From Streptomyces sp. JJ66 (GTDB taxonomy: Bacteria > Actinomycetota > Actinomycetes > Streptomycetales > Streptomycetaceae), in contig NZ_JAEVFI010000001.1 in NCBI RefSeq assembly GCF_019303495.1, positions 62,001 to 126,000 of the forward strand: 64,000 bases of DNA. The letters are read 5' to 3'. The position numbers and the translations under genes were made by a program. Shown here piece after piece: positions 1-64,000 of this stretch (positions are counted from its first letter, which is position 1; each line of letters starts with the position of its first letter). The notes beneath the pieces are model-generated. The model made no database searches and was not told the DNA's origin. It saw only the letters and a program-made list of their open reading frames with translations.

Positions 1-437
1 ATGCCCGCACCGCCATCGGTGGTGGCCGAGCCGCCGACGCCGAAGACGACCGTCTTCGCGCCCGCCTCGACTGCGGCGAGCAGCAGCTCGCCGCTGCCGT
101 AGGTGGTGGCGGTGAGCGGGGCGAAGCGGCCCTCGGGCAGCAGTTGCAGACCCGACGCCTCGGCCATCTCGACGATCGCGGTGTCCCCGCGCAGCGCGTA
201 CGCCGCCGTCACCGGGGTGCCGAGCGGACCCGTGACGGTGACCTCGCGGCGCTCGAAACCGCCCGCCACCGCCGCGACGACCGTGCCGTCACCGCCGTCG
301 GCCACGGGCAGGGCCTCGACCTCGACATCCGGGCGGGCACGCCGCAGCCCGGCCGTCACGTGCTCGGCGACCTGCACGGCCGTCAGCGAGCCCTTGAACT
401 TGTCCGCGGCGATCAGCACGCGCCCTGTGTGCGTCAT
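1..437 (-). CDS. glxK: Glycerate kinase, 5' part (runs off left edge)
   Basis: Partial gene; about 145 N-terminal residues are visible, against roughly 370-380 for the family. The start reads MTHTGRVLIAADKFKGSLTA, followed by PVADGGDGT near residue 47 and GVGGSATTDGGAG at the window edge. These are signature stretches of the GK1-type glycerate kinase family, which phosphorylates glycerate made from glyoxylate through tartronate semialdehyde. The allantoin and urate genes at the other end of the window feed the same glyoxylate pool, so a link is plausible. The ATG at 437 is the first in-frame start before the family's conserved N-terminus. Confidence 0.88.
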   Translation of the reverse strand, partial: MTHTGRVLIAADKFKGSLTAVQVAEHVTAGLRRARPDVEVEALPVADGGDGTVVAAVAGGFERREVTVTGPLGTPVTAAYALRGDTAIVEMAEASGLQLLPEGRFAPLTATTYGSGELLLAAVEAGAKTVVFGVGGSATTDGGAG

Positions 438-635
438 GTAGGTCGTCCCTTGCTTTCGAACGGGCAGTCGCGCCGCGTCCGACTTTATCCGAGGCCGGGT
501 TCCGGTGCGGTGTGCCCCTGTCCCCTCCCCAGCCCCCGGCCGGGGACCGTGCCTTCCCGGAACCCGGGTCGGACGGCCCCGGTCCCCGGCTGCCGCGCCG
601 CCGGGCGGCACGGCCTGCGGCCAGGTCCTGGGGCT

Positions 636-661
636 CCCCGGCTCGCGGACCGGAGCCGGGG
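636..661 (-). terminator. Hairpin downstream of the FAD oxidoreductase
   Basis: A 9-bp perfect stem (CCCCGGCTC at 636-644 with GAGCCGGGG at 653-661) lies 75-100 nt past the stop of the minus-strand gene at 736-2157 and upstream of glxK. It has no T-run, which is usual for this GC content. Apart from this hairpin, nothing recognisable was seen in 438-735. Confidence 0.4.
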
Positions 662-735
662 GCCACACCCTCGCACAGCGGGAAAGCCACAGGGGAGCCG
701 GGCGCAGCGTCCGCCGGTTTCCGGGAGCGGGGAGT

Positions 736-2157
736 TCAGGGGGTGGCGCGCAGGCGGCGCCAGATGGCCTTGGCGGCGTTGTGGCCGGACATGCCGTGGA
801 CGCCGGGGCCCGGCCACGTGGCCGCGGAGCACAGGTACACCGCGGGGTGCCCGGTGGCGTAGGGGACGCGGGCCAGGCGCGGGCGCAGCACGGTCTGCAG
901 GCCGGTGAAGGCGCCGCAGGCGATGTCGCCGCCGACGTAGTTGGGGTTGCGCGCGGCCAGCTGCGGCGGCCCGGCCACCGCACGGGCCAGCACGAGGTCG
1001 CGGAAGCCGGGGGCGAAGCGTTCGATCTGCCGCTCGATCGCGTCGGTGAGGTCGCCGTCCCAGCCGCCCGGGACGTGGCCGTAGGCCCAGTAGACGTGCT
1101 TGCCGTCCGGGGCGCGGCCGGGGTCGGTGAGGGTGGGCTGCGCGGTGATGAGGAACGGCACCTCGGGCGCGTGGCGGCTGCCGGAAGCGGCGGTGAGCGC
1201 GGCGCTGATCTCGGCGGTGTTCGCGCCGAGGTGGACGGTACCGGCACGGCGGACCTCGGGCGCGGTCCACGGGACGGGGCCGTCCAGCGCGTAGTCGATC
1301 TTGAACGCGGCCGCGCCGTGCCGGAAGCGGGAGAAGGCGTCTGAGAGCCCGGCGATGCGGGCGAGAGCCAAGGGCGCGGTGTCGAAGACGTAGGCGCGGG
1401 CGGGCGGGAGTTCGTCGAGCCGCTTGACCTCCACGCCGGTGTGCACGGCGCCGCCCAGGTCCCGCAGGTAGGCGGTGAGCGCGTCGGAGATGGCCTGGGA
1501 GCCGCCGCGCGCGAGCGGCCAGCCGTGCTCGTGCGCGGCGAGGGCGAACACCAGGGCCAGACCGGAGGTGGCGGGTGTGCTGAGGGGGGCCATGACGTGC
1601 GCGGCCAGTCCGGCGAACAGCGCGCGGGCCCGGTCGTCGCGGAAGCGGCGCAGCAGCCAGGAGACGGGCGGCAGACCGACGGCCCCGAACCGGGCGAGGG
1701 TAACCGGGTCGCGGGGGAAGCCGTCCCAGGGGACGGTGAGGAAGTCCGCCGCGAGCGTGTCCCAGCGGCCGGTGTAGGGGGCGAGCAGCCTGCGGTACGT
1801 CCCGGCGTCCCGTGGCCCCAGCGAGGCGGCCGTCTCCCCCACCGAGTGCGCCAGGACGGCGGCCGTGCCGTCGGTGAAGGGCTGGGCCATCGCCAGCTCG
1901 GGGTGGAGCCAGGTGAGGCCGTAGCGTTCCAGCGGCATGGCCCGGAACGCGGGCGAGCCCACCCCCAGGGGGTGGACGGCCGAGCAGGGGTCGTGCCGGA
2001 AGCCGGGCAGCGTCAGCTCCTCGGTACGGGCGCCGCCGCCGACGGTGTCTTTCGCCTCGAACACCTCGACCGTGAAGCCCCGGCGGGCCAGCTCGACGGC
2101 CGCGGTGAGCCCGTTCGGCCCGGCTCCCACGACCACCGCATCGCGCATGGACGGCAC
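736..2157 (-). CDS. Phytoene-desaturase-like FAD-dependent oxidoreductase
   Basis: 473-residue flavoprotein. The N-terminus has the dinucleotide-binding stretch [20 protein letters not shown], then [10 protein letters not shown]. The C-terminus has [20 protein letters not shown], the usual C-terminal FAD-contact segment of the phytoene dehydrogenase/amine oxidase superfamily. The substrate cannot be told; no carotenoid genes are nearby. The GTG at 2157 is chosen because GGGAGAG sits 8 nt upstream; the ATG at 2148 is an alternative. It starts 12 nt after the phosphatase gene, so the two probably form an operon. Not thought to be part of the PBD cluster. Confidence 0.8.
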
Positions 2158-2169
2158 GTCAGCTCTCCC

Positions 2170-2997
2170 TCATCGCCCGGGGTGCGCTCCTGACAGCACC
2201 GAGAGGATACGCCCCTGGGTGGCCGCGTCCCGGGCGGCGACGAACGGCAGGGCGTTGCCGCCGGTCAGGGTGAACGCGGTGCCGTCGCTGGTGGCATGGG
2301 TGCCGCCCGCCTCGGCGACGAGCAGCAGCCCGGCGGCGTGATCCCACGGGTTCTCCCATCCGTAGGCCGTGGCGTCGAGTTCGCCGGTGGCGACCTTCAG
2401 GTACTCCAGGCCCGCCGAGCCGCTGGGGCGCGGGGCGATGCCTTCGACGCGCAGCCGCAGCAGGGCGCGGCGACGGTCCTCGTCGATGAAGTCGGGGTGG
2501 TCGGTGGCGACCCGCAGCGGGGCCCCGGCTTCGGGCGAGCCGCAGGTCAGCGCGCGGCCGTCCAGCGCGGCGCCGCCGCCGCGCCAGGCGGTGGCCAGCT
2601 GGTCCCGGGCGGGCGCGTACGTCCAGGAGGCCAGCAGCTCACCACGGTGGGCGAGGGCGACCAGGGTGCAAAAGCCCTCCTCGCCGCGCACGAACTGGCG
2701 GGTGCCGTCCACCGGGTCCACGATCCACACCGGCGCGTCGCCGTGCAGGGCGTGCAGGGCGGACGGGTCGGCGTGCACGCCTTCCTCGCCGACGAACGCC
2801 GAGCCCGGCAGCAGCGCGGGCAGCGACTCCTCCAAGTGGGCCTCCGCGCGCCGGTCGGCGATGGTGACCAGGTCGTGCGGGCCCGCTTTTTGCAGCACGT
2901 CGTCGTCCGCGAGCTGCCGCCAGCGCGGCATGATCTCTTCGGCGGAGGCCTTGCGGACGGCCGCTTCGACCCCGGCGGTGAGCGCGTCGTCGATCAT
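2170..2997 (-). CDS. Inositol-monophosphatase-family phosphatase
   Basis: 275-residue Mg-dependent phosphatase of the IMPase/histidinol-phosphatase group. The metal-binding motifs are present: GEEG near residue 75, DPVDGTRQF near residue 97, and ENPWDHAAG near residue 213. The central motif has Val where DPLDGT is usual. Likely substrates are inositol phosphate, histidinol phosphate or a related sugar phosphate. The ATG at 2997 gives the family-like N-terminus; a TTG 12 nt upstream also fits the frame. It is followed at 12 nt by the FAD oxidoreductase. Confidence 0.82.
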   Translation of the reverse strand: MIDDALTAGVEAAVRKASAEEIMPRWRQLADDDVLQKAGPHDLVTIADRRAEAHLEESLPALLPGSAFVGEEGVHADPSALHALHGDAPVWIVDPVDGTRQFVRGEEGFCTLVALAHRGELLASWTYAPARDQLATAWRGGGAALDGRALTCGSPEAGAPLRVATDHPDFIDEDRRRALLRLRVEGIAPRPSGSAGLEYLKVATGELDATAYGWENPWDHAAGLLLVAEAGGTHATSDGTAFTLTGGNALPFVAARDAATQGRILSVLSGAHPGR

Positions 2998-3206
2998 GTG
3001 CCTATCCAACCACGCCCCCAGGACACCGGGCGGGGCGGGCGAGGGGCGTCCGGTGCTCAGGGCTCAGCTCACCTTGGCGCCGTGGGCATCGAGCGCGGCC
3101 TTTGGGGCGCCGACGACGGGCGTGCTGACCGGGCCGGTCCTTCCGCCGCTTCGTCACGGGGCACCGGCTGAAGCCGCAGACGGTGGAGTGGTCCGTCGCC
3201 TGCTGG

Positions 3207-3258
3207 GTCCTCCTGCCCGCGTGGGCCCGGAGCAACGGACCCACGCGGGCAGAAGGAC
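3207..3258 (-). terminator. Long hairpin ending the NmrA-like gene
   Basis: Two 22-nt arms (3207-3228 and 3237-3258) with an 8-nt loop. The two mismatches become G-U pairs only when the minus strand is transcribed, so the stem is continuous for the minus-strand gene that stops at 3287. This fits a terminator for that gene. The rest of 2998-3286 shows no coding signal on either strand. Confidence 0.6.
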
Positions 3259-3286
3259 GCGTGGCGCGTGGGCGGGGTGGAGGGCT

Positions 3287-4108
3287 TCAGCCGGTCCAGC
3301 TGCCCGCTGCCGCGGCTGCGGCCGCGTACTCCTCGAACGGCCGCGCGGGACGCCCCGCCACCCGCACCACGGTGTCCTGCGGTTCGGCGTCGCCCAGGGC
3401 CCGCAGGGCGGCGAACGCCGCGAGGTCCTCGGCGGCGTCCTGCGGCGAGCGCCCGATCTCGGCCTGCTGGGCGAGGTAGGCGTCCTCCTCGCCGTGGAAC
3501 GTGACCGGCCGCCCCGAAGCCCGGGTGATCGTGGCACACGCCTCGGCGAAGGACAGCGCGCGCGGCCCAGTGACCTCGTAGGTGCGCCCGGCGTGTTCCT
3601 CGGGCGCCGTCAGTACGGCGGCACAGACGGCGGCGACGTCGTCGAGGTCTACGAAGGTCTGCTTGCACGAACCGACCGGGACCGCCAGCTCGCCCCCGAG
3701 CACCGCGGCGCGGAAGGCTCCCTCGTCGAAGTTCTGGTCGAACCAGTCCGACCGCACCACCGTCCACTCGGCGCCGCTGTCGCGCACGGCCCGCTCCGCG
3801 GCGAGCAGCCGCTCGTCGTGTATCACCTCAATGGCGCGGCTGGACAGCAGCACCAGATGGCGGACTTTGCTGTCCACGGCCTGGGCGACGAAACGCGGGT
3901 TCAGCCCGACGCCGTCAGGGGCGAGCAGAAAGGCGCCGCGCACGCCGTCCAGTGCCGGTTCCCAGGTGGCCTCGTCGGTCCAGTCGAACGGTGTGGGGCC
4001 ACGCCGCGAGGCGGCTCTGACCGGCGCCCCCAGGCCGCGCAGCTGGGCGGCGACCCGGCGGCCGACCGAGCCCGTGGCTCCCGTGACGAGAACAGGTGCA
4101 GTATCCAT
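3287..4108 (-). CDS. NmrA-like NAD(P)-binding oxidoreductase
   Basis: 273-residue atypical short-chain dehydrogenase. It begins MDTAPVLVTGATGSVGRRVA, a Rossmann GxxGxxG motif, and continues with VRHLVLLSSRA and TVVRSDWFDQNF, typical of the NmrA/HSCARG group that includes NAD(P)H-quinone oxidoreductases and redox sensors. No YxxxK catalytic pair is obvious. It faces away from the PBD cluster across a 517-nt gap and is most likely the last flanking gene. The ATG at 4108 sits directly before the Rossmann strand. Confidence 0.78.
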   Translation of the reverse strand: MDTAPVLVTGATGSVGRRVAAQLRGLGAPVRAASRRGPTPFDWTDEATWEPALDGVRGAFLLAPDGVGLNPRFVAQAVDSKVRHLVLLSSRAIEVIHDERLLAAERAVRDSGAEWTVVRSDWFDQNFDEGAFRAAVLGGELAVPVGSCKQTFVDLDDVAAVCAAVLTAPEEHAGRTYEVTGPRALSFAEACATITRASGRPVTFHGEEDAYLAQQAEIGRSPQDAAEDLAAFAALRALGDAEPQDTVVRVAGRPARPFEEYAAAAAAAGSWTG

Positions 4109-4625
4109 ATAGTCGGCAACGATAGCCGGGTGGGAGGCCCGAAGGGCCGCGACAACGCCCCGCTCCACGCCGACTTCGCGCCAATTTCCGCCAGCACCTC
4201 CGCTGAGCAGGACGCACAGCACTGTCTGTAGCTCCCTTCACCAACACCTGAAGCTGTTCTGATGGTTCTGCGTTGACGGCCCAAAAGCGGCGAAGATATG
4301 TTCCGGTAATCTCACCAGCGCCGTGTACGCGGAGCGCGAAGCCCGTGCCTGCGTCAACAAGCGGAAAACGCAGGGGCCGCAGCACATTTCCCTGGTCGCG
4401 CGGGGCCTGCTTTTGTGTGGTACCGCTCTTCGCACCGCCCGCGTCGTGCGTCCTGCCGGAGGGCACGGCCAGGGCTCCCGCACGGCGTTCGCCGTTCCCG
4501 GCGGAAAGCCGTGGCATCCGCATTCGGCCCCGTGATTACCGCGCGCCGCCGCGAGCGGGCCCCGTGATCCACCGCGACGCAGCGCGGCGTTCACCCTCCC
4601 GCAGCATCCCGGAAGGACGAAAGCC
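4109..4625. other. 517-nt divergent intergenic region at the cluster edge
   Basis: No conserved reading frame was found on either strand. The region holds the promoter-like box at 4273-4302, about 320 nt before the first cluster gene. A long 5' leader is therefore implied if that promoter is used. No riboswitch class was recognised. Confidence 0.5.
4273..4302 (+). promoter_or_regulatory. Candidate promoter of the dehydroproline operon
   Basis: TTGACG at 4273-4278, an 18-nt spacer and TATGTT at 4297-4302 match a sigma-70/HrdB-type layout. From the -35 hexamer, the pattern TTGACG-N8-GCGGCGAAGATA is shared position for position with the region before kynureninase (10941-10970). That suggests a common operator or sigma preference for the two operons. 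Confidence 0.5.
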
Positions 4626-5129
4626 ATGTCCCAGCCAGAGCACGCCACGACGACGCGGCCAGCCCCGGCGGGCCTGCGGCCGGCCATCCACCACGTCGGT
4701 GTGCAGACCGCCGACCTGGAGAACTCCATCACCTGGTACCAGGAGTTCTTCGGGGCCGAGAAGCGGTGGGAACTCGACCACTTCTCCGACCTCACCCTGA
4801 GTCGGCTGCCGGGCATCGGCCGCCTGGTCGAACTGGCCGTCGGTGACCTGCGCTTCCACCTGTTCGACCGGGCCGGGCACACGCGCCGCGTACCGCCCGC
4901 CGAGTCGTTCCAGTTCCAGCACGTGTGCCTGCGCGTGGACACGCCCGCGGAGCTGGAGACGGCCCGGGACCGCTGGCTGAGGCTGTACCGGTCGGGCCGG
5001 TTCACCTTCGCCAGCTCCGAGCAACCGACCGACATCGTCATCGACGACGACGGCGTGCGCAGCCTGTACGTGCTCGACGTCAACGGCCTGGAGTACGAGT
5101 TCGCCCACGTGCCGGAAGGAAGCCGATGA
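4626..5129 (+). CDS. L-DOPA 2,3-dioxygenase (VOC family, LmbB1/SibV type)
   Basis: 167-residue vicinal-oxygen-chelate protein. In PBD, lincomycin and hormaomycin pathways this family opens the catechol ring of L-DOPA to a seco-dopa that cyclises to a yellow pyrroline, the precursor of the 4-alkyl-dehydroproline. Likely metal ligands are a His in IHHVGVQTADLE near residue 22, the His of FQFQHVCLRV near residue 99, and a Glu in NGLEYEF near residue 160. A GGAAGGA ribosome site lies about 9 nt before the ATG. The stop overlaps the next start (ATGA), so it is coupled to the hydroxylase that makes its substrate. Confidence 0.85.
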   Translation: MSQPEHATTTRPAPAGLRPAIHHVGVQTADLENSITWYQEFFGAEKRWELDHFSDLTLSRLPGIGRLVELAVGDLRFHLFDRAGHTRRVPPAESFQFQHVCLRVDTPAELETARDRWLRLYRSGRFTFASSEQPTDIVIDDDGVRSLYVLDVNGLEYEFAHVPEGSR

Positions 5130-6082
5130 GTGCGCTCACCTCACCGCCCCGCACGACCGCGCAGCCAGTCGCGGCCTGGGACTTCGGGGACTTTCCCTAC
5201 GGTCTGGAGCCGTTGGTGATGCCCCCCGTCGGCCAAGCCCCCGCCGACGCGGAACACCAGCCCCTGACCGTACCCCCGTGCGATCCGGAACGGGTGTGCG
5301 TGGAGCTGTCGGTGCTCTCCGGCCAGGAGCCTGCCGGCCCTGCCCTGCTCGCGGCACCGCCCATCGCCGCCTACGACCAGCTGTTCTGGTTCCGGTGGAT
5401 CACCGGCCACCAGGTGACCTTCGCACTGTGGCACCTGACGGGCCGCCTGATCGCCGAGGCATCCGCGCACGGGGCTCCCCAGCCGGGTGTACTGGAACGG
5501 CTGGAAACCTACACCCACGCGTACTGCGCCATGCTGCTGTACAGCGGATCGTGTCCACGCGGCGTCTACCAGAGTCTGATCCGGCCGGTGATGTTCCTCC
5601 AGCACCGGGCGTTCAGTGGCACCTGGGCTCCCGACTTCGCGCCAGTGCGCGCCCTGTACCGCGGTCGGCCGCTACCGTGGCTGAACGACGAGCGGGCCGC
5701 CGGGCTGCGGGCCGCGATCGACACCCACCGCGCGGTCCATGACAGCGTCGCCGCCCGCCTGGTGCCCAGCGGGCACTCGCTGCTCCAGCAGACGATGGCC
5801 CAGACGCCGGTCCGTCCCTCCGAGCGGACCGCCGCGCTCTACGACAACTTCTTCATGACCCTGCGCGGCCCGGTGTCCGACGCCGCCGTGGCCGCCCAGC
5901 TGCTGCGCAGACTGCGGGCGGTAGCCCTCGACCTGGCCGGCAACGGTCTGTACCCGCTGGGCCGGGACGACGACGCCGAGGTCTGGCACGGCTCGGTGGC
6001 CGCCTGCGAACGCCGCATCGGAGCGATCCTGCCCGAGGCCGCGCGCCACGCCGCCCGGCTGGTGGACGGGCCGAAGCGCTGA
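5126..6082 (+). CDS. Tyrosine 3-hydroxylase, heme-dependent (LmbB2/SibU type)
   Basis: 318-residue member of the histidine-ligated heme hydroxylase group (LmbB2, anthramycin Orf13, SibU, SfmD), which converts L-tyrosine to L-DOPA. It shows the family core YSGSCPRGVYQSLIRP followed by MFLQHRAFSG, near residues 135-165, and a His-rich helix GHQVTFALWH near residue 100. There is no pterin or P450 signature. The ATG at 5126 overlaps the stop of the dioxygenase. Longer upstream frames only run through the preceding gene. Its partner gene and position make the assignment strong. Confidence 0.85.
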   Translation: MSALTSPPRTTAQPVAAWDFGDFPYGLEPLVMPPVGQAPADAEHQPLTVPPCDPERVCVELSVLSGQEPAGPALLAAPPIAAYDQLFWFRWITGHQVTFALWHLTGRLIAEASAHGAPQPGVLERLETYTHAYCAMLLYSGSCPRGVYQSLIRPVMFLQHRAFSGTWAPDFAPVRALYRGRPLPWLNDERAAGLRAAIDTHRAVHDSVAARLVPSGHSLLQQTMAQTPVRPSERTAALYDNFFMTLRGPVSDAAVAAQLLRRLRAVALDLAGNGLYPLGRDDDAEVWHGSVAACERRIGAILPEAARHAARLVDGPKR

Positions 6083-6137
6083 GCCGCCTGCCGCCTGCCC
6101 GACGCCGGGCAACCGAACGGAAAGGAGAGCGGGGCAC

Positions 6138-7025
6138 ATGCGCCACGGAGTGCTGCTGCTGCCCGAACACCGCTGGTCACGAGCCCGGGAGCGCTGGCTG
6201 CTGGCCGAGGAGCTCGGTTACGACCACGCCTGGACCTACGACCACCTGATGTGGCGCTGGTTCCACGACCGGCCCTGGTTCTCGGCCGTCCCCACCCTGG
6301 CCGCCGCTGCCGAGGCCACCTCCCGCATCGGCCTGGGCACGCTGGTGGCCAGCCCGAACTTCCGGCACCCCGTGGACTTCGCCAAGGAGCTGGTCACCCT
6401 CGACGACGTCTCGGGCGGCCGGATCGTGTGCGGGGTGGGCGCCGGGGCCGACGGCTACGACGCCCGGCTGCGCGGTGACCGCCCCCTGAGCCAAAAGCAG
6501 CGCGCCGCCCGGTTCGGGGAGTTCGTCGAGCTGCTGGACCTGCTGTTGAGCCACCGGCACACCAGCTTCGCCGGCCAGTGGTACACGGCCACCGACGTGG
6601 TGGTGGAACCCGCGTGCGTCGCCCGGCCGCGCCTGCCGCTCGCGGTGGCCGCCGCCGGGCCCCGGGGCATGGCGCTCGCGGCCCGGCACGCCGACATCTG
6701 GGTCACCAGCGGGCCGCCGAACGTCTTCGAACCCGAGCGCTACGACCGGCTGGTGCCGCTGCTCAAGGATCAGCTGGCCGCATTGGACGCGGCGTGCGCG
6801 GCCCAGGGACGGAACCCGGACACACTGCGCCGCCTGCTGCTGACCGACGCCGCGGTGGGCGGCGTCCTGGAGTCCACCGGGTCCTACCAGGACGCGGCCG
6901 GGACCTTCGCGGACCTCGGCTTCACCGATCTCGTCGTGCACTGGCCCCGCCCGGACTTCCCGTACGCGGGAAGCGAAGAGGTGCTGACGGAGTTCGCCGC
7001 CGCCGAGCTGGGAGGTAACCGATGA
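6138..7025 (+). CDS. F420-dependent LLM-class oxidoreductase (LmbY/SibT type)
   Basis: 295-residue luciferase-like TIM-barrel protein. Conserved stretches include AEELGYDHAWTYDHL, TSRIGLGTLVASPNFRHP and LVTLDDVSGGRIVCGVGAG, which mark F420-dependent enzymes. In PBD and lincomycin pathways such a protein reduces the double bond of the alkyl-proline intermediate and sets the final saturation of the ring. AAAGGAGAG is the ribosome site, 7-15 nt before the ATG. It is coupled by ATGA overlap to the PhzF-like gene. The saturation it gives here cannot be read from sequence. Confidence 0.82.
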   Translation: MRHGVLLLPEHRWSRARERWLLAEELGYDHAWTYDHLMWRWFHDRPWFSAVPTLAAAAEATSRIGLGTLVASPNFRHPVDFAKELVTLDDVSGGRIVCGVGAGADGYDARLRGDRPLSQKQRAARFGEFVELLDLLLSHRHTSFAGQWYTATDVVVEPACVARPRLPLAVAAAGPRGMALAARHADIWVTSGPPNVFEPERYDRLVPLLKDQLAALDAACAAQGRNPDTLRRLLLTDAAVGGVLESTGSYQDAAGTFADLGFTDLVVHWPRPDFPYAGSEEVLTEFAAAELGGNR

Positions 7026-7891
7026 CGTGCCCGTTCGAGGTGGTCGGGATGTTCGGCACCCGGCCGGGCGGGGGCAGCCCGCTGGCCGTGGTCCACGACG
7101 CCGACGGGCTGGATGACACCACCCTGCGCCGGATGAGCGGCCTGCTGCGCACCGACGAGACCGTGTTCGTCCTGCCACCCACCACGGCGGACGCCACCCA
7201 CCGGGTCCGGGTCTTCACCGCGCGCGGGGAGTCGCCCCACGGCGGCCACTCGGCGGTGGGCACGGCGGTGGCGCTGGTCCGCTCCAGACGGCTGGCGCCC
7301 GGACGCGTCGTCCAGCAGTGCGGGGAAAGCCTGCTGGAGCTGGAGGCGGACGCCCGGCAGGCGACGGTCACCGCTGCCGGGCCATGGCCGAGTCGCGCGC
7401 TGGAGGCCGGGCCGCTGCTGGACGCCGTCGGACTGCGCGAGCGGGACCGCGCGCCGGGTTCGGTGCTGGCCGCCGGGTTCGGCCCGCTGTTTCACCTGCT
7501 GCCCGTGCGCGCCGACGCGGTGTCCGCCGCCCGGCCCGACGAGGCGGCCATGGCGGAAGGCGGACTGCCGGACGTCTTCGTCTTCCACTGGGACGAGGGC
7601 TCGCGCACCGCCACCGCGCGGCTCTTCGCCCCCGGGTACGCCATCGGGGAGGACCCGGCGTGCGCGTCGGTCGCGCTGGCGCTCGGGGTGTGGCTGGCGG
7701 ACCGCGAGCTGACCAGCGCGCAGGGCGCGTTCCGCATCGAGCAGGGAGCCGAGCTGGGACGCCCCGCCGTGCTGGAGGGCACGATCAGCGGCGGGAGCGC
7801 GGGCGGTCTCACCGTGACCGTCACCGGCCAGGCGCCCCGGGAACTGGCCGGTCACCTCGCTGTACCGGCCCCGGACCCCACCGCGGCCTGA
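7022..7891 (+). CDS. PhzF-like isomerase (LmbX/SibS type)
   Basis: 289-residue protein with the PhzF diaminopimelate-epimerase-like double fold. It has FGTRPGGGSPLAVV at the N-terminus, the substrate-pocket segment GESPHGGHSAVGTAVAL near residues 69-85, and the second-half motif EDPACASVALALGVWL near residue 217, matching the DPATGSA region of PhzF. The family isomerises a diene intermediate in the 4-alkyl-proline pathway. It is translationally coupled to the LLM gene. The following gap of 119 nt is non-coding. Confidence 0.82.
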   Translation: MTCPFEVVGMFGTRPGGGSPLAVVHDADGLDDTTLRRMSGLLRTDETVFVLPPTTADATHRVRVFTARGESPHGGHSAVGTAVALVRSRRLAPGRVVQQCGESLLELEADARQATVTAAGPWPSRALEAGPLLDAVGLRERDRAPGSVLAAGFGPLFHLLPVRADAVSAARPDEAAMAEGGLPDVFVFHWDEGSRTATARLFAPGYAIGEDPACASVALALGVWLADRELTSAQGAFRIEQGAELGRPAVLEGTISGGSAGGLTVTVTGQAPRELAGHLAVPAPDPTAA

Positions 7892-8010
7892 CAGCGGCCC
7901 CCGGCCCCGGCCCCCCGGCTCGCTGTCGCTGCCGCCGGTCCCATCCCCGCGTCCGCGTCCAGCATGGCGGCGCGTCGTAACGCTGCCCGCCGATCCGCAG
8001 GAGGTTCGCC

Positions 8011-9804
8011 TTGTCGCGTCCCGAACTCCACGGCACCCGAGGTGCCGTGTCCACCACCCACTGGCTGGCGTCCGCCTCGGGCGCCGCCATGTTCGATGAG
8101 GGCGGGAACGCCTTCGACGCCGCGGTCGCCGCGGCGTTCGTCATCCAGGTCGTCGAGCCGCACCTGAACGGTCCGGCCGGGGACGTGCCGATCCTCGTGC
8201 ACGACGGGCGGCGCGGCACCGTGGATGTCATCTGCGGGCAGGGCCCGATGCCTGCGGGCGCGACGGTCGAACACTTCCGCGGCCTCGGGCTGCGGGCCGT
8301 CCCCGGGGCCGGGCTGCTGGCGGCATGCGTGCCGGGGGCTTTCGGCGCGTGGCTCACGCTGCTGCGCGACCACGGGCGGCTGCCGCTGGCGACCGTCCTG
8401 GCCCCCGCCGTGCACTACGCGCGCGAGGGGTTCCCGCTGCTGCCGAAGGCCGCGGCGATGATCGAGGTCATGGCTCCGCTGTTCCGCGCCGAGTGGCCCG
8501 AGTCCGGCGCGGCGTACCTGCGGCCGGACGGCAGCGCCCCGCGTGCCGGGGAGCTGCTGCGGAACCCGGCGCTGGCCGCCACCTACGAACGGCTGCTGGC
8601 CGAGGCCGCGACGGCGCGCGGAGGCCGGGAAGCAGGCATCGAGGCGGCGCTGCGCGGCTTCTACGAGGGATTCGTGGCCGAGGCGATCGACCGGTACGCC
8701 CCCCGTACTGCGGTGCTCGACGCCACCGGGCACCGCAACCAGGGGGTGCTCAGCGGCGCCGACCTGGCTGGCTGGCGGCCCCCGGTGGAGGCTCCGGTGG
8801 CACGCGAGTACCGGGGACACCTGGTACACAAACCGGGGCCGTGGTCGCAGGGGCCGGTGTTTCTCCAGCAGCTCGCGCTGCTGGAGGGTGCCGGGCTGGA
8901 TACCGTTCGGTTCGGCTCGGCCGACCACCTGCACACCGTGGTGGAGGCCGCCAAGCTGGCCTTCGCCGACCGGGAGGCGTGGTACGGCGACCCCGCGTTC
9001 ACCGACGTCCCGCTGGAAGGTCTGCTGGATGCCGGCTACGCCGCCGAACGGCGTGCGCTGATCGGGCGGGAGGCGTCCGCCGAACTGCGGCCCGGCTCCC
9101 CCGCCGGGCGCCCGCCCCGTCTGCCGGACCTGGCCGGGGACCCGGACGTGCGACGCGGCCATGGCTGGCGCGACCAGCTCGCCGACGGCATCCCGGCTGT
9201 CGTCCTGCTCTCCCAGGCCAAGGGCGACACCTGCTGCGTGACGGCCTCGGACCGGGAGGGCAACATGGTCGCGGCCACACCCAGCGGCGGCTGGCTGAAG
9301 AGTTCACCGGTGGTCCCGGGGCTCGGCTTTCCCCTCGGCACCCGGGGACAGATGGCCTGGCTGGACCCCGGACACCCCAACGCCCTGGCCCCGGGCAAGC
9401 GACCGCGCACGACCCTCAGCCCCTCGCTCGTGCTGCGCGACGGGGCGCCGTACCTGGCCTTCGGCACACCCGGCGGCGATCAGCAGGACCAGTGGACGCT
9501 CAACGCGTTCCTCGCCCACGTCGACTTCGGCCTCGGCCCGCAGGAAGCGGTGGAGGCCCGCACGTTCCACACCGATCACGTCCCGTCGTCGTTCACGCCC
9601 CGCACGTTCCGGCCCGGCACGCTGGTGGCCGAGCGGGGGTTCGACGCCGCGGTGCTCGCCGAGCTGCGCGCCCGTGGACACGAGGTGCGCGAGGTGGAAG
9701 CCTGGTCCCTGGGCAAGGTGTGCATGTCCGGGGCCCGGGCCGACGGCGGCGTGCTGGCTGCCGCCAGCCCACGGGGCCGGCAGGCGTACGCCGTGGTCCG
9801 GTAG
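8011..9804 (+). CDS. Gamma-glutamyltransferase-like C-C bond hydrolase (LmbA/SibY type)
   Basis: 597-residue protein of the GGT Ntn-hydrolase fold. In these pathways the enzyme removes an oxalyl-type fragment from the pyrroline intermediate rather than acting on glutathione. The large-subunit region has GGNAFDAAVAAAFV near residue 32. The autocatalytic site is in KGDTCCVTASDREGNM near residues 404-419, where the Thr of DTCC is the expected nucleophile after self-cleavage. The TTG start at 8011 is chosen because GCAGGAGG lies 5 nt upstream; there is no nearby ATG or GTG with such a site. It is the last gene of the operon. Confidence 0.83.
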   Translation: MSRPELHGTRGAVSTTHWLASASGAAMFDEGGNAFDAAVAAAFVIQVVEPHLNGPAGDVPILVHDGRRGTVDVICGQGPMPAGATVEHFRGLGLRAVPGAGLLAACVPGAFGAWLTLLRDHGRLPLATVLAPAVHYAREGFPLLPKAAAMIEVMAPLFRAEWPESGAAYLRPDGSAPRAGELLRNPALAATYERLLAEAATARGGREAGIEAALRGFYEGFVAEAIDRYAPRTAVLDATGHRNQGVLSGADLAGWRPPVEAPVAREYRGHLVHKPGPWSQGPVFLQQLALLEGAGLDTVRFGSADHLHTVVEAAKLAFADREAWYGDPAFTDVPLEGLLDAGYAAERRALIGREASAELRPGSPAGRPPRLPDLAGDPDVRRGHGWRDQLADGIPAVVLLSQAKGDTCCVTASDREGNMVAATPSGGWLKSSPVVPGLGFPLGTRGQMAWLDPGHPNALAPGKRPRTTLSPSLVLRDGAPYLAFGTPGGDQQDQWTLNAFLAHVDFGLGPQEAVEARTFHTDHVPSSFTPRTFRPGTLVAERGFDAAVLAELRARGHEVREVEAWSLGKVCMSGARADGGVLAAASPRGRQAYAVVR

Positions 9805-9819
9805 GGCGAGTCGGCGCGC

Positions 9820-9854
9820 GACGGGCACGGGGGAGGTCACCGCCGCTGCCCGTC
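9820..9854. terminator. Weak hairpin between convergent genes
   Basis: GACGGGCA at 9820-9827 pairs with TGCCCGTC at 9847-9854 across a 19-nt loop. It lies between the stop of the GGT-like gene and the stop of the minus-strand HTH gene. The stem is short, so this is only a candidate. Confidence 0.3.
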
Positions 9855-9875
9855 ACGGCTCAGGCCCCTCGCGGG

Positions 9876-10745
9876 TCAGACTCCTGTGCCCGCCAGGGCG
9901 CGGCGGACGTCTTCGGCGGCGTAGTACGTGCGTCCGGCCAGACGGCGCCGGTCCCAGTTGCGTTCGCTGGCCAGCCGGTACACGCTGCCCCGCGGTATGC
10001 CCCACAGGGCGGTGACGTCGGCGGAGCTGAGCCAGCGCGGCGCCCGGCGGGTGTGTGCGGTGTCCTGCGCCGACGCTGGTCCGCCCCGGGCGTCAGCGGC
10101 CCGGGACGCGGCCGCTAGCCGGTCCGCTCCGCTCCAGTTGTGCTCCGGGTCGGCGTCGCAGGTGGCGTGGGCTGGACGGTGCCGTCCACGGGCCCCGCGC
10201 GCGGTGAGCCGTCCGTCGCAGCCGGGCGCGGGGCAGGGGCCCAGGACGCCCCGCGCGGGGCTCTCCTCGGGGCGGGCGACGCGCCGCGTCTGCTCGACCA
10301 GCCGGGCCGTCTCCTCGGCGAACTCCCCGGCGGCCGGGTGGCGGACGACGAAGCCGAGCCGCTCGTGCAGGAAGGCGCACAGGTCCGGCACACAGCGCCG
10401 GGGCGGCCGCGTGCCCGTGCCCTGCACGACCAGCCCGGCCCAGGAGGACAGGACAGCGAGCACGCCGTGGCGCACGTCCGCCGCACCGGCGTGCAGCAGC
10501 GACGCGGGGCCGCGTCCCGGAGCCGGGGGCCTGGTCCACGCCGGGGCGGCGCCGCGCAGGTGGCGCTCGCCGCACTCGCGGTAGAGCGACGGCAGCCGGG
10601 TCAGATCGGCGGCCAGACGGCTCCGGCATTCCAGGCACAGCCGGGTCCCGAGAACGGCCCGGCCGCCGCCCACGGCGGAGTCCGCGCACCGCGGACCCGC
10701 GCAGCGCTCTCCGTCCTGACAGCCGGTCACCTGCGCCATGGTCAT
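9876..10745 (-). CDS. Cys-rich helix-turn-helix protein, putative regulator
   Basis: 289-residue protein. The N-terminus carries several Cys pairs (CQDGERCAGPRC, then CLEC near residue 43) and there is a second group CPAPGC about two-thirds along, suggesting zinc sites. The C-terminal 60 residues contain a MerR/excisionase-like HTH (WLSSADVTALWGIPRGSVYR) with a wing ending YYAAEDVRRAL. The start at 10745 is supported by GGGAGAAGAA directly before ATG; an ATG two codons later is possible. It is divergent from the kynurenine operon and next to its promoter box, so it may control that operon. No exact family name is claimed. Confidence 0.6.
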   Translation of the reverse strand: MTMAQVTGCQDGERCAGPRCADSAVGGGRAVLGTRLCLECRSRLAADLTRLPSLYRECGERHLRGAAPAWTRPPAPGRGPASLLHAGAADVRHGVLAVLSSWAGLVVQGTGTRPPRRCVPDLCAFLHERLGFVVRHPAAGEFAEETARLVEQTRRVARPEESPARGVLGPCPAPGCDGRLTARGARGRHRPAHATCDADPEHNWSGADRLAAASRAADARGGPASAQDTAHTRRAPRWLSSADVTALWGIPRGSVYRLASERNWDRRRLAGRTYYAAEDVRRALAGTGV

Positions 10746-11084
10746 TTCTTCTCCCTTGCCGCCGTCGGATTCCCGCGCGCGGATTCCCCCGCGGGCGATT
10801 TCGCGTTCGCTCCCGCATCTTTCCCGAAGCCGGGCGCCTTCCGCAGGCGAAAGCGACACTGGGCAGCCTCGTGAGGAGATCCTGAGAAGCCCGTGCAGAT
10901 TCTCTGACACAGCCCTGAAAATCCCTTGACCGAGCCACTGTTGACGCGTTCCGCGCGGCGAAGATAGACATCTCTACAGTGCGCTTCGACTGTGCCCACC
11001 AGCCGTCCGGCGGGGTCCCCCAGCGGTACCCGTCAGCCCTCGGTACGGCGGGGGCACCACCACGCAAGACGAGGAGCACCACCA
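10746..11084. other. Divergent regulatory region between HTH gene and kynureninase
   Basis: 339 nt without a convincing gene. It contains the box at 10941-10970 for the plus-strand operon. A second TTGAC lies at 10926-10930. No clear promoter for the minus-strand gene was picked out. Confidence 0.45.
10941..10970 (+). promoter_or_regulatory. Candidate promoter of the kynurenine/sugar operon
   Basis: TTGACG at 10941-10946, an 18-nt spacer and TAGACA at 10965-10970. The spacer holds the same GCGGCGAAGATA string, at the same offset, as the box at 4273-4302. It is about 115 nt before the kynureninase start. Confidence 0.5.
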
Positions 11085-12302
11085 GTGGAATTCACTCGCG
11101 AGTGGGCGGAAAAACGCGACGCTGAGGACCAGCTCTCCGGATTCCGGGAAGAATTCGCGCTGCCCGCAGGTGTCATCCAGCTGAACGGCAACTCACTGGG
11201 ACCGCTGCCGCGTGCGGTGCCCGGTGCGCTGGACCAAGTGGTGCGGCGGGAGTGGGGCGAGCACCTCATCCGCGGCTGGTTCGAGGACGGTTGGTGGGAC
11301 GCGCCGGAACGGGTCGGAGACCGCGTCGGGCGGCTCGTGGGCGCCGCGCCCGGACAGACCGTCGTCGGTGAGTCGACATCGGTGCAGCTGTTCAACGCGC
11401 TGACGGCCGCGGCCCGGCTGCGGCCGGAGCGCACCGTGCTCGTCTCGGACGCGGGCAACTTTCCCACCGACCGCTACCTGGCCGTCTCCGTCGCCCGGAT
11501 GCTGGGGCTCCGGCTGGTCCAGACGCCGGTCGCCGCCCTGCCAAAGGTGCTGGAGCGGCACCGCGGCGAGGTGGGGGCGGTGCTCGCCGGGGCGGTGGAC
11601 TTCCGCACCGGCGAGCTGTGGGACGTCGCGGCGCTGACCGCGCGGGTGCGGGACGCCGGCGCGGTGACGGTGTGGGACCTCAGCCACGCGGCCGGCGCGG
11701 TACCGCTCCACCTCGACGAGGCGGGCGTGGACCTGGCGGTGGGCTGCGGCTACAAGTACCTGTGCGGCGGACCCGGAGCACCAGCGTTCCTGTACGCGGC
11801 GGCCCGGCACCACGAGGCGCTGGACCTGCCCGTCACCGGCTGGCACGGCCACGCGCGGCCCTTCGAGATGGCCGACACCTTCGTCCCCGCCCCCGGCATC
11901 GCGCGGGCCCGGACCGGCACGCCGCACCTGCTGTCCCTGCTCGCGCTGGAGGCCGCCCTCACTCCGCTGGAGGCCGCCGGGGTTGCCGCTGTCCGCGAGA
12001 AGAGCCTGCGGCTGGGCGACTACCTGATGAGCCTGGTGGACGGGGCGGGCACCACCACGCGGACGCGGGAACGCACCGGTGCGTGGCCGGAGGTGGTCAC
12101 GCCGCGGGCACCCGCACGGCGCGGCAACCAGGTCACGCTGCGGCATCCCCGCGCCCCGCGCCTGTCGGCCGAGCTGATGGCGCGCGGGGTGGTGACCGAC
12201 GCGCGCCCGCCGGACCTGATCCGGCTGTGCCTGAACGGACTGTACGTCTCCTACACGGACGTCTTCGACGCCGTGACGCACCTGCGGGAGGTGACCCGGT
12301 GA
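11085..12302 (+). CDS. kynU: Kynureninase
   Basis: 405-residue PLP enzyme that splits (3-hydroxy)kynurenine to (3-hydroxy)anthranilate and alanine. It shows VIQLNGNSLGPLPRAVPGAL near residue 30, the phosphate-site region GQTVVGESTSVQLFNAL, and the PLP lysine in CGYKYLCGGPGAPAF (Lys about 224). Here it supplies the aromatic half of the PBD; in sibiromycin it acts after ring methylation. The GTG at 11085 follows GAGGAG at a good distance; upstream codons are not conserved-looking. The stop overlaps the GTG of the dioxygenase gene. Confidence 0.9.
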   Translation: MEFTREWAEKRDAEDQLSGFREEFALPAGVIQLNGNSLGPLPRAVPGALDQVVRREWGEHLIRGWFEDGWWDAPERVGDRVGRLVGAAPGQTVVGESTSVQLFNALTAAARLRPERTVLVSDAGNFPTDRYLAVSVARMLGLRLVQTPVAALPKVLERHRGEVGAVLAGAVDFRTGELWDVAALTARVRDAGAVTVWDLSHAAGAVPLHLDEAGVDLAVGCGYKYLCGGPGAPAFLYAAARHHEALDLPVTGWHGHARPFEMADTFVPAPGIARARTGTPHLLSLLALEAALTPLEAAGVAAVREKSLRLGDYLMSLVDGAGTTTRTRERTGAWPEVVTPRAPARRGNQVTLRHPRAPRLSAELMARGVVTDARPPDLIRLCLNGLYVSYTDVFDAVTHLREVTR

Positions 12303-13120
12303 ACCAGCACAACCGGCACGACCAGCACGGCCAGCACGACCAGCCCAACCAGTATGTCGCCTACGCCCGCATGGACGCGCTGCACGCACTCCAGGAACCG
12401 CGCACCTCCTCGCCGTTCGAGATGTCGTTCATCTTGATCAGCCAGGTCAAGGAGCTGCTGTTCCGGATGGTGCACCTGGAGGCCGACCAGGCCCGCGCCC
12501 GCCTGGCCGAGGACCGCCCCGAGGCCGCCTGCCGGGCACTGACCCGCACGGTGCGCAACCAGCGCGTCCTGACCGGGTGCTGGGAAAGCATGAACGCGAT
12601 GCCCGCCGATGAGTTCCTCGGCTTCCGGGACACCCTCGGCCAGGCGTCCGGCACGCAGTCGTTCATGTACCGGCTGCTGGAGTTCACCCTCGGCAACCGG
12701 GCGACGGCCGTGGTGCGTTCCGCGGACCTCACCGCCTTCCCGGTCCTGCGTGCAGAGCTGGGGCGCCCGAGCCTGTACGACGAGGTACTGCGCTTCCTCG
12801 CCCGCCGCGGGCTGCCCGTACCCGAGTCCGTGGTCGCACGCGATCCGGCCGTCCCGTACACACCTCACGACGCGGTCGAGAAGGTCTGGCTGAGCGTGTA
12901 CCACGATCCGGACGGACATCGCGCGGCCTACGACCTCGCCGAACAGCTCCTGGAGGTCGCCTACCAGTTCTCCCGCTGGCGGGCCACCCACCTGCTGGTG
13001 GTGGAGCGGATGCTCGGCGGCAAGCGCGGCAGCGGCGGCAGCGACGGCGCGGCGTGGCTGCGCACCGTCAACGAGCACCGGTTCTTCCCCGAACTGTGGA
13101 CCATGCGCTCTCTGCTGTGA
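12299..13120 (+). CDS. kynA: Tryptophan 2,3-dioxygenase with Ser at the distal heme position
   Basis: 273-residue heme enzyme that opens L-tryptophan to N-formylkynurenine. It has FRDTLGQASGTQSFMYRLLE near residue 105 and the C-terminal heme-ligand region SRWRATHLLVVERMLG, then HRFFPELW. The first 19 residues are rich in His, Gln and Asn. The usual distal motif HQ is replaced by SQ (Ser48 in FILISQVKELLF), as in indoleamine dioxygenase, and the usual ELWF is ELLF. The GTG start overlaps the kynureninase stop. All other core motifs are intact, so activity is expected. Confidence 0.9.
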   Translation: MNQHNRHDQHGQHDQPNQYVAYARMDALHALQEPRTSSPFEMSFILISQVKELLFRMVHLEADQARARLAEDRPEAACRALTRTVRNQRVLTGCWESMNAMPADEFLGFRDTLGQASGTQSFMYRLLEFTLGNRATAVVRSADLTAFPVLRAELGRPSLYDEVLRFLARRGLPVPESVVARDPAVPYTPHDAVEKVWLSVYHDPDGHRAAYDLAEQLLEVAYQFSRWRATHLLVVERMLGGKRGSGGSDGAAWLRTVNEHRFFPELWTMRSLL

Positions 13121-13255
13121 GCCACCCCCGGACCCACCGTGTGCACCGGTAACGGACGCCCGGCACCGGACGGCCTCCACCGCCGCGATAGCCGCCGCGA
13201 AACCAGACCCACGACCCCACCGGCCCGACCGGCCCGACCCGAAGGGACCCGCGCG

Positions 13256-13996
13256 ATGAACGAACTCGGCCTCGTCATGGGGCAGGAAGCCTACGCGGCC
13301 GCCGTGGCCCAGCAGGACCGCGAGCTGGAGTTCACGCTGCTGGGCCGTCAGTGGCACCAGCTCAGCGGGGTGCTGGGCGGCGAGTACAACCACGCCACCG
13401 GCCTGTTCGCGTCCTGGCTGCCGCACGCGGGCGTGCGGCGCATGCTGGAGATGGGCTGCGGCTGCGGCGTCGCCTCCGTCGTCGCGGCGCTGGAGGGCGT
13501 GCCGGAGGTGACCGCGCTGGACATCAACCCGGCGGCCGTGCGGACGACCGAGCTGAACGCCCGCCGCCACGGGGTGGCCGACCGTGTCCGTGCCCGCGTC
13601 AGCGACCTGTTCGCGGCCGTGCCGCCCACGGACTCCTTCGACCTGATTTTCTGGAACTCGCCGTTCATCGAGACGCCACCGGGCCAGGCGCACGACTCCG
13701 ACCTCGCCTACCACTTCTTCGACCCGGGCTACACCCTGCACCAGCGGTTCCTCACCGAGTCGGCCCGCCGGCTCACCCCCGGGGGCCGGCTGTTCCTGGG
13801 GTTCAGCCACGCGATGGGCAACGCCGGCCGGCTCCGCGAGGTGGCCGGTGCGGCCGGGTTCACGGTGCGGACCTACCGGCAAGAGGCGTTCGACGTCCCC
13901 GCCGCGGAACTCGGCTCGTCGCCGGTGTACGCCACGCACGCCGACGCGGCCGGACAGATCCGGATCGACTTCACCCTGCTGGAGCTGCGCCGATGA
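13256..13996 (+). CDS. Class I SAM methyltransferase, possibly sugar N-methyltransferase
   Basis: 246-residue protein with a Rossmann SAM site (RMLEMGCGCGVASVV, residues 62-76) and acidic strand TALDINPAAV. After strand 4 it has FWNSPFIETPPG (NSPF 134-137), the position of the NPPY/NPPF motif seen in N-methyltransferases of the RsmC/HemK type. It overlaps the 4-aminotransferase gene by ATGA, so methylation of the sugar amino group is the preferred reading. The alternative is the C-methyltransferase that lengthens the pyrroline side chain (LmbW/SibZ role). A GAAGGGA site supports the ATG. Confidence 0.6.
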   Translation: MNELGLVMGQEAYAAAVAQQDRELEFTLLGRQWHQLSGVLGGEYNHATGLFASWLPHAGVRRMLEMGCGCGVASVVAALEGVPEVTALDINPAAVRTTELNARRHGVADRVRARVSDLFAAVPPTDSFDLIFWNSPFIETPPGQAHDSDLAYHFFDPGYTLHQRFLTESARRLTPGGRLFLGFSHAMGNAGRLREVAGAAGFTVRTYRQEAFDVPAAELGSSPVYATHADAAGQIRIDFTLLELRR

Positions 13997-15186
13997 CCAC
14001 CACACCCGTGACGGCACCCACCGTGCCGTTCCACGTGCCGCACGTCGCCGAGCGCCAGGACGCCTACCTGCGCCACGTCCTGGAGACCGGGGAGCTGGAC
14101 GGGGACGGCCCCTACACCGCTCGCGCCACCGAACTGCTGGAGCGGCTGACGGGCTCCCCGCACGCCCTGCTGACGCCCTCGTGCACCCACGCACTGGAGA
14201 TCGCGGCGCTCCTGCTGGACCTCGCCCCGGGCGACGAGGTGGTGATGCCCTCGTTCACGTTCGCCCCCACCGCGAGCGCCTTCGCCCTGCGCGGCGCCGT
14301 GCCCGTCTTCGTTGACTGCCGACCCGACACGCTCAACCTCGACGAGACGCTCCTGGAGGCGGCCATCACCGACCGCACCCGGGCGATCGTCGCCGTGCAC
14401 TACGCGGGCGTGGCCTGCGAGATGACAGCGATCGAACGCGTCGCACGGGATAGGGGCCTGCCCGTGATCGAGGACAACGCCCACGGCCTGGGCAGCAGTT
14501 ACCACGGCAGACCGCTGGGCGGCCTGGGGACGCTTGCGGCGCTGAGCTTCCACGCCACGAAGAACGCGCACTGCGGCAAGGGCGGGGCGCTGCTGGTCAA
14601 CGACGAGACGCTTGCCGACCGGGCCACCATCATCCGGGACCGGGGCACCAACCGGCGGCAGTACTTCCAGGGACGGGTGGACAAGTACCGCTGGGTGGAC
14701 CTGGGTTCGAGTTACATCCTGCCGGAGCTGCTGGCCGCGCTGCTGGCGGCCCAGCTGGAGGAGTTCGAGGTGATCCAGCGACACCGGCACGCGGTGTGGC
14801 ACCACTACCAGACGCGGCTGGCCGACTGGGCCGGGCGGGAAGGCGTCGCGCTGCCCACCGTACCGCCCGGCCGCACCCACTCGGCACACCTGTACCACCT
14901 GGTGCTGCCGTCCGCGGCGGACCGCGCGGCGCTGCTGTCCCACCTGGCCGAGCGCGGGGTGCGGGCCACGTTCCACTTCCAGCCGCTGCACACCTCGCCC
15001 GCCGGGCTGCGGCACGGGCGCACAGCTCCGGGCGGCTGCCCGGTCTCCGAGCGGGTGGCCGACCGGCTGGTGCGGCTGCCGCTGCATACGGGGCTCGACG
15101 AGGCCCAGGCCGAGCGGGTCGTCGCGGCCCTGCGTTCCTTCCGCACCGGCGCGACGGGCGCCGCCGACCGAGAGGACTGGTCATGA
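13993..15186 (+). CDS. WecE-type NDP-4-keto-6-deoxyhexose 4-aminotransferase
   Basis: 397-residue DegT/DnrJ/EryC1-family PLP enzyme. It has LTPSCTHALEIAALLLDL near residue 56, EVVMPSFTFAPTASAF near residue 80, IEDNAHGLGSSYHGRPLG near residue 157, and the PLP lysine in SFHATKNAHCGKGGAL (Lys190). The FHxTKN motif is that of WecE/RffA, which aminates C4 of dTDP-4-keto-6-deoxyglucose. Context supports a role in making a 4-amino-4,6-dideoxyhexose. It is coupled at both ends by 4-nt overlaps. Confidence 0.85.
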   Translation: MTTTPVTAPTVPFHVPHVAERQDAYLRHVLETGELDGDGPYTARATELLERLTGSPHALLTPSCTHALEIAALLLDLAPGDEVVMPSFTFAPTASAFALRGAVPVFVDCRPDTLNLDETLLEAAITDRTRAIVAVHYAGVACEMTAIERVARDRGLPVIEDNAHGLGSSYHGRPLGGLGTLAALSFHATKNAHCGKGGALLVNDETLADRATIIRDRGTNRRQYFQGRVDKYRWVDLGSSYILPELLAALLAAQLEEFEVIQRHRHAVWHHYQTRLADWAGREGVALPTVPPGRTHSAHLYHLVLPSAADRAALLSHLAERGVRATFHFQPLHTSPAGLRHGRTAPGGCPVSERVADRLVRLPLHTGLDEAQAERVVAALRSFRTGATGAADREDWS

Positions 15187-16448
15187 CCGAGGACGCCGTC
15201 CGGTTCGTCACCCGCTGCCGGGTCTGCGGGGCCGGGGAGTGGCAGGAGGTGATCTCGTTCGGCCGGGTGCCGCTGGCCAACGGCTTCCTGGAGCCCGCCG
15301 CCACCTATCCCGACGAGCCCGCCTACCCGCTGGAGGTCGTCTCGTGCCGGTCGTGCCGCCTGCTGAGTCTGACCGCCGTGGTGGACCCGCAGGTGCTCTA
15401 CCGCACCTACTCCTATGTCACCTCCGACTCCGAAACGATGGCCCGGCATCTGCGCGAGGTCGTGCGCCTGCTGCGGGACCGTTTCGCGCTGCCCGCCAAC
15501 GCGCTGGTCGTCGAACTCGGCAGCAACACCGGGGACCAGCTGCTGGCGTTCCGTGCCGCCGGGGCCCGGGTGGTGGGGGTGGACCCCGCCCGCAACCTGG
15601 CGGCGATCGCGGAGGACCGCGGGGTGCCTACCGTCCCGGAGTACTTCGACTCGGCCACGGCGCGCGCCGTCGCCGACGAACACGGGAAGGCCGCGCTGAT
15701 CCTGGGCCGTCACGTCTTCGCCCACATCGACGACCTGGCCGACGTACTGGCCGGGGTGCGTGAACTGCTCGCCGAGGACGGGGTGTTCACCGTCGAGGTC
15801 CCCTACGCGGTCGATCTGCTGGAGGGACTGGCGTTCGACACCATCTACCACGAGCATCTGTCGTACTTCCTGATCAGCACACTCGACACGCTGTTCGCCC
15901 GGCACGGGCTGCGTACGCTGCACGTCGAGCGCCTGGCGGTGCACGGCGGCTCGGTTCTGGTGTCGGCGGGACACGCCGAGGGGCCGTGGCCCACCGGACG
16001 CGGCGTCGGCGAGCTCATCGAGCGGGAGCGCTCCGGCGGCCTCTTCGACGACGCGGCCTACACCGAGTTCGCCGCCCGGGTGCGCGACACCTGCGCGCGG
16101 CTGTCCAACCTGGTGCGGCGGCTGACCTCCGACGGGCGCACCGTGGCCGCGTACGGGGCGTCGGCCAAAGGCACCACCCTGCTGAACGTGTGTGGGCTGA
16201 GCAGCGAGGAGATCGCCTTCTGTACCGACACCACCCCGCAGAAGCAGGGCCGTGTCACGCCCGGCACGCACATCCCCGTCCTGGCGCCCGAGGCGGTCAC
16301 CGCCCCGCCGGACTACTACCTGCTGCTGGCCTGGAACTACGCCGAGGAGATCATGCGCAAGGAATCCGACTACCTGCGGGCGGGGGGCGGCTTCGTCGTC
16401 CCCGTACCCGAACCCGTGGTCCACGCGTGGACGGAGGCGGGGCGATGA
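15183..16448 (+). CDS. NDP-sugar C-methyltransferase (TylC3-type)
   Basis: 421-residue protein with the three-part build of sugar C-methyltransferases. An N-terminal zinc site (CRVCGAGEW and CRSCRLLSL) leads into LANGFLEPAATYPDEPAYPL. The SAM domain has VVELGSNTGDQLLAFRAAGA, and the C-terminal domain begins near VAAYGASAKGTTLLN. The family methylates C3 (or C5) next to a 4-keto group. The motif set FDTIYHEHLSYF, with the catalytic His/Glu region, is present. With a 3-OH retained (no 2,3-dehydratase gene seen), a 3-C-methyl branched sugar such as that of sibiromycin is expected. Confidence 0.85.
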   Translation: MTEDAVRFVTRCRVCGAGEWQEVISFGRVPLANGFLEPAATYPDEPAYPLEVVSCRSCRLLSLTAVVDPQVLYRTYSYVTSDSETMARHLREVVRLLRDRFALPANALVVELGSNTGDQLLAFRAAGARVVGVDPARNLAAIAEDRGVPTVPEYFDSATARAVADEHGKAALILGRHVFAHIDDLADVLAGVRELLAEDGVFTVEVPYAVDLLEGLAFDTIYHEHLSYFLISTLDTLFARHGLRTLHVERLAVHGGSVLVSAGHAEGPWPTGRGVGELIERERSGGLFDDAAYTEFAARVRDTCARLSNLVRRLTSDGRTVAAYGASAKGTTLLNVCGLSSEEIAFCTDTTPQKQGRVTPGTHIPVLAPEAVTAPPDYYLLLAWNYAEEIMRKESDYLRAGGGFVVPVPEPVVHAWTEAGR

Positions 16449-17557
16449 CCTCCGTCACGACGACGGGCGACGACGCGAGCCGGGACCCGGACCGCACGCC
16501 TGAGGCGGCCGGGCACGACGCGGCGGAGAACCTGGGCCAGCTCGTGCCCGTGCTGTTCGGCTACGCGGCGTTCCAGCAGCTCAACGCGGGCTGCGCACTG
16601 GGGCTGTTCGACCTGCTGGAAACCGAAGGACCGCTCCCGGCCGCCAAGGTGGCCGACTCGCTCGGCCTGACGCCCCGGGCGGCCGACACCCTGCTGCTGG
16701 GCACCACGGCGCTCGGACTGACCAGTGTCACCGAGAGCGGCTACCGCAACGGACCGCCGGTGGCCGCGGCGTTCGCGGCACACCTGTGGCCGGTGCTGCG
16801 CGACATCGTGGAGTTCCAGGACCGGGTGTCCTACCTGCCGGCCGCGGACTACGCCGAGTCCCTGCGCACGGGCGAGAACGCCGGCATCCGCCACTTCCCC
16901 GGCGAGTCCCGCGACCTGTACACGCGGCTTGCGGGCGTGCCCGGTCTGGAGGAGCTGTTCTACCGCTGCATGCACTCCTGGTCGCGGCTGTCGAACCCGG
17001 TACTCATCGAGGACACCGACTTCTCGGGCGCCACCCGGGTGCTGGACGTGGGCGGCGGTGACGCGGTCAACGCCCTCGCCCTCGCCCGCGCCCACCCCGA
17101 GCTGCGCATCACCGTACTCGACCGGCCCGGCGCGCTGGAGGTGGCCGATCGCAACATCCGCGAGGCCGGTCTGGCCGACCGCGTCACCACCAGCGCCGCC
17201 GACATCTTCGGTGACCCCTACCCGGGCGGGCACGACTGTGTGCTGTTCGCCCACCAGCTGGTGATCTGGTCGCCCGAGCAGAACCGCACCCTGCTGAAGA
17301 AGGCGTACGACGCCGTGGAACCGGGCGGGCGGGTGCTGGTGTTCAACGCCTTCAGCGACGACGACGGGGCCGGGCCGCTGTACGCGGCGCTGGACAACGT
17401 GTACTTCACCACCCTGCCGTTCCGGCACTCCACCATCTACCGCTGGGCGGAGCACGAGGGCTGGCTGCGGGACGCGGGGTTCACCGACATCACCCGCACC
17501 CGCGGACACGGCTGGACCCCGCACGGCGTGGTCAGCGGACGCCGTCCGACGCCGTGA
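16445..17557 (+). CDS. Methyltransferase of the hydroxyindole-O-methyltransferase fold (SibL-like role proposed)
   Basis: 370-residue protein with an N-terminal winged-helix dimerisation domain (FQQLNAGCALGLFDLLETEG) and a C-terminal SAM domain (RVLDVGGGDAVNALALARAH near residue 197, LRITVLDRPGAL). In sibiromycin and actinomycin pathways a methyltransferase methylates C4 of 3-hydroxykynurenine. The direct coupling of this gene to kynurenine formamidase fits that job. O-methylation of the phenol or C-methylation of the pyrroline unit cannot be excluded from sequence alone. Confidence 0.72.
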   Translation: MTSVTTTGDDASRDPDRTPEAAGHDAAENLGQLVPVLFGYAAFQQLNAGCALGLFDLLETEGPLPAAKVADSLGLTPRAADTLLLGTTALGLTSVTESGYRNGPPVAAAFAAHLWPVLRDIVEFQDRVSYLPAADYAESLRTGENAGIRHFPGESRDLYTRLAGVPGLEELFYRCMHSWSRLSNPVLIEDTDFSGATRVLDVGGGDAVNALALARAHPELRITVLDRPGALEVADRNIREAGLADRVTTSAADIFGDPYPGGHDCVLFAHQLVIWSPEQNRTLLKKAYDAVEPGGRVLVFNAFSDDDGAGPLYAALDNVYFTTLPFRHSTIYRWAEHEGWLRDAGFTDITRTRGHGWTPHGVVSGRRPTP

Positions 17558-18408
17558 CCGCCTCGCACCGTATCGGGGCCCGCCGTCAGGCGTGGGACGC
17601 GGAGCTGTCCCCCAGCACCCGGGCGCGCGACGCCCGGGGCACGCTGGCGCGGTACCGGACGCGGAGCCTGGCCGCGCTGCGCGAGCTACGCCACCGTGCG
17701 AACGTGCCCTACGGACCCCACCCGGCGGAGCGGCTGCACCACTTCCCACCGCACCAGCCGGGGGCGCCGCTGGTGGTGTTCGTCCACGGCGGGCACTGGC
17801 AGGAGTCCAGCAAGGACGACGCCTGCTTCGCCGCGCCCGCGCTGCTGGCCGCGGGCGCGGGGTACGTGGCGCTCGGCTACGGCCTGGCGCCCGCCCGCCG
17901 CCTGCCGGAGATGACCGCGTCCGTGTACCGCGGCCTGAGGTGGGTGCGGGAGAACGCCGCGCGGCTCGGCGGCCGCGCGGACGCCGTGTACGCGGCGGGA
18001 AGTTCGGCCGGAGCGCACCTGGTGGCGATGGCCACCGCAGACCGCGACGGTGTGCCCCTCGCCGGGACAGTACTGCTGAGCGGCCTGTACGACCTGCTGC
18101 CGGTGGTTGACAGCTACGTCAACGACGCGCTGGGGCTGGATGCCGCCACGGCCCGGCAGCTCAGCCCGCTGTACCGCCGGGCGCCGCGCGCCGGGCACGT
18201 ACTGCTGGCCCGCGGGCAGCACGAGACCGACGAGTACGCCCGGCAGCAGGACCGGTTCGCTTCGGCGCTACTGGCCCGGGGACACCCGGCCCGCGTCCTG
18301 GTCGCCGAAGACCGCGACCACTTCGACCTGCCGCTGGACCTCGGCGACCCCGCGACGGTGCTGGGCCGCACGGTGCTGGACCTGCTGGCGCACGGCCCCG
18401 GCCGCTGA
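17554..18408 (+). CDS. Kynurenine formamidase (arylformamidase)
   Basis: 284-residue alpha/beta hydrolase that removes the formyl group from N-formylkynurenine. It carries HGGHWQESSKDD near residue 77, the HGGxW oxyanion motif of the arylformamidase branch. The nucleophile is in YAAGSSAGAHLVAMA (Ser151) and a C-terminal acid/His region is at EDRDHFDLPL. The GTG at 17554 overlaps the stop of the methyltransferase gene. It completes the tryptophan-to-kynurenine route. Confidence 0.85.
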   Translation: MTASHRIGARRQAWDAELSPSTRARDARGTLARYRTRSLAALRELRHRANVPYGPHPAERLHHFPPHQPGAPLVVFVHGGHWQESSKDDACFAAPALLAAGAGYVALGYGLAPARRLPEMTASVYRGLRWVRENAARLGGRADAVYAAGSSAGAHLVAMATADRDGVPLAGTVLLSGLYDLLPVVDSYVNDALGLDAATARQLSPLYRRAPRAGHVLLARGQHETDEYARQQDRFASALLARGHPARVLVAEDRDHFDLPLDLGDPATVLGRTVLDLLAHGPGR

Positions 18409-18503
18409 CCGGAAGCGCTGCGGCCCGGCGCCCCGGGCGGGGTGGTGCTCGGCGGAATCCGCCTCGGTCACGTCCCTCAGCAGCACCCCGACAGGAGGCA
18501 CGC

Positions 18504-19145
18504 ATGCGGACACGGGAACTCGCCGTCGCCGGGGCCGTGGAAGTCACACCCCCGGCGTTCGAGGACGAGCGCGGCCTGTTCAGCCCGCTGTACCAGGAGG
18601 GTGACACCCCATGGGCGGGGGGCGCGGCGCGGGAACCGTTCCGCGTCGCCCGCACGGCGCTGAGTGTCAACCGGGCGGGTGTAGTGCGCGGCGTGCACTA
18701 CACCCGCCCGGAGGCGGTGGGCACCGCCAAGGTGGTCTTCTGCCCCGCGGGTGAGGTGCTGGACCTGGTGGTGGACGTGCGCGAGGGCTCGCCCACCTTC
18801 GGCCACTGGGACTCCCTGCACCTCGCCTCCGGCCGGCCACGCGCCCTGTACTGCCCGCCAGGGGTGGGGCACGCCTTCGTGTCGCTGGCCGAGGAAAGCG
18901 TCCTGGTGTATCTGCTCTCCACCCCCTACCGACCCGAGGACGACCTGGCCGTCACGGTGTACGACCCCGTGCTGGAGCTGCCCGTACCGAGGCGTCGGGA
19001 CGCGCTGATGTCGCCACGGGACCGGGCCGCGCCGACGCTCGCCGAGGCCCGCGCGCGCGGGCTGCTGCCGCCGTACCGGGAGACCGGCGCGACGAAGACC
19101 GCGCCCACCTCCGAAACCGCCGACCGAAGGAGGACGCAGGCATGA
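18504..19145 (+). CDS. RmlC-like dTDP-4-keto-6-deoxyhexose epimerase
   Basis: 213-residue cupin of the RmlC family. Visible motifs are FEDERGLFSPLY, the base-containing VRGVHYTRP (His65), CPAGEVLDLVVDVREGSPTFG and the Tyr-containing LVYLLSTPYRPEDD. Members either invert C3 and C5 or C3 only (the TylJ/ChmJ type). A D-configured sugar such as sibirosamine would require C3 only. The C-terminal motif reads VYDPVLELPVP rather than the usual WNDP, so it is somewhat divergent. GACAGGAGG precedes the ATG. It overlaps RmlA by ATGA. Confidence 0.82.
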   Translation: MRTRELAVAGAVEVTPPAFEDERGLFSPLYQEGDTPWAGGAAREPFRVARTALSVNRAGVVRGVHYTRPEAVGTAKVVFCPAGEVLDLVVDVREGSPTFGHWDSLHLASGRPRALYCPPGVGHAFVSLAEESVLVYLLSTPYRPEDDLAVTVYDPVLELPVPRRRDALMSPRDRAAPTLAEARARGLLPPYRETGATKTAPTSETADRRRTQA

Positions 19146-20107
19146 AGGGCATCATCATGGCCGGCGGGTCCGGCACCCGGCTCAAACCACTGACCGGGGT
19201 GCTCTCCAAGCAACTGCTGCCCGTCTACAACAAGCCGATGGTCTACTACCCGCTGTCGGTGCTCATGCTGGCCGGGATCAGGGACATCCTGATCATCTCC
19301 TCCCCCGCCCACCTCCCGCTCTTCCGTGCGTTGCTGGGCGACGGCAGCCACCTGGGGCTGCGGCTGGACTACGCCGAGCAGGCCCACCCCGGCGGCATCG
19401 CCGAGGCGTTCCTCATCGGCGCCGACCACATCGGCGCCGACGCGGTCACCCTGGTGCTGGGCGACAACCTCTTTCACGGCCCCGGATTCTCCGCGCTGCT
19501 GCGCGAGCGGGCGCGGCGGCTGGAGGGCTGCACGCTGTTCGGCTACCCGGTGCGCGACCCGCAGCGCTACGGCGTCGCGGAGATCGACGCGGCGGGGCGG
19601 CTGATCGGCGTCGAGGAGAAACCGCGCAAGCCACGGTCCGAACTGGCCGTCACCGGCCTGTACATGTACGACCGGCACGTGGTGGACATCGCCCGGGGTC
19701 TGACCCCCTCGGCGCGGGGAGAGCTGGAGGTCACCGACATCAACCAGGCGTATCTGGAGCGCGGCCAGGCCGAACTGGTGCAGCTCGGACGCGGTTTCGT
19801 GTGGCTGGACACCGGGACGCACGACGCGCTGCTGGAGGCCGGGCAGTACGTCCAGATCCTGGAGCAGCGCCAGAGCGTGCGTATCGCCTGCGTCGAGGAG
19901 ATCGCCTACCGGATGGGCTTCATCGGGGCGGGCCGCCTGCTGCGGCTGGGCCGGGAACACGCCGACACCGATTACGGCACCTACCTCGTGGAGCTCGCCG
20001 AACGCTCCGCGCGGGACCAACAGGTGCCCCACGCTCCGCCACCCGGCCTCGTCGCCGACCCCACAGGCCTGCCCCCGTTCGCGGCGACCCGCTCGCCGGG
20101 ACCCTGA
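19142..20107 (+). CDS. rmlA: Glucose-1-phosphate thymidylyltransferase
   Basis: 321-residue nucleotidyltransferase making dTDP-glucose from glucose-1-phosphate and dTTP, the entry to the deoxysugar branch. It opens MKGIIMAGGSGTRLKPLT, followed by SKQLLPVYNKPMVYYPLS, and has VLGDNLFHG near residue 106 and WLDTGTHDALLEA near residue 221. It is somewhat longer than the usual 290 residues, with an extra Pro-rich C-terminal tail. It is probably dedicated to the cluster, as the paired dehydratase lies at 34454. Confidence 0.9.
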   Translation: MKGIIMAGGSGTRLKPLTGVLSKQLLPVYNKPMVYYPLSVLMLAGIRDILIISSPAHLPLFRALLGDGSHLGLRLDYAEQAHPGGIAEAFLIGADHIGADAVTLVLGDNLFHGPGFSALLRERARRLEGCTLFGYPVRDPQRYGVAEIDAAGRLIGVEEKPRKPRSELAVTGLYMYDRHVVDIARGLTPSARGELEVTDINQAYLERGQAELVQLGRGFVWLDTGTHDALLEAGQYVQILEQRQSVRIACVEEIAYRMGFIGAGRLLRLGREHADTDYGTYLVELAERSARDQQVPHAPPPGLVADPTGLPPFAATRSPGP

Positions 20108-20158
20108 CCAGCTCTGCCCGGGACCGACGTCCCTGACCGGGACAGTAAGGAGCCCACC

Positions 20159-21343
20159 GTGCGTTTCCTGTTCACCTCCATGCCCGTCTCCTCGCACCTG
20201 ATGCCGCTGGTGCCGCTGGCGCACGCCGCCCAGGCGGCCGGTCACGAGGTGCTGGTGGCTACCTGCGGCCCCGGCACGCGCACCGCCGTGGCCGCGGGCC
20301 TGGTCACCGCCGACGCCGGTGCCGCCCAGGACGCGCGGGAGCCGTACGACGAGCTGCTGCGTACCCTGGAGCGCGGCCAGGCCGGTTCCGCTCCCGATGA
20401 CGCCACCTCCCTGGCCGTGCACGGCGCCGCCTTCGGGGAAGTCGGGGCCCGCATGCTGGACGACCTGGTGTCCCTCGCCCGCGACTGGGACGCCGGCGCC
20501 GTGGTCTACCCCGGCATCCACTCCGCCGCGCTGGTCGCCGCCCGCGCCGCCAACATACCCGCCGTCCTGCACGGGTACGGGACGCCGCTGCCCACCTTCG
20601 GCCCGGCCCTTGAGTACCTGGCGCCGCACGCCGAGCGCTTGGGCGTGGAGAAGGTGACCGAGGCGGAGATCGAAATCGACGTCCTGCCCGGGTCGCTGGC
20701 GAACTTCACCGACGTGCCCAGTGCCATTGGCCGCCCGGGGCACCGGCTGCCGATGCGGTACGGCTGCTTCAACAACGGCGGCACGCTGCCGCACTGGGCG
20801 CTGCGCCGCGGTGAGCGCCCGCGGGTGGTGGCCACCTGCGGCTCGTCGGCCAGCATGACCCGCGACGGCGCCCTCTACCGCGACATCATGCTGGCCACCG
20901 AACGGCTGGGGGCGGAGATGGTGCTGCTCACCGCGGACGCCGACCTGCCCGAGCTGCCCGCCACGCTGCCACCGCACGTGCGGCCGGAGCGCTGGCTGCC
21001 GCTGCGGCCCCTGCTGGACCGCTGCGACGCGATCGTCCATCACGGCGGTTCGGGCACCGTGCTGAGCGCGTTCGCCGCGGGCCTGCCACAGGTGGCGCTG
21101 CCGATGCCGGGCACGGTGAACGTCAGCAACGCGCAGACCGTCTCCGCCCGGGGCGCGGGGCCGACGCTCGACATCGACGCGGACGCCGGTCCCGAGGCGG
21201 TCACCGACGCGCTGGAGCGGGTGCTGCACGACGCGGCGCCCCGTCGTGCCGCCGCCGAGGTGGCGCGCGAGATGGCCGCCATGCCCGCCCCGGCCACCGT
21301 CGTCCACCAGGTCACCGAACGCATCGGCGCGGCACGGGCCTGA
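20159..21343 (+). CDS. Antibiotic glycosyltransferase (GT-1 / UGT-like)
   Basis: 394-residue GT-B enzyme. It starts MRFLFTSMPVSSHLMPLVPL, and has the C-terminal donor-binding region WLPLRPLLDRCDAIVHHGGS and LPQVALPMPGTVNVSNA. Activator-assisted enzymes of this group usually need a P450-like partner; none is present in the cluster. It should attach the aminosugar to a phenol of the PBD. The hydroxyl made by the neighbouring FAD enzyme or by the kynurenine monooxygenase is the likely acceptor. The GTG start at 20159 has TAAGGAG 7-13 nt upstream. Confidence 0.85.
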   Translation: MRFLFTSMPVSSHLMPLVPLAHAAQAAGHEVLVATCGPGTRTAVAAGLVTADAGAAQDAREPYDELLRTLERGQAGSAPDDATSLAVHGAAFGEVGARMLDDLVSLARDWDAGAVVYPGIHSAALVAARAANIPAVLHGYGTPLPTFGPALEYLAPHAERLGVEKVTEAEIEIDVLPGSLANFTDVPSAIGRPGHRLPMRYGCFNNGGTLPHWALRRGERPRVVATCGSSASMTRDGALYRDIMLATERLGAEMVLLTADADLPELPATLPPHVRPERWLPLRPLLDRCDAIVHHGGSGTVLSAFAAGLPQVALPMPGTVNVSNAQTVSARGAGPTLDIDADAGPEAVTDALERVLHDAAPRRAAAEVAREMAAMPAPATVVHQVTERIGAARA

Positions 21344-21391
21344 CACCGCGGCGCCGCCGCCATGACGCGTCCAAAGAGCGAGGAGGAGCAC

Positions 21392-22483
21392 GTGAGGATC
21401 GCCGTCGTCGGCGGTGGCCCGGCCGGGCTGGCGTTCGCCGCCTTCGCCCGGCGCACCGCCAGAGCGCACCAGGTCACCGTCTGGGAACGCCGCCACGGGG
21501 AGGACACGTACGGGTTCGGCGTCGTCCTGCCCCCCGCCGCGCTGGACACGCTGGAGCAGGGCGACCCGTGCCTGGCCGACGGCCTGCGCCCGCACCTGGC
21601 GGACCTGTCCCGGGTGACCGTGCACCGGCACGGCCGCTCCCACACCCTGCGCGGCCCGGCCCTGGGCGCCGTGGACCGCAGGACCCTGCTGGGACTGCTG
21701 CGCGGGCGCTGCGCCGACCTCGGAGTACGCCTGCGGTACGGGGAGTTGGCCCCGCCTGCGGCGTCGCTGACCACTGGGTACGACCTGGTGGTGGCCGCTG
21801 ACGGGGCCCGCTCAGCCGTACGCGGCGAGCTGGCCGCCCACTTCGGCACCGGCGTGGACCGCCTGGCACCTCACTACACCTGGCTCGGCGCGCAGCGAGC
21901 GTTCGACGGGCTCACCTTCCTGGTGGCCGACTGCCCGCACGGCCTGGTGACCGCCCACGCCTACCCCTACGCACCGGGCCGCAGCACCTTCCTGGTGGAG
22001 GCGGCCCACCGGCCGGATACCGCGGAAGTGGAGCGCCTGTTCCGCCGCGAGCTGGAGGGGACCCGGCTATTGGAGAACCGCTCCCGGTGGCAGCGGTTCC
22101 CCCTCGTGCGCAACGACAGGTGGTCACACGGGAACGTGGTGCTGCTGGGCGACGCGGCCCACACCGCGCACTACTCGGTGGGCTCCGGGACCCGGCTCGC
22201 CCTGGACGACGCGCTGGCCCTGATCACCGCGGTGCGGGACGCGCCCTCCGTCCCAGCCGCGCTGAAAGCCTACGAGGTCGCGCGCCGCCCGGTGGTGGAG
22301 CACACCCAGTGGATGGGCCGGGCCAGCGCCGCGTGGTTCGCCGGGCTCGGTGACGCACCGGACACCTCCCCCGAGCGGTTCGTCACCGACCTGCTCACCC
22401 GGGGCGGCCGGATTTCGCTGGCCGACCTGGCGGCGGATGGCGCGGGGCGGGTACCGGCGGGCACAGTGGGAAACCGCTCGTGA
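21392..22483 (+). CDS. FAD aromatic hydroxylase of the anthraniloyl/salicylyl-thioester type (SibG-like)
   Basis: 363-residue class A flavin monooxygenase. It has VRIAVVGGGPAGLAFAAFAR at the N-terminus, the DG motif DLVVAADGARSAVR, and VLLGDAAHTAHYSVGSGTRL with LALDDALAL. The HYSVGSGTRLALxDA string is typical of salicylyl-CoA 5-hydroxylase and 2-aminobenzoyl-CoA monooxygenase, whose substrates are aryl thioesters. In sibiromycin, SibG hydroxylates the carrier-bound 3-hydroxy-4-methylanthranilate at C5, so the same is proposed. The GTG at 21392 is chosen over an ATG 30 nt upstream because AGGAGG sits 5 nt before it. Confidence 0.82.
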   Translation: MRIAVVGGGPAGLAFAAFARRTARAHQVTVWERRHGEDTYGFGVVLPPAALDTLEQGDPCLADGLRPHLADLSRVTVHRHGRSHTLRGPALGAVDRRTLLGLLRGRCADLGVRLRYGELAPPAASLTTGYDLVVAADGARSAVRGELAAHFGTGVDRLAPHYTWLGAQRAFDGLTFLVADCPHGLVTAHAYPYAPGRSTFLVEAAHRPDTAEVERLFRRELEGTRLLENRSRWQRFPLVRNDRWSHGNVVLLGDAAHTAHYSVGSGTRLALDDALALITAVRDAPSVPAALKAYEVARRPVVEHTQWMGRASAAWFAGLGDAPDTSPERFVTDLLTRGGRISLADLAADGAGRVPAGTVGNRS

Positions 22484-22563
22484 CCGCGCGGTGAGGGCTC
22501 CGGGCGAGGTCGGCGCTCCGGCGCCCGCACTTTTGGCAGCACCAGGTGCCCCGGCACGACAGC

Positions 22564-22596
22564 ACCAGTACGAGACCAGTACGAGATCAGCAGGAG
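22564..22596 (+). promoter_or_regulatory. 11-bp direct repeats before the resistance gene
   Basis: ACCAGTACGAG occurs twice in perfect tandem (22564-22574, 22575-22585). A third, degenerate copy (8 of 11 positions) at 22586-22596 runs into the AGGAG ribosome site of the UvrA-like gene. An 11-bp period is what OmpR/SARP-type winged-helix proteins bind. The ACCAGT half is also found near the cluster regulator (34318-34323). Confidence 0.4.
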
Positions 22597-22606
22597 GACG
22601 GCCCCC

Positions 22607-24940
22607 ATGGGCAAGGACAGGCAGCACATCGTGGTGACGGGGGCCCGGGCCAACAACCTCAAGGGGCTGACGCTGCGCATCCCGCTGGGCGCGCTGACGG
22701 TGGTGACTGGCGTCTCCGGCTCGGGCAAGTCCTCGATCGTCTTCGACACCATCGCCAAGGAGTCCCAGCGGCAGCTGAACGAGGTGTTTCCGGCCTTCAT
22801 CCGCAACCGGCTGCCGCGCCACGAACGGCCGGAGTTCGACCTGATCGAGAACCTCTCCCCCGCCATCGTCGTCGACCAGAAGCCGGTCGGCGGGGGCAGC
22901 CGTTCGACGGTGGGCACCATGACGGAGGTCCACCCGGTGCTGCGGGTGCTGTTCTCCCGTTACGGCGAGCCCAGCGCCGGACCGTCGAATCTGTACTCGT
23001 TCAACGACCCGCACGGCATGTGCCCGGACTGCGAGGGGCTGGGCACCACGCTGCAGCTGGACCTCGACCGGCTGCTGGACCGTGAGAAGTCCCTGAACGA
23101 GGGCGCGATCCGGCACAGCGCGTTCGCCGTGGGCACCAACTACTGGAAGCGCTACGCGCAGATCAGCCGGTACGAGAAGGGACGCGCCCGGGACAAGGAC
23201 CTCAAGCCGGTGTTCGATCCGGACAAGCCGCTGGCCCGGTACACCGAGCGGGAGATGGACCTGCTGCTGTACGGCGAGGGTTTCCAGACCACGCGTCCGG
23301 ACGACTTCAACAACGTGGCCATCAACGACTACGAGGGGCTGGTACCGCGGTTCACCCGCCGCTTCGTCAAGCCCGGCCTGGAGTCGCTGAAGGACAAGGA
23401 GCGCCGCGCCACCGAGGAGGTCGTCAGCGAGCGGACCTGCCGGGCGTGCGGCGGGGCCCGGCTGGCGAAGGCCGCCCGTGAGTCGCGCATCGACGGCCGC
23501 AACATCGCCGACTTCTGCGCGATGGAGGTCGGTGACCTCATCGCCGAACTGGAACGGGTCGCCGACCGGTGGCCGGGGCCGGTGGTGCCCGCCGCGCTGG
23601 CCGCGCTGCGGCGCATCGAGTCGGTGGGCCTGGGCTACCTGACCCTCGACCGGCCCACGCGAACCCTCTCCGGCGGCGAGGGCCAGCGGCTGAAGACGGT
23701 GCGTCACCTGGGCTCGGCGCTGACCGGGATGACGTACATCATGGACGAGCCCAGCGTCGGGCTGCACGCACACGACGTGGACCGCCTCAACCGGCTGCTG
23801 CTGGACCTGCGCGACAAGGGCAACACCGTACTGATCGTCGAACACGACCGCGACGTCATCGCCATCGCCGACCACGTCATCGACGTCGGCCCCGGCGCGG
23901 GCACGCACGGCGGCGAGATCGTGTTCACCGGTACCGTGGCGCAGCTGGCGGACAGCGACACCCTCACCGGCCGGCACTACCGCGCCCTGCCCGGCCTGAA
24001 ACCCAGCCCGCGCACCCCCACCGGCAAGCTGCCGGTGCGCGGGGCACACCTGCACAACCTGCGCGGGGTGGACGTGGACTTCCCCACCGGCGTGCTGACC
24101 GCCGTCACCGGGGTGGCCGGATCGGGCAAGTCCACGCTGGTGTCCGAGGTGTTCACCGCCGAGCACCCGGAGGCGATCGTGCTCGACCAGTCCGGTGTCG
24201 GCATCAACCCGCGCTCGACTCCGGCTACCTACACCGGTATCTGGGACCCGGTGCGCAAGATGTTCGCCAAGGCCCATGGCGTGGACGTGGGCCTGTTCAG
24301 CTTCAACGCCAAGGGCGCCTGTCCCCAGTGCCGGGGACGCGGCACGATCACCACCGACCTGGCCTTCATGGACCCGGTCACCACCGTCTGCGAGGTCTGC
24401 GCGGGACGCCGGTACCGGGCGGAGGTGCTGGAGTACCGGCTGGGCGGCCGCAACATCGCCGAGGTACTGGACCTGACGGTGGAGGAGGCCGGCGCCTTCT
24501 TCGACGACCCGGCGATCGTGCGCCGGCTGCGACCGCTCGCCGATGTCGGCCTGTCCTACCTGACGCTGGGCCGGCCGCTGTCGATGCTCTCCGGGGGTGA
24601 GCGGCAGCGCATCAAGCTCGCCGCCCGGCTGCACGAGAGCGGCAGCGTGTACGTCTTCGACGAGCCCACCACCGGCCTGCACATGGCAGACGTCGGCAAC
24701 CTGCTGGCGCTGCTGGACCGGCTGGTGGACGCGGGCAACACCGTCATCGCCATCGAGCACGACCTGGACGTCGTCAAGCACGCCGACTGGGTCATCGACA
24801 TCGGCCCGGGCGCAGGCGAGCACGGCGGCCGCGTCGTGTTCACCGGTACCCCCGCGCAGCTGGTGGACGACGCGGACACCACGACCGCCCGCTACCTGCG
24901 CGCCTCGCTGCCGAAGGAGGACGCGGGCTCCAACGGCTGA
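22607..24940 (+). CDS. UvrA-like ABC protein, PBD self-resistance
   Basis: 777-residue UvrA-type protein, shorter than housekeeping UvrA (about 940-1000). It carries two ABC modules: Walker [10 protein letters not shown] (residue ~34) and GVAGSGKST (~501), and signatures LSGGEGQR (~355) and LSGGERQR (~661). Zinc sites are [25 protein letters not shown] and CEVCAG. Such DrrC-like proteins accompany clusters for DNA-binding drugs and are thought to recognise or clear drug-DNA adducts. PBDs alkylate guanine N2, so this is the expected self-protection gene. Confidence 0.88.
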
Positions 24941-24965
24941 GCCACCGGCGGCGACGGCACCGCCT

Positions 24966-25006
24966 GGGGCCCGGTCCCCCGACATGGCGTCGGGGGACCG
25001 GGCCCC
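24966..25006 (+). terminator. 18-bp hairpin after the resistance gene
   Basis: A perfect 18-bp stem (24966-24983 with 24989-25006) and a 5-nt loop lie 26 nt past the UvrA-like stop and 101 nt before the first NRPS gene. It should separate resistance from NRPS transcripts, or attenuate read-through. Confidence 0.75.
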
Positions 25007-25106
25007 GTCGCGTCCACGGCCCCGGGCGGAGCCGCGGACACGCTTCCCATGCCGCTCCCCCCGCCGCCGGACGGGGCCCACCTCACCGATCACTGCTGGA
25101 GGACAC

Positions 25107-26921
25107 GTGCACACCGACACCCAGGTGACCGACCTGCCAGACGTCCCGAGCCTGCCCGCGGCCTTCGAGGCCGTCGTCACCGGGACCGCCGACCGCACCG
25201 CGCTGGAGTTCGGCGAGTCCGCGCTCACCTACGGCACGCTCAACGCGTCCGCCAACCGCCTGGCCCGCAGGCTGGAGCGGGAGGGGGTGGCACCCGGCAC
25301 CCGCGTGGGCGTCCACCTGTCCCGCTGTCTGGAGCTGTATACCGTCATCCTGGCCGTGCTGAAGGCCGGGGGCGTCGTGGTGCCGCTCAACCCGGCGCAC
25401 CCGGTGGACGTGCGTCGCGCGGTCGTGGCGCAGGCGGCGCCACCGCTGACGCTGCGGGACGTGCCCGCGGGGCTGGGCTCCGTCACGGCCGAACGCGACG
25501 CCCACGAGCTCCTCGCCGACAGCCAGGACCTGGACGGGAGCAACCTCGGCATCGAGGTGGACCCCTACAGCACCGCCTTCTTGCTGTTCACCTCCGGCTC
25601 GACCGGCCACCCCAAGGGGGTAGAGATCACTCACCGCGCCATCGCCCGGGTGGGCAGCTACAGCGGTGAGGTGAAGGTGACGGCTGACGACTGCTTCCTG
25701 CAGCTCGCCCCGTACTCCTTCGCCGCCTCCACCACGGAGATCTGGCTGAGCCTGCTGCACGGGGCGCGGGTGGTGGCCGCGCCGCCGCAGCTGCCGTCCC
25801 TGCCGGAGCTGGCCCGGATCATCACCGAGCGTTCGGTGACGTTCCTGAACCTGCCCTGCGGGCTGTTCAATCTCCTGGTGGACGGCCACCCGCAGGCCCT
25901 GCGCGGGGTGCGGACGGTCATCGTCAGCGGGGACTTCCCCTCCCCGCCGCACCTGGCCCGGGCGCTGGAAGCCGTCGGCGGCACCATCTACAACGCCTAC
26001 GGCTGTACGGAGAACTCGGCGCTGACCGCCGTCCACGCGCTGACCGAGGACGACGTGGCGGGCGGCCCGGTGCCCGTGGGACGTCCGCTGCCCGGCGTGG
26101 GAACGCACGTGCTGGATGAGTCGCTGGCCCCCTGCGCCCCCGGTGAGGTGGGCGAGCTGTGCCTGAGCGGCGCCGGGCTGGCCCGGGGCTACCTCGGCCA
26201 GCCGGAGCTGACGGCACAGAAGTTCCCCACCCGGGGCGGCACCCGGCTCCTGCGCACCGGCGACATGGCCCGGCTGACGCCGCAGGGCGAGGTCGTCTTG
26301 GCGGGGCGGGCCGATCAGATGGTCAAGATCCGCGGTTTCCGGGTCGAGCTGCGCGAGGTGGAGCTGGCCGCCGAGAAGTCCGACTCCGTCGAGCGGGCGG
26401 TGGTGCGCGCGGTGGACGCGCGGGACGGGCTGAAGGAGTTGGTGCTGTTCTGCACCACCGTCACCGGCGAACCGCCAGCCACCGAGGCGCTGCTGGGCGA
26501 ACTGCGTGGTCGGCTGCCGGACTACATGGTGCCCGCGCGCGTCCACCACCTGACGGAACTGCCGCTGAACCACAACGGGAAACTGGACCGCATGGCCCTG
26601 CGGGAGCCGCGCGCCGTACTCGTGGAGCCTGACCGCGAGGGCGGCGAGGCCCGGCCGGCGGGCGCCGAGGATGCCGTGGCGTCCGTGATCGTCAACCTGC
26701 TGGCCAGCGCGACCGGACGCGAGCCGATCGGTACCGGCGACTCCTTCATGCTCTCCGGGGCCAACTCACTGCAGATCATCCAGCTCGCCGCCCACCTGCA
26801 CGACGTGATGGGCGTCGAGGTACGGGCGGAGGACATCTTCCGCCTGGACAACGCCGAGGCGCTCGCGGACCACGTACGGGCGATACGCGAGCGGCGGACG
26901 GAGGTGCCCGCCCATGACTGA
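25107..26921 (+). CDS. Stand-alone NRPS A-T protein loading the anthranilate unit
   Basis: 604 residues: adenylation domain (about 1-510) and carrier (about 525-604). Core motifs are [14 protein letters not shown] (A3, ~160), [10 protein letters not shown] (A5), RTGDMARLT (A7), [16 protein letters not shown] (A8) and [11 protein letters not shown] (A10). The carrier site is LSGANSLQI (Ser ~551). At A4 the sequence is [10 protein letters not shown], so the Asp that pairs with an alpha-amino group is replaced by Ala, as expected for an aryl acid. It should activate a substituted anthranilate for tailoring on the carrier. GTG start with TGGAGG upstream. It overlaps the next gene by 8 nt. Confidence 0.88.
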
Positions 26922-29900
26922 CCCCCTGCTGACCGTGCTCGTCGACCGCTGGCGGCAGACCGCCGGCCGGCCGGACGCGAGCGCCGACGACGCCTTCACC
27001 ACTGACGCGGTGGCCGCGTACACCAGCGGTCTGGGCCCCCTGCTGGGGGTGGAGCTGGACCCGGCGGAGGTGGCCGCCTGCGCTACGCCGCGCGGGCTCG
27101 CCGGTTTGTTGCGCGCCCGGCGCGCGGCAGACCGGCGGGCTGAGACGAAAGAAACCGGGGAGGCCACAGCGGCGGCGTCCCGGACCGCTCCGGCGGCGGA
27201 CTGGCCGGCCACCGACAGCCAGGCGGGTATCTGGTATGTCTGCACGGCGGATGAGGACGCCACCGCCTACAACTCCCCTGTCATGGTGCGCTGTGCGCAG
27301 CGCCTGGACCCGTGCGAGCTGCGCCGTGCACTGCGCGCGGTCGTGGCCCGGCACGAGAGCCTGCGCACGACCCTGGATGTGGCGGCGGACGGGCGGGTGA
27401 CGCAGCACGTCTCGCCCGAGCCCCGCTTCGGGTTCGCCACCTTCGCCGCGCACGATGAGGAAGAAGTGCGGCGGCACACGGCCGAACTGGCCGCGATGCC
27501 GATGGACCTGCGCACCGGCCCGCTGCTGCACGTGCTGTGCCTGGACGCCCAGGACGCCGGCACGGTGCTGCTGGTCAACGTGCACCACGCCGTTTTCGAC
27601 GGCTTCTCCTGGTCGGTGCTGCTGACGGAGTGGCTGACCGGCTACCAGCGGCTGACGCGGGGCGAGGAGGTCGGCGACGCCCCGGCACCGGCCCAGTTCC
27701 GCGAGGTCATCGCCACCCGGGAACGCCGCCTGGGCCCCGCCGCCGAACGGGAGGCGCTGGCGTACTGGTCCGGCAGGCTCGCGGACGCCCCGCCCCCGCT
27801 GGCCCTGCCGCTGGACCGCCCCCACGACCCCGGGCGCGGACGCCGGGCGGGCGCCGTCCGCACCGTGCTCGACGCACCGCGCGCGGCCCGCCTGCGCCAG
27901 CGCGCCGCCGCGGAAGGCGTGACGCCGCTGATGGCCCTGCTCAGTGCCTACGCGCTGCTGCTCCACCGGCACACCGGACAGGACGACGTGACGGTCGGCC
28001 TGCCGGTCTCCCTGCGGGACGGGGCCGCCGCCCAGCAGGCCGTGGGGCACCTGGTCAACACCGTGGTGCTGCGCCACACGCTCGCCGCCGACGACACCGG
28101 GCACACGGTGCTGGCGCGCGGCCGCCAGGAGGTGCTGGGCGCACTGCGCCACAAGGACCTGGCGTTCGAGCGGGTCGTCGAGGCGGTGGGCCCGGGCCGG
28201 GAGGGCGGCGGTCCGCCGCTGTTCCAGACGATGGTGACGATGATGCCCCGGGAGCGGCGTTCACTGGAGCACCTGGGTCTGGGCGTCGAAGACTGGCGGC
28301 ATGTCACGGGAACACCGAAGTACGACCTTGTCCTGATCATCGAGGAGGGCGATGACACCTTCGAGCTGACCTTCGAGTACGACGCCGCCCTGTTCGACGC
28401 CGACACCGTCGAACGCGTCGCCCGCCGCTTTCGCACCCTGCTGGCCGACTTGCTGGAGCACCCCGAGCGTCCGGTGCGCGAGCTGCGCTGGATTCCGGCC
28501 GAGGAGCTGGCCGAGCTGGAGGCGGTGTGGCACGGCGCCCAGGACGAACGAATCGGGCGGCAGCCGGTGCACGTGCTGTTCGAGGAGCAGGCCCGGCGCA
28601 CCCCCCACACCGTCGCCCTGGAGGCCGTGGACGGCACGGCGGTGAGCTACCGGGAGCTCGACGCGGACGCGAACCGGCTCGCACACGCTCTGCGGGAGCG
28701 GGGCGCCGGGCCGGGGACGCGGGTGGCGATCCGGCTCGAAAGGGGGGTGGAGGCTGTCACCACGCTGCTGGCGGTGCTCAAGGCCGGGGCCTCCTTCGTC
28801 CCGCTGGACCCGGCCTACCCGGCCGAGCGCACGGCGCTGATGCTGGCCGACTCCCGGCCGCGGCTGCTGGTCGCGCGGGGGCGGCCCGAGGGCACCGGAC
28901 CCAAGGGGCCCGAGTTGTTCGACCTGGCCGCCGAGTCAGGCCGCCTCCACCGTCAGCCGGACACCGCCCCTGACGTCACCCGCGAGCCCGGGGCAGAGAT
29001 GTACGTCGTCTACACCTCCGGTTCAACCGGGCGGCCCAAGGGCGTCGTCATCAACGACCCGACGATCACCAACCTGGCCTACCGGCAGCGGGAACTGTCC
29101 GGACCGCACGCCGATGCCCGCACGCTGCAGTACATGTCGCTGTCCTTCGACGTCTCCTTCGAGGAGATCTTCGGCACCCTGTGCGCGGGCGGGACGCTGG
29201 TACTGACCGACGAGGAGATGCGCGCGGACCTGCACCGGCTGGCGGTTTACCTGCGGGAGCGCCGCGTCGCCCGGCTCTTTTTGCCGTACGTGGCGCTCCA
29301 GGAGCTGGCGTCGGTCGTGGTGCGGGTCGGCCTGACGCTGCCGGAGCTGGCCGAGGTGTACACCACCGGGGAACAGCTCGTGGTCACCCCGCAGCTGCGG
29401 GAGATGTTCGCCGACCGCACCGGGGCGGCCCTGCTCAACGTCTACGGGCCTTCCGAGGCGCACCTGTGCACCGCGTACCGGCTGTCCGGGGACCCGGCCA
29501 GCTGGCCCCGGACGCCGCCGATCGGCCACGTCGTGGGCGGGGTGCGTCTGTACGTGCTGGACGCGGACCGGCGGCCGGTGCCGTTCGGCGTGCCTGGCGA
29601 GCTGTATGTGGGCGGCCCCGTCGTGTCGCCGGGCTACCTCCAGCTGCCTGAGCAGACCCGGGAGCGCTTCCTGCCCGACCCGTACGCCGATACTCCCGGC
29701 GCCCGGTTCTACCGCACCGGGGATCTTGTGCGGTGCAGGCCACGCGAGGGATTCACGCACCTGGGGCGCCTCGACGAGCAGATCAAGATCCGCGGCCACC
29801 GGATCGAACCCGCCGAGGTGGAAGCCGCGCTCAACGCCCTGCCCGAGGTGACGGCCTCCGCCGTGGTGGCCGTCGAGCACGGGGCCGGGGACCGGCGGCT

Positions 29901-31590
29901 GGTGGCGTTCCTGTGCACCCGGCCGGAGCCCGCCGGGGCGTTTGGCGCGGAGCTGGACGGAGTCGGGCTGGACCAAGGCGTCCTGGACGAAGTGGAGTTG
30001 CGGCGGCAGCTGGCCCGGGTGCTGCCCGCGCACCTGGTGCCCTCCCGGTTCGTGCGGCTGGACCGGTTGCCCACCGGGCCCAGCGGCAAAGCGGATCGCG
30101 CGGCCCTGGCCCGCCGGGCGGCACAGCTGCCCGCGCCGGTGCGGCAGGCAGCCAAGCCCCGGGGAATGTCCGCCACCGAGCAGGAGGTCGCCGCCGTCTG
30201 GCAGGAACTGCTGGAGGTGCCGGCGATCGGCGCCGAGGACGACTTCTTCGCCCAGGGCGGGCACTCGCTGCTGGCCGTCCGGCTGCGCCAGGCCCTCCAG
30301 GACGCGTACGGCGTGCCGCTGCCGCTCGGCACGCTGCTGGCCGTGCCCACGGTGGCGGGGATGGCGGCGCGGGTGGAGCAGGCGCTCACCGGCCAGACCA
30401 GCGACACCGGCGGACCCGACCTGTGGGCCGACACCCGGCTGCCCGACGGGCTGGACCCCGCGCACGCCAGGACCCCTGCCGATCCGCTGGCACCGCGCGA
30501 GGTACTGCTGACCGGCGTCACCGGCTTCCTCGGCGTCTACCTGCTGCGTTCGCTGCTGGAGCGGGGCTGCGTCGTGCACGCTCTGGTGCGCGCGGCGTCC
30601 ACGCAGGAGGCGCTGCGGCGCATCACCGAGACCGCACGCGCCTACCGCGCGCTGGACGGGCTGGACCTGACCCGGGTGCGGGCCGTACCCGGCGACCTGT
30701 CCCGGCCCCGGTTCGGGCTCTCGCCCCAGGCGTACCGGGAACTGGCCGGCCGGGTGGAAGCGGTCTACCACTCCGCGGCGCATATCAACTTCGCCGCCCC
30801 GTACGTGTCGGTGCGGCCGACGAACGTGGACGGTTTCGTGCGGGTGGTGGAGTTCTGCGCGGACACGGTGCTCAAGCCGCTGCACCACATGTCCACGCTC
30901 GCCGTCTTCCCCCCGGGGTCGTCCGGGCAGGTCATCGACGAGGACAGCGAACCGGGAAGCCCCAGGGGGCTGGGCATCGGCTACGCGCAGAGCAAGTGGG
31001 TCGCCGAGCGGCTGGCGTTGGGGGCCCGGGAGCGGGGCGTGCCGGTCACCGTCCACCGCATCGGCCGGATCGGCCCCGACACCGCCACCGGAGCGTGCCG
31101 GACGGATGACTTCTTCTGGCTCCAGGTCAAGAGCTTCCTGCGACTGGGGCTCGCGCCGCAGGAGCCGGGGCCGCCGGTGGACCTGCTGCCGGTGGACGTG
31201 GTGGCCGATGCCGTCGTGCGACTCTCGCGCTCCCCGGCCGCGTACAACCGCACGGTGCACGTCTTCCACCCCGTGGGCATGGACTGGGAGACGGTACTGG
31301 AAGCCGTCGGTACCGTGGCCGGCCGGCCGCGCACCGTGCCAGTCCAGGAGTGGCTCACAGCGCTGGAGTCGGCTCCCGCCGAGGCGGGCGGCCACTCACT
31401 GGCGAGCCTGGTGCCCCTGTTTCGCGAGGGCGCCATGGAACTGGGCGACCACCGCTACACCAACGACACCACAGTCGCTCTGCTGAAGGATCTCGGCCTG
31501 GAGCTCCCGGCCGCCGATCCTTCCTGGATCACCGCGATGATCCGCTACTTCACCGAGATGGGCCAGATCGCCGCCGCGGACAGGCCGTGA
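26914..31590 (+). CDS. NRPS C-A-T-R (PBD scaffold assembly and reductive release)
   Basis: 1558 residues. The condensation domain (about 90-510) has [10 protein letters not shown]. The adenylation domain (about 545-1050) has [24 protein letters not shown] with Asp retained, [11 protein letters not shown] and [16 protein letters not shown]. The carrier has [10 protein letters not shown] (Ser ~1116). The reductase (about 1195-1558) has [11 protein letters not shown] and a YxxxK pair in [12 protein letters not shown]. It should activate the 4-alkyl-dehydroproline, join it to the anthranilate and release a dipeptidyl aldehyde that closes the diazepine. The first ~75 residues resemble the C-terminal half of a carrier domain but lack its Ser. 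Confidence 0.9.
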
Positions 31591-31654
31591 GCGGCAACGG
31601 GGGCGGTGCGAGCCAGTGAGGCCGTCCGCCGACTTTCGACGGAAGGACGCCACC

Positions 31655-33097
31655 GTGTCAGAAACCAGGCGACGCGTCAGGATCGTCATCGTGGGTGCTG
31701 GTCCCGTCGGCTGCCTGCTCGCCATCGAGTTGCGCCGACGGCGTTTCGAGGTGGAGCTCCACGAGAAGCAGACAGCCGACCGGGTGGCCCTCGACCAGGG
31801 CGGCCGCTCGTTCAACCTCACCCTTACCCACCGTGGGACCAGCGCGCTGCGCCCCGCGCTGCGCGACCGCGTCTACGCCGTGGGGTCGGTGCTGCAACGC
31901 CGGATCATCCACCACCGGGACGGCACGCTCACCCACCAGCCCTACGGCGCCGGACCTCACCACCACCTGCTGTCCGTGCCGCGCGCGGCCCTGCACCGGA
32001 CCCTGCTGGCCGCCGCCCAAGAGGCTGGCGCGGCCGTGCACTTCGGGCACTCCTGCATCGGTGCCGACGCCCACCGCGGTGAGGCCGTGTTCGTCACCGG
32101 GGAAGGCACCGTCTGCCGGGCGAGCGGGGACCTGCTGATCGGCTGTGACGGCGCCAACAGCGCGCTGCGGTACGCGCTGTCGAAGTCCGGCGCCCGTATG
32201 CAGATCCACCAGGAGTACATTCCGCACGGTCACGTGGAGCTGGGCATGGCGCCCGGCGCGGCCCGGGACCTCAGCCCGGACGGGATGCACCTGTGGCCGC
32301 GCGGTGACCACTTCCTGCAGGCCCAGCCCAACCACGACGGCAGCGCCACCACGACGCTGTTCATGCCCGTGGACAACCGGGGCGGCGAGCTGCGGTTCCG
32401 CTCCTTCGCCAGCCGGGAGGCGGTACGGCCGCACTTCGCCCGCGAGTACCCGGACATCGCGGCGGCCCTGCCCACGGTGAGCGAGGACGTGTGGGACGCG
32501 CGTCCCGCCCTGCTCAAGGTTGTCCGATGCGCCCCGTACCACTACGGGCGCGCGGTGCTGGTAGGCGATGCGGCGCACACGATCGTCCCCTTCTACGGAC
32601 AGGGCATCAACTGCAGTTTCGAGGACGCCGACGTGCTGTGCGGCCTGCTGGACCGTCACCTGGGCCAGGCCGGGGACCGCCACGCCGCGATCCGGGCGGC
32701 GGTGGCCGAGTTCAGCGCCCAGCGGGTAGGTCCGGGGCAGGCGATCGCCGACCTGTCCCTGGCCAACCTGCGGGAGCTGAGCGCCCACGTCGATGACCGG
32801 CGGTTCCACCTGCGCAAGGAGATCGAGCGCAGGCTGCACCAGCGCTATCCGCGGGAGTTCATCCAGCTCTACCAGCTGGTGGCGTTCACCCGGGTGCCCT
32901 ATGACGAGATCGTGCGGCGCAGCCAGTGGGACCAGCGCGTGCTGGACCTGATGTGCGAGCGGTACGACCCGGCGACGCAGAGTGAGCTGATCCTGCGCGC
33001 CTACCCGGAGTTCGCGCGCGGTGTGGAAGCTGGGGAACCGCCCGTACCAGCGCTCTCCGCTGGCTCCGCCGCGCTGACCCGTCCAGGAGATGTGTGA
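31655..33097 (+). CDS. Kynurenine 3-monooxygenase
   Basis: 480-residue FAD monooxygenase forming 3-hydroxykynurenine. It has RIVIVGAGPVGCLLAIEL, then RSFNLTLTHRGTSAL (the INLALSxRG-like KMO motif), LLIGCDGANSALR, and the diagnostic GDAAHTIVPFYGQGINCSFED near residue 310. The C-terminal helical part is complete. It provides the 3-OH later seen as the PBD phenol. The GTG at 31655 has GGAAGGA upstream. It is the last gene before a convergent regulator. Confidence 0.88.
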   Translation: MSETRRRVRIVIVGAGPVGCLLAIELRRRRFEVELHEKQTADRVALDQGGRSFNLTLTHRGTSALRPALRDRVYAVGSVLQRRIIHHRDGTLTHQPYGAGPHHHLLSVPRAALHRTLLAAAQEAGAAVHFGHSCIGADAHRGEAVFVTGEGTVCRASGDLLIGCDGANSALRYALSKSGARMQIHQEYIPHGHVELGMAPGAARDLSPDGMHLWPRGDHFLQAQPNHDGSATTTLFMPVDNRGGELRFRSFASREAVRPHFAREYPDIAAALPTVSEDVWDARPALLKVVRCAPYHYGRAVLVGDAAHTIVPFYGQGINCSFEDADVLCGLLDRHLGQAGDRHAAIRAAVAEFSAQRVGPGQAIADLSLANLRELSAHVDDRRFHLRKEIERRLHQRYPREFIQLYQLVAFTRVPYDEIVRRSQWDQRVLDLMCERYDPATQSELILRAYPEFARGVEAGEPPVPALSAGSAALTRPGDV

Positions 33098-33159
33098 GGG
33101 CGAAGAACCCCGCGACGTCGAACTCGACCCCCGCTTTTGTCCCGGGCGCGCTCGGCCCG

Positions 33160-33195
33160 CCCCGTGAGCCAGCACACCGCGGCGGCTCACCGGGG
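33160..33195. terminator. Hairpin between convergent kynurenine monooxygenase and regulator genes
   Basis: CCCCGTGAGCC (33160-33170) pairs with GGCTCACCGGGG (33184-33195) with one bulged base and a 13-nt loop. It lies between the two stops and could serve both strands. Confidence 0.45.
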
Positions 33196-33268
33196 CCGGG
33201 CTGTGCCGGGCCGCCAGGGTGCGCCCGGAGGCGGGGCGGGAGGGTGTTAGCCCTCACCTGGGGCCGGG

Positions 33269-34228
33269 TCACTGAGACTCGCTGGCGGTTTGTGTGCTGA
33301 CCAGGCGCGGGCGCGGGTAGACGCGCTCGGTGACGCCCTCGGGCTGTGCGGCGGCCAGCGCCTCCGTCCCCGTGCCGACGGCCGCGTCCCGACCCGCGCC
33401 CACGGCCACGTCCACGTCCACGTCCACTGCCGACGCGCACATGCCGAAGCGGAACCCGATGCCCCGGATAGTGGTGATCCAGTCACTGTCCCCCAGCTTC
33501 CCGCGCAGGCTGCTGACGTGGGTGTCTATCGTCCTGCTCGCCTGGGCGCTGATGCGGTTGTCCGAGGGGTAATCCCACACCGCGCTCATCAGCTCCTGCC
33601 GCTCGAAGACACGCTCCGGCTCGGCGGCGAGCGTGTGCAGCAGGTCGAACTCCTTGCGGGTCAGCGTCAGCGAGCGGCCGTTTAGGGAGGCTTCGCGCCG
33701 GACCGGTTCGATCAGGAGCGGGCCGTACCTCAGCTGGTCATCCCCAGCCCCGCCCCGGCTGAGTTCGGCGGCGGTGCGCCGGGGGCCCGTGCGGCGCAGC
33801 ACCGCCTTGATGCGGGCGACAAGTTCGCGGGGGCGGTAGGGGCGCTCGACGCAGTCGTCACACCCCATCTCCAGCAGCAGCACCCGGTCCACTTCGGCCG
33901 ACGCTGAGGTGAAGGCGATGATGGGGATGTCACTGTCCCGCCGGATGCGCTGGCACACCGAAACACCGTCCAGGTCGGGCAGATCGGTGTCCAGCAGCAC
34001 GAGGTCGAACTCACGATGCGCGGCCAGGACCGCGGCCCCGCTGGTGGCGACGTCCGCGACGTATCCGTGCCGGGTGATCTCCTGCTCCAGCGAACCCGCC
34101 GACGAGCAGTGGGAGGCCACCAGGATTCTCGCGCTCGGTCCGTCCGGATCGGTGACGGGCACCGGGCCTGCTGCGGGTCTCGCGGTGCCCCTGGAAAGCT
34201 GACGCACGTCATGGTCGTGGACGGACAA
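33269..34228 (-). CDS. Atypical orphan OmpR-family response regulator
   Basis: 319 residues: receiver domain (about 34-147), winged-helix DNA-binding domain (about 165-265; LTLTRKEFDLLHTLA, IDTHVSSLRGKLG, IRGIGFRFG) and an extra tail of about 55 residues with a VDVDVDVAVG run. The phospho-acceptor Asp80 (LVLLDTDLP) is kept. The acidic pair at the end of strand 1 is replaced (ILVASH), and the conserved Lys is Arg129 (ERPYRPREL). No histidine kinase is nearby. The TTG start is set by CCTCCTC on the plus strand (GAGGAGG) 5 nt upstream. It is a probable cluster regulator. Confidence 0.8.
   Translation of the reverse strand: MSVHDHDVRQLSRGTARPAAGPVPVTDPDGPSARILVASHCSSAGSLEQEITRHGYVADVATSGAAVLAAHREFDLVLLDTDLPDLDGVSVCQRIRRDSDIPIIAFTSASAEVDRVLLLEMGCDDCVERPYRPRELVARIKAVLRRTGPRRTAAELSRGGAGDDQLRYGPLLIEPVRREASLNGRSLTLTRKEFDLLHTLAAEPERVFERQELMSAVWDYPSDNRISAQASRTIDTHVSSLRGKLGDSDWITTIRGIGFRFGMCASAVDVDVDVAVGAGRDAAVGTGTEALAAAQPEGVTERVYPRPRLVSTQTASESQ
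33404..33426. repeat. CGTCCA hexamer microsatellite inside the regulator gene
   Basis: Short tandem copies of a 6-bp unit (seen as CACGTC/CGTCCA on the plus strand) encode the alternating Val-Asp run at the start of the regulator's C-terminal tail. Slippage would add or remove Val-Asp pairs in frame. Confidence 0.5.
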
Positions 34229-34313
34229 CTCGGCCTCCTCAGTCCCGTGGAGTCTGCTGCCGTGGGGGAGTCAGCACCCTACTCAGCGCCACCTTCCCCA
34301 CACCGGGTTTCTC

Positions 34314-34347
34314 AACCACCAGTTAACCACCCGAAGTTGGGACTGGT
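34314..34347. promoter_or_regulatory. Candidate operator between regulator and RmlB genes
   Basis: AACCACC occurs at 34314-34320 and 34325-34331, an 11-bp offset. It is overlaid by an inverted pair ACCAGT (34318-34323) and ACTGGT (34342-34347). The region is the divergent promoter of the regulator (minus) and rmlB (plus), so autoregulation is plausible. Confidence 0.4.
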
Positions 34348-34453
34348 CAGAGGGGAGGGCCGGACGGGCAAGCCCCGGGTCGCGCCGGGTGGGGTTCACT
34401 CGCATTCCGCTTCGTATCCGGAGGCGTGTCTTCCGGAAGAGAGGACACTCGCT

Positions 34454-35467
34454 GTGGCCACCCATATCCTCGTCACCGGCGGCGCCGGCTTCATCGGATC
34501 GCACTACGTCAGGACGCTGCTCGCCACGAACCGCGAGGTGCGCGTCACCGTATTGGACCGGCTGACCTACGCCGGTGACCGCGCCAACCTGGCCGCCGTT
34601 GAGGCCCATCCGGGCTTCCGCTTCCTACCCGGCGACATCGGCGACCCGGCGATCGTCGAGGACGTCATCGGCGGCGTGGACGGCGTGGATCACGTGGTGC
34701 ACTTCGCGGCCGAGACCCACGTGGACCGGTCCATCAGCGGCGGGCAGGAGTTCGTGCGCACCAACGTGCTCGGCACCCACGTCCTGCTGGACGCGGCGGT
34801 GCGGCACGGCGTCCGGCGGTTCGTGCACGTCTCCACCGACGAGGTGTACGGCTCCATCCCGCACGGCTCCTGGCCGGAGGAGCACCCGCTGCGGCCCAGC
34901 TCGCCGTACTCGGCGTCCAAGGCGTCCAGCGACCTGCTCGCGCTGGCCAGCCACACCACCTACGGGCTGGACGTATGCGTCACCCGCTGCTGCAACAACT
35001 ACGGGCCCCGCCAGTACCCGGAGAAGCTCATCCCGCTGTTCGTGACCCGGCTGCTCGCCGGGCAGTCCGTACCGCTGTACGGCACCGGTGCCAACAGCCG
35101 GGAATGGCTGCACGTCGACGACCACGTCGCCGCCCTGGAACGCGTGCGGACCGCCGGACGCGCCGGGCACGTCTACAACATCGGCAGCGGGGTCGAGCTC
35201 ACCAACCGCGAGCTGACCGCGCTGCTGCTCGACGCGTGCGGCGTGGGCTGGGACCGGGTGGAGCCGGTCACCGACCGCCCCGGCCACGACCTGCGCTACG
35301 CGGTGGACTCCGCGAAGATCCGTCGCGAACTGGGCTGGGAGCCGCGGCGCGAGTTCCGTGCCGCGCTGGCCGAGACCGTCGCCTGGTACCGCCGCCACGG
35401 CGGCCCACCCCGCCCGGCGCCCAAACCGCGTCCCGCCGAGGTGACGCCCCCGGCCGCCCACGCCTGA
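34454..35467 (+). CDS. rmlB: dTDP-glucose 4,6-dehydratase
   Basis: 337-residue extended short-chain dehydrogenase making dTDP-4-keto-6-deoxyglucose. It has HILVTGGAGFIGSHYVRTLL, FAAETHVDRSISG, STDEVYGSIP (Asp-Glu catalytic pair), SPYSASKASSDLLAL (YxxxK) and CCNNYGPRQYPEKLIPLF. It is separate from rmlA (19142) but in the same cluster and divergent from the regulator. The GTG start is chosen because it sits right before the Rossmann strand, with GAGAGGA about 10 nt upstream. Confidence 0.92.
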   Translation: MATHILVTGGAGFIGSHYVRTLLATNREVRVTVLDRLTYAGDRANLAAVEAHPGFRFLPGDIGDPAIVEDVIGGVDGVDHVVHFAAETHVDRSISGGQEFVRTNVLGTHVLLDAAVRHGVRRFVHVSTDEVYGSIPHGSWPEEHPLRPSSPYSASKASSDLLALASHTTYGLDVCVTRCCNNYGPRQYPEKLIPLFVTRLLAGQSVPLYGTGANSREWLHVDDHVAALERVRTAGRAGHVYNIGSGVELTNRELTALLLDACGVGWDRVEPVTDRPGHDLRYAVDSAKIRRELGWEPRREFRAALAETVAWYRRHGGPPRPAPKPRPAEVTPPAAHA

Positions 35468-35534
35468 GCCTCCCAGGCCCGGCGGCGCCCGCCGCCGTCC
35501 GACCCCCGCCCGCCCGACCGAAAGGGAAGCGCCG

Positions 35535-37175
35535 TTGCCCTCCGACCGGCCCCACCGGCCCGCCGAGTCCGCTGTCTCCCCCGGCCTCACCGTCTCCCCA
35601 GAGCCGTCCCCGCCCCGCGCCGGGGCGCGGGAATGGCTGGGGCTCGCCGTCCTGGCCCTTCCCGCCATGCTGATCGTGATGGACATGACGGTGCTGCACC
35701 TGGCCGTGCCGCACCTCAGCGCCGACCTCGCCCCCAACAGCACCGAACTGCTGTGGATCACCGACATCTACGGGTTCCTGGTCGCGGGCTTCCTCATCAC
35801 CATGGGCAACCTCGGTGACCGGCTGGGACGGCGCCGGCTGCTGCTCGTCGGGGCCGCCGCGTTCGCCGTGGCCTCCGTGCTCGCCGCCTACGCCGACAGC
35901 CCCGCCGGACTCATCGCCGCCCGGGCTCTGCTGGGGCTGGCCGGCGCCACCCTGATGCCGTCCACACTGTCGCTGCTGCGCACGATGTTCCCCGACGACC
36001 GCCAGCGCACCATCGCGATCTCGGCGTGGATGATGTCCTTCACGGTCGGCGCCTCCATCGGGCCGCTGGTGGGCGGCGTGGTCCTGGAACACTTCTGGTG
36101 GGGCGCGGTCTTTCTCCTCGGCGTTCCGGTGATGGTGCTGCTGCTCGTCCTCGGTCCCGTCCTGCTCCCGGAGCACCGGACGCCCTCGGGCAGGCGGCTC
36201 GACCTGGCCAGCTCGCTGCTCTCACTGGCCGCGGTGCTTCCCGCGGTGTACGGCCTCAAGGAGATGACGCGCGACGGGGTGGATGTCATCTCCGCCCTGG
36301 CCGTGGTGCTGGGCGTGGTCTGCGCCGTGACCTTCCTGCGCCGTCAGCGACGCCTCGACGACCCCCTGGTGGACCTGGGCCTGTTCCGTGAGGCCCGGTT
36401 CCGGGTGTCGCTGGGCACGCTGGCCGCGCTGTCGTTCGTGATGTTCGGCATCAACCTGTTCATCGTCCAGTCCCTCCAGCTGGTGCACGGCCTGTCGCCG
36501 CTGGAGGCCGGATTGTGGATTCTGCCCGGCAGCGTCGGCGGCGTCCTGGGCACGGTGGTCGCCACGGTGGTGGTCGGGCGGGCGCGGCACGCCTACGTCA
36601 TGGCGGCGGCCCTGGCACTCGCCGCGGCGGGACTGGCACTGGTCGCCTGCACGGGACGCGACGACTTCGCCCTGCTGGTGACCGGACTGGCCGTCATGTC
36701 GGCGGGCATCGCCCCGGCCCTGAACCTCGGTACCGACCTGGTAGTCAGCTCCGCTCCCCCGGACCGCGCGGGGGCCGCGTCGGCGGTCTCCGAGACGAGC
36801 AACGAGTTCGGCGGCGCACTGGGCCTGGCGGTGCTCGGCAGCGTCGGCATCGCCGTCTACCGCACGCGGGTGGAGGACACGCTGCCCGAGGGCGTGCCGC
36901 CCGAGGCGGCCGGACCCGCGGCCGACACCCTGGCCAAGGCACTGGAACAGGCCCGGCAGCTGCCCGACGAGGTGGGGACGGCGCTGGCGGAAACCGGCCG
37001 GGTGGCCTTCGCCGGTGGCCTGAGCGTCATGGCCACGGCCGCCGCCGTGCTCGTGGCCTGCTGCGGCGTGCTGGTCGCCACTACCCTGCGGCACGTCCGG
37101 CCCGGCGGGCCACCGGCCGGGGACCCGGACCCGTCGGCGCCGGACCCCGCTCAGGGTTCGGCGGCTTCCGCGTAG
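35535..37175 (+). CDS. MFS drug:H+ antiporter (DHA2, 14-TM type), likely PBD exporter
   Basis: 546-residue membrane protein. It shows MLIVMDMTVLHLAVPHL in TM1, the motif A-like [17 protein letters not shown], and ARALLGLAGATLMPSTLSLL, typical of the EmrB/QacA (DHA2) branch. Length and hydrophobic pattern fit 14 TM helices. It should export the product or the glycosylated form. The TTG at 35535 has AAAGGGAAG about 6 nt upstream. Its last 25 nt overlap the end of the converging small gene. Confidence 0.85.
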   Translation: MPSDRPHRPAESAVSPGLTVSPEPSPPRAGAREWLGLAVLALPAMLIVMDMTVLHLAVPHLSADLAPNSTELLWITDIYGFLVAGFLITMGNLGDRLGRRRLLLVGAAAFAVASVLAAYADSPAGLIAARALLGLAGATLMPSTLSLLRTMFPDDRQRTIAISAWMMSFTVGASIGPLVGGVVLEHFWWGAVFLLGVPVMVLLLVLGPVLLPEHRTPSGRRLDLASSLLSLAAVLPAVYGLKEMTRDGVDVISALAVVLGVVCAVTFLRRQRRLDDPLVDLGLFREARFRVSLGTLAALSFVMFGINLFIVQSLQLVHGLSPLEAGLWILPGSVGGVLGTVVATVVVGRARHAYVMAAALALAAAGLALVACTGRDDFALLVTGLAVMSAGIAPALNLGTDLVVSSAPPDRAGAASAVSETSNEFGGALGLAVLGSVGIAVYRTRVEDTLPEGVPPEAAGPAADTLAKALEQARQLPDEVGTALAETGRVAFAGGLSVMATAAAVLVACCGVLVATTLRHVRPGGPPAGDPDPSAPDPAQGSAASA

Positions 37176-37591
37176 CACTGGTACAGCTCGGGCGTGCCGC
37201 CACAGGCCCACGCCTGGCCCGCCTCGACGACCTCGATCTCGCGCCCGGAGGCGAGCCGCACGACGGGGTGCCCGTTCGGCCACAGCACCCACCGCACGCC
37301 CGGGACCGTCCGCACCAGGACCGTGCCCAGGTACAGCCCCGCGTCGTTGCCCAGCCAGCTGAGGGTTTCCGGATCGTCGCGCCACCGGGGCAGCAGCTGG
37401 TCGAGGGCCTCCAGTGACGCGGCGGTGTCGTCCAGCCGCACCCCGAGGTCGGCGGCCTGGGTCCGCAGCAACTCGCATTCGGACAGCAGCTGGGCCACTC
37501 CCTCCGGGTCTTGCTCACCGTGGGACACGACCGCCACCCCGCGGGCCATGCCGTGCCGCTTGCGCCAGTTGTCCAGGAAGGAGAGGTTCAT
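37151..37591 (-). CDS. Conserved actinobacterial protein of unknown function
   Basis: 146 residues starting MNLSFLDNWRKRHGMARGVA. It has no signal peptide or TM segment. It contains a Leu-rich helical middle part and a C-terminal beta-rich part (GVRWVLWPNGHPVVRLASGR). The overall look matches a small, widespread Streptomyces family (DUF6278-like), with no known role. Its 3' end overlaps the exporter gene tail to tail by 25 nt. It marks the right edge of the cluster. Confidence 0.65.
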   Translation of the reverse strand: MNLSFLDNWRKRHGMARGVAVVSHGEQDPEGVAQLLSECELLRTQAADLGVRLDDTAASLEALDQLLPRWRDDPETLSWLGNDAGLYLGTVLVRTVPGVRWVLWPNGHPVVRLASGREIEVVEAGQAWACGGTPELYQCYAEAAEP

Positions 37592-37740
37592 GGGCCTAAG
37601 GGTCCCACCGCCCGTTGCGGCGGCGCCACCGGCACGCGGCACCGGCCGGGCCGCGCTCGTGACCCGGTAGAGACCCCATGGCCGGCTCGATCGGCCTGCG
37701 CGCCGGCTCGTCCCGCCCGGGGCGCGGGGTACGGCGTCGG

Positions 37741-38526
37741 CTACAGCTCCAGGTCCACCACGACGGGTGCGTGGTCGGAGGGGCTTTTGCCCTTGCGGGC
37801 CTCGCGGTCCACGTAAGCGTCGGTGACGGCCGCGCGGAACGGGGCGTTGCCGTAGACGAGGTCGATGCGCATCCCGCGGTTCTTGGGGAAGCACAGCTGG
37901 CGGTAGTCCCAGTAGGTGAAGGGCACGTCGTACTTCAGCGCACGCGGGTAGACGTCGTCCAGACCGGCCTCGCGCAGAGCGGCGAGCCGGGCCCGCTCCG
38001 CGTCGGTGACGTGCGTGGCGCCCTCGAACTGGGCGATGTCGTACACGTCGGCGTCCGTGGGGGCGATGTTGAAATCGCCCAGTATGGCAAAGGGGCGCTC
38101 GCCCTGTGCCTCCTGCTCGGCGATCTTGTGCAGGGCGTCGAGCCAGCGGAGCTTGTACGCGTAGTGCGGGTGACCGACCTCCCGCCCGTTGGGCACGTAG
38201 ACCGACCACACCCGCACTCCGGCGCACACCGCGCTCACCGCGCGCGGCTCGTGCTGGTCCTCGAACTCCGGACCGCCGATCAGGCCGGTCACGGGCTCCT
38301 CGATACCGACGCGGGAGAGGATCGCGACGCCGTTCCAGCGTCCGTCCGCGTGCACGGCGGCCTCGTAACCGGCCTCCCGCAGTGCCTCGCCCGGGAACTG
38401 CTCCTCGGTGCACTTGAGTTCCTGCAGGCACAGCACGTCGGGCGACGTGGCCTCCAGCCAGGCCAGCAGCCGTTCGATTCGGGGGTTGACGCCGTTGACG
38501 TTCCAGGTGGCGATGCGCGTAGCCAT
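37741..38526 (-). CDS. xthA: Exodeoxyribonuclease III
   Basis: 261-residue AP endonuclease/3'-5' exonuclease of the EEP fold, acting in base-excision repair. It begins MATRIATWNVNGVNPRIERL, has LCLQELKCTEEQFP (metal Glu), GVRVWSVYVPNGREVGH, AILGDFNIAPTDADVY and ends SDHAPVVVDLEL (catalytic Asp-His). The ATG at 38526 is preferred to one 24 nt upstream because the family starts directly with this strand. Probably housekeeping and not part of the cluster. Confidence 0.92.
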   Translation of the reverse strand: MATRIATWNVNGVNPRIERLLAWLEATSPDVLCLQELKCTEEQFPGEALREAGYEAAVHADGRWNGVAILSRVGIEEPVTGLIGGPEFEDQHEPRAVSAVCAGVRVWSVYVPNGREVGHPHYAYKLRWLDALHKIAEQEAQGERPFAILGDFNIAPTDADVYDIAQFEGATHVTDAERARLAALREAGLDDVYPRALKYDVPFTYWDYRQLCFPKNRGMRIDLVYGNAPFRAAVTDAYVDREARKGKSPSDHAPVVVDLEL

Positions 38527-38613
38527 GGAGCCCAACCTACCGGGCGCCACCGACAGCGCGGTGCCGGGCGCCGGTATCCCGCTCCCCGGCGCCCGGCGGG
38601 GCGGCCGCGCCGG

Positions 38614-39282
38614 TCACACGCTGGCCGACTCCCCCGGGGCCAGGTGCAGGTGCTCGGCGCCGCCGGTGCCGGGTCCGTTCGGACCGAGCATGCGCCCGTA
38701 GATGCCCAGACCGGCCTCCGACAGCAGCCCGTCGTGCACGTCGTAGGCGCGGCGCGGCTTCACCTCGCGCACGTAGTCCACCACCTCGGACAGCTTGCTC
38801 CACGGCGCGTGCACCGGCAGCAGCAGCGTCTGGACCGGGCGGCCGGGCACGGTGAGCGCGTCGCCGGGGTGGAAGAGGGCACCGTCCACACCGTCCACGC
38901 CGTTGACGAGGTAGCCGACGTTGGTGACGCGCGGGATGTCCGGGTGGATCACCGCGTGCAGTTCCCCGTGCACTTCGATGTCGAAACCGGCGGCCTGGAA
39001 GGTGTCGCCGTGGCCGACGGTGTGCACCCGCCCGGGGAAGGCCGCACCCAGCTGCTCGGCGACACTGCGCAGCGTCCACAGCTGGGCCGCCGGGTTGGCC
39101 TCCAGGGCCGCGCGCAGGCGCTGCTCGTCGAAGTGGTCGGGGTGCTCGTGGGTGACGAGCACCGCGTCCGCCCCCACGGCGGCGTCCGGTTCGCTGAAGT
39201 TGCCCGGGTCGATGACGAGCGCGCGCCCCTCCCGCTCCAGGCGGACGCAGGCGTGGCCCTTCTTCGTCAGTCGCATGTCCAT
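38614..39282 (-). CDS. MBL-fold metal-dependent hydrolase
   Basis: 222-residue metallo-beta-lactamase-fold protein of the UlaG-like group. The HxHxDH site is in VLVTHEHPDHFDEQ near residue 44, further metal ligands are in LFHPGDALTVPG near residue 136, and a C-terminal His sits in RAYDVHDGLLSEAGLG. The family is widespread in Streptomyces, and the substrate is not known. The ATG at 39282 gives the family N-terminus MDMRLTKKGHACVRLE. Confidence 0.8.
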   Translation of the reverse strand: MDMRLTKKGHACVRLEREGRALVIDPGNFSEPDAAVGADAVLVTHEHPDHFDEQRLRAALEANPAAQLWTLRSVAEQLGAAFPGRVHTVGHGDTFQAAGFDIEVHGELHAVIHPDIPRVTNVGYLVNGVDGVDGALFHPGDALTVPGRPVQTLLLPVHAPWSKLSEVVDYVREVKPRRAYDVHDGLLSEAGLGIYGRMLGPNGPGTGGAEHLHLAPGESASV

Positions 39283-39383
39283 GGGGGCATTGTGCGGCAT
39301 GCGCCGCTGAGGGGGCCTCACCCCCTCCCGCCCACCCGGTGGGCGGCTGCACGGCGTCCGGTTCCGGGCGGGCGCGGAAACGC

Positions 39384-39926
39384 TCAGAACGTGACCGTCG
39401 AGACGACGTAGACCTGCGGGCGTTCCGGCTTGCTCATGTCCACGGTGACGGCGACCCTGGGGCGCAGGCCGGGCAGGTCCACCGTGGTGTGGACGTAGTG
39501 CCGCCCGGGGTGGTCGAGGTCCCAGCCGACGGCGTCGGCCTCGCGCCCGGTCACACCGGGCGCCTGCGAGGACAGCTCCCCGGGGCTGGTGCCGAGGCTG
39601 CCCAGGAACGTCTCCAGCTGCTCCGGCGAGGTGCGGAACTGCACGTACAGCGAGCTGGTGTCCCAGCTGTTGGCCTCGTAGTAGCCGACGTAGGTGGAGC
39701 CTGGGGGGATGGGCACCTCGAACACGCGCCGGGTCACTTTGCGCGGCCAGTGCCACATCAGGCCGGTCGCCGAGGCGATGGTCTGCTTGTTCTTGCCGCT
39801 GTCCCGGCTCTGGTGGGCGGACAGCGCCAGGTACCCGGCCGGGATCGCGATGAGCAAGGCGACGACGATCGCGGTGAGCCAGCGGCGGCGGGGGCGCAGG
39901 GGCGGCGGGTAGCCGGGCGCCGTCAC
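39384..39926 (-). CDS. Membrane-anchored protein of unknown function
   Basis: 180 residues: a Pro-rich cytoplasmic start, one TM helix (about 15-37, WLTAIVVALLIAIPAGYLAL) and an extracellular domain with alternating beta pattern (RRVFEVPIPPGSTYVGYYEA). No family was recognised. The GTG start overlaps the stop of the ROK kinase (GTGA), so it is the last gene of the sugar ABC operon. Confidence 0.6.
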   Translation of the reverse strand: MTAPGYPPPLRPRRRWLTAIVVALLIAIPAGYLALSAHQSRDSGKNKQTIASATGLMWHWPRKVTRRVFEVPIPPGSTYVGYYEANSWDTSSLYVQFRTSPEQLETFLGSLGTSPGELSSQAPGVTGREADAVGWDLDHPGRHYVHTTVDLPGLRPRVAVTVDMSKPERPQVYVVSTVTF

Positions 39927-41110
39927 CGGCTCAGCTCCCGGCCCGTCCGGTCGGAGCGGGAGGTGAGGCCGAGCTGCGCGGCGGCCCGCTCGTAGCGCTC
40001 GTAGCGCTCCAGCCGGCGCCGGGTGGCGCGGCGGAAGCGGCGGGCGACGAGGCGGGCCAGGTCCGCGGCGCCGACCATGCCCGCCTCGGGGCCCAGTTCG
40101 GCGCGCACGATGCGGGCCTCGGGCCGGTAGCCGCGCCCGGTCAGATGGCGGCGGAAGGAGGCGCGGGCCGGTTCGATGAGCAGGTCGTCGGCCGCGCTGA
40201 CGCCGCCGCCGACGACGAAGCAGGACGGGTCGAGCGCGGCGGCGAGGTTGGCCAGGCCGACGCCGAGCCAGGTGCCGATCTCGCCCAGCAGTTCCACGCA
40301 CATCGCGTCGCCCTCGCGGGCCAGGTCGGTGATGAGCGGCCCGGTGATCTCGCGCACCTCGCCGCCCACCCGGTCCACGATGTTGTGCGCCACCGGCGAG
40401 TCGGCCGCCGCCAGTTCACGTGCCTCGCGCACCAGCGCGTTGCCGGAGCTGTACTGCTCCCAGCAGCCGCGGTTGCCGCACGGGCAGCGGTGTCCGGCCG
40501 GGACGACCTGCATGTGGCCGAACTCCCCGGCCACCCCGTACGTGCCGCGCTTGACCCGGCCGTCCTCCAGGATCGCGCCGCCGATACCGGTGCCGAGCGT
40601 GATCATCACCAGGTGGTTCTCGCCGCGTCCGGCGCCGAAGCGCCACTCGCCCCAGGCGGCGGTGTTGGCGTCGTTGTCCACCATGACGGGGACGGCCAGC
40701 CGTTCCTGGAGCGCCGCGCGCAGCGGCTCGTCCCGCCAGGCCAGGTGGGGGGCGAACAGCACGCGGGAGCGGTCGGCGTCCACCCATCCGGCGGCGCCGA
40801 TCCCGACGGCGTGCACGTCGTGCCGGTCGGAGAGGTCGAGCACGAGTTCGGTGATGACGTCCTCGACGACCTTGGGGCTCTTGGACTTGTCCGGCGTCTC
40901 CGCGCGCACCTTCTCCAGGATGACGCCGTCCGCGTCCACCACTCCGGCCATCACCTTCGTACCGCCGATGTCGATGCCCACGGTGGGCACCCGGGGTGCG
41001 GAGAGGTGGGAGCGCCGCTCGCGGGGGGCGATGGTGCCGCGCGTGGCGATGGTGTGCAGCACGGTGGCCCGGGTCGAGCCGTGGGCGGCGCGGTCACGGT
41101 ACGTACTCAT
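39923..41110 (-). CDS. ROK-family sugar kinase
   Basis: 395 residues. The ATP site is VGIDIGGTKVMAGVVDADG (near 44), the phosphate-binding region is TLGTGIGGAILEDG, and the ROK zinc motif is GHRCPCGNRGCWEQYSSG. The N-terminal 40 residues have no clear HTH, so a kinase (glucose, mannose or similar) is preferred over a repressor. It overlaps the ABC ATPase stop by one base (TGATG). Its likely role is to phosphorylate the sugar brought in by the transporter. Confidence 0.83.
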   Translation of the reverse strand: MSTYRDRAAHGSTRATVLHTIATRGTIAPRERRSHLSAPRVPTVGIDIGGTKVMAGVVDADGVILEKVRAETPDKSKSPKVVEDVITELVLDLSDRHDVHAVGIGAAGWVDADRSRVLFAPHLAWRDEPLRAALQERLAVPVMVDNDANTAAWGEWRFGAGRGENHLVMITLGTGIGGAILEDGRVKRGTYGVAGEFGHMQVVPAGHRCPCGNRGCWEQYSSGNALVREARELAAADSPVAHNIVDRVGGEVREITGPLITDLAREGDAMCVELLGEIGTWLGVGLANLAAALDPSCFVVGGGVSAADDLLIEPARASFRRHLTGRGYRPEARIVRAELGPEAGMVGAADLARLVARRFRRATRRRLERYERYERAAAQLGLTSRSDRTGRELSR

Positions 41111-41919
41111 CAGCTCGATTGTGCCTCACCCTGAAGGCCCCGCAGCTCGTGGCGGAGCTGGTCGAGCTCGCTGCCCCCGGCCATCTGGCGGGTCAGCTCC
41201 TGAAGCGTGACGTCCGCCCGGGCGTGGCTGGCGGCCATGGCGCCGCGTTTGAGCAGCACGAACCGGTCGCCGACGAGGTGGGCGTGGTGCGGGTTGTGGG
41301 TGATCAGCACGACGCCCAGGCCCTCGTCCCGGGCGGCGGCGACGTACCGCAGCACCGTGCCGGACTGCTTGACCCCCAGCGCCGCCGTCGGTTCGTCCAG
41401 CACCAGCACGCGGGCGCCGAAGTGGACCGCGCGGGCGATGGCCACGCACTGCCGCTCGCCGCCGGAGAGGGTGCCGATGGGCTGGTCCACGTCGCGCAGG
41501 TGGATGCCCATGCGGGCCAGCGCCTCGCGGGTGGTGGCCCGCATGCGGGTGGCGTCCAGGCGGCGGAAGGGGCCGCGTCCGGTGTGCTGTTCGGAGCCGA
41601 GGAAGAAGTTGCGCCACACCGGCATCAGCGGCACCACGGCGAGGTCCTGGTAGACGGTGGCGATGCCCCTCTCCAGTGCCTCGCGCGGCGACGCCAGGCG
41701 CACCGGTGCGCCGTCGATGCGGTAGGTGCCGCCGTCGTGCTGGTGCAGCCCGGAGACGATCTTGATGAGGGTTGACTTGCCGGCGCCGTTGTCGCCCAGG
41801 ACGCAGGTGACCTCCCCCGGCGTCACGGTGAGCGACACGCCGTGCAGGGCGCGTACGGTGCCGTAGGACTTGGTGATGTCCTCCAGCGCGAGCACCGGCT
41901 GAGCGGCCGGGCCGGTCAT
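41110..41919 (-). CDS. Sugar ABC transporter ATP-binding protein
   Basis: 269 residues with one ABC domain: Walker [10 protein letters not shown] (42-50), Q-loop VYQDLAVVP, signature LSGGERQ (151-157), Walker [12 protein letters not shown] (172-182). It has single-domain length, unlike RbsA/XylG, which are twice as long, so it probably forms a homodimer. It is coupled on both sides by overlaps. Confidence 0.85.
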
Positions 41920-42989
41920 CGGGTGGCCTCCGCCCGGCGCCGGACCCAGGCGTTGAGCAGGGTGGCGAGCAGCAGCATGGCGCCGAGGAAGAACTTGAAC
42001 CAGCTGTGGTCCCACTGCGCGTACACGATGCCCTTCTCCGTCATGCCGAAGATCAGCGCGCCGACGGCCGCGCCCGCCGCGGAGCCGTAGCCGCCGGTGA
42101 GCAGGCAGCCGCCGATGACGGCCGCGGCGATGTAGATCAGCTCGTTGCCGACTCCCTCGCCGGACTGCACGACGCCGTAGGTGAACAGCAGGTGCTGTCC
42201 CGAGATCCACGCGCACAGCGCGACGCCAAGGTAGAGGCCGATCTTCGTACGGGCGACGGGGACGCCGACGGCGCGGGCGGCGTCCGCGCTGCCGCCGGCG
42301 GCGAAGATCCAGTTGCCCGCGCGGGTGCGCAGCAGCACCCAGGTCGCCAGCGCCATCAGGCCGAGCCACCACAGCACGGTGACGCGCACCCGCACCTCAC
42401 CGCCGATGACCAGCTGGGAGGCGAACAGGGCGCTGGCGCTGGGGTAGCCCTCCATGTCGGAGATCGTCTTGGTGGCGACGCCGCCGGAGATGAGCTTGGT
42501 GGCGCCCAGGTTCAGACCGGTCAGCATGAGGAACGTACCGAGCGTGATGATGAAGCTCGGCAGTTTCGTGCGGACCAGCATCCAGCCGTTGAACAGGCCG
42601 AACCCGAGCGTCACCAGCAGCGACACCCCGACTCCGGCCCACACGTTCGCCGTCAGCTGGTAGCTGAACATCGAGGAGACCAGCGCCGAACTGGTGACCA
42701 TGACTCCGGTGGACAGGTCGAACTCGCCGCCGATCATCAGCAGCGCCACCGGGACCGCCATGATGCCGATCGTGGACGCCCCGTAGAGCACCGTGGACAG
42801 GCTGCCCGGGCGCAGGAAGCTGTCGGCGACGAGGGCGAAGAACACGAACACCGCGAGCGCGCCGACGACGGCACCCAGCTCCGGCCGGGCCAGCAGGACG
42901 CGGGCGGCCCGGCGCCGCCCGGGCACGGGGCCGGTGGGTCCGTCCGGGCGCGGGGGCGCGGCCGGGGCGGAGGCGGTACCGGCCGTCAC
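41916..42989 (-). CDS. Sugar ABC transporter permease (RbsC/XylH-like)
   Basis: 357-residue membrane protein of the BPD_transp_2 class, with about 8-10 TM helices. It has [15 protein letters not shown] near residue 84, the signature region of carbohydrate permeases, and [19 protein letters not shown] near residue 282. The GTG start overlaps the end of the binding-protein gene. Confidence 0.86.
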
Positions 42990-44002
42990 CGGGTGCCCCG
43001 GGCGGTGTACTCGGCGAGGGCTTCGGCATCGTCCCCGGTGAGGATCTGCGGGCCGGTCCGCACGGGTTCGCCGCCGCCCAGCATGGTGGCGTTGTAGCGG
43101 TGGAGCCACAGCAGATCGACGGCTTCGTAGCCCTGGAGGTAGGGCTGCTGGTCCACAGCGAAGGTCACGGTGCCCTCCCGCAGGCCGGTGACGACGGCCG
43201 GGTTGAGGTCGAACGTGGCGATCTGGGCCTCGCTGCCCGCCTGGCCGGCGGCGCGCGCGGCGGTGGCGGCGAAGGGCGCGCCGAGGGTGACGACGGAGTC
43301 CACGCCGGCGTCGGACTGCAGTTCCGCTTCGATCGAGGACTGCACCGAGGGCATGCTGGTCCCGTCCACGTACAGGTTCTCCACGGGACCGCCGAAGGTC
43401 TCCCGCACCCCGTCGCAGCGCTGCTCGTGGCCCACGTTGCCCTGCTCGTGCAGCACGCACACGGCCTTGGTGCGTCCGCGCTCGTTCAGCTCCGCACCGA
43501 CGGCCCGGCCCGCGGTGACCTCGTCCTGGCCGATGTGCGCGAGCGCGCCGAATCCGGCGGAGACGTCCTGTCCGGAGTTGACGGTGACCACGGGAATCCC
43601 CGCGGCCACCGCCTCGCGGACGACGGCCTCCATCGCCTCCGGCTTGGCGAGGCTGACGATCAGCCCGTCCACCTTCTGGTCGATGCGGGCCTGCGCGAGC
43701 TGTGCCTGCTCACCGGCGGCGGGATCGGCGGAGTAGAGGAACTCGATGTTGTCCTTGACGGCGGCCTGCTCGGCGCCCGCGCGCACGATGTCCCAGAAGG
43801 TGTCGCCCGCACCGGAGTGGGTAACCATCGCGAACGTCCACCGCGGCGTGTCAACGGCCGCCTTCCCCCCGGCTGCCTGCCGCTCGCGCTCCTCCTCGGC
43901 GCGCTTGCCGCCGGTGCCGCTGCACCCTGCCGCAGCCAGGGCCAACGCGAGCAGGGTGGCGGTGGTCGTCATCAGCCGGCTGCTGCGTACGCGCCTGGTC
44001 AC
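42986..44002 (-). CDS. Sugar ABC transporter solute-binding lipoprotein
   Basis: 338 residues with a lipoprotein signal (TLLALALAAAGC, Cys27). The periplasmic-binding-protein type I fold is shown by FAMVTHSGAGDTFWDIVRAG, IDQKVDGLIVSLAKPEAME and GIPVVTVNSGQDVS. It belongs to the RbsB-like family; the exact sugar is unknown, and inositol is possible given the iol genes 9 kb away. It is the first gene of a five-gene operon. Confidence 0.85.
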   Translation of the reverse strand: MTRRVRSSRLMTTTATLLALALAAAGCSGTGGKRAEEERERQAAGGKAAVDTPRWTFAMVTHSGAGDTFWDIVRAGAEQAAVKDNIEFLYSADPAAGEQAQLAQARIDQKVDGLIVSLAKPEAMEAVVREAVAAGIPVVTVNSGQDVSAGFGALAHIGQDEVTAGRAVGAELNERGRTKAVCVLHEQGNVGHEQRCDGVRETFGGPVENLYVDGTSMPSVQSSIEAELQSDAGVDSVVTLGAPFAATAARAAGQAGSEAQIATFDLNPAVVTGLREGTVTFAVDQQPYLQGYEAVDLLWLHRYNATMLGGGEPVRTGPQILTGDDAEALAEYTARGTR

Positions 44003-44089
44003 ACGCGGTCAGTCCTTTGGTAGCGGTCCCGTTTCCAACCGCACAAGTATCGGACAACGCGCGCCCGCGCCAGGGGGCGGGGTGCCCGG

Positions 44090-44120
44090 CCCCTCCCCCG
44101 GCCGGACGCTGGGGGAGGGG
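44090..44120 (-). terminator. Hairpin after allantoicase
   Basis: CCCCTCCCCC (44090-44099) pairs perfectly with GGGGGAGGGG (44111-44120) across an 11-nt loop, 7 nt beyond the allantoicase stop on the minus strand. Confidence 0.6.
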
Positions 44121-44126
44121 GTGGAG

Positions 44127-45242
44127 TCAGCCGCCCAGCTCCTGGTGCCGCGCGGCGAGGGTGTCCGCGCCGGCGGCGGTCAGCGAGCCGAACAGCCGCA
44201 GGCGGGAGATGCCGCCGTCGGGGAAGATGTCCAGCCGGACGTGGGTGAGTGCCGGGGCGTCCTTCAGCAGGAACCGGTGCACGGCGTCGGGCTGCAGCTT
44301 GACGCGGTCCAGCAGCTCCACCCACGCGCCGTCGGCGCCGTTCTTGCCCACCAGCGCGGCCCACCCCGCCGAGTTGCCCTTGAGGTAGGCGGTGTCGATC
44401 TCCACCGCGCGGATGACGGCCTCGGCCGTCAGCGCGTAGGCGATCCAGTCGTTGCCCTGGTCGCGGCGGCGGCGGGTCTCCCAGCCGTCGTCCATCTTGC
44501 GGGAGCGGCCGGGCTGGATCGTGTTGGTGGCCGGGGAGTAGAAGCGGTCGGAGGCGTCCTCGACGGCGCCGCCGTTCTCCAGCGCGACGACGTCGAAGGT
44601 GCCCAGCGCCGTCAGCCACGCCGGGTCGGGCACGACCTCGCCGTGCACACGCAGGCGGGCGATGCCGCCGTCGGGGTGCTGGTTGACGCGCAGGTGGGTG
44701 AAGCGCTGTTCGACGTCCACGGCGAAGCCGTTGGCCGCGTGGCCGCCGACCGCGGTACGCGGGACGAGCGTGGTCCACTTCACATCGTCGGCGAGCAGGT
44801 CTTCGGGGGAGGCGGAGACCGGGGCCGCCGTCGCCTCGATGGACACCGACTGCGGGTAGTTGCCGCGAAAGTGCGCGGTGTCCACGACGATGCCCCGGAT
44901 CACGCCGGGCGCGCCGAGGCGGACCAGCGCCCAGTCGTGGTCGTCGTCGGCCGGGTGCGGGACATCGGCGATGGTGCCGCGGCGGCGGCGGGTCTCCCAG
45001 CCGTCCATGATCTTGCCCTTGTGGCCGAAGTGCTCGGGGTCGAACTCGGCGCGCCCGGGCAGCAGCATGTTCTCGCGCTGGGCGAAGAACTCGTCGTTGG
45101 CGGCGATGACGCCAGCGCCCAGGCGCCGGTCGGCGAGGTCGGCGAGCTGGGTGAAGGGAAAGTCCGCGGTGCGGTAGTCCGCGTACGGGTCGCCGCCGCC
45201 GTACGGGTTCGCGTCGCCGGTGAAGCGGGGCTGGGCGGTCAT
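44127..45242 (-). CDS. alc: Allantoicase
   Basis: 371 residues made of two repeated beta-jelly-roll halves, visible as [13 protein letters not shown] near residue 75 and [13 protein letters not shown] near residue 250, each followed by a [19 protein letters not shown]-type strand. It hydrolyses allantoate to ureidoglycolate and urea. It overlaps the allantoinase gene by 4 nt and is co-transcribed behind the probable IclR operator. Confidence 0.92.
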
Positions 45243-46597
45243 GCGGAGGTCCTCTCGATGAGTCGGCCGGTCTTGGCGATGGTGCGACCGTGGTCGGTGA
45301 TCTGCTCGCCGCGCAGCCAGCTGGAGCGGACGACGCCGTGCAGCGTCTTGCCCGCGTAGGCGGTGACCTGGTTGCGGTGGTGCAGCTCGGCCGGGTCAAC
45401 GGTGAAGGTCTCGTCCGGGGCGAGCACGGCGAAGTCGGCGTCCCGGCCCGGCGCGATGGCGCCCTTGTCGCCGTGCAGCCCGGCCAGCTCGGCGGGGGCG
45501 GCGGACATCCAGCGCACGACGTCGGCGAGCGCGTGGCCGCGGCGGCGGGCCTCGGTCCACACGGCGGGCAGGCCGAGCTGGAGCGAGGAGATGCCGCCCC
45601 ACGCCTGTCCGAAGTCGGGCACCTTGAGGCTCGCGGTGCAGGGCGAGTGGTCGGAGACGACGCAGTCGATGGTGCCGTCGGCGAGCCCGGCCCACAGGGC
45701 GTCCTGGTTGTGCTTCTCGCGGATGGGCGGGCAGCACTTGAACTCGGTGGCACCGTCGGGCACTTCCTCGGCGGTGAGGGTGAGGAAGTGCGGGCAGGTC
45801 TCAACGGTGACCCGGACGCCCTCGCGCTTGGCGGCGGCGATCATCGGCAGCGCGTCGGAGGAGGACAGGTGCAGGACGTGGACGCGGGCGTCCAGCTTGC
45901 GGGCCAGATCGATGAGCAGCGCGATGGCGTCGTTCTCGGCGGCGCGGGGCCGGGAGGCGAGGAAGTCGGCGTAGCGCGGGCCGTGCGGCTGGGGGGCGGA
46001 ACCGAGGTGGGCCGGGTCCTCCGCGTGCACGATGAGCAGGCCGTCGAAGGAGGCGATCTCGGTGAGCGCGGCCTCCAGCCCAGCCGCGTCCAGCTCGGGG
46101 AACTCCTCCACGCCCGAGGGGGACAGGAAACACTTGAAGCCGAAGACCCCGGCCTCGTGCAGCGGGCGCAGCTCCTTCACGTTGCCGGGGATGGCGCCGC
46201 CCCAGAAGCCGGTGTCCACGTGGGCCTTGCTGCGGGCCACGTCCTGTTTGACGGCCAGGCCCGCGGCCGTGGTGGTGGGCGGCAGGCTGTTGAGCGGCAT
46301 GTCCAGGAGGGTGGTGATGCCACCGGCGGCCGCGGCCTGGGTCGCCGTCCAAAAGCCCTCCCACTCGGTGCGCCCGGGGTCGTTGACGTGGACGTGGGTG
46401 TCCACGAGCCCGGGGAGCAGCACGTCGTCACCGAGGTCCACGATCCGGTCGGCGCCACCTGGCAGGGCGGCCTCGTGGGGCAGGACGTCGGTGATCCGCC
46501 CGTCGCTGACGAGGACGGACGCGGCCCGGGTGGCTTCCGGCGTCACGACGCGCGTCGAGCGCAGTACGAGATCAGGACTGGACGGGGTGGCGGTCAA
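45239..46597 (-). CDS. allB: Allantoinase
   Basis: 452-residue amidohydrolase converting allantoin to allantoate. Metal ligands are in [20 protein letters not shown]. The carboxylated Lys is in [16 protein letters not shown], with [13 protein letters not shown] and [11 protein letters not shown] further on. It is the first gene of the allantoin operon, divergent from the IclR regulator, with an inverted-repeat operator candidate 20 nt upstream of its start. Confidence 0.93.
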
Positions 46598-46616
46598 CCG
46601 GGCCCTCCTTCGTGAG

Positions 46617-46635
46617 TTTCAACTTTCTGTTGAAA
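46617..46635. promoter_or_regulatory. IclR-type (AllR-like) operator at allB
   Basis: Perfect inverted repeat TTTCAAC-N5-GTTGAAA. Its core TCAAC-N6-TTGAA recurs with the same spacing before malate synthase (50998-51013). The adjacent divergent IclR gene makes it the likely binding protein; in Streptomyces coelicolor the IclR protein AllR is known to control allantoin genes. Confidence 0.65.
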
Positions 46636-46716
46636 GAGTCTTCACTTCCGGAACGGACACGTCAAGAGTCCCCCGGGCTGGGCGGGGGCGAAGTGGGGGA
46701 GATTAGAGGTTTCCAC

Positions 46717-46731
46717 AAAATGGATCATTTT
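46717..46731. promoter_or_regulatory. Second inverted repeat in the allB/IclR region
   Basis: AAAAT (46717-46721), a 5-nt GGATC centre, and ATTTT (46727-46731). It is overlapped by TCCA-N5-TGGA at 46712-46724. It may be a second site for the IclR protein or for another regulator; it does not share the TCAAC core. Confidence 0.35.
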
Positions 46732-46904
46732 TTTCGCATCACGGAATGTAGTTCCGGCTAGCGGGGGCACCGATGAGCACGCGGCAGAACTGGACAAACG
46801 CCCCGGACCGGCGATAACCCCATGGTGGGGGCCCTGCGACCGGTCCGCCCCGGACGGCTGTGGACCGGTAGCATGCGCCCCATCCGGCCGAAAGGAAACG
46901 CGAC

Positions 46905-47723
46905 GTGCCGCCGTCCGAGCGCAAGACCTCTTCCGCCCCCGCGGCGTCCGGGGGTGTGCAGTCCCTGGAACGCGCCTTCGACCTGCTGGAGCGGATGGCC
47001 GACGCGGGTGGCGAGGTGGGCCTGAGCGAACTGTCCGGCACCAGCGGACTGCCGCTGCCCACCATCCACCGGCTCATGCGCACGCTCGTGGCCTGCGGCT
47101 ACGTCCGGCAGCAGCCCAACCGCCGGTACGCGCTCGGACCGCGCCTGATCCGGCTGGGCGAGAGCGCCTCCCGCCTGCTGGGCACCTGGGCGCGACCGTA
47201 CCTGGCGCGGCTGGTGGAAGAGACCGGCGAAACGGCGAACATGGCGCTGCTGGACGGCGACGAGGCCGTGTACGTCGCCCAGGTGCCCTCCCGGCACTCC
47301 ATGCGCATGTTCACCGAGGTCGGACGCCGGGTGCTGCCGCACTCCACGGGCGTGGGCAAGGCGCTGCTGGCGGGACACGACCCGCAGGAGGTGCGCGCCC
47401 TGCTCGCCCGCACCGGCATGCCGGCCGCCACCGAGCGCACCATCGTCACGCCAGAGGGGTTCCTCCAGGCCCTGGAGCTGACGCGCGAGCGCGGCTTCGC
47501 GCTGGACGACAACGAGCAGGAGGTCGGCGTGCGCTGCATCGCCGTCCCCGTGCCCGACTCCCCCACCGCCGCCGCGATCTCCATCTCCGGCCCGGCCGGG
47601 CGGGTCACGGACGCCGCGACGGACAAGATCGTGCCGCTGCTCCAGGAGGTCGCCCGCGAGCTGTCCGCCGCGCTGGCCACCACCGCCGCCCCCGTGAACG
47701 GCAACGGCACGCCCGGCGCCTGA
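46905..47723 (+). CDS. allR: IclR-family regulator of allantoin use
   Basis: 272 residues. The N-terminal winged helix has GGVQSLERAFDLLERMADAG and LPLPTIHRLMRTLVACGYV. The C-terminal effector domain has LGTWARPYLARLVEETGETA, HSTGVGKALLAG and VGVRCIAVPVPDSPTAAAIS. By position next to allB and by family it is the orthologue-like repressor AllR, which responds to allantoin-pathway acids in related species. The GTG at 46905 is preceded by GAAAGGAAA. It is followed by a strong hairpin. Confidence 0.85.
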   Translation: MPPSERKTSSAPAASGGVQSLERAFDLLERMADAGGEVGLSELSGTSGLPLPTIHRLMRTLVACGYVRQQPNRRYALGPRLIRLGESASRLLGTWARPYLARLVEETGETANMALLDGDEAVYVAQVPSRHSMRMFTEVGRRVLPHSTGVGKALLAGHDPQEVRALLARTGMPAATERTIVTPEGFLQALELTRERGFALDDNEQEVGVRCIAVPVPDSPTAAAISISGPAGRVTDAATDKIVPLLQEVARELSAALATTAAPVNGNGTPGA

Positions 47724-47729
47724 GAGCAC

Positions 47730-47768
47730 AGCCCGGCGCCCCGGAGCGCAACTCCGGGGCGCCGGGCT
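47730..47768 (+). terminator. 17-bp hairpin after the IclR gene
   Basis: A perfect 17-bp stem (47730-47746 with 47752-47768) and a 5-nt loop, 7 nt beyond the stop. The next gene must have its own promoter. Confidence 0.75.
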
Positions 47769-47780
47769 CGTTGACCGGGT

Positions 47781-48263
47781 GTGCCTGTCAAGCCGACCCC
47801 CGCCCGAGCCGCCGCCCTAACCGGTACCGCCCCCGCCACGGCCCGAACCGGTGCCGCCCGGCGCACCGGCACCCGGCTCACCGCGCTGCTGGCCGCCACC
47901 CTGGTGTGCGGTGGCATCCCGGGCCCGGCCCGGGCGGCCGGCGCCTGGGAGCACCTGTTCCTGACCGTGGGCGGCGCGGACGCCACCTGGGTGCGCGGCG
48001 TCGAGCTGCGCTGCGACCCCGCCTCGGGCTACCACCCGCGCGCGGAGCAGGCGTGTGCCGCGCTGGCCGCCGCCCACGGCGACATCGCCAGCATCGCGAC
48101 CCCGGACGACGCCTACGCGGGCGCCCGCCGGTGCGGCCGTGCGCCCGACCCGGTCACCGCCACGGCGTCCGGCTCCTACCGGGGGCGCCCGGTCCAGTGG
48201 CGTGCGAGCTACCCGAGCCCGTGCTTCCTGCACGCCGACACGGGTTCGCTGTTCCGCTTCTGA
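47781..48263 (+). CDS. Secreted subtilisin-inhibitor-like protein (SSI family)
   Basis: 160 residues with a Sec signal (RLTALLAATLVCGGIPGPARA, cleaved near 51-52) and a mature part matching SSI: LFLTVGGADATWVRGVELRC, HPRAEQACAALAAAHGDI, and the C-terminal YRGRPVQW...SLFRF. The four mature Cys (78, 92, 118, 147) match the two SSI disulfides. Aligning C118-G-R-A-P with C-P-M-V-Y of SSI makes Arg120 the P1 residue, which predicts inhibition of trypsin-like proteases rather than subtilisin. The GTG start is provisional. Confidence 0.8.
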   Translation: MPVKPTPARAAALTGTAPATARTGAARRTGTRLTALLAATLVCGGIPGPARAAGAWEHLFLTVGGADATWVRGVELRCDPASGYHPRAEQACAALAAAHGDIASIATPDDAYAGARRCGRAPDPVTATASGSYRGRPVQWRASYPSPCFLHADTGSLFRF

Positions 48264-48275
48264 AGGGCCGGGCGC

Positions 48276-48608
48276 TCAGCCGCGCGGTGGCGGTGCGCCG
48301 AACAGGGCTATGGCTCCGCGCAGCTCGCCCAGCGGCTCGGCGAGCGCGCTGACCGAGCCCAGCGCGCTGACGGTGAGCAGCAGGGCGTGCCGCAGCCGGG
48401 TCAGCTCTACCGGTCCGGCGGCCATCGCCTCGATCACCGCCAGCTGCTCCTCGGCCACGTCCCGGTCAGCCAGTGTCCCGGGATGCGCGGCCAGCTCGCG
48501 GCCCATCCGGGACACGGCCAGCCGCAGGGCCGCGATGCGGGGATCGGCCGCCACGCCGACGGTCTCCGCCCGCCACGCACGCTGGTGCCGCACCGCTGTC
48601 GGTTCCAT
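48276..48608 (-). CDS. Small conserved protein (DUF5955-like)
   Basis: 110 residues, predicted all-helical with Leu/Ala heptads (IAALRLAVSRMGRELAAHPG, LRHALLLTVSALGSVSALAE). No signal or TM segment. It resembles a small Streptomyces family without known function. The ATG at 48608 has GCGAGG about 9 nt upstream; a longer frame upstream looks non-coding. Confidence 0.55.
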   Translation of the reverse strand: MEPTAVRHQRAWRAETVGVAADPRIAALRLAVSRMGRELAAHPGTLADRDVAEEQLAVIEAMAAGPVELTRLRHALLLTVSALGSVSALAEPLGELRGAIALFGAPPPRG

Positions 48609-48948
48609 CGAATCGCCTCGCAACGTCTGTCCCCACCTGGAAGCCGGCTCGAATCGCGCATGCTCAACATCCCGCCTCCCGTGGCGGTGGTCAGCCGCCG
48701 GAGGCTGGGGAGGGACAGTAAACGCCACCCTCCGCGCATACGTCCACACGGATTGCTAAAACCAGCCGCGCCCCGGGCGCCGGTCAGCGCCGTCACCCGA
48801 GGACGCCTCAGCACAGGCCGCCTCCCCCAGGCAGCGGGCCCGCGTCCCTACTCGGCCGAAAATCTCCAACACCGGCCAGCGGACGCTCCCCCGCGCAACG
48901 AAACGCACAGCGCCGCCCTCCGCGCGCGCCGCCTGACGCCCCACCCGG
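48609..48948. other. 340-nt intergenic region without recognised features
   Basis: It lies between the P450 stop and the small helical protein's start (both minus). No conserved reading frame, strong hairpin or clear promoter was found. Confidence 0.45.
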
Positions 48949-50277
48949 TCACCTCCCCGGTGGCGGCGCGGCCGGTGGGCTGAAGGTGAACGGGAGGGAG
49001 CGGACGCGGTGGTCGAAGGTGGAGGGGGCCAGGACCGGTGGCGCGGTGGCCCGGATGTCCGGGGTGCGGGTCAGCAGTTCGCGCAGGAGGGCCGTCATCT
49101 CCCGTTTCGCCAGGTGGGCGCCGAGGCAGTAGTGGGGGCCGCCTCCGCCGTAGCCGAGGTGGGGGTTGGGGGCGCGGGTGATGTCGAAGGTGTGCGGGTC
49201 GGGGAAGACGGTCTCGTCGCGGTTGGCGGAAGCGAAGAAGAGGACCACCTTGTCGCCGGGGCGCAGCAGGCGTCCGCCGATGGCGTACTCGGTGGCCACG
49301 GTACGGCGGAACTGGATGATCGGAGTGGCGTGGCGGACGATCTCGTTCACCGCGCCCTCGGCGTGACGCTCGAAGTCGGCTGCGAGCAGGGCGCGTTGTC
49401 TGGGGTGGTCGGTAAGCAGGGTGAGGCCGTGGGCGAGCGCGTTCCGGGTGGTCTCGACACCGGCGACCATGAGGAGGGAGAAGAAGGCGCCGAGCTGGCG
49501 GGCGGTGAGTGCCTGTCCGTCGAGGTCGGCGTGCACCAGGGCGGATACCAGGTCGCCGGTGGGGTGGCGGCGACGCTCCCGCGCGAGCCGCCCGATCATC
49601 CACCGCATCCGGGCGAGCGCGCGCAGGCCCTTGCCCGGGACGCGCAGCCGGGAGCGGGCGACGCCGATGTTCTCCGACGCGTGGTTGACGCGGGCCAGGA
49701 TCTCGGGGCGGTAGCGGTCGGGGATGCCCATCATGGTGCAGATGACCTCGAACGGCACCCGGGACGCGACAGCGGTGACGAAGTCGGCGGGCCGCTCGGC
49801 GATCATCGCGTCCACGGTGCGGGCGCACACGGTGTCGATATCACGCTCGGCGTCGGCGAGGACGCGCGGTGAGAAGGCCCGGGAGACGGTGCGGCGCAGG
49901 CGGGCGTGCTCGGGGTCGTCGAGGTTGACCATGGAGTCACCGAACAGGGCGCGCACCCAGCGGGCCGGTTCGGGCGTGGTGACGCCGGGCGCGCTGACGA
50001 AGACACGCGGGGTGCGGCTGGCCTCGACCACGTGGGCGTGCCGCACGAGGGCGTAGACGTCGCGTCCGGTGGCGGGATCGGTGAGCCGGGCCGGGGCCTC
50101 CAGGCGGCGCAGGGCGGCGAAGGCGGCGTGCTGGGCGGCCGGTGGCTGGTGCCAGAAACGGGGGTCGGTGGGGTTGGTGAGGAGGGGCGGGGCGCTGGTG
50201 GGGGAAGGGGCCACGGGTGTCGCGTGCGGGGTCATGGGGCTGGTGGGTGGCGTGGGTGTCATGGCCGTCATGGTCAC
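48949..50277 (-). CDS. Cytochrome P450
   Basis: 442 residues. The I-helix oxygen-binding motif is SLLMVAGVETTRNAL (near 268), ExxR is EIVR (near 315), and the heme loop is LGYGGGGPHYCLGAHLAKRE with Cys near 386. MVNLDDPEHARLRRTVSRAF is typical of the CYP124/125/142-like group acting on branched lipids or steroids, but the substrate is not certain. The first ~30 residues are Thr/Pro-rich with several start codons; the GTG at 50277 is the longest option. It is not next to redox partners. Confidence 0.82.
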   Translation of the reverse strand: MTMTAMTPTPPTSPMTPHATPVAPSPTSAPPLLTNPTDPRFWHQPPAAQHAAFAALRRLEAPARLTDPATGRDVYALVRHAHVVEASRTPRVFVSAPGVTTPEPARWVRALFGDSMVNLDDPEHARLRRTVSRAFSPRVLADAERDIDTVCARTVDAMIAERPADFVTAVASRVPFEVICTMMGIPDRYRPEILARVNHASENIGVARSRLRVPGKGLRALARMRWMIGRLARERRRHPTGDLVSALVHADLDGQALTARQLGAFFSLLMVAGVETTRNALAHGLTLLTDHPRQRALLAADFERHAEGAVNEIVRHATPIIQFRRTVATEYAIGGRLLRPGDKVVLFFASANRDETVFPDPHTFDITRAPNPHLGYGGGGPHYCLGAHLAKREMTALLRELLTRTPDIRATAPPVLAPSTFDHRVRSLPFTFSPPAAPPPGR

Positions 50278-50324
50278 CGGCGGCCGGGCGCGGGGCGGGT
50301 CAGGCGCTCCGTAGGGTCAGGGGC

Positions 50325-50936
50325 ATGGACGAGCGGGAGCGTGGGAATCGGGTGGCCGGGCTGCTGCTGGCGGCCGGGGGCGGGCGCCGGCTGGGCGGCC
50401 GGGCGAAGGCGCTGCTGCCGTACCGGGGGCGGCCGTTGGTGGAGCACGCGGTGCGCACGCTGCGGGCGGGCGGCTGCGGGCCGGTGTACGTGGTGCTGGG
50501 CGCGGCGCGGGAGCGGGTGCGCGCGGAGGCGGAGCTGGCGGGGTGCGTGGTGCTGGACAACCCGCGGTGGGAGGAGGGCATGGGCTCGTCGCTGCGGGTG
50601 GGCCTGCGGGCGCTCGGCGGAAGCGCCGCGCACACCGAGGCGGCGCTGGTGGGTCTGGTGGACCAGCCCGGGATCGGCGCGGAGGCGATCGCCCGGGTAC
50701 GGTCGGCGGCGAGCGGCCCCGGCGTGCTGGCGGCGGCGGCATACGGCGGGGAACGCGGGCACCCGGTGCTCCTGGGTGCCGCACACTGGGCCCCGGTCGC
50801 CCAGACGGCGGCCGGTGACCGGGGTGCGCGGGCGTACCTGCGCGCGCACGCGGCAGCGCTTACGTTGGTGGAGTGTGCGGATGTGGCCGATCCGGGTGAT
50901 ATCGACACACCGGAGGACCTGAGGCGGCTGGCGTGA
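50325..50936 (+). CDS. MobA-like NTP transferase (molybdenum cofactor type)
   Basis: 203 residues. It begins RVAGLLLAAGGGRRLGGRAKAL, the nucleotide-binding loop of the MobA/MocA family, then PLVEHAVRTLRAGGCGPVYVV, ALVGLVDQPGI and HPVLLGAAHW. In xanthine dehydrogenase systems a homologue cytidylates molybdopterin. That would suit the purine genes nearby, although no xdh gene is in the window. The ATG at 50325 gives a clean family start. Confidence 0.75.
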   Translation: MDERERGNRVAGLLLAAGGGRRLGGRAKALLPYRGRPLVEHAVRTLRAGGCGPVYVVLGAARERVRAEAELAGCVVLDNPRWEEGMGSSLRVGLRALGGSAAHTEAALVGLVDQPGIGAEAIARVRSAASGPGVLAAAAYGGERGHPVLLGAAHWAPVAQTAAGDRGARAYLRAHAAALTLVECADVADPGDIDTPEDLRRLA

Positions 50937-50959
50937 CGCGGCTCGCCGCGAGGAACGTC

Positions 50960-50999
50960 TCTCGACATCGTCTTTCTCGATGTCATCCATCTCGACATC
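50960..50999. repeat. Repeated TCTCGACATC boxes before malate synthase
   Basis: TCTCGACATC occurs at 50960-50969 and 50990-50999 (30-bp offset). Between them lies the inverted form CGATGTC (50978-50984), pairing with GACATCG (50964-50970). Probably a regulator site cluster; the protein is unknown. Confidence 0.4.
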
Positions 51000-51014
51000 A
51001 ACAAACTATTGAAG
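50996..51014. promoter_or_regulatory. AllR-like operator at malate synthase
   Basis: TCAAC (50998-51002), six bases, TTGAA (51009-51013): the same core and spacing as the allB operator. It lies about 170 nt before the malate synthase ATG, in an AT-rich patch. Confidence 0.55.
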
Positions 51015-51183
51015 TTCCACTATGAGGAAACTAGGCTCCATTTCCGAAGGCGTGTGGCACCCCGTGCCGCATGCGTGTACCACGAGCACGGAAGTCCGGC
51101 GGCCCAGCCCACCGGCCCCTTACCCTCAAGGGGGCAGCAGCGTGGCCAGGGTCGGTTCGGAGACCCAAGAGGAGTGACAGCCC

Positions 51184-52806
51184 ATGTCCGCACCAGCGCC
51201 GTCACCGCTGGCCATCGTCGATGTCGATCCCCGCCAGGCTCCCGCCCGGCAGGACGAGGTGCTGACCGAAGCGGCGCTGACCTTCGTCGCCGCGCTCCAC
51301 GAGCGGTTCACCCCGCGCCGCGACGAGCTGCTCGCCCGCCGCGCCGAGCGCCGCGCCGAGATCGCCCGCACCTCCAGCCTGGACTTCCTCCCCGAGACCG
51401 CGCACATCCGCGACGGCGACTGGCAGGTGGCCCCCGCGCCGCCCGCCCTGGAGGACCGCAGGGTCGAGATCACCGGTCCCACCGACCGGAAGATGACCAT
51501 CAACGCGCTCAACTCCGGGGCCCGGGTCTGGCTCGCCGACTTCGAGGACGCGTCCGCTCCCACCTGGGAGAACGTCATCGGCGGTCAGGCCAACCTGATC
51601 GACGCCTACGAGCGCCGCATCGACTTCACCGACGCCCGCGGCAAGTCCTACGCCCTGCGGCCCGACGCCGAGCTGGCCACCGTCGTCATGCGCCCGCGCG
51701 GCTGGCACCTGGAGGAGCGGCACCTGCGCATGGGCGACCGTCCCGTCCCCGGCGCCCTCGTCGACTTCGGGCTCTACTTCTTCCACAACGCCCAGCGCCT
51801 GCTGGACGCGGGCAAGGGCCCGTACTTCTACCTGCCGAAGACGGAGTCGCACCTGGAGGCGCGGCTGTGGAACGACGTCTTCGTCTTCGCCCAGGACTAC
51901 CTCGGCATCCCGCGCGGCACCGTGCGCGCGACCGTGCTCATCGAGACGATCACCGCCGCGTACGAGATGGAGGAGATCCTCTACGAGCTGCGCGAGCACG
52001 CCTCCGGCCTCAACGCGGGCCGCTGGGACTACCTGTTCTCCATCGTCAAGAACTTCCGGGACGGCGGCGAGAAGTTCGTCCTGCCCGACCGTAACGCCGT
52101 GACGATGACGGCCCCGTTCATGCGCGCCTACACCGAACTGCTGGTGCGCACCTGCCACAAGCGCGGCGCCCACGCGATCGGCGGCATGGCCGCGTTCATC
52201 CCCAACCGCCGCGACCCCGAGGCCAACGAGCGGGCGCTGGCCAAGGTCAAGGCCGACAAGGACCGCGAGGCCGGGGACGGCTTCGACGGCTCCTGGGTCG
52301 CCCACCCCGACCTGGTGCCAGTGGCGCGCGCCTCCTTCGACGCGGTGCTCGGCGACAAGCCGAACCAAAAGGACCGGCTGCGCGAGGACGTGCGCGTGGC
52401 CGCCGGTGACCTCATCGCCATCGACTCACTCGACGCCCGCCCGACCTACCAGGGTCTGGTGGACGCCGTGCAGGTCGGCATGCGCTACATCGAGGCGTGG
52501 CTGCGCGGCCTGGGCGCGGTGGCCATCTTCGGCCTCATGGAGGACGCGGCGACGGCGGAGATCTCCCGCTCGCAGATCTGGCAGTGGGTGGACGCGGGCG
52601 TCGTCTTCGCCGACGGCCGCACGGTGACGGCCGACCTGGTGCGCGAGATCGCGGACCGCGAGCTGGCGGCGGTGCGCGCGGAACTCGGCGCGGAGGCGTT
52701 CGCCGCAGGCCAGTGGCAGCAGGCGCACGACCTGCTCCTGCGCGTCTCGCTCGACGCGGACTACGCCGAGTTCCTCACCCTCCCGGCGTACGAACTGCTG
52801 GGCTGA
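51184..52806 (+). CDS. aceB: Malate synthase A
   Basis: 540 residues, the A-isoform length (G-isoforms are near 720). It has [52 protein letters not shown] and [20 protein letters not shown]. It condenses glyoxylate with acetyl-CoA to malate, consuming the glyoxylate released from ureidoglycolate. AGGAG precedes the ATG. The shared operator core suggests co-regulation with allantoin genes. Confidence 0.94.
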
Positions 52807-52888
52807 GGCCGCTCGCTGGGCGAACGCCCACCCGGTTCGGCTGCCCCGCCGTCCGGGGGCATCTCCCCACCGGTACTGGGCTCCGCCC

Positions 52889-52930
52889 CTGGCCCCGACT
52901 GCCGCGCCCTCGTGCGGCAGTCGGGGCCAG
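52889..52930. terminator. 17-bp bidirectional hairpin between malate synthase and iolG
   Basis: A perfect 17-bp stem (52889-52905 with 52914-52930) and an 8-nt loop, 83 nt past the malate synthase stop, followed by GTCTTTCCT. It can serve both converging transcripts. The rest of 52807-53089 is non-coding. Confidence 0.7.
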
Positions 52931-53089
52931 GTCTTTCCTCCGCAGGCCCACCCTGTCTGGGAGTGAGCCCCGCCCTGGGGCCGTGGGCCGGGCGACGCCC
53001 CCGGTGGCAAAGCCACAGGGAGATTGGGCCAGCCGCCCCTGGTTCGCAAGAAGACGGGGTGGAGCCCCGGCCGGAGGCTTGGGGAAGGG

Positions 53090-54088
53090 TCAGGGGCTCA
53101 CCCGTACCGGGCGCTCCGCGCGGCGGGACTCCTCGCACGCTTCCGCGACGCGCAGCGCCCGCAGCGCCTCCCAGCCGTCGCACGGGTTGGCCCGCTCGCC
53201 CCGGACGAGGGCCACGAACGCAGCGAGCTGGGCCGCGTACGCCGGGCCGAACCGCTCCAGGAACCCCGGCCACGGCGGGCCCGCGCGCCCCGGCGCCGTG
53301 GGCTCCACCGACGTCAGCGGCGTGCGCGGGCCGAGCCCGACGGCGATCGTCTCCCGCTCCCCCGCCAGCTCCATGCGCACGTCGTACCCGGCGCCGTTCA
53401 TCCGCGTCGCCGTCGCCGTGGCCAGCGTGCCGTCGTCCAGCGTGAGCACGGCCGCCGCGGTGTCCACGTCCCCGGCCTCGCGGAACATCGCGGGCCCCGC
53501 GTCCGAGCCGACCGCGTGCACGGTCACCACCTCCCGCCCCGTCACCCAGCGCAGGGCGTCGAAGTCGTGCACCAGGCAGTCGCGGTAGAGCCCGCCGGAC
53601 AGCGGCAGGTAGCCCGTGGGGGGCGGCGCCGGGTCGGCGGTGAGCGCCCGCACGGTGTGCAGGCGGCCGAGGCGGCCGGAGCGCACGGCCTCGCGCGCGG
53701 CGGCGTACCCGGCGTCGAAGCGGCGCTGGAAGCCGATCTGGAGCACGGCGCCCGCCGCCGCGACCTCGTCCAGCACGGTGAGCGTGCCCGCCAGGTCGGC
53801 CGCGAGCGGCTTCTCGCAGAACGCGGGCACCCCGGCCCGGGCGGCGGCGACGATCAGCTCCGCGTGCGCGGTGGTGGACGCCGCGATAACGACGGCGTCC
53901 ACCCCGGCGGCGAGCAGGTCGGCCGGGGTGGGCAGGGCGTGAGCTCCGTCGCCGACGGCGGAGGCGACGGCGCCCGCGCGCGCGGGGTCCGCGTCCGCCA
54001 GGAGAAGCTCGCGCACGCCGGGCAGGTCCCGGAGCGTGCGGGCGTGGAAGGCACCGATGCGGCCGGTGCCGAGGAGTCCGATACGCAC
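53090..54088 (-). CDS. iolG: Inositol 2-dehydrogenase (Gfo/Idh/MocA family)
   Basis: 332 residues. The Rossmann start is MRIGLLGTGRIGAFHARTLR. The catalytic EKP is in PAFCEKPLAADLAG, and GFQRRFDAGYAAAREAV, with DCLVHDFDALRWVTG (Asp-x-x-x-His-type ligands), follows. It oxidises myo-inositol to 2-keto-myo-inositol. It follows iolD by 73 nt on the same strand, so it belongs to the iol operon. Confidence 0.87.
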   Translation of the reverse strand: MRIGLLGTGRIGAFHARTLRDLPGVRELLLADADPARAGAVASAVGDGAHALPTPADLLAAGVDAVVIAASTTAHAELIVAAARAGVPAFCEKPLAADLAGTLTVLDEVAAAGAVLQIGFQRRFDAGYAAAREAVRSGRLGRLHTVRALTADPAPPPTGYLPLSGGLYRDCLVHDFDALRWVTGREVVTVHAVGSDAGPAMFREAGDVDTAAAVLTLDDGTLATATATRMNGAGYDVRMELAGERETIAVGLGPRTPLTSVEPTAPGRAGPPWPGFLERFGPAYAAQLAAFVALVRGERANPCDGWEALRALRVAEACEESRRAERPVRVSP

Positions 54089-54161
54089 GGGCTTTAAACC
54101 TTCTTTCGCTGGTCGTTGGGTGGTCCCGGGGCGGGTGTCCGCTGCCCTCCATCAGCGGCGT

Positions 54162-56042
54162 TCACAGGTGGCGGCGGCGGGCGGACACCTGGCGGTCGTA
54201 CGCGGGGCGGGCCGCGCGGGCGGCGGCCCGGGTGGCGGTGGCGGCGACGGGCACGTCCCACCACGCCTGCGCCCCGGGCGCGGTGGGAGCCGGGGCGGTC
54301 TCGACGTGGACGCAGGTGGGCCGGGTGGAGGCGCGGGCGGTGGCCAGCGCCTCGCGCAGCTCGCCCAGGGTGGCGGCGCGCAGCACGTCCAGGCCGAGCG
54401 AGGCGGCGTTCGCGGCGAGATCGACGGGCAGCGGGTCGCCGGTGTAGGTGCCGTCAGCGGCGCGGTAGCGGTAGGCGGTGGCGAAGCGCTCGCCGCCGAC
54501 CGCCTCCGACAGCCCGCCGATGGAGGCGTATCCGTGGTTCTGGATCAGGACGACGTTGAGGTTCACCCCTTCCTGGACGGCGGTGACCAGCTCCGTGGGC
54601 ATCATCAGGTACGTGCCGTCGCCGACGAGCGCCCACACCGGTGTGCCGGGCGCGGCCAGCCGGACGCCGAGCGCGGCCGGGATCTCGTAGCCCATGCAGG
54701 AGTAGCCGTACTCCACGTGATACTGGCGCGGGGAGCGGGCGCGCCACAGCTTGTGCAGGTCACCGGGGAGGGACCCGGCGGCGCCCACCACGACGTCCGT
54801 GTCCCCGACGGTGGCGTCCAGCGCGCCGAGCACCTGCGTCTGGGTGGGCCGGGCGGCGGCGTCCCCGGCGTAGGCGGCGGTCACCTGGCGCTCCCAGCGC
54901 TCCCTGGCCGCGCGGTACTGTGCGGCGTAGGCCGTCTCCACCCGGTGTCCGGCGAGCGCCTCACCCAGCGCCTCCAGCCCGGTGCGGGCGTCGGCGACGA
55001 GGGCGGTGGCGGAGAGCTTGTGCGCGTCGAAGGGCGCGATGTTGAGGTTGACGAAGCATACCCCGGGGTGGGCGAAGAGGGTGCCGGAGGCGGTGGTGAA
55101 GTCGGTGTAGCGGGTGCCGACGCCGATGACGAGGTCCGCGGTGCGGGCGAGGTCGTCGGCGGTGGCGGTGCCGGTGTGGCCGATGCCGCCGACGTCGGCG
55201 GGGTGGTCGTGGCGCAGCGAGCCCTTGCCCGCCTGGGTGGAGGCGACGGGAATGCCGGTGGCGTCGGCGAGGGCGCGCAGGGCGTCCTCGGCCTCGCTGT
55301 GGTGGATGCCGCCGCCCGCGATCAGCAGCGGACGGCGCGCGGACCGGATCGCGGTCACCGCCTCGGCGAGCGCGCCGGGTTCGGGCAGCGGACGGCGCAC
55401 CGGCCACACCCGGTCGGCGAAGAACTCCGCGGGCCAGTCGTGTGCCTCGGCCTGCACGTCCTGCGGCAGGGCGAGGGTGACGGCGCCGGTTTCCCCCGGG
55501 TCGGCGAGCACCCGCACGGCCTGGAGCGCGGCGGGGATCAGCGCTTCGGGGCGGGTGACGCGGTCGAAGTGGCGGCAGACGGGACGCAGGGCGTCGTTGA
55601 CGGAGACATCACCGGCGTAGGGCACTTCGAGCTGCTGCAGGACGGGGTCGGCGGGGCGGGTGGCGAAGGTGTCGCCGGGCAGCAGCAGCACGGGCAGCCG
55701 GTTCACGGTGGCGAGCGCGGCGCCGGTGACGAGGTTGGTGGCGCCGGGCCCGATCGACGTGGTCACCGCCTGCGCGCGCAGCCGGTTGGTGTGCCGGGCG
55801 TGGGCGACCGCGGCATGCACCATGGCCTGTTCGTTGCGGCCCTGGAGGAACGGCATGCGGTCCTGGTACTCCAGCAGCGCCTGCCCGAGCCCGGCGACGT
55901 TGCCGTGGCCGAAGATGCCCCAGGTGGCGCCGATCAGCCGGTGCCGCCGCCCGTCCCGCTCGGTGTACTGGGCGGCGAGGAAGCGCACGAGCGCCTGCGC
56001 GACGGTGAGCCGGTGGCTGCGGGCGGGCGCGGGCGGCGTCAA
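54162..56042 (-). CDS. iolD: 3D-(3,5/4)-trihydroxycyclohexane-1,2-dione hydrolase
   Basis: 626-residue ThDP enzyme opening the inositol-derived ring. It has GATWGIFGHGNVAGLGQALL, with the ThDP Glu region following, AVTTSIGPGATNLVTGAAL, and the ThDP-Mg motif in PVWALVGDGTYLMMPTELV followed by NVVLIQNHGYASIG. The stop of iolB overlaps its start by 4 nt. Confidence 0.92.
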   Translation of the reverse strand: MTPPAPARSHRLTVAQALVRFLAAQYTERDGRRHRLIGATWGIFGHGNVAGLGQALLEYQDRMPFLQGRNEQAMVHAAVAHARHTNRLRAQAVTTSIGPGATNLVTGAALATVNRLPVLLLPGDTFATRPADPVLQQLEVPYAGDVSVNDALRPVCRHFDRVTRPEALIPAALQAVRVLADPGETGAVTLALPQDVQAEAHDWPAEFFADRVWPVRRPLPEPGALAEAVTAIRSARRPLLIAGGGIHHSEAEDALRALADATGIPVASTQAGKGSLRHDHPADVGGIGHTGTATADDLARTADLVIGVGTRYTDFTTASGTLFAHPGVCFVNLNIAPFDAHKLSATALVADARTGLEALGEALAGHRVETAYAAQYRAARERWERQVTAAYAGDAAARPTQTQVLGALDATVGDTDVVVGAAGSLPGDLHKLWRARSPRQYHVEYGYSCMGYEIPAALGVRLAAPGTPVWALVGDGTYLMMPTELVTAVQEGVNLNVVLIQNHGYASIGGLSEAVGGERFATAYRYRAADGTYTGDPLPVDLAANAASLGLDVLRAATLGELREALATARASTRPTCVHVETAPAPTAPGAQAWWDVPVAATATRAAARAARPAYDRQVSARRRHL

Positions 56043-56920
56043 CGGGCCTCCTCGTAGAACGGCAGCCGGGCGTCGGCGGTGTCCGCCCGCCAGGTGGTGC
56101 GGACCCAGGCGTGGTCGGGGTGGTCCTGGATGAGCCAGGCCCGCTGCGGGCCGGGGCCCGCCATTACGTTGAGGTAGTACAGGGCGTGCCCGGGGGTGGC
56201 GATGGAGGGGCCGTGCCAGCCGTCGGGGATGAGTACGGCGTCCCCGGTGCGGACCTCGGCCAGCACGTCGGTGCCGAAGCCGTGGCCGGAGGGGGTCACC
56301 CGCTGGTAGCCGACCCCGGGGGTGTCGCCGTGCGGGGCGACCTCGAAGTAGTAGATCTCCTCCAGCTGTGACTCCTCGCCGGGGCGGTGTTCGTCGTGCT
56401 TGTGCGGCGGGTAGGACGACCAGTTGCCGCCCGGGGTGAGCACTTCGACGGCGATGAGCCGGTCCGCGTCGAAGACGTCGGCGGCGGCGAAGTTGTTGAC
56501 CTGCCGCGAGCAGTTCCCGGCGCCCCGCAGCTCGACGGGGACGCCGGAGGCCGGGCCGTAGCGAGCGGGCAGGCGGCGCTCGCAGCGGGCCCCGGCGAGC
56601 GCGAACCGGCCCCCGGCGGCGCTGGTCAGTGTGACGGCGGCGTCCCGGGGGGCGTAGGCGAAGTCGGTGACGGAGGTGAACACGCTGTCACGGCCGTCCA
56701 GGGTGAAGCGCCGCCCGTCGGTCTCGACCGCGCAGGCGCCGCTCAGCGGGAGCACGATCCACTCGCTGGGACCGGTGTCGAAGGTGAACGGCGTGTGCGG
56801 GCCGAGTTCGAGTACCCGCAGGGAGCTGTGGCTCCAGCGGGCCGTCTGCGGATCGACGGACAGGGCGTAGGGGCCGGTGGCGGCACTGCCAGCGGGCAGG
56901 TGGAAACGCGTGTGGCTCAT
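56039..56920 (-). CDS. iolB: 5-deoxy-glucuronate isomerase
   Basis: 293-residue double-cupin. Metal-site motifs are SSYPPHKHDEH and LEEIYYFEV near residues 170-195, and DAVLIPDGWHGPSIATPGHALYYL near residue 240. It converts 5-deoxy-glucuronate to 2-deoxy-5-keto-gluconate. The ATG at 56920 gives the family start MSHTRFHLPAGSAAT; upstream codons are Arg-rich and non-conserved-looking. Confidence 0.9.
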   Translation of the reverse strand: MSHTRFHLPAGSAATGPYALSVDPQTARWSHSSLRVLELGPHTPFTFDTGPSEWIVLPLSGACAVETDGRRFTLDGRDSVFTSVTDFAYAPRDAAVTLTSAAGGRFALAGARCERRLPARYGPASGVPVELRGAGNCSRQVNNFAAADVFDADRLIAVEVLTPGGNWSSYPPHKHDEHRPGEESQLEEIYYFEVAPHGDTPGVGYQRVTPSGHGFGTDVLAEVRTGDAVLIPDGWHGPSIATPGHALYYLNVMAGPGPQRAWLIQDHPDHAWVRTTWRADTADARLPFYEEAR

Positions 56921-56984
56921 GCGGCCAAGCCTTCCCCATCGCGGAGCCGCCCACCGGGCGTGGCGCGGTGCGCCGTGCCGCCGG

Positions 56985-57944
56985 TCACGGCGCACCGGTG
57001 GCCAGCAGCACCTCGACCTCGGCGGCGGTGGGCATGGCCGCCGAGCAGGCCAGGCGGGCGGCGACGTGGGCCCCGGCCGCGTTGGCGTACCGCATCACCC
57101 GCTCCAGCTCCCAGCCGGCGAGCAGCCCGTGGCACAGGGCGCCGCCGAACGCGTCCCCGGCGCCGAGTCCGTTGACGACCTCCACCGGGTGGGGCGGAAT
57201 CTCGGCGGTGGTGCCGTCCCGGTGCGCCGCGAGCACCCCGCGCGGCCCCTGCTTGACGACGGCCAGCTCCACACCCGCGTCCAGCAGCGCCCGTGCGCAG
57301 CCCACGGGGTCCCGCTCGCCGGTGGCCACCGCACACTCGGTCAGGTTGCCGACGGCGACGGTGGCGTGGGCCAGCGCCTCCCGGTAGAGCGGGCGGGCGG
57401 CGCACGGATCGGCGCCGGCCCAGAACACCGGGCGCCAGTCGAGGTCGAACACGGTGGGGCCGCGCCGGGCGCGGGCGGCGAGTGCGTGCAGGGTGGCGGC
57501 GCGGCTGGGCTCCGCGCACAGGCCGGTGCCGGTCATCCAGAAGACGCGGGCCGCGCGGATGGCGCCGAGGTCGAGTTCGCCGGGGTGGATCTCCAGGTCG
57601 GGTGCCGTGGGCTGGCGGTAGAAGTACAGCGGGAAGTCATCGGGCGGGAAGACCTCGCAGAAGGTGACGGGCGTGGGGTAGGCGGCTACCGGTGTCACCC
57701 AGCGGTCGTCCACGCCGAAGTCCGCGAGCGCCTGGTGGCAGTACGCGCCGAACGGGTCGTCGCCGGTGCGGGTGATGACGGCGGCGGAGCGGCCGAGGCG
57801 GGCGGCGGCCACGGCGACGTTGGTCGCGGAGCCGCCGAGGAACTTGCCGAAGGTCTCCACCTGCGGCAGGGGTACGCCGGTCTGCAACGGGTAGAGGTCC
57901 ACACCGATGCGGCCCATCGTGATCACGTCCAGTGGCTCGTTCAT
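56985..57944 (-). CDS. iolC: 5-dehydro-2-deoxygluconokinase
   Basis: 319-residue PfkB-family kinase. It has ITMGRIGVDLYPLQTGVPL, FLGGSATNVAVAAARLGR and the ATP/anion-hole signature VNGLGAGDAFGGALCHGL. It phosphorylates 2-deoxy-5-keto-gluconate in inositol breakdown. It is the first gene of the minus-strand iol set and starts next to a repeat-rich divergent region. ATG start at 57944; longer frames run into the repeats. Confidence 0.88.
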   Translation of the reverse strand: MNEPLDVITMGRIGVDLYPLQTGVPLPQVETFGKFLGGSATNVAVAAARLGRSAAVITRTGDDPFGAYCHQALADFGVDDRWVTPVAAYPTPVTFCEVFPPDDFPLYFYRQPTAPDLEIHPGELDLGAIRAARVFWMTGTGLCAEPSRAATLHALAARARRGPTVFDLDWRPVFWAGADPCAARPLYREALAHATVAVGNLTECAVATGERDPVGCARALLDAGVELAVVKQGPRGVLAAHRDGTTAEIPPHPVEVVNGLGAGDAFGGALCHGLLAGWELERVMRYANAAGAHVAARLACSAAMPTAAEVEVLLATGAP

Positions 57945-58027
57945 CGTGCCCTTTCCGGCGGACTGTGGTACTTCCCCCAGGTGCCTACCCCACGCGCCTG
58001 ACATCCTCGCCCCTGGGCCGTACCAGC

Positions 58028-58096
58028 GCGGACACCGTACTCGATGCGGACGCCGTACCGACGCGGACGCCGTACCGACGCGGACGCCGCACGCGC
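58028..58096. repeat. 17-bp tandem repeat block
   Basis: The unit GCGGACGCCGTACCGAC is perfect at 58046-58062 and 58063-58079. A degenerate 18-nt copy lies before it (58028-58045) and a partial copy after it (58080-58096). Confidence 0.8.
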
Positions 58097-58120
58097 GACA
58101 CGCCACGGGCGACCAGGACC

Positions 58121-58201
58121 CCGCACCCGGACAGCACGCCGCACGCGGCCAGAACACCGCACCCGGACAGCACGCCGCACGCGGCCAGAACACCGCACCG
58201 G
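58121..58201. repeat. 36-bp tandem repeat block
   Basis: Two perfect 36-bp copies (58121-58156 and 58157-58192) and the first 8-9 bases of a third, starting CCGCACCCGGACAGCACGCC. The block ends 20 nt before the downstream ATG. Confidence 0.85.
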
Positions 58202-58220
58202 CGCGGAAGGAGCACCCGCC

Positions 58221-59135
58221 ATGACCCGCCCCGGCCTCTATGCCCTCGACCGGCTCCGCGTCGGTTCGGCCCCCGACTCCTGGGGCGTGTGGTTCCCCGA
58301 CGACCCGCTACAGGTGCCCTGGGAGCGGTTTTTGGACGAGGTCGCCGAGGCGGGCTACGCGTGGATCGAGCTGGGCCCCTACGGCTACCTGCCCACCGAC
58401 CCGGCGCGGCTGACCGCCGAGACCCAGCGGCGCGGGCTGCGCGTGTCCGCGGGCACGGTGTTCACCGCGCTGCACCGCGGCCCCGGAGTGTGGGACGCCA
58501 CCTGGGAGCAGGTGGCGCGGGTGGCGGAGCTGACGCGGGCGATGGGCGCGGGGCACCTCGTCGTCATCCCGGCGTTCTGGCGCGACGACCGGACCGCCGC
58601 GCTGATCGAGTCACCGCACCTGACGCCGGAGCAGTTCCGCGCGCTCACCGGCGGCACCGAGGAGCTAGCGCGGCGCGTGCGCGAGGAGTACGGGCTCGGC
58701 GTCGTCGTCCACCCGCACGCGGACACCCACATCGACACCGAGGCCAACGTCACGCGCTTCCTGGACGCGACGGACCCCGCGCTGGTCAGCCTGTGTCTGG
58801 ACACCGGGCACTACGCCTACTGCGGGGGCGACAGCGTGCGGCTCATCGAGACCTACGGTGAACGCATCGGCTACCTGCACCTCAAGCAGGTGGACCCGGA
58901 CGTGCTCGCCGAGGTCGTGCGCGCGGGCACGCCGTTCGGCCCGGCCGTGCGGCAGGGCGTGATGTGCGAACCGCCGGGGGGCGTACCGGCGCTGGAACCT
59001 GTGCTGACCGCCGCGCAGGGCCTGGGCGTGGAGCTGTTCGCGATCGTCGAGCAGGACATGTATCCCTGCGAGCCGGACCGCCCCTTCCCCATCGCCGAGC
59101 GCACCCGCCGCTTCCTGCGTTCCTGTGGCGCTTAG
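58221..59135 (+). CDS. Xylose-isomerase-like TIM barrel (IolE/IolI-like)
   Basis: 304 residues. It has RVGSAPDSWGVWFPDDPLQV at the N-terminus, GYAWIELGPYGYLP, VVHPHADTHIDTEANVTRFL and LCLDTGHYAYCGGDSVRLI, with metal-binding Glu/Asp/His of the AP-endonuclease-2 fold. Neighbours suggest 2-keto-myo-inositol dehydratase or inosose isomerase, but general sugar isomerases look similar. GGAAGGAG sits about 9 nt before the ATG, which excludes a repeat-encoded extension. It is transcribed away from the other iol genes. Confidence 0.75.
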   Translation: MTRPGLYALDRLRVGSAPDSWGVWFPDDPLQVPWERFLDEVAEAGYAWIELGPYGYLPTDPARLTAETQRRGLRVSAGTVFTALHRGPGVWDATWEQVARVAELTRAMGAGHLVVIPAFWRDDRTAALIESPHLTPEQFRALTGGTEELARRVREEYGLGVVVHPHADTHIDTEANVTRFLDATDPALVSLCLDTGHYAYCGGDSVRLIETYGERIGYLHLKQVDPDVLAEVVRAGTPFGPAVRQGVMCEPPGGVPALEPVLTAAQGLGVELFAIVEQDMYPCEPDRPFPIAERTRRFLRSCGA

Positions 59136-59207
59136 GGCCACCGGCCGCGAGCCCCGGTCGGTGCCCGCGCACAGCATGGACCGGGGCTCGCGGGGGGGGG
59201 TGGGGCG

Positions 59208-60647
59208 TCAGTGCAGGTGGGCGGCGGCCTGCGGGGTGACCTTCGGTTCGGTGGGGGCGTCCAGGGGGGAGGGCGGCGGCTCCGCCTTGCGCGAACGCAG
59301 GTGGTTGAACAGGAGGTTGAGCAGGACGGCGAGGATACAGCCGGTGCTGATGCCGGAGTCCAGGATGATCGTCGCGCTGTCCGGGAACTGCGCGTAGAAG
59401 CCGTGCGCCATCTCCGGCGCCAGCCCGACGCCGAGGGTGACGGCGACGATGAGCGCGTTCTCGCCCTGGTCCAGGCCCGCCTGGACCAGGGTCTGGATGC
59501 CGCTGACCGCGATCGTGCCGAACAGGACGACGCCGACGCCCCCGAGGACGGGGAGCGGCACGGCCGAAACCAGCGCGGCGGCCACCGGGCACAGGCCCAG
59601 CAGGACGAGGATGGCGCCGCCGACGGCGACGACGAAGCGGCTGCGCACCTTCGACATGGCCACCAGGCCCACGTTCTGCGCGAAGGCGCTGGCCGCGAAG
59701 CCGTTGAAGACGGGGGCGACGGCGCTGCCGAGGGCGTCGGCGCGCAGACCGGCCGCGATGACCTTCTCGTCCACCGGCTTGTCCACGATCTTGCCCAGGG
59801 CGATCATGTCCGCCGTCGACTCGGTCATGATCACCAGCATCACGATGCACATCGAGATGATCGCCGGGAGGGAGAACTGCGGCGGGCCGAAGTGGAACGG
59901 CGTCGGGAAGCCGAACAGACCCGCCTCGCCCAGCTCGGAGAAGTCGGCCATGCCCAGCGGGATCGCGAGGAGCGTACCCGCGACCAGCCCGATGAGGATG
60001 GCGACCGACTGCAGGAAGCCGCGGGCGTAGCGGCGCACGGCCAGCGTGATGGCCAGGGCGATCGCGGCGAGCCCGATGTTGCCCATGGGCGCGGAGGAGC
60101 CGCCTTCACCGCCGCCGTCGGTGATCCAGCCGAACGCGACGGGCAGCAGGGACAGGCCGATGAGGGTGATGACGCTGCCCGTGACCACCGGCGGGAAGAA
60201 CCGGACCAGCTTGCAGAACCAGCTGCTGAGCGCGAAGGCGAGGAGTCCGGCGACGATGACGGCGCCGAAGATGATCGGCAGGCCCGCGCTGGCGCCCTCG
60301 GCGGCGATGATCGCGGTCATCGCGGCGACGCCGCCGAAGGAGACGCCGTTGACGAAGGGCAGGCGGGCGCCGATCTTCCAGATCCCGAGGGTCTGGAGCA
60401 GGGTGGCTATGCCGGCGGTGAAGAGGCTGGCCGCCATCAGGAGCGTGGTGTCGGCCGGGTTGAGCTGGGCGGCGGCGCCGATGACGAGCGGGACGGCCAC
60501 GACTCCGGCGTACATGGCGGCCACGTGCTGCAGGCCGCTGGTGATCATTTTCAGGGGAGGGAGGACTTCGTCGACGGGATGCCGGGCTGCCTCTGCTCGC
60601 GCGCTGTCGGTGCTGCTGGTGTTCCCGGTTCCGGGCCTGTCGGACAC
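59208..60647 (-). CDS. Nucleobase:cation symporter-2 permease (urate/xanthine type)
   Basis: 479 residues, about 14 TM helices. It has PPLKMITSGLQHVAAMYAGV at the N-terminus and VMLVIMTESTADMIALGKIV, the NCS2 signature region of xanthine/uric acid permeases, then GFAASAFAQNVGLVAMSKVR. The purine genes upstream indicate urate or xanthine uptake. It is separated from the deaminase gene by three hairpins, so it likely has its own promoter in 60648-60755. Confidence 0.87.
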   Translation of the reverse strand: MSDRPGTGNTSSTDSARAEAARHPVDEVLPPLKMITSGLQHVAAMYAGVVAVPLVIGAAAQLNPADTTLLMAASLFTAGIATLLQTLGIWKIGARLPFVNGVSFGGVAAMTAIIAAEGASAGLPIIFGAVIVAGLLAFALSSWFCKLVRFFPPVVTGSVITLIGLSLLPVAFGWITDGGGEGGSSAPMGNIGLAAIALAITLAVRRYARGFLQSVAILIGLVAGTLLAIPLGMADFSELGEAGLFGFPTPFHFGPPQFSLPAIISMCIVMLVIMTESTADMIALGKIVDKPVDEKVIAAGLRADALGSAVAPVFNGFAASAFAQNVGLVAMSKVRSRFVVAVGGAILVLLGLCPVAAALVSAVPLPVLGGVGVVLFGTIAVSGIQTLVQAGLDQGENALIVAVTLGVGLAPEMAHGFYAQFPDSATIILDSGISTGCILAVLLNLLFNHLRSRKAEPPPSPLDAPTEPKVTPQAAAHLH

Positions 60648-60755
60648 TCGGTCCTCCTGTCGGTTACTGCGCCGCTGGGGAAGCGACGGGCTTTCAGGGA
60701 GGGTGTGCGGTGTGGTGCCAGGGAGTGGGGGGTGCGGAGCGGAGGCGAAGGGGTA

Positions 60756-60858
60756 CCGGGACGGGGCGCGTACCGTAGGGCGCGCCCCGTCCCGGCCGTT
60801 CGTTCAGGGCCCCGCTCGGGCCCTGAACCACCGGCCGGGAGCCGTCCCTCCCGGCCGG
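60756..60858 (-). terminator. Three tandem perfect hairpins after 8-oxoguanine deaminase
   Basis: Stems are 60831-60841/60848-60858 (11 bp), 60802-60812/60818-60828 (11 bp) and 60756-60770/60781-60795 (15 bp). Reading the minus strand they follow the deaminase stop (60911) in that order. No other element was recognised in 60648-60910. Confidence 0.75.
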
Positions 60859-60910
60859 AGTCTTGAGATGTGGTGCGGCGGCGGCCTGGTGCCGCTTCGC
60901 GGGTGCCGCG

Positions 60911-62299
60911 TCAGGACGCCCCGGCGGCGATCCGGGCCAGGCGCTGGGCCTGGTCGCGGGTGCCGCGGGCGATGGCGTCCTCGTCCACCGTGGTGAGGTG
61001 GTGGTCCTCGACGACGGTTTTGCCGTTCACCAGGGACAGCGTCACGGGGGCCGCCGCGCCGAACACCAGGGCGGCGACCGGGTCGGCGATGGAGGAGTGG
61101 CCGATGCCGTCGAGCTTCCACAGCACCAGGTCCGCCAGCTTGCCGTTCTCCAGCGAGCCGATCTCCGCCGCGCGGCCAAGGACCTGGGCGCCGCCGAAGG
61201 TACCCAGACGCAGCGCCTGGCGGGCGTTCAGCGCGTTTTCCCGGTGCCGGCCGAGGCGGTTGATCAGCAGCGCGTTGCGCAGCTCGGTGTGCAGCTCGCC
61301 GGACTCGTTGGACGCGGTGCCGTCCACGCCGAGCCCGACGGGCACCCCGGCGGCGAGCAGGTCCGGCACCCGGGCGATGCCGGCGGCCAGGCGGGCGTTG
61401 GAAGAGGGGCAGTGGGCGACGCCGGTGCCGGTCCGGGCGAAGGCGGCGATGTCGGAGTCGTTCATGTGGACGCAGTGCGCCATCCACACGTCCGCACCGA
61501 GGTAACCCGTCGACTCGAAGTAGTCGGTGGGGCCCATGCCGAACAGTTCGTGGCAGAACTTCTCCTCCTCGACGGTCTCCGAGCCGTGGGTGTGCAGCCG
61601 CACCCCCTTGCGGCGGGCCAGCACGGCGGCCTCGCGCAGCAGCTCGGTGGTCACGGAGAAGGGCGAGCACGGCGCGGCGGCGATGTGCAGCATCGACCCG
61701 AACGACGCGTCGTGGTGGGTGTCGATGGCGGCCTCGGTCTCGGCGAGGGCCACCTCCAGGGTCTCGACGGCGAAGTCCGGGGGCAGGCCGCCGTGCGACT
61801 CGCCGCGGTCCATCGAGCCGCGGGCGGCGGTGAAGCGCACTCCCATCTCGCGGGCCGCGCGGATCTCCGCGCCCAGCAGGTCACCGGAGCCGCGCGGGAA
61901 GACGTAGTGGTGGTCCATGGCGGTGGTGACTCCGCCGCGGGCCATCATGCCCAGCGAGCCCTGGGCCGCGGAGTACACCATCTCCTCGTCGATGCGGGCC
62001 CAGACCGGGTACAGCGTGACGAGCCAGTTGAACAGGTTGCAGTCCTGGGCGAGGCCCCGGGTGAGCCACTGGTAGAAGTGGTGGTGGGTGTTGACCAGGC
62101 CGGGAGTGGCCAGGTGCCCGGTACCGTCCACGCGCCTGACGACGTGCTGAAGGCCCTCGGGAGCCGCGCCGGGCCCGACCGACTCGATGACATGATCCGC
62201 GACGACGATGTGCCCGGTGGCGTACTCGGTGTCCTCCGCGTCCACGGTGGCGATGGCGCAGTTCTCGATGACGATGCGCTCTGGCGCGGTACCAGCCAT
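60911..62299 (-). CDS. 8-oxoguanine deaminase
   Basis: 462-residue amidohydrolase. Zn ligands are in LATPGLVNTHHHFYQWLTRG near residue 70, VRLHTHGSETVEEEKF, VWMAHCVHMND, and the Asp in GLGVDGTASNESGELH. The motif set is that of the 8-oxoguanine deaminase/cytosine deaminase-like group, giving urate from 8-oxoguanine, which fits the uricase upstream. Guanine or another aminopurine is an alternative substrate. Confidence 0.83.
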   Translation of the reverse strand: MAGTAPERIVIENCAIATVDAEDTEYATGHIVVADHVIESVGPGAAPEGLQHVVRRVDGTGHLATPGLVNTHHHFYQWLTRGLAQDCNLFNWLVTLYPVWARIDEEMVYSAAQGSLGMMARGGVTTAMDHHYVFPRGSGDLLGAEIRAAREMGVRFTAARGSMDRGESHGGLPPDFAVETLEVALAETEAAIDTHHDASFGSMLHIAAAPCSPFSVTTELLREAAVLARRKGVRLHTHGSETVEEEKFCHELFGMGPTDYFESTGYLGADVWMAHCVHMNDSDIAAFARTGTGVAHCPSSNARLAAGIARVPDLLAAGVPVGLGVDGTASNESGELHTELRNALLINRLGRHRENALNARQALRLGTFGGAQVLGRAAEIGSLENGKLADLVLWKLDGIGHSSIADPVAALVFGAAAPVTLSLVNGKTVVEDHHLTTVDEDAIARGTRDQAQRLARIAAGAS

Positions 62300-62358
62300 G
62301 GGATTACCTCGTGCTTCCCATCCGTCGAGCGGTGACGCCGACGCGCGTCGGGGTCCGG

Positions 62359-62389
62359 GGGCGGCCCGCCCGGGTAGGACGGGCCGCCC
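62359..62389 (-). terminator. Hairpin between uricase and deaminase genes
   Basis: GGGCGGCCCG (62359-62368) pairs with CGGGCCGCCC (62380-62389) across 11 nt, 18 nt past the uricase stop and 60 nt before the deaminase start. It may be an attenuator within the purine operon. Confidence 0.5.
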
Positions 62390-62406
62390 TTGCGGGCTTG
62401 GGCTCC

Positions 62407-63354
62407 TTACAGGTTGGTCATGTCAACCGGGATCTGCGGCTCGGCGCCGTCCCGCAAAATGGTGGCCTCGATGAGACCGTAGGGACGGTCCGCCGCGAAG
62501 TAGACCTCGTTGTCGTTCTTCAGCCCGAACGGCTCCAGGTCCACCAGGAAGTGGTGCTTGTTCGGCAGCGAGAAGCGGATCTCGTCGATCTCACCGCGGC
62601 TGTTGATGACGCGCGCGCCCATCTGGTACAGCGTCTGCTGCAGCGACAGCGAGTAGGTCTCGACGAAAGCGTCCAGCATGTGCTGCTTGGCCTTGGCGTA
62701 GCTGCGCTCCCAGTTGGGCATGCGCTGCTCGTCGCTCGTCCAGTTGTGGCGCCACCAGCTGGTCACCTGGGTCGCCAGGATGCGGTCGTACGCCTCCTTG
62801 AGGGTGGTGTACTTGTCCTTGACGTAGCCCCAGAACTCCGAGTTGGTGGAGTTCATGACGGTCAGGTCCTTCAGGCCGGAGAAGACCTGGAAGTTCTCGC
62901 CGTCGTAGGTGACCTGCGCGGTGCGGGTCTCCTGGCCGTTGCGGACGAAGGAGTGCTGGACCTGCTCGGAGCCGATGAACTGGCCGCCGCCCCCGGAGGT
63001 GACGATCCGGTCCCAGGCGTACTCCTCGATGCGGATGCGGGCCCGCTTGATCGGCTCCTGGGACTCGACGAAGTGCCGGGCCAGGTGGATGCCGAACTGC
63101 TCGGCGGACTCGATGCCGTGCTCCTTGGCGAACGCGAACACCGTGTTCTTGGTGGTATCGGTCGGCAGGCAGTTGGCGTTGGAGCCGGAGTAGTGGACGT
63201 CGTCCATGTCGCCGGAGAGGGCGACGGAGACGTTCAGGTCCTTGATGTGGTGGGTGTCCCCCTCGCGGGTGATCTTGACAACGCGGTTCTCCGCTTTGCC
63301 GTACTGGTTCTGACCGAGAATCACCGGGCGGGCCGGGCGGGAAGTAGCAGTCAT
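62407..63354 (-). CDS. uox: Factor-independent urate hydroxylase (uricase)
   Basis: 315 residues of the T-fold uricase family. It has VILGQNQYGKAENRVVKITR, the active-site Thr in NCLPTDTTKNTVFAFAKEH, and FSLPNKHHFLVDLEPFGL. It oxidises urate to 5-hydroxyisourate. The ATG at 63354 begins 8 nt after the hydrolase gene, whose product processes the unstable product. Confidence 0.94.
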   Translation of the reverse strand: MTATSRPARPVILGQNQYGKAENRVVKITREGDTHHIKDLNVSVALSGDMDDVHYSGSNANCLPTDTTKNTVFAFAKEHGIESAEQFGIHLARHFVESQEPIKRARIRIEEYAWDRIVTSGGGGQFIGSEQVQHSFVRNGQETRTAQVTYDGENFQVFSGLKDLTVMNSTNSEFWGYVKDKYTTLKEAYDRILATQVTSWWRHNWTSDEQRMPNWERSYAKAKQHMLDAFVETYSLSLQQTLYQMGARVINSRGEIDEIRFSLPNKHHFLVDLEPFGLKNDNEVYFAADRPYGLIEATILRDGAEPQIPVDMTNL

Positions 63355-63362
63355 GTCAGGTG

Positions 63363-63752
63363 TCAGCTCCCTCGGTACACGGAGTAGCCGAACGGGTTGA
63401 GCAGCAGCGGTACGTGGTAGTGCTCGCCCGGGGTCACGGCGAAGACGATCGCCACCTCGGGGAAGAAGACACCGCTGTCCCTTACGCGGGGGGCGTCCTG
63501 CTGTTCCTCGGCTTGCTGGGTGGAGAAGTACGGCTCGACCGCGAAGTCCAGCCGCACGTGGGTGGTGCCCTCCGGCAGGGCCGGAAGGTCCTTGCAGCGC
63601 CCGTCGTCGTCGGTCTTCGACGCGCCGTGCGCGGCCCAGGCGCCGTCGCCGCCAGTGCGGACCGACAGCTGGACGGCCACGCCGCCCGCCGGACGTCCGA
63701 TGCTGGTGTCCAGGATGTGGGTGGACACCGAAGCGGTCGTCGGGGTGCTCAT
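63363..63752 (-). CDS. 5-hydroxyisourate hydrolase (transthyretin-like)
   Basis: 129 residues. The N-terminal signature is VSTHILDTSIGRPAGGVAVQ, with a middle HVRLDFAVEPYF, the PEVAIVFAV strand, and the C-terminal family tag YRGS with HYHVPLLLNPFGYSVYRGS. It forms OHCU from 5-hydroxyisourate. It sits between the decarboxylase and uricase genes, which act after and before it. Confidence 0.94.
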   Translation of the reverse strand: MSTPTTASVSTHILDTSIGRPAGGVAVQLSVRTGGDGAWAAHGASKTDDDGRCKDLPALPEGTTHVRLDFAVEPYFSTQQAEEQQDAPRVRDSGVFFPEVAIVFAVTPGEHYHVPLLLNPFGYSVYRGS

Positions 63753-63757
63753 GTGGG

Positions 63758-64000
63758 TCAGGCTCCTTGTGCGAGGCGGGTCAGCCGGATGCGGTTGATC
63801 TTCACCAGTTCGGTGCGGACGTTCTCCCGCTCCCGCTCCGGCGTGTTGTCGATCCGGGCGCGGATCGCGTCGCGCATCTGCTCGCCGGTCAGGCCGGTGG
63901 CGCAGATGAGGAACACGTGTCCGAACTTGTCCTGGTAGGCCAGGTTCAGTTCGAGCATCTCGGCCTTGAGGTCCTCGGAGGCTCCGGCCATCCCGCGCTG
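63758..64000 (-). CDS. OHCU decarboxylase, C-terminal part (runs off right edge)
   Basis: About 80 C-terminal residues are visible; the frame stays open to 64000 and the start lies outside. SEDLKAEMLELNLAYQDKFG and HVFLICATGLTGEQM match the conserved C-terminal half of 2-oxo-4-hydroxy-4-carboxy-5-ureidoimidazoline decarboxylase, which yields (S)-allantoin. It is probably the first gene of the urate operon. Its stop is 5 nt before the hydrolase start. Confidence 0.88.
   Translation of the reverse strand, partial: QRGMAGASEDLKAEMLELNLAYQDKFGHVFLICATGLTGEQMRDAIRARIDNTPERERENVRTELVKINRIRLTRLAQGA

Follow-up and report, generated by a model that had tools for sequence, protein, structure and literature searches.

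A putative sugar N-methyltransferase and a predicted two-carbon side chain in a sibiromycin-type pyrrolobenzodiazepine cluster of Streptomyces sp. JJ66

Pyrrolobenzodiazepines (PBDs) of the sibiromycin type are antitumour antibiotics that bind DNA. PBDs are used as payloads of antibody-drug conjugates, and the sugar at C7 and the side chain at C2 tune their DNA binding. In the sibiromycin cluster (sibA-Z) of Streptosporangium sibiricum, SibP is a tryptophan 2,3-dioxygenase (TDO) and SibL the aromatic methyltransferase (PMC4194701), while SibF is a UvrA protein (PMC5958127). A complete cluster of this type has four methyltransferases, including the LmbW homologue SibZ. LmbW proteins are ~350 aa long and related to MrsA and MppJ (PMC4780272), and both tomaymycin, whose cluster has no LmbW, and lincomycin made with lmbW deleted contain two-carbon units (PMC4780272, PMC3874040). 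Here we describe a PBD cluster in which a 246-aa methyltransferase with an NSPF motif is very probably the sugar N-methyltransferase of a sibiromycin-type PBD whose side chain, without LmbW/SibZ, would have two carbons.

Gene content of the cluster

We analysed a stretch of 64,000 nucleotides of Streptomyces sp. JJ66 (the window), in which the PBD cluster spans ~34 kb (3287-37175). The cluster sits on an unbroken 460-kb contig of a 4.84-Mb genome, which is small compared with the 5.5-11 Mb of sampled genomes of the same genus, although it is 99.98% complete. Annotation of the cluster genes by Pfam, NCBIfam and PDB searches gave the following features.

4626-5129 (+): LmbB1-type L-DOPA 2,3-dioxygenase (translation; tblastn 69-74% to Streptomyces sugar-PBD clusters)
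5126-6082 (+): LmbB2-type tyrosine hydroxylase (orthologues in APD loci, up to 69%; no Pfam match)
6138-7025 (+): LmbY-type F420-dependent reductase (PF00296, E 8e-43)
7022-7891 (+): LmbX-type PhzF-fold isomerase (PF02567, E 1.6e-33)
8011-9804 (+): LmbA-type gamma-glutamyltransferase homologue, contiguous with LmbX (PF01019, E 2.2e-112; gene order)
10992-12302 (+): kynureninase (PF22580, E 3.2e-23)
12299-13120 (+): TDO, SibP position (PF03301, E 4.3e-47)
13256-13996 (+): NSPF methyltransferase, HemK/MTS-type, SibO position as judged from gene letters (Pfam MTS; PDB relatives; orthologues in 11 sugar-PBD clusters)
13993-15186 (+): DegT/WecE-type sugar 4-aminotransferase (NCBIfam NF008687, dTDP-4-amino-4,6-dideoxygalactose transaminase, 490 bits against a cut-off of 375)
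15174-16448 (+): sugar C-methyltransferase, 3-C-methyl (PF08484, E 1.7e-50; PF08421, E 1.2e-17; also PF13489)
16436-17557 (+): SibL orthologue, 3-hydroxykynurenine C-methyltransferase for the aromatic methyl (PDB 4qvg, SibL, E 7.8e-177)
17554-18408 (+): kynurenine/aryl formamidase-like alpha/beta hydrolase (PF07859/PF20434; place matches por19/orf20 beside the SibL homologue)
18504-19145 (+): RmlC-type sugar epimerase (PF00908, E 5.6e-42)
19142-20107 (+): RmlA-type nucleotidyltransferase (PF00483, E 8.6e-65)
20159-21343 (+): EryCIII-type glycosyltransferase (PF06722, E 1.2e-28)
21362-22483 (+): FAD hydroxylase, SibG position (PF01494; NCBIfam salicylyl-CoA 5-hydroxylase family)
22607-24940 (+): UvrA-like self-resistance protein, SibF position (PF17755/PF00005)
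24597-26921 (+): ORF holding NRPS 1, A-PCP, SibE position (PF00501, E 3.5e-74; PF00550; true start inside the open frame)
26914-31590 (+): NRPS 2, C-A-PCP-R, SibD position (Pfam; A-domain code DVEFYTVLC, Val at 322)
31616-33097 (+): kynurenine 3-monooxygenase (PF01494, E 5.5e-24; beside the PBD NRPS as in porothramycin)
34460-35467 (+): RmlB-type dTDP-glucose 4,6-dehydratase (PF16363, E 8.1e-74)
35535-37175 (+): MFS transporter (PF07690, E 1e-46)

A conserved gene on the reverse strand between LmbA and the kynureninase (9876-10910) has no Pfam match, but is also represented in S. lichenis and in S. zingiberis, and is probably the regulator of the sibR position.

The cluster contains exactly three methyltransferases, namely, the NSPF enzyme, the sugar C-methyltransferase and the SibL orthologue, and Pfam scans detected no fourth methyltransferase domain in the remaining cluster genes, NRPS genes included. 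This agrees with an earlier note on this DNA, which had counted three methyltransferases, one fewer than sibiromycin needs, and had singled out the 246-aa enzyme with the NSPF motif, which we find to be an intact ORF. The same note had described one of the three as having a hydroxyindole-O-methyltransferase fold; that enzyme is present, and is more precisely the SibL orthologue.

The NSPF methyltransferase and its genomic context

The ORF opens with ATG, and there is not a single N across the window. The start is likely ATG 13256 rather than the upstream GTG 13139, since the orthologues align over their full length from the same Met. The enzyme has the features of the HemK/MTS class, namely, an MTS domain (PF05175, E 6.9e-16), a motif I of the form E/D-x-G-x-G-x-G and an (N)PP(Y/F)-like motif IV. 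The latter, FWNSPFIE (residues 132-139), occupies the catalytic motif-IV position and follows strand 128-134 in the AlphaFold2 model (pLDDT 93.7). Among the PBD orthologues EMGCGCG (motif I) and NSPF are kept, and NSPFI is identical in all sugar-PBD orthologues within the alignment. However, we rejected the NSPF motif by itself as proof of N-methylation, as the motif varies among relatives (NTPF, NSNF and others). Among the solved structures in the PDB, the closest by sequence include the aminosugar enzymes AprI (apramycin N-methyltransferase, 23lq; E 1.7e-12) and GenN (gentamicin; E 4e-8), improving to E 4.5e-19 and 1e-12, respectively, with a 32-sequence profile, though these alignments cover the catalytic core alone (about 120-135 residues) at low identity. 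The top hits of a fold search with the model were N-methyltransferases, with the carbamoyl N-methyltransferase Asc-Orf2 the best, together with KMT9/N6AMT1 and PrmC. Full-length relatives (42-51%) are also found in NRPS loci in which we recognised no sugar genes, so the family alone cannot fix the substrate.

By scanning genome contigs and with follow-up searches, we identified orthologues of the enzyme in 11 further sugar-PBD clusters at 53-78% identity, namely, those of Streptomyces calidiresistens, S. uncialis, S. sp. JHD 1, S. lichenis, S. zingiberis, Actinomadura craniellae, Thermomonospora echinospora, two Actinokineospora, Saccharothrix sp. S26 and a genome labelled G531. The S. zingiberis orthologue (L069:874-1680) contains within its catalytic domain a ~24-residue Asn/Gln/Glu-rich insertion (ENQENQANEENEENG...) that is absent from all others. 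A sister clade lies near NRPS genes (loci L105, L107, L108, L110, L112, L115, L117 and L119); in the two of these loci that we read, L105 and L107, the sister-clade gene stands between MFS-like and FAD oxidoreductase-like genes, and sugar genes were not recognised.

The order TDO, NSPF enzyme, DegT aminotransferase, C-methyltransferase, SibL is constant in all sugar-PBD clusters, and the aminotransferase gene directly follows the NSPF gene in 12 of the 12 clusters, window included. Sugar-amine genes accompany the NSPF gene both with and without LmbW; on the other hand, no orthologue was found, and likewise no sugar genes, at no-sugar APD loci in the stretches read. Exactly three genes (O, N and M) lie between the SibP and SibL positions and five between the SibL and SibF positions. 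With three genes in the first interval, the NSPF enzyme would take the place of sibO, a placement made from the published gene letters only.

This context bears on the best-surviving alternative, that the enzyme methylates another target, such as a sugar hydroxyl, the C9 phenol or another amine. HemK/MTS-type substrates are varied, relatives occur in the NRPS loci mentioned above, and the best fold match acts on a carbamoyl group. However, the gene adjoins the sugar aminotransferase gene wherever a sugar-PBD cluster was found and is missing together with the sugar genes elsewhere, and sibiromycin requires a sugar N-methyl group, for which O is the gene that remains when the sib letters are assigned. 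We therefore consider another target improbable, and sugar N-methylation the preferred reading.

LmbW and residue 322 of the adenylation domain

We searched for LmbW with the HrmC/LmbW homologue of a hormaomycin-like locus (L081:3291-4334), whose best PDB matches are MrsA (2-ketoarginine methyltransferase) and MppJ. No LmbW homologue was found at E<=1e-5 in the whole host genome, whereas the same search recovered two sugar-PBD clusters as positive controls (E 8.7e-128 and 7e-111). The earlier note had named a fourth methyltransferase elsewhere in the genome as the finding that would speak against its prediction; a gene of the LmbW/SibZ type was not found in this 99.98%-complete assembly. The NSPF enzyme itself does not belong with the LmbW/SibZ C-methyltransferases, being 246 rather than ~350 aa long and matching the bait in a single 69-residue SAM-motif segment (E 3e-5), with no full-length similarity. 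LmbW is present in two clusters that also carry the NSPF orthologue: S. uncialis has it between MFS and LmbA (56%), and in G531 it lies next to LmbA (50%). The two genes thus serve different functions, and of the two it is LmbW that the window lacks. In the NSPF tree the clusters with LmbW fall in two separate places, indicating that LmbW was gained or lost without change in the NSPF enzyme. The window has the gene set of a two-carbon (tomaymycin-type) APD subcluster, with LmbB1, LmbB2, LmbY, LmbX and LmbA present and LmbW absent, and a gene-order comparison places LmbA in a five-gene block as at no-sugar, tomaymycin-like loci.

Other apparent LmbW candidates were rejected. L078:2597-3592, which lies beside APD genes and has a 66% relative in a hormaomycin-like locus, is MppJ-type (PDB MppJ, E 1e-119). 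The apparent pairs of LmbW and NSPF in Actinomadura flavalba (L118) and G679 (L210) also involve MppJ-type enzymes at a locus without APD genes; each of these NRPS loci combines an NSPF-type methyltransferase (52-55%) with an MppJ-type C-methyltransferase.

We compared residue 322 of the A-domain in the window (26914-31590) and in loci L067, L068, L239, L241, L218, L219, L261-L264 and L267, together with the published SibD code VMFYTALV (PMC5730197). The residue is Ala in the set with LmbW (S. uncialis, G531 and published SibD), Val or Ile in eight sugar-PBD clusters that lack LmbW (the window, S. zingiberis, S. sp. JHD 1, A. craniellae, T. echinospora, two Actinokineospora and Saccharothrix), and Met in six PBD loci that have no sugar genes. 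Val occurs in the window as it does in S. zingiberis and S. sp. JHD 1. Ala322 is associated with LmbW (Fisher p 0.006; 0.022 without SibD), although these values overstate the number of independent events, since kinship links many of the entries that lack LmbW; in the A-domain tree, the Ala322 label must have changed at least twice to fit the well-supported branches. This post hoc pattern suggests that residue 322 may gate side-chain length.

S. lichenis and S. calidiresistens have Ala322 together with a displaced LmbA (59-60%), and the pocket rule would predict LmbW in both. Despite its Ala322, LmbW was not found in S. calidiresistens, whose assembly is fragmented into many contigs; in S. lichenis the contig breaks where LmbW would lie, and the gene may fall in the gap. 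This S. lichenis contig (end of L067) stops, after the MFS gene, within a gene that starts like metK (SAM synthetase), and LmbA begins close to the end of another contig (~95 bases; end of L216).

Proposed product and comparison with known systems

From the observed gene content, orthology, absence of LmbW and pocket correlation, we infer each enzymatic activity and the structure of the product. RmlA, RmlB, RmlC, the sugar C-methyltransferase and the DegT aminotransferase would build a 4-amino-4,6-dideoxy-3-C-methyl sugar (sibirosamine), the aminotransferase providing the amine that the NSPF enzyme, as a SAM-dependent enzyme of the SibO type, would then N-methylate at position 4. Without LmbW/SibZ, the oxalyl-bearing dioxygenase product would pass unmethylated to LmbA, and the resulting 4-ethylidene-type (two-carbon) proline unit would be loaded by the A-domain with the Val322 pocket. 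The predicted product is a kynurenine-derived PBD with a methyl group at C8, sibirosamine as its sugar and a side chain of two carbons at C2; compared with sibiromycin, it most likely lacks the third side-chain carbon.

The product could instead be sibiromycin itself if the NSPF enzyme were the sugar N-methyltransferase and a non-homologous C-methyltransferase encoded elsewhere extended the side chain. The host genome does have many other methyltransferases, and APD genes can sit apart from the APD block, as in S. lichenis and S. uncialis; but the genome-wide search for an LmbW homologue was negative, LmbA keeps the block position seen at no-sugar loci, and the A-domain has Val322, making this alternative, too, improbable, and marginally more so than another target. 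Least credible of all is that the NSPF enzyme replaces LmbW/SibZ, so that the side chain has three carbons and the sugar amine stays primary. Although the cluster is one methyltransferase short for the two jobs and the enzyme has a general SAM-fold similarity to LmbW over 69 residues, it differs from LmbW in family and length, is found alongside a genuine LmbW in both S. uncialis and G531, was not found at the hormaomycin-like locus, which bears LmbW but no sugar genes, and is accompanied here by Val322, as in two other clusters that lack LmbW.

The earlier note had reasoned that sugar N-methylation by the NSPF enzyme would imply a two-carbon side chain, and side-chain extension by it an unmethylated amine. 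That logic was right, and the choice it left open can now be made for sugar N-methylation and the two-carbon chain. Its expectation of a new combination either way fares less well: the branch with the unmethylated amine and three-carbon chain is disfavoured, and novelty is a weak claim for the other branch, since seven other genomes share the gene complement and sibanomicin, the second natural glycosylated PBD, is possibly a two-carbon sibirosaminide; we know of no gene cluster for it. Sibanomicin (DC-102) has been named as a Micromonospora product (PMC9054317). The proposal turns an ambiguous annotation into a specific product prediction that can be tested by mass, and a single residue of the proline-loading domain may serve as an indicator of side-chain length. 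More speculatively, and with distinctly less confidence, these loci may represent a second widespread type of glycosylated-PBD cluster, combining a two-carbon chain, a kynurenine-derived ring A and a sibirosamine-type sugar in a product unlike every described PBD, with residue 322 (Ala versus Val/Ile/Met) co-evolving with gain and loss of LmbW so that side-chain length could be read from sequence.

Among known enzymes, AprI and GenN resemble the NSPF enzyme as aminosugar N-methyltransferases, but match its core only and act on other substrates. LmbW, HrmC, SibZ and Orf5, which represent the other candidate job in the cluster, share its SAM-dependent class I fold, but differ in size and in their relationship to MrsA and MppJ. 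Among known clusters, those of the tomaymycin/limazepine type (two-carbon APD) have the same five-gene APD block without LmbW, and the tomaymycin-like loci that we read have, like the window, a bulky residue at A-domain position 322. However, the sugar genes and the NSPF enzyme are absent from the stretches read, and tomaymycin and limazepine anthranilate derives from chorismate, as published, rather than from the kynurenine route of the window. The sibiromycin cluster agrees with the window in gene order between the SibV and SibD positions, to the extent that the published letters show it, and shares the SibL orthologue and the TDO-O-N-M-L arrangement; it differs from the window in having SibZ, in the place of LmbA, which adjoins LmbX in the window rather than lying at the SibY place, and in its A-domain code, VMFYTALV against VEFYTVLC.

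Follow-up and report, generated by a model that had tools for sequence, protein, structure and literature searches.

Tandem repeats take up most of the 276-bp gap between the divergent genes iolC and iolE of Streptomyces sp. JJ66, which raises the question whether they are a working control element of the inositol genes or have come to fill a place from which regulation was lost. The window, i.e., the whole stretch of DNA analyzed here, comprises 64,000 nucleotides of a 4.84-Mb genome (99.98% completeness, 66 contigs); most of the same-genus genomes listed have 5.3-12.6 Mb. No near relative of this genome was found, the best IolE identity to a named genome being 84%, and no second strain of the species was found. 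The inositol genes and the repeats in the window are:

53090-54088, minus strand: iolG-like gene (TIGR04380, 281 bits, below the cut-off of 355)
54162-56042, minus strand: iolD (TIGR04377, above cut-off)
56039-56923, minus strand: iolB (TIGR04378, above cut-off)
56985-57944, minus strand: iolC, 5-dehydro-2-deoxygluconokinase (TIGR04382, 366 bits, cut-off 300)
58017-58089: repeat block 1, 17-bp unit, 4.2 copies (TRF, 85% matches, score 109)
58109-58199: repeat block 2, 36-bp unit, 2.5 copies (TRF, 94% matches, score 161)
58121-58156: first perfect 36-bp copy, consisting of two 18-bp units
58157-58192: second perfect 36-bp copy, followed up to 58199 by the first 7 bases of the 36-bp unit
58221-59135, plus strand: iolE-like gene, 304 amino acids (TIGR04379, 135 bits, below the cut-off of 290; Pfam PF01261)

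The start codon of iolC is the ATG at 57944, with a purine-rich site before it at 57949-57956, and the ATG of the iolE-like gene at 58221 is preceded by the ribosome site GGAAGGAG at 58205-58212. The iol cluster is flanked on both sides by purine-breakdown genes (44127-63752 of the window), which include those for allantoicase, allantoinase, 8-oxoguanine deaminase, urate oxidase and hydroxyisourate hydrolase. A xanthine permease and malate synthase are also encoded there, and an IclR-type regulator lies at 46905-47723 within the purine-gene stretch.

The repeats form one degenerate array

The initial annotation had placed tandem repeats between iolC and an IolE/IolI-like gene, and both the repeats and their neighbors were confirmed, the former by TRF and the latter by the family matches listed above. 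When the 276-bp gap was shuffled 1000 times with its dinucleotides preserved, no TRF score exceeded 90, compared with the 109 and 161 observed, so that the array is beyond chance. TRF does report a 17-bp and a 36-bp block, as in the original description of two different repeats, but the two are one array: positions 58018-58199 consist of ten head-to-tail units of 16-18 bp plus a 7-base piece, and most units start with CCGYAC. This motif recurs every 16-18 bp across 58018-58193 with the degenerate unit at 58103 as the sole exception, and the self-match along the array peaks at lags of 18 (0.54) and 36 (0.55). The array is thus a single degenerate GC-rich run whose iolE end was doubled into two perfect 36-bp copies. 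The perfect identity that had been ascribed to the repeats holds for these two copies and for one pair of adjacent 17-bp units in block 1 (58053-58069 and 58070-58086), but not for the remaining copies. For the two perfect 36-bp copies, a recent duplication is a reasonable interpretation.

No sigma-70-like promoter was found in the gap

By its position the array lies in what should be a divergent iol promoter region, as had been stated, but the promoter-operator block kept by most relatives (see below) is absent and no promoter-like site was detected. A consensus scan confined to sigma-70-like promoters revealed no -35/-10-like pair in or around the array, there was no TTGAC box (-35-like) on either strand of the 276-bp gap, and TANNNT matched once, on the minus strand. 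A terminator-like site was not found in the gap by consensus. The proposal that a change in copy number would move or multiply promoter elements is therefore unsupported. A structured RNA was considered and rejected, since inverted repeats were absent from the array and its predicted RNA stability did not exceed that of shuffled sequences on either strand (z 0.33 and 1.45).

It would also be conceivable that the array belongs to the iolE coding region, with a start at the ATG at 58044 and an arginine-rich N-terminal repeat. The frame is indeed open from there into iolE (363 amino acids), and the length of the 36-bp unit is divisible by three. However, the 17-bp units shift the frame, and the GC contents at the three codon positions are 0.80/0.83/0.68 in the array vs. 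0.75/0.50/0.94 in the iolE-like gene, only the latter being a coding pattern. Furthermore, GGAAGGAG precedes the ATG at 58221, and in named relatives the alignment to the 304-amino-acid form starts at residues 1-11. Codon-position GC and the ribosome site 3′ of the array indicate a non-coding position, and we consider the extended form very unlikely. For annotators it is relevant that an automatic caller may follow the open frame and place the start 59 codons too far upstream.

Most relatives carry a promoter-operator block at this position

For comparison, loci with directly divergent iolC and iolE were collected: 26 loci including the window and 20 of 80 named ones, which after removal of three duplicates (L105, L111 and L140, duplicating L036, L035 and L038) gave 43 distinct loci. 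The other 60 named loci were left out because iolC was located 3.2-4.0 kb away (42 loci) or was missing from the stretch examined (18 loci). Also dropped before this count were L062 and L063, in which the two genes are 3.3 kb apart, and L060 to L069 and others in which both genes do not adjoin. In L063, the one wider locus examined, the first open reading frame between iolC and iolE resembles the sugar-ABC substrate-binding family NF052284 (183 bits, below the cut-off of 420), so that a transporter is likely to lie between the two genes there.

A block composed of CAGGTCTAG, CTGTCAA, TTGTCCNNACAT and CTTGACA is repeated across many of the divergent gaps. Its putative operator core TGTCCNNACAT is present with at most one mismatch in 38 of the 42 other gaps, and the array was found in none of these 42. 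In the window's gap, the best match to TGTCCNNACAT has three mismatches. Besides the window (L070), the core is absent from L055, L059, S. roseolilacinus (L107) and S. meridianus (L106), i.e., from 5 of the 43 gaps. Two stretches on the iolC side of the window's gap look, by eye, like pieces of the relatives' block and may have been left over from it:

57975-57989, minus strand: CCCCAGGTGCCTACC, possible remnant of the relatives' iolC-side promoter motif CCCCAGGTCTAGCC
57997-58004: CCTGACAT, possible half-operator remnant

The exact operator was not found anywhere in the window's genome. Two matches with one mismatch occur off the iol locus, one of which is shared with 8 of the 11 further genomes in the search; since such matches elsewhere in the genomes barely outnumber those of a reversed control pattern (0-3 per genome), single distant matches mean little. 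In most relatives with divergent iolC and iolE, the gap is best read as a bidirectional promoter with the operator TGTCCNNACAT, to which an IolR-like repressor of the GntR-UTRA type probably binds. In the titles and the opening parts of abstracts consulted, neither the TGTCCNNACAT operator nor an array of this kind is treated for Streptomyces.

The operator and a GntR-UTRA regulator are absent together

In the relative G009, a GntR-UTRA gene (PF00392, PF07702) is located 3′ of iolA (TIGR01722) on the same strand. Nine relatives other than the genome of the query have orthologues with 69-76% identity. In the window's genome, for which all 48 candidates were scored, there is no orthologue, the best match showing 34% identity. 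Across the genus, the regulator was detected at E ≤ 1e-50 in 343 of 392 genomes with 6 candidates scored per genome, and the genomes without it include that of the window (G000), G010 and G012; because of the few candidates scored, some absences, such as those in G010 and G012, are less certain than in fully scored genomes. Among the named genomes, all candidates of which were scored, 18 of 19 have the regulator, and S. roseolilacinus is the only one that lacks it. Seven of 10 relatives (G008, G009, G019, G030, G031, G034 and G113, but not G005, G018 and G035) have another match to TGTCCNNACAT, with no more than one mismatch, less than 160 bp to one side or the other of a regulator gene; in G009 it adjoins the second copy of the regulator. 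This location would suit autoregulation.

When the 43 loci were sorted by the presence of the regulator, the operator core with at most one mismatch was found in 38 of 39 regulator-positive loci and in none of the four regulator-negative ones (Fisher p 4e-5, which serves as a guide only, as the loci are related); for the exact core the counts were 37/39 and 0/4. A TTGAC box on either strand is present in all 39 regulator-positive loci vs. one of the four others. Arrays with a TRF score of at least 100 occur in two of the four regulator-negative gaps and in none of the 39. Weaker arrays (TRF 60-79) are present beside an intact operator in 5 of the 39 regulator-positive loci, showing that arrays also arise without loss of operator and regulator.

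The four regulator-negative loci are the window (L070), L059 of G010, L055 of G012 and L107 of S. roseolilacinus. In a tree of IolC plus IolE they stand apart, each beside a regulator-positive locus, and this scattered distribution suggests separate losses. S. roseolilacinus has a GC-rich array of its own, with a TRF score of 155, a different unit and a period of 24/45 bp; it covers about 150 bp on the iolC side of the gap, and the locus belongs to a different part of the gene tree. In L055, regulator and operator are gone and there is no array. An array is thus not a necessary consequence of the loss, and it is the losses of regulator and operator that form the linked pair. The iolC-iolE gap of L055 measures 72 bp, and no match to iolB, iolD or a Cgl0159-like gene was found in the 7 kb examined there. 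S. meridianus, which has the regulator and lacks the operator core, counts against the main reading given below. No intermediate stage of the loss was found among the loci compared. The window's iol genes group with L120/L119/L117 in a tree of 57 loci and beside L036 in a tree of 43 loci, both trees being without support values.

The array was not found at the iol locus of relatives, and a dispersed family lacks clear support

When positions 57900-58300 were searched against the 392 genus genomes including its own, with 2 candidates scored per genome, other genomes covered at most the last 9 array bases among the matches listed (to E of about 5e-13). In a set of 61 genomes, five others have weak matches to parts of the array (E 1e-6 to 1e-4), all of which lie away from the iol locus. 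Within the own genome, BLAST detected three weakly matching places (73-75%) beyond the locus, all of them with TRF repeats: between a large open reading frame and galE (TIGR01179), inside a predicted open reading frame, and where no clear gene was called. The gap between the large open reading frame and galE holds a second GC-rich array (L072:2614-2692, G000:C11:220613-220691) with a similar word (GCTGTCCG..GCGG) and a period of 15-33.

Scans for the units with up to three mismatches in 464 kb of the own genome and 1.25 Mb of relatives gave 21 vs. 74, 12 vs. 11 and 4 vs. 4 matches. The second pair of counts belongs to one 18-bp unit, which is about threefold denser in the own sample and forms a tandem cluster only near galE. 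Clusters of related 12-mers numbered 5 in the own sample (10.6 per Mb, a count that includes this array and two stretches added as known matches) and 8 in relatives (6.4 per Mb), and with looser settings 61 (129 per Mb) and 124 (99 per Mb). A genome-specific, dispersed functional repeat family was rejected for want of clear support, the matches being scattered and the clusters showing no clear excess over relatives. Neither units shared with other promoters nor units conserved in relatives, as would be looked for in a repeated regulator-binding (iteron-like) array, were found, only scattered single matches. Arrays with a TRF score of at least 100 are not unusual in such GC-rich genomes: the 464 kb of own sequence contain 17 (37 per Mb, with the two blocks as separate entries) and the 1.25 Mb of relatives 31 (25 per Mb). 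The period is a multiple of three in 15 of the 17 own arrays, which may be coding, and is not a multiple of three in 14 of the 31 arrays of relatives.

The inositol pathway is shortened but its enzymes are conserved

The window keeps iolC, iolB, iolD and the iolG-like and iolE-like genes. A match to the Cgl0159-like gene (PF22649), whose product we take to be the aldolase of the inositol pathway, was not found in the window's genome, compared with 72-81% identity in nine relatives other than that of the query, and the best IolA match shows 33% identity vs. 76-80% in three relatives. Eight genomes, including that of the window, were chosen because the Cgl0159-like gene is missing at the locus; all eight lack it genome-wide, whereas the control G008 has it. 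As four of the eight (G004, G015, L106 and L109) possess the regulator, the absence of the Cgl0159-like gene is not linked with that of the regulator. In these four, another enzyme may do the Cgl0159-like step. IolA was missing at E ≤ 1e-100 from the window's genome and from L109 among nine genomes, and G010 has only a homologue with 55% identity. According to the part of PMC9430895 consulted, IolA and IolJ are not counted as core genes and serve other pathways, and a working pathway is therefore still possible in the window's genome.

The mean identities of the window's proteins to those of 18 other loci are 78.9% for IolC, 81.0% for IolE, 73.3% for IolB and 78.8% for IolD, which is within the range of those loci, although the window's tip branch is the third longest of 57 in the tree of 57 loci. 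The iol enzymes thus appear to be still under selection; as they are not clearly decaying, something must still express them.

Discussion

The window has a repeat array between iolC and iolE, lacks the operator, the TTGAC boxes and the regulator, and shares an equal joint absence with three other lineages. We think it probable that the array is a minisatellite born by slippage in a promoter-operator region that had been freed from constraint by loss of the regulator. The GntR-UTRA regulator gene would have been lost in this lineage, the operator and the -35 boxes would then have been freed of constraint and have vanished, and GC-rich units would have multiplied in the iolC/iolE gap by replication slippage or unequal recombination, filling the vacated place. 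For this course we infer that the GntR-UTRA protein binds TGTCCNNACAT and is a repressor; the loss of the regulator would have preceded that of the operator, and the array would have no regulatory role.

The order of events might be reversed, such that a recent chance expansion itself destroyed the promoter and the regulator was lost later or independently. The perfect 36-bp copies do look recent and the gaps of regulator-positive loci have arrays, too, but the joint absence of regulator and operator in four loci scattered over the tree, one of which (L055) is without an array, speaks against such a course, which we regard as unlikely. About equally unlikely, in our view, is that the units are a new regulatory array, in which binding sites of a different regulator, or a promoter outside the consensus, took over from the former promoter-operator. 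The iol enzymes lie within the identity range of relatives and are thus probably expressed, the array takes up the greater part of the single gap that separates iolC and iolE, its units are regularly spaced, and one 18-bp unit is enriched in the own sample. However, neither a -35/-10-like pair nor inverted repeats are present, no relative was seen with the array at the iol locus, and a spacing of 16-18 bp does not correspond to full turns of the DNA helix. Moreover, matches elsewhere are scattered, there is little or no enrichment of the other two units, and clusters of related 12-mers are about as frequent in relatives.

Quite improbable, in our estimate, is a variant in which an IolR-like regulator was lost and the iol promoter rewired, the number of CCGYAC units now tuning a shortened pathway without the Cgl0159-like enzyme and IolA. 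An assembly artefact is hardly credible: although the genome is in 66 contigs, the copies differ from each other apart from a 36-bp pair and a 17-bp pair, the exact repeat is presumably short for typical reads, and the missing operator and regulator are independent of copy number.

The array resembles the intergenic minisatellites or VNTR-type repeats of bacteria in its head-to-tail, GC-rich, imperfect units, part of which were recently doubled, and arrays of similar score are present in its own genome and in relatives. It differs from them in occupying the place of the relatives' promoter-operator, and we do not claim it as a VNTR. With respect to the relatives' system, the closest known analogue appears to be IolR of C. 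glutamicum, which according to the parts consulted of two papers is a GntR-type repressor of inositol genes that is relieved by myo-inositol (PMC8634428, PMC12298647). The Streptomyces relatives are similar in that TGTCCNNACAT is repeated in the iolC/iolE gap and a GntR-UTRA protein is lost jointly with this motif. The C. glutamicum motif KGWCHTRACA, which did not turn up in a search of PMC8634428 and PMC12298647, fits TGTCCTGACA. Unlike the C. glutamicum system, the window lacks the operator and its genome the regulator.

Taken by itself, the array is ordinary and has more the look of filler following the loss of regulation than of a working control element; the comparison to which it led is more useful. 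The joint absence would tie a Streptomyces GntR-UTRA regulator to a defined iol operator, a pairing that is directly testable, and it suggests that this promoter-operator was lost in several lineages while the adjoining enzymes stayed conserved.
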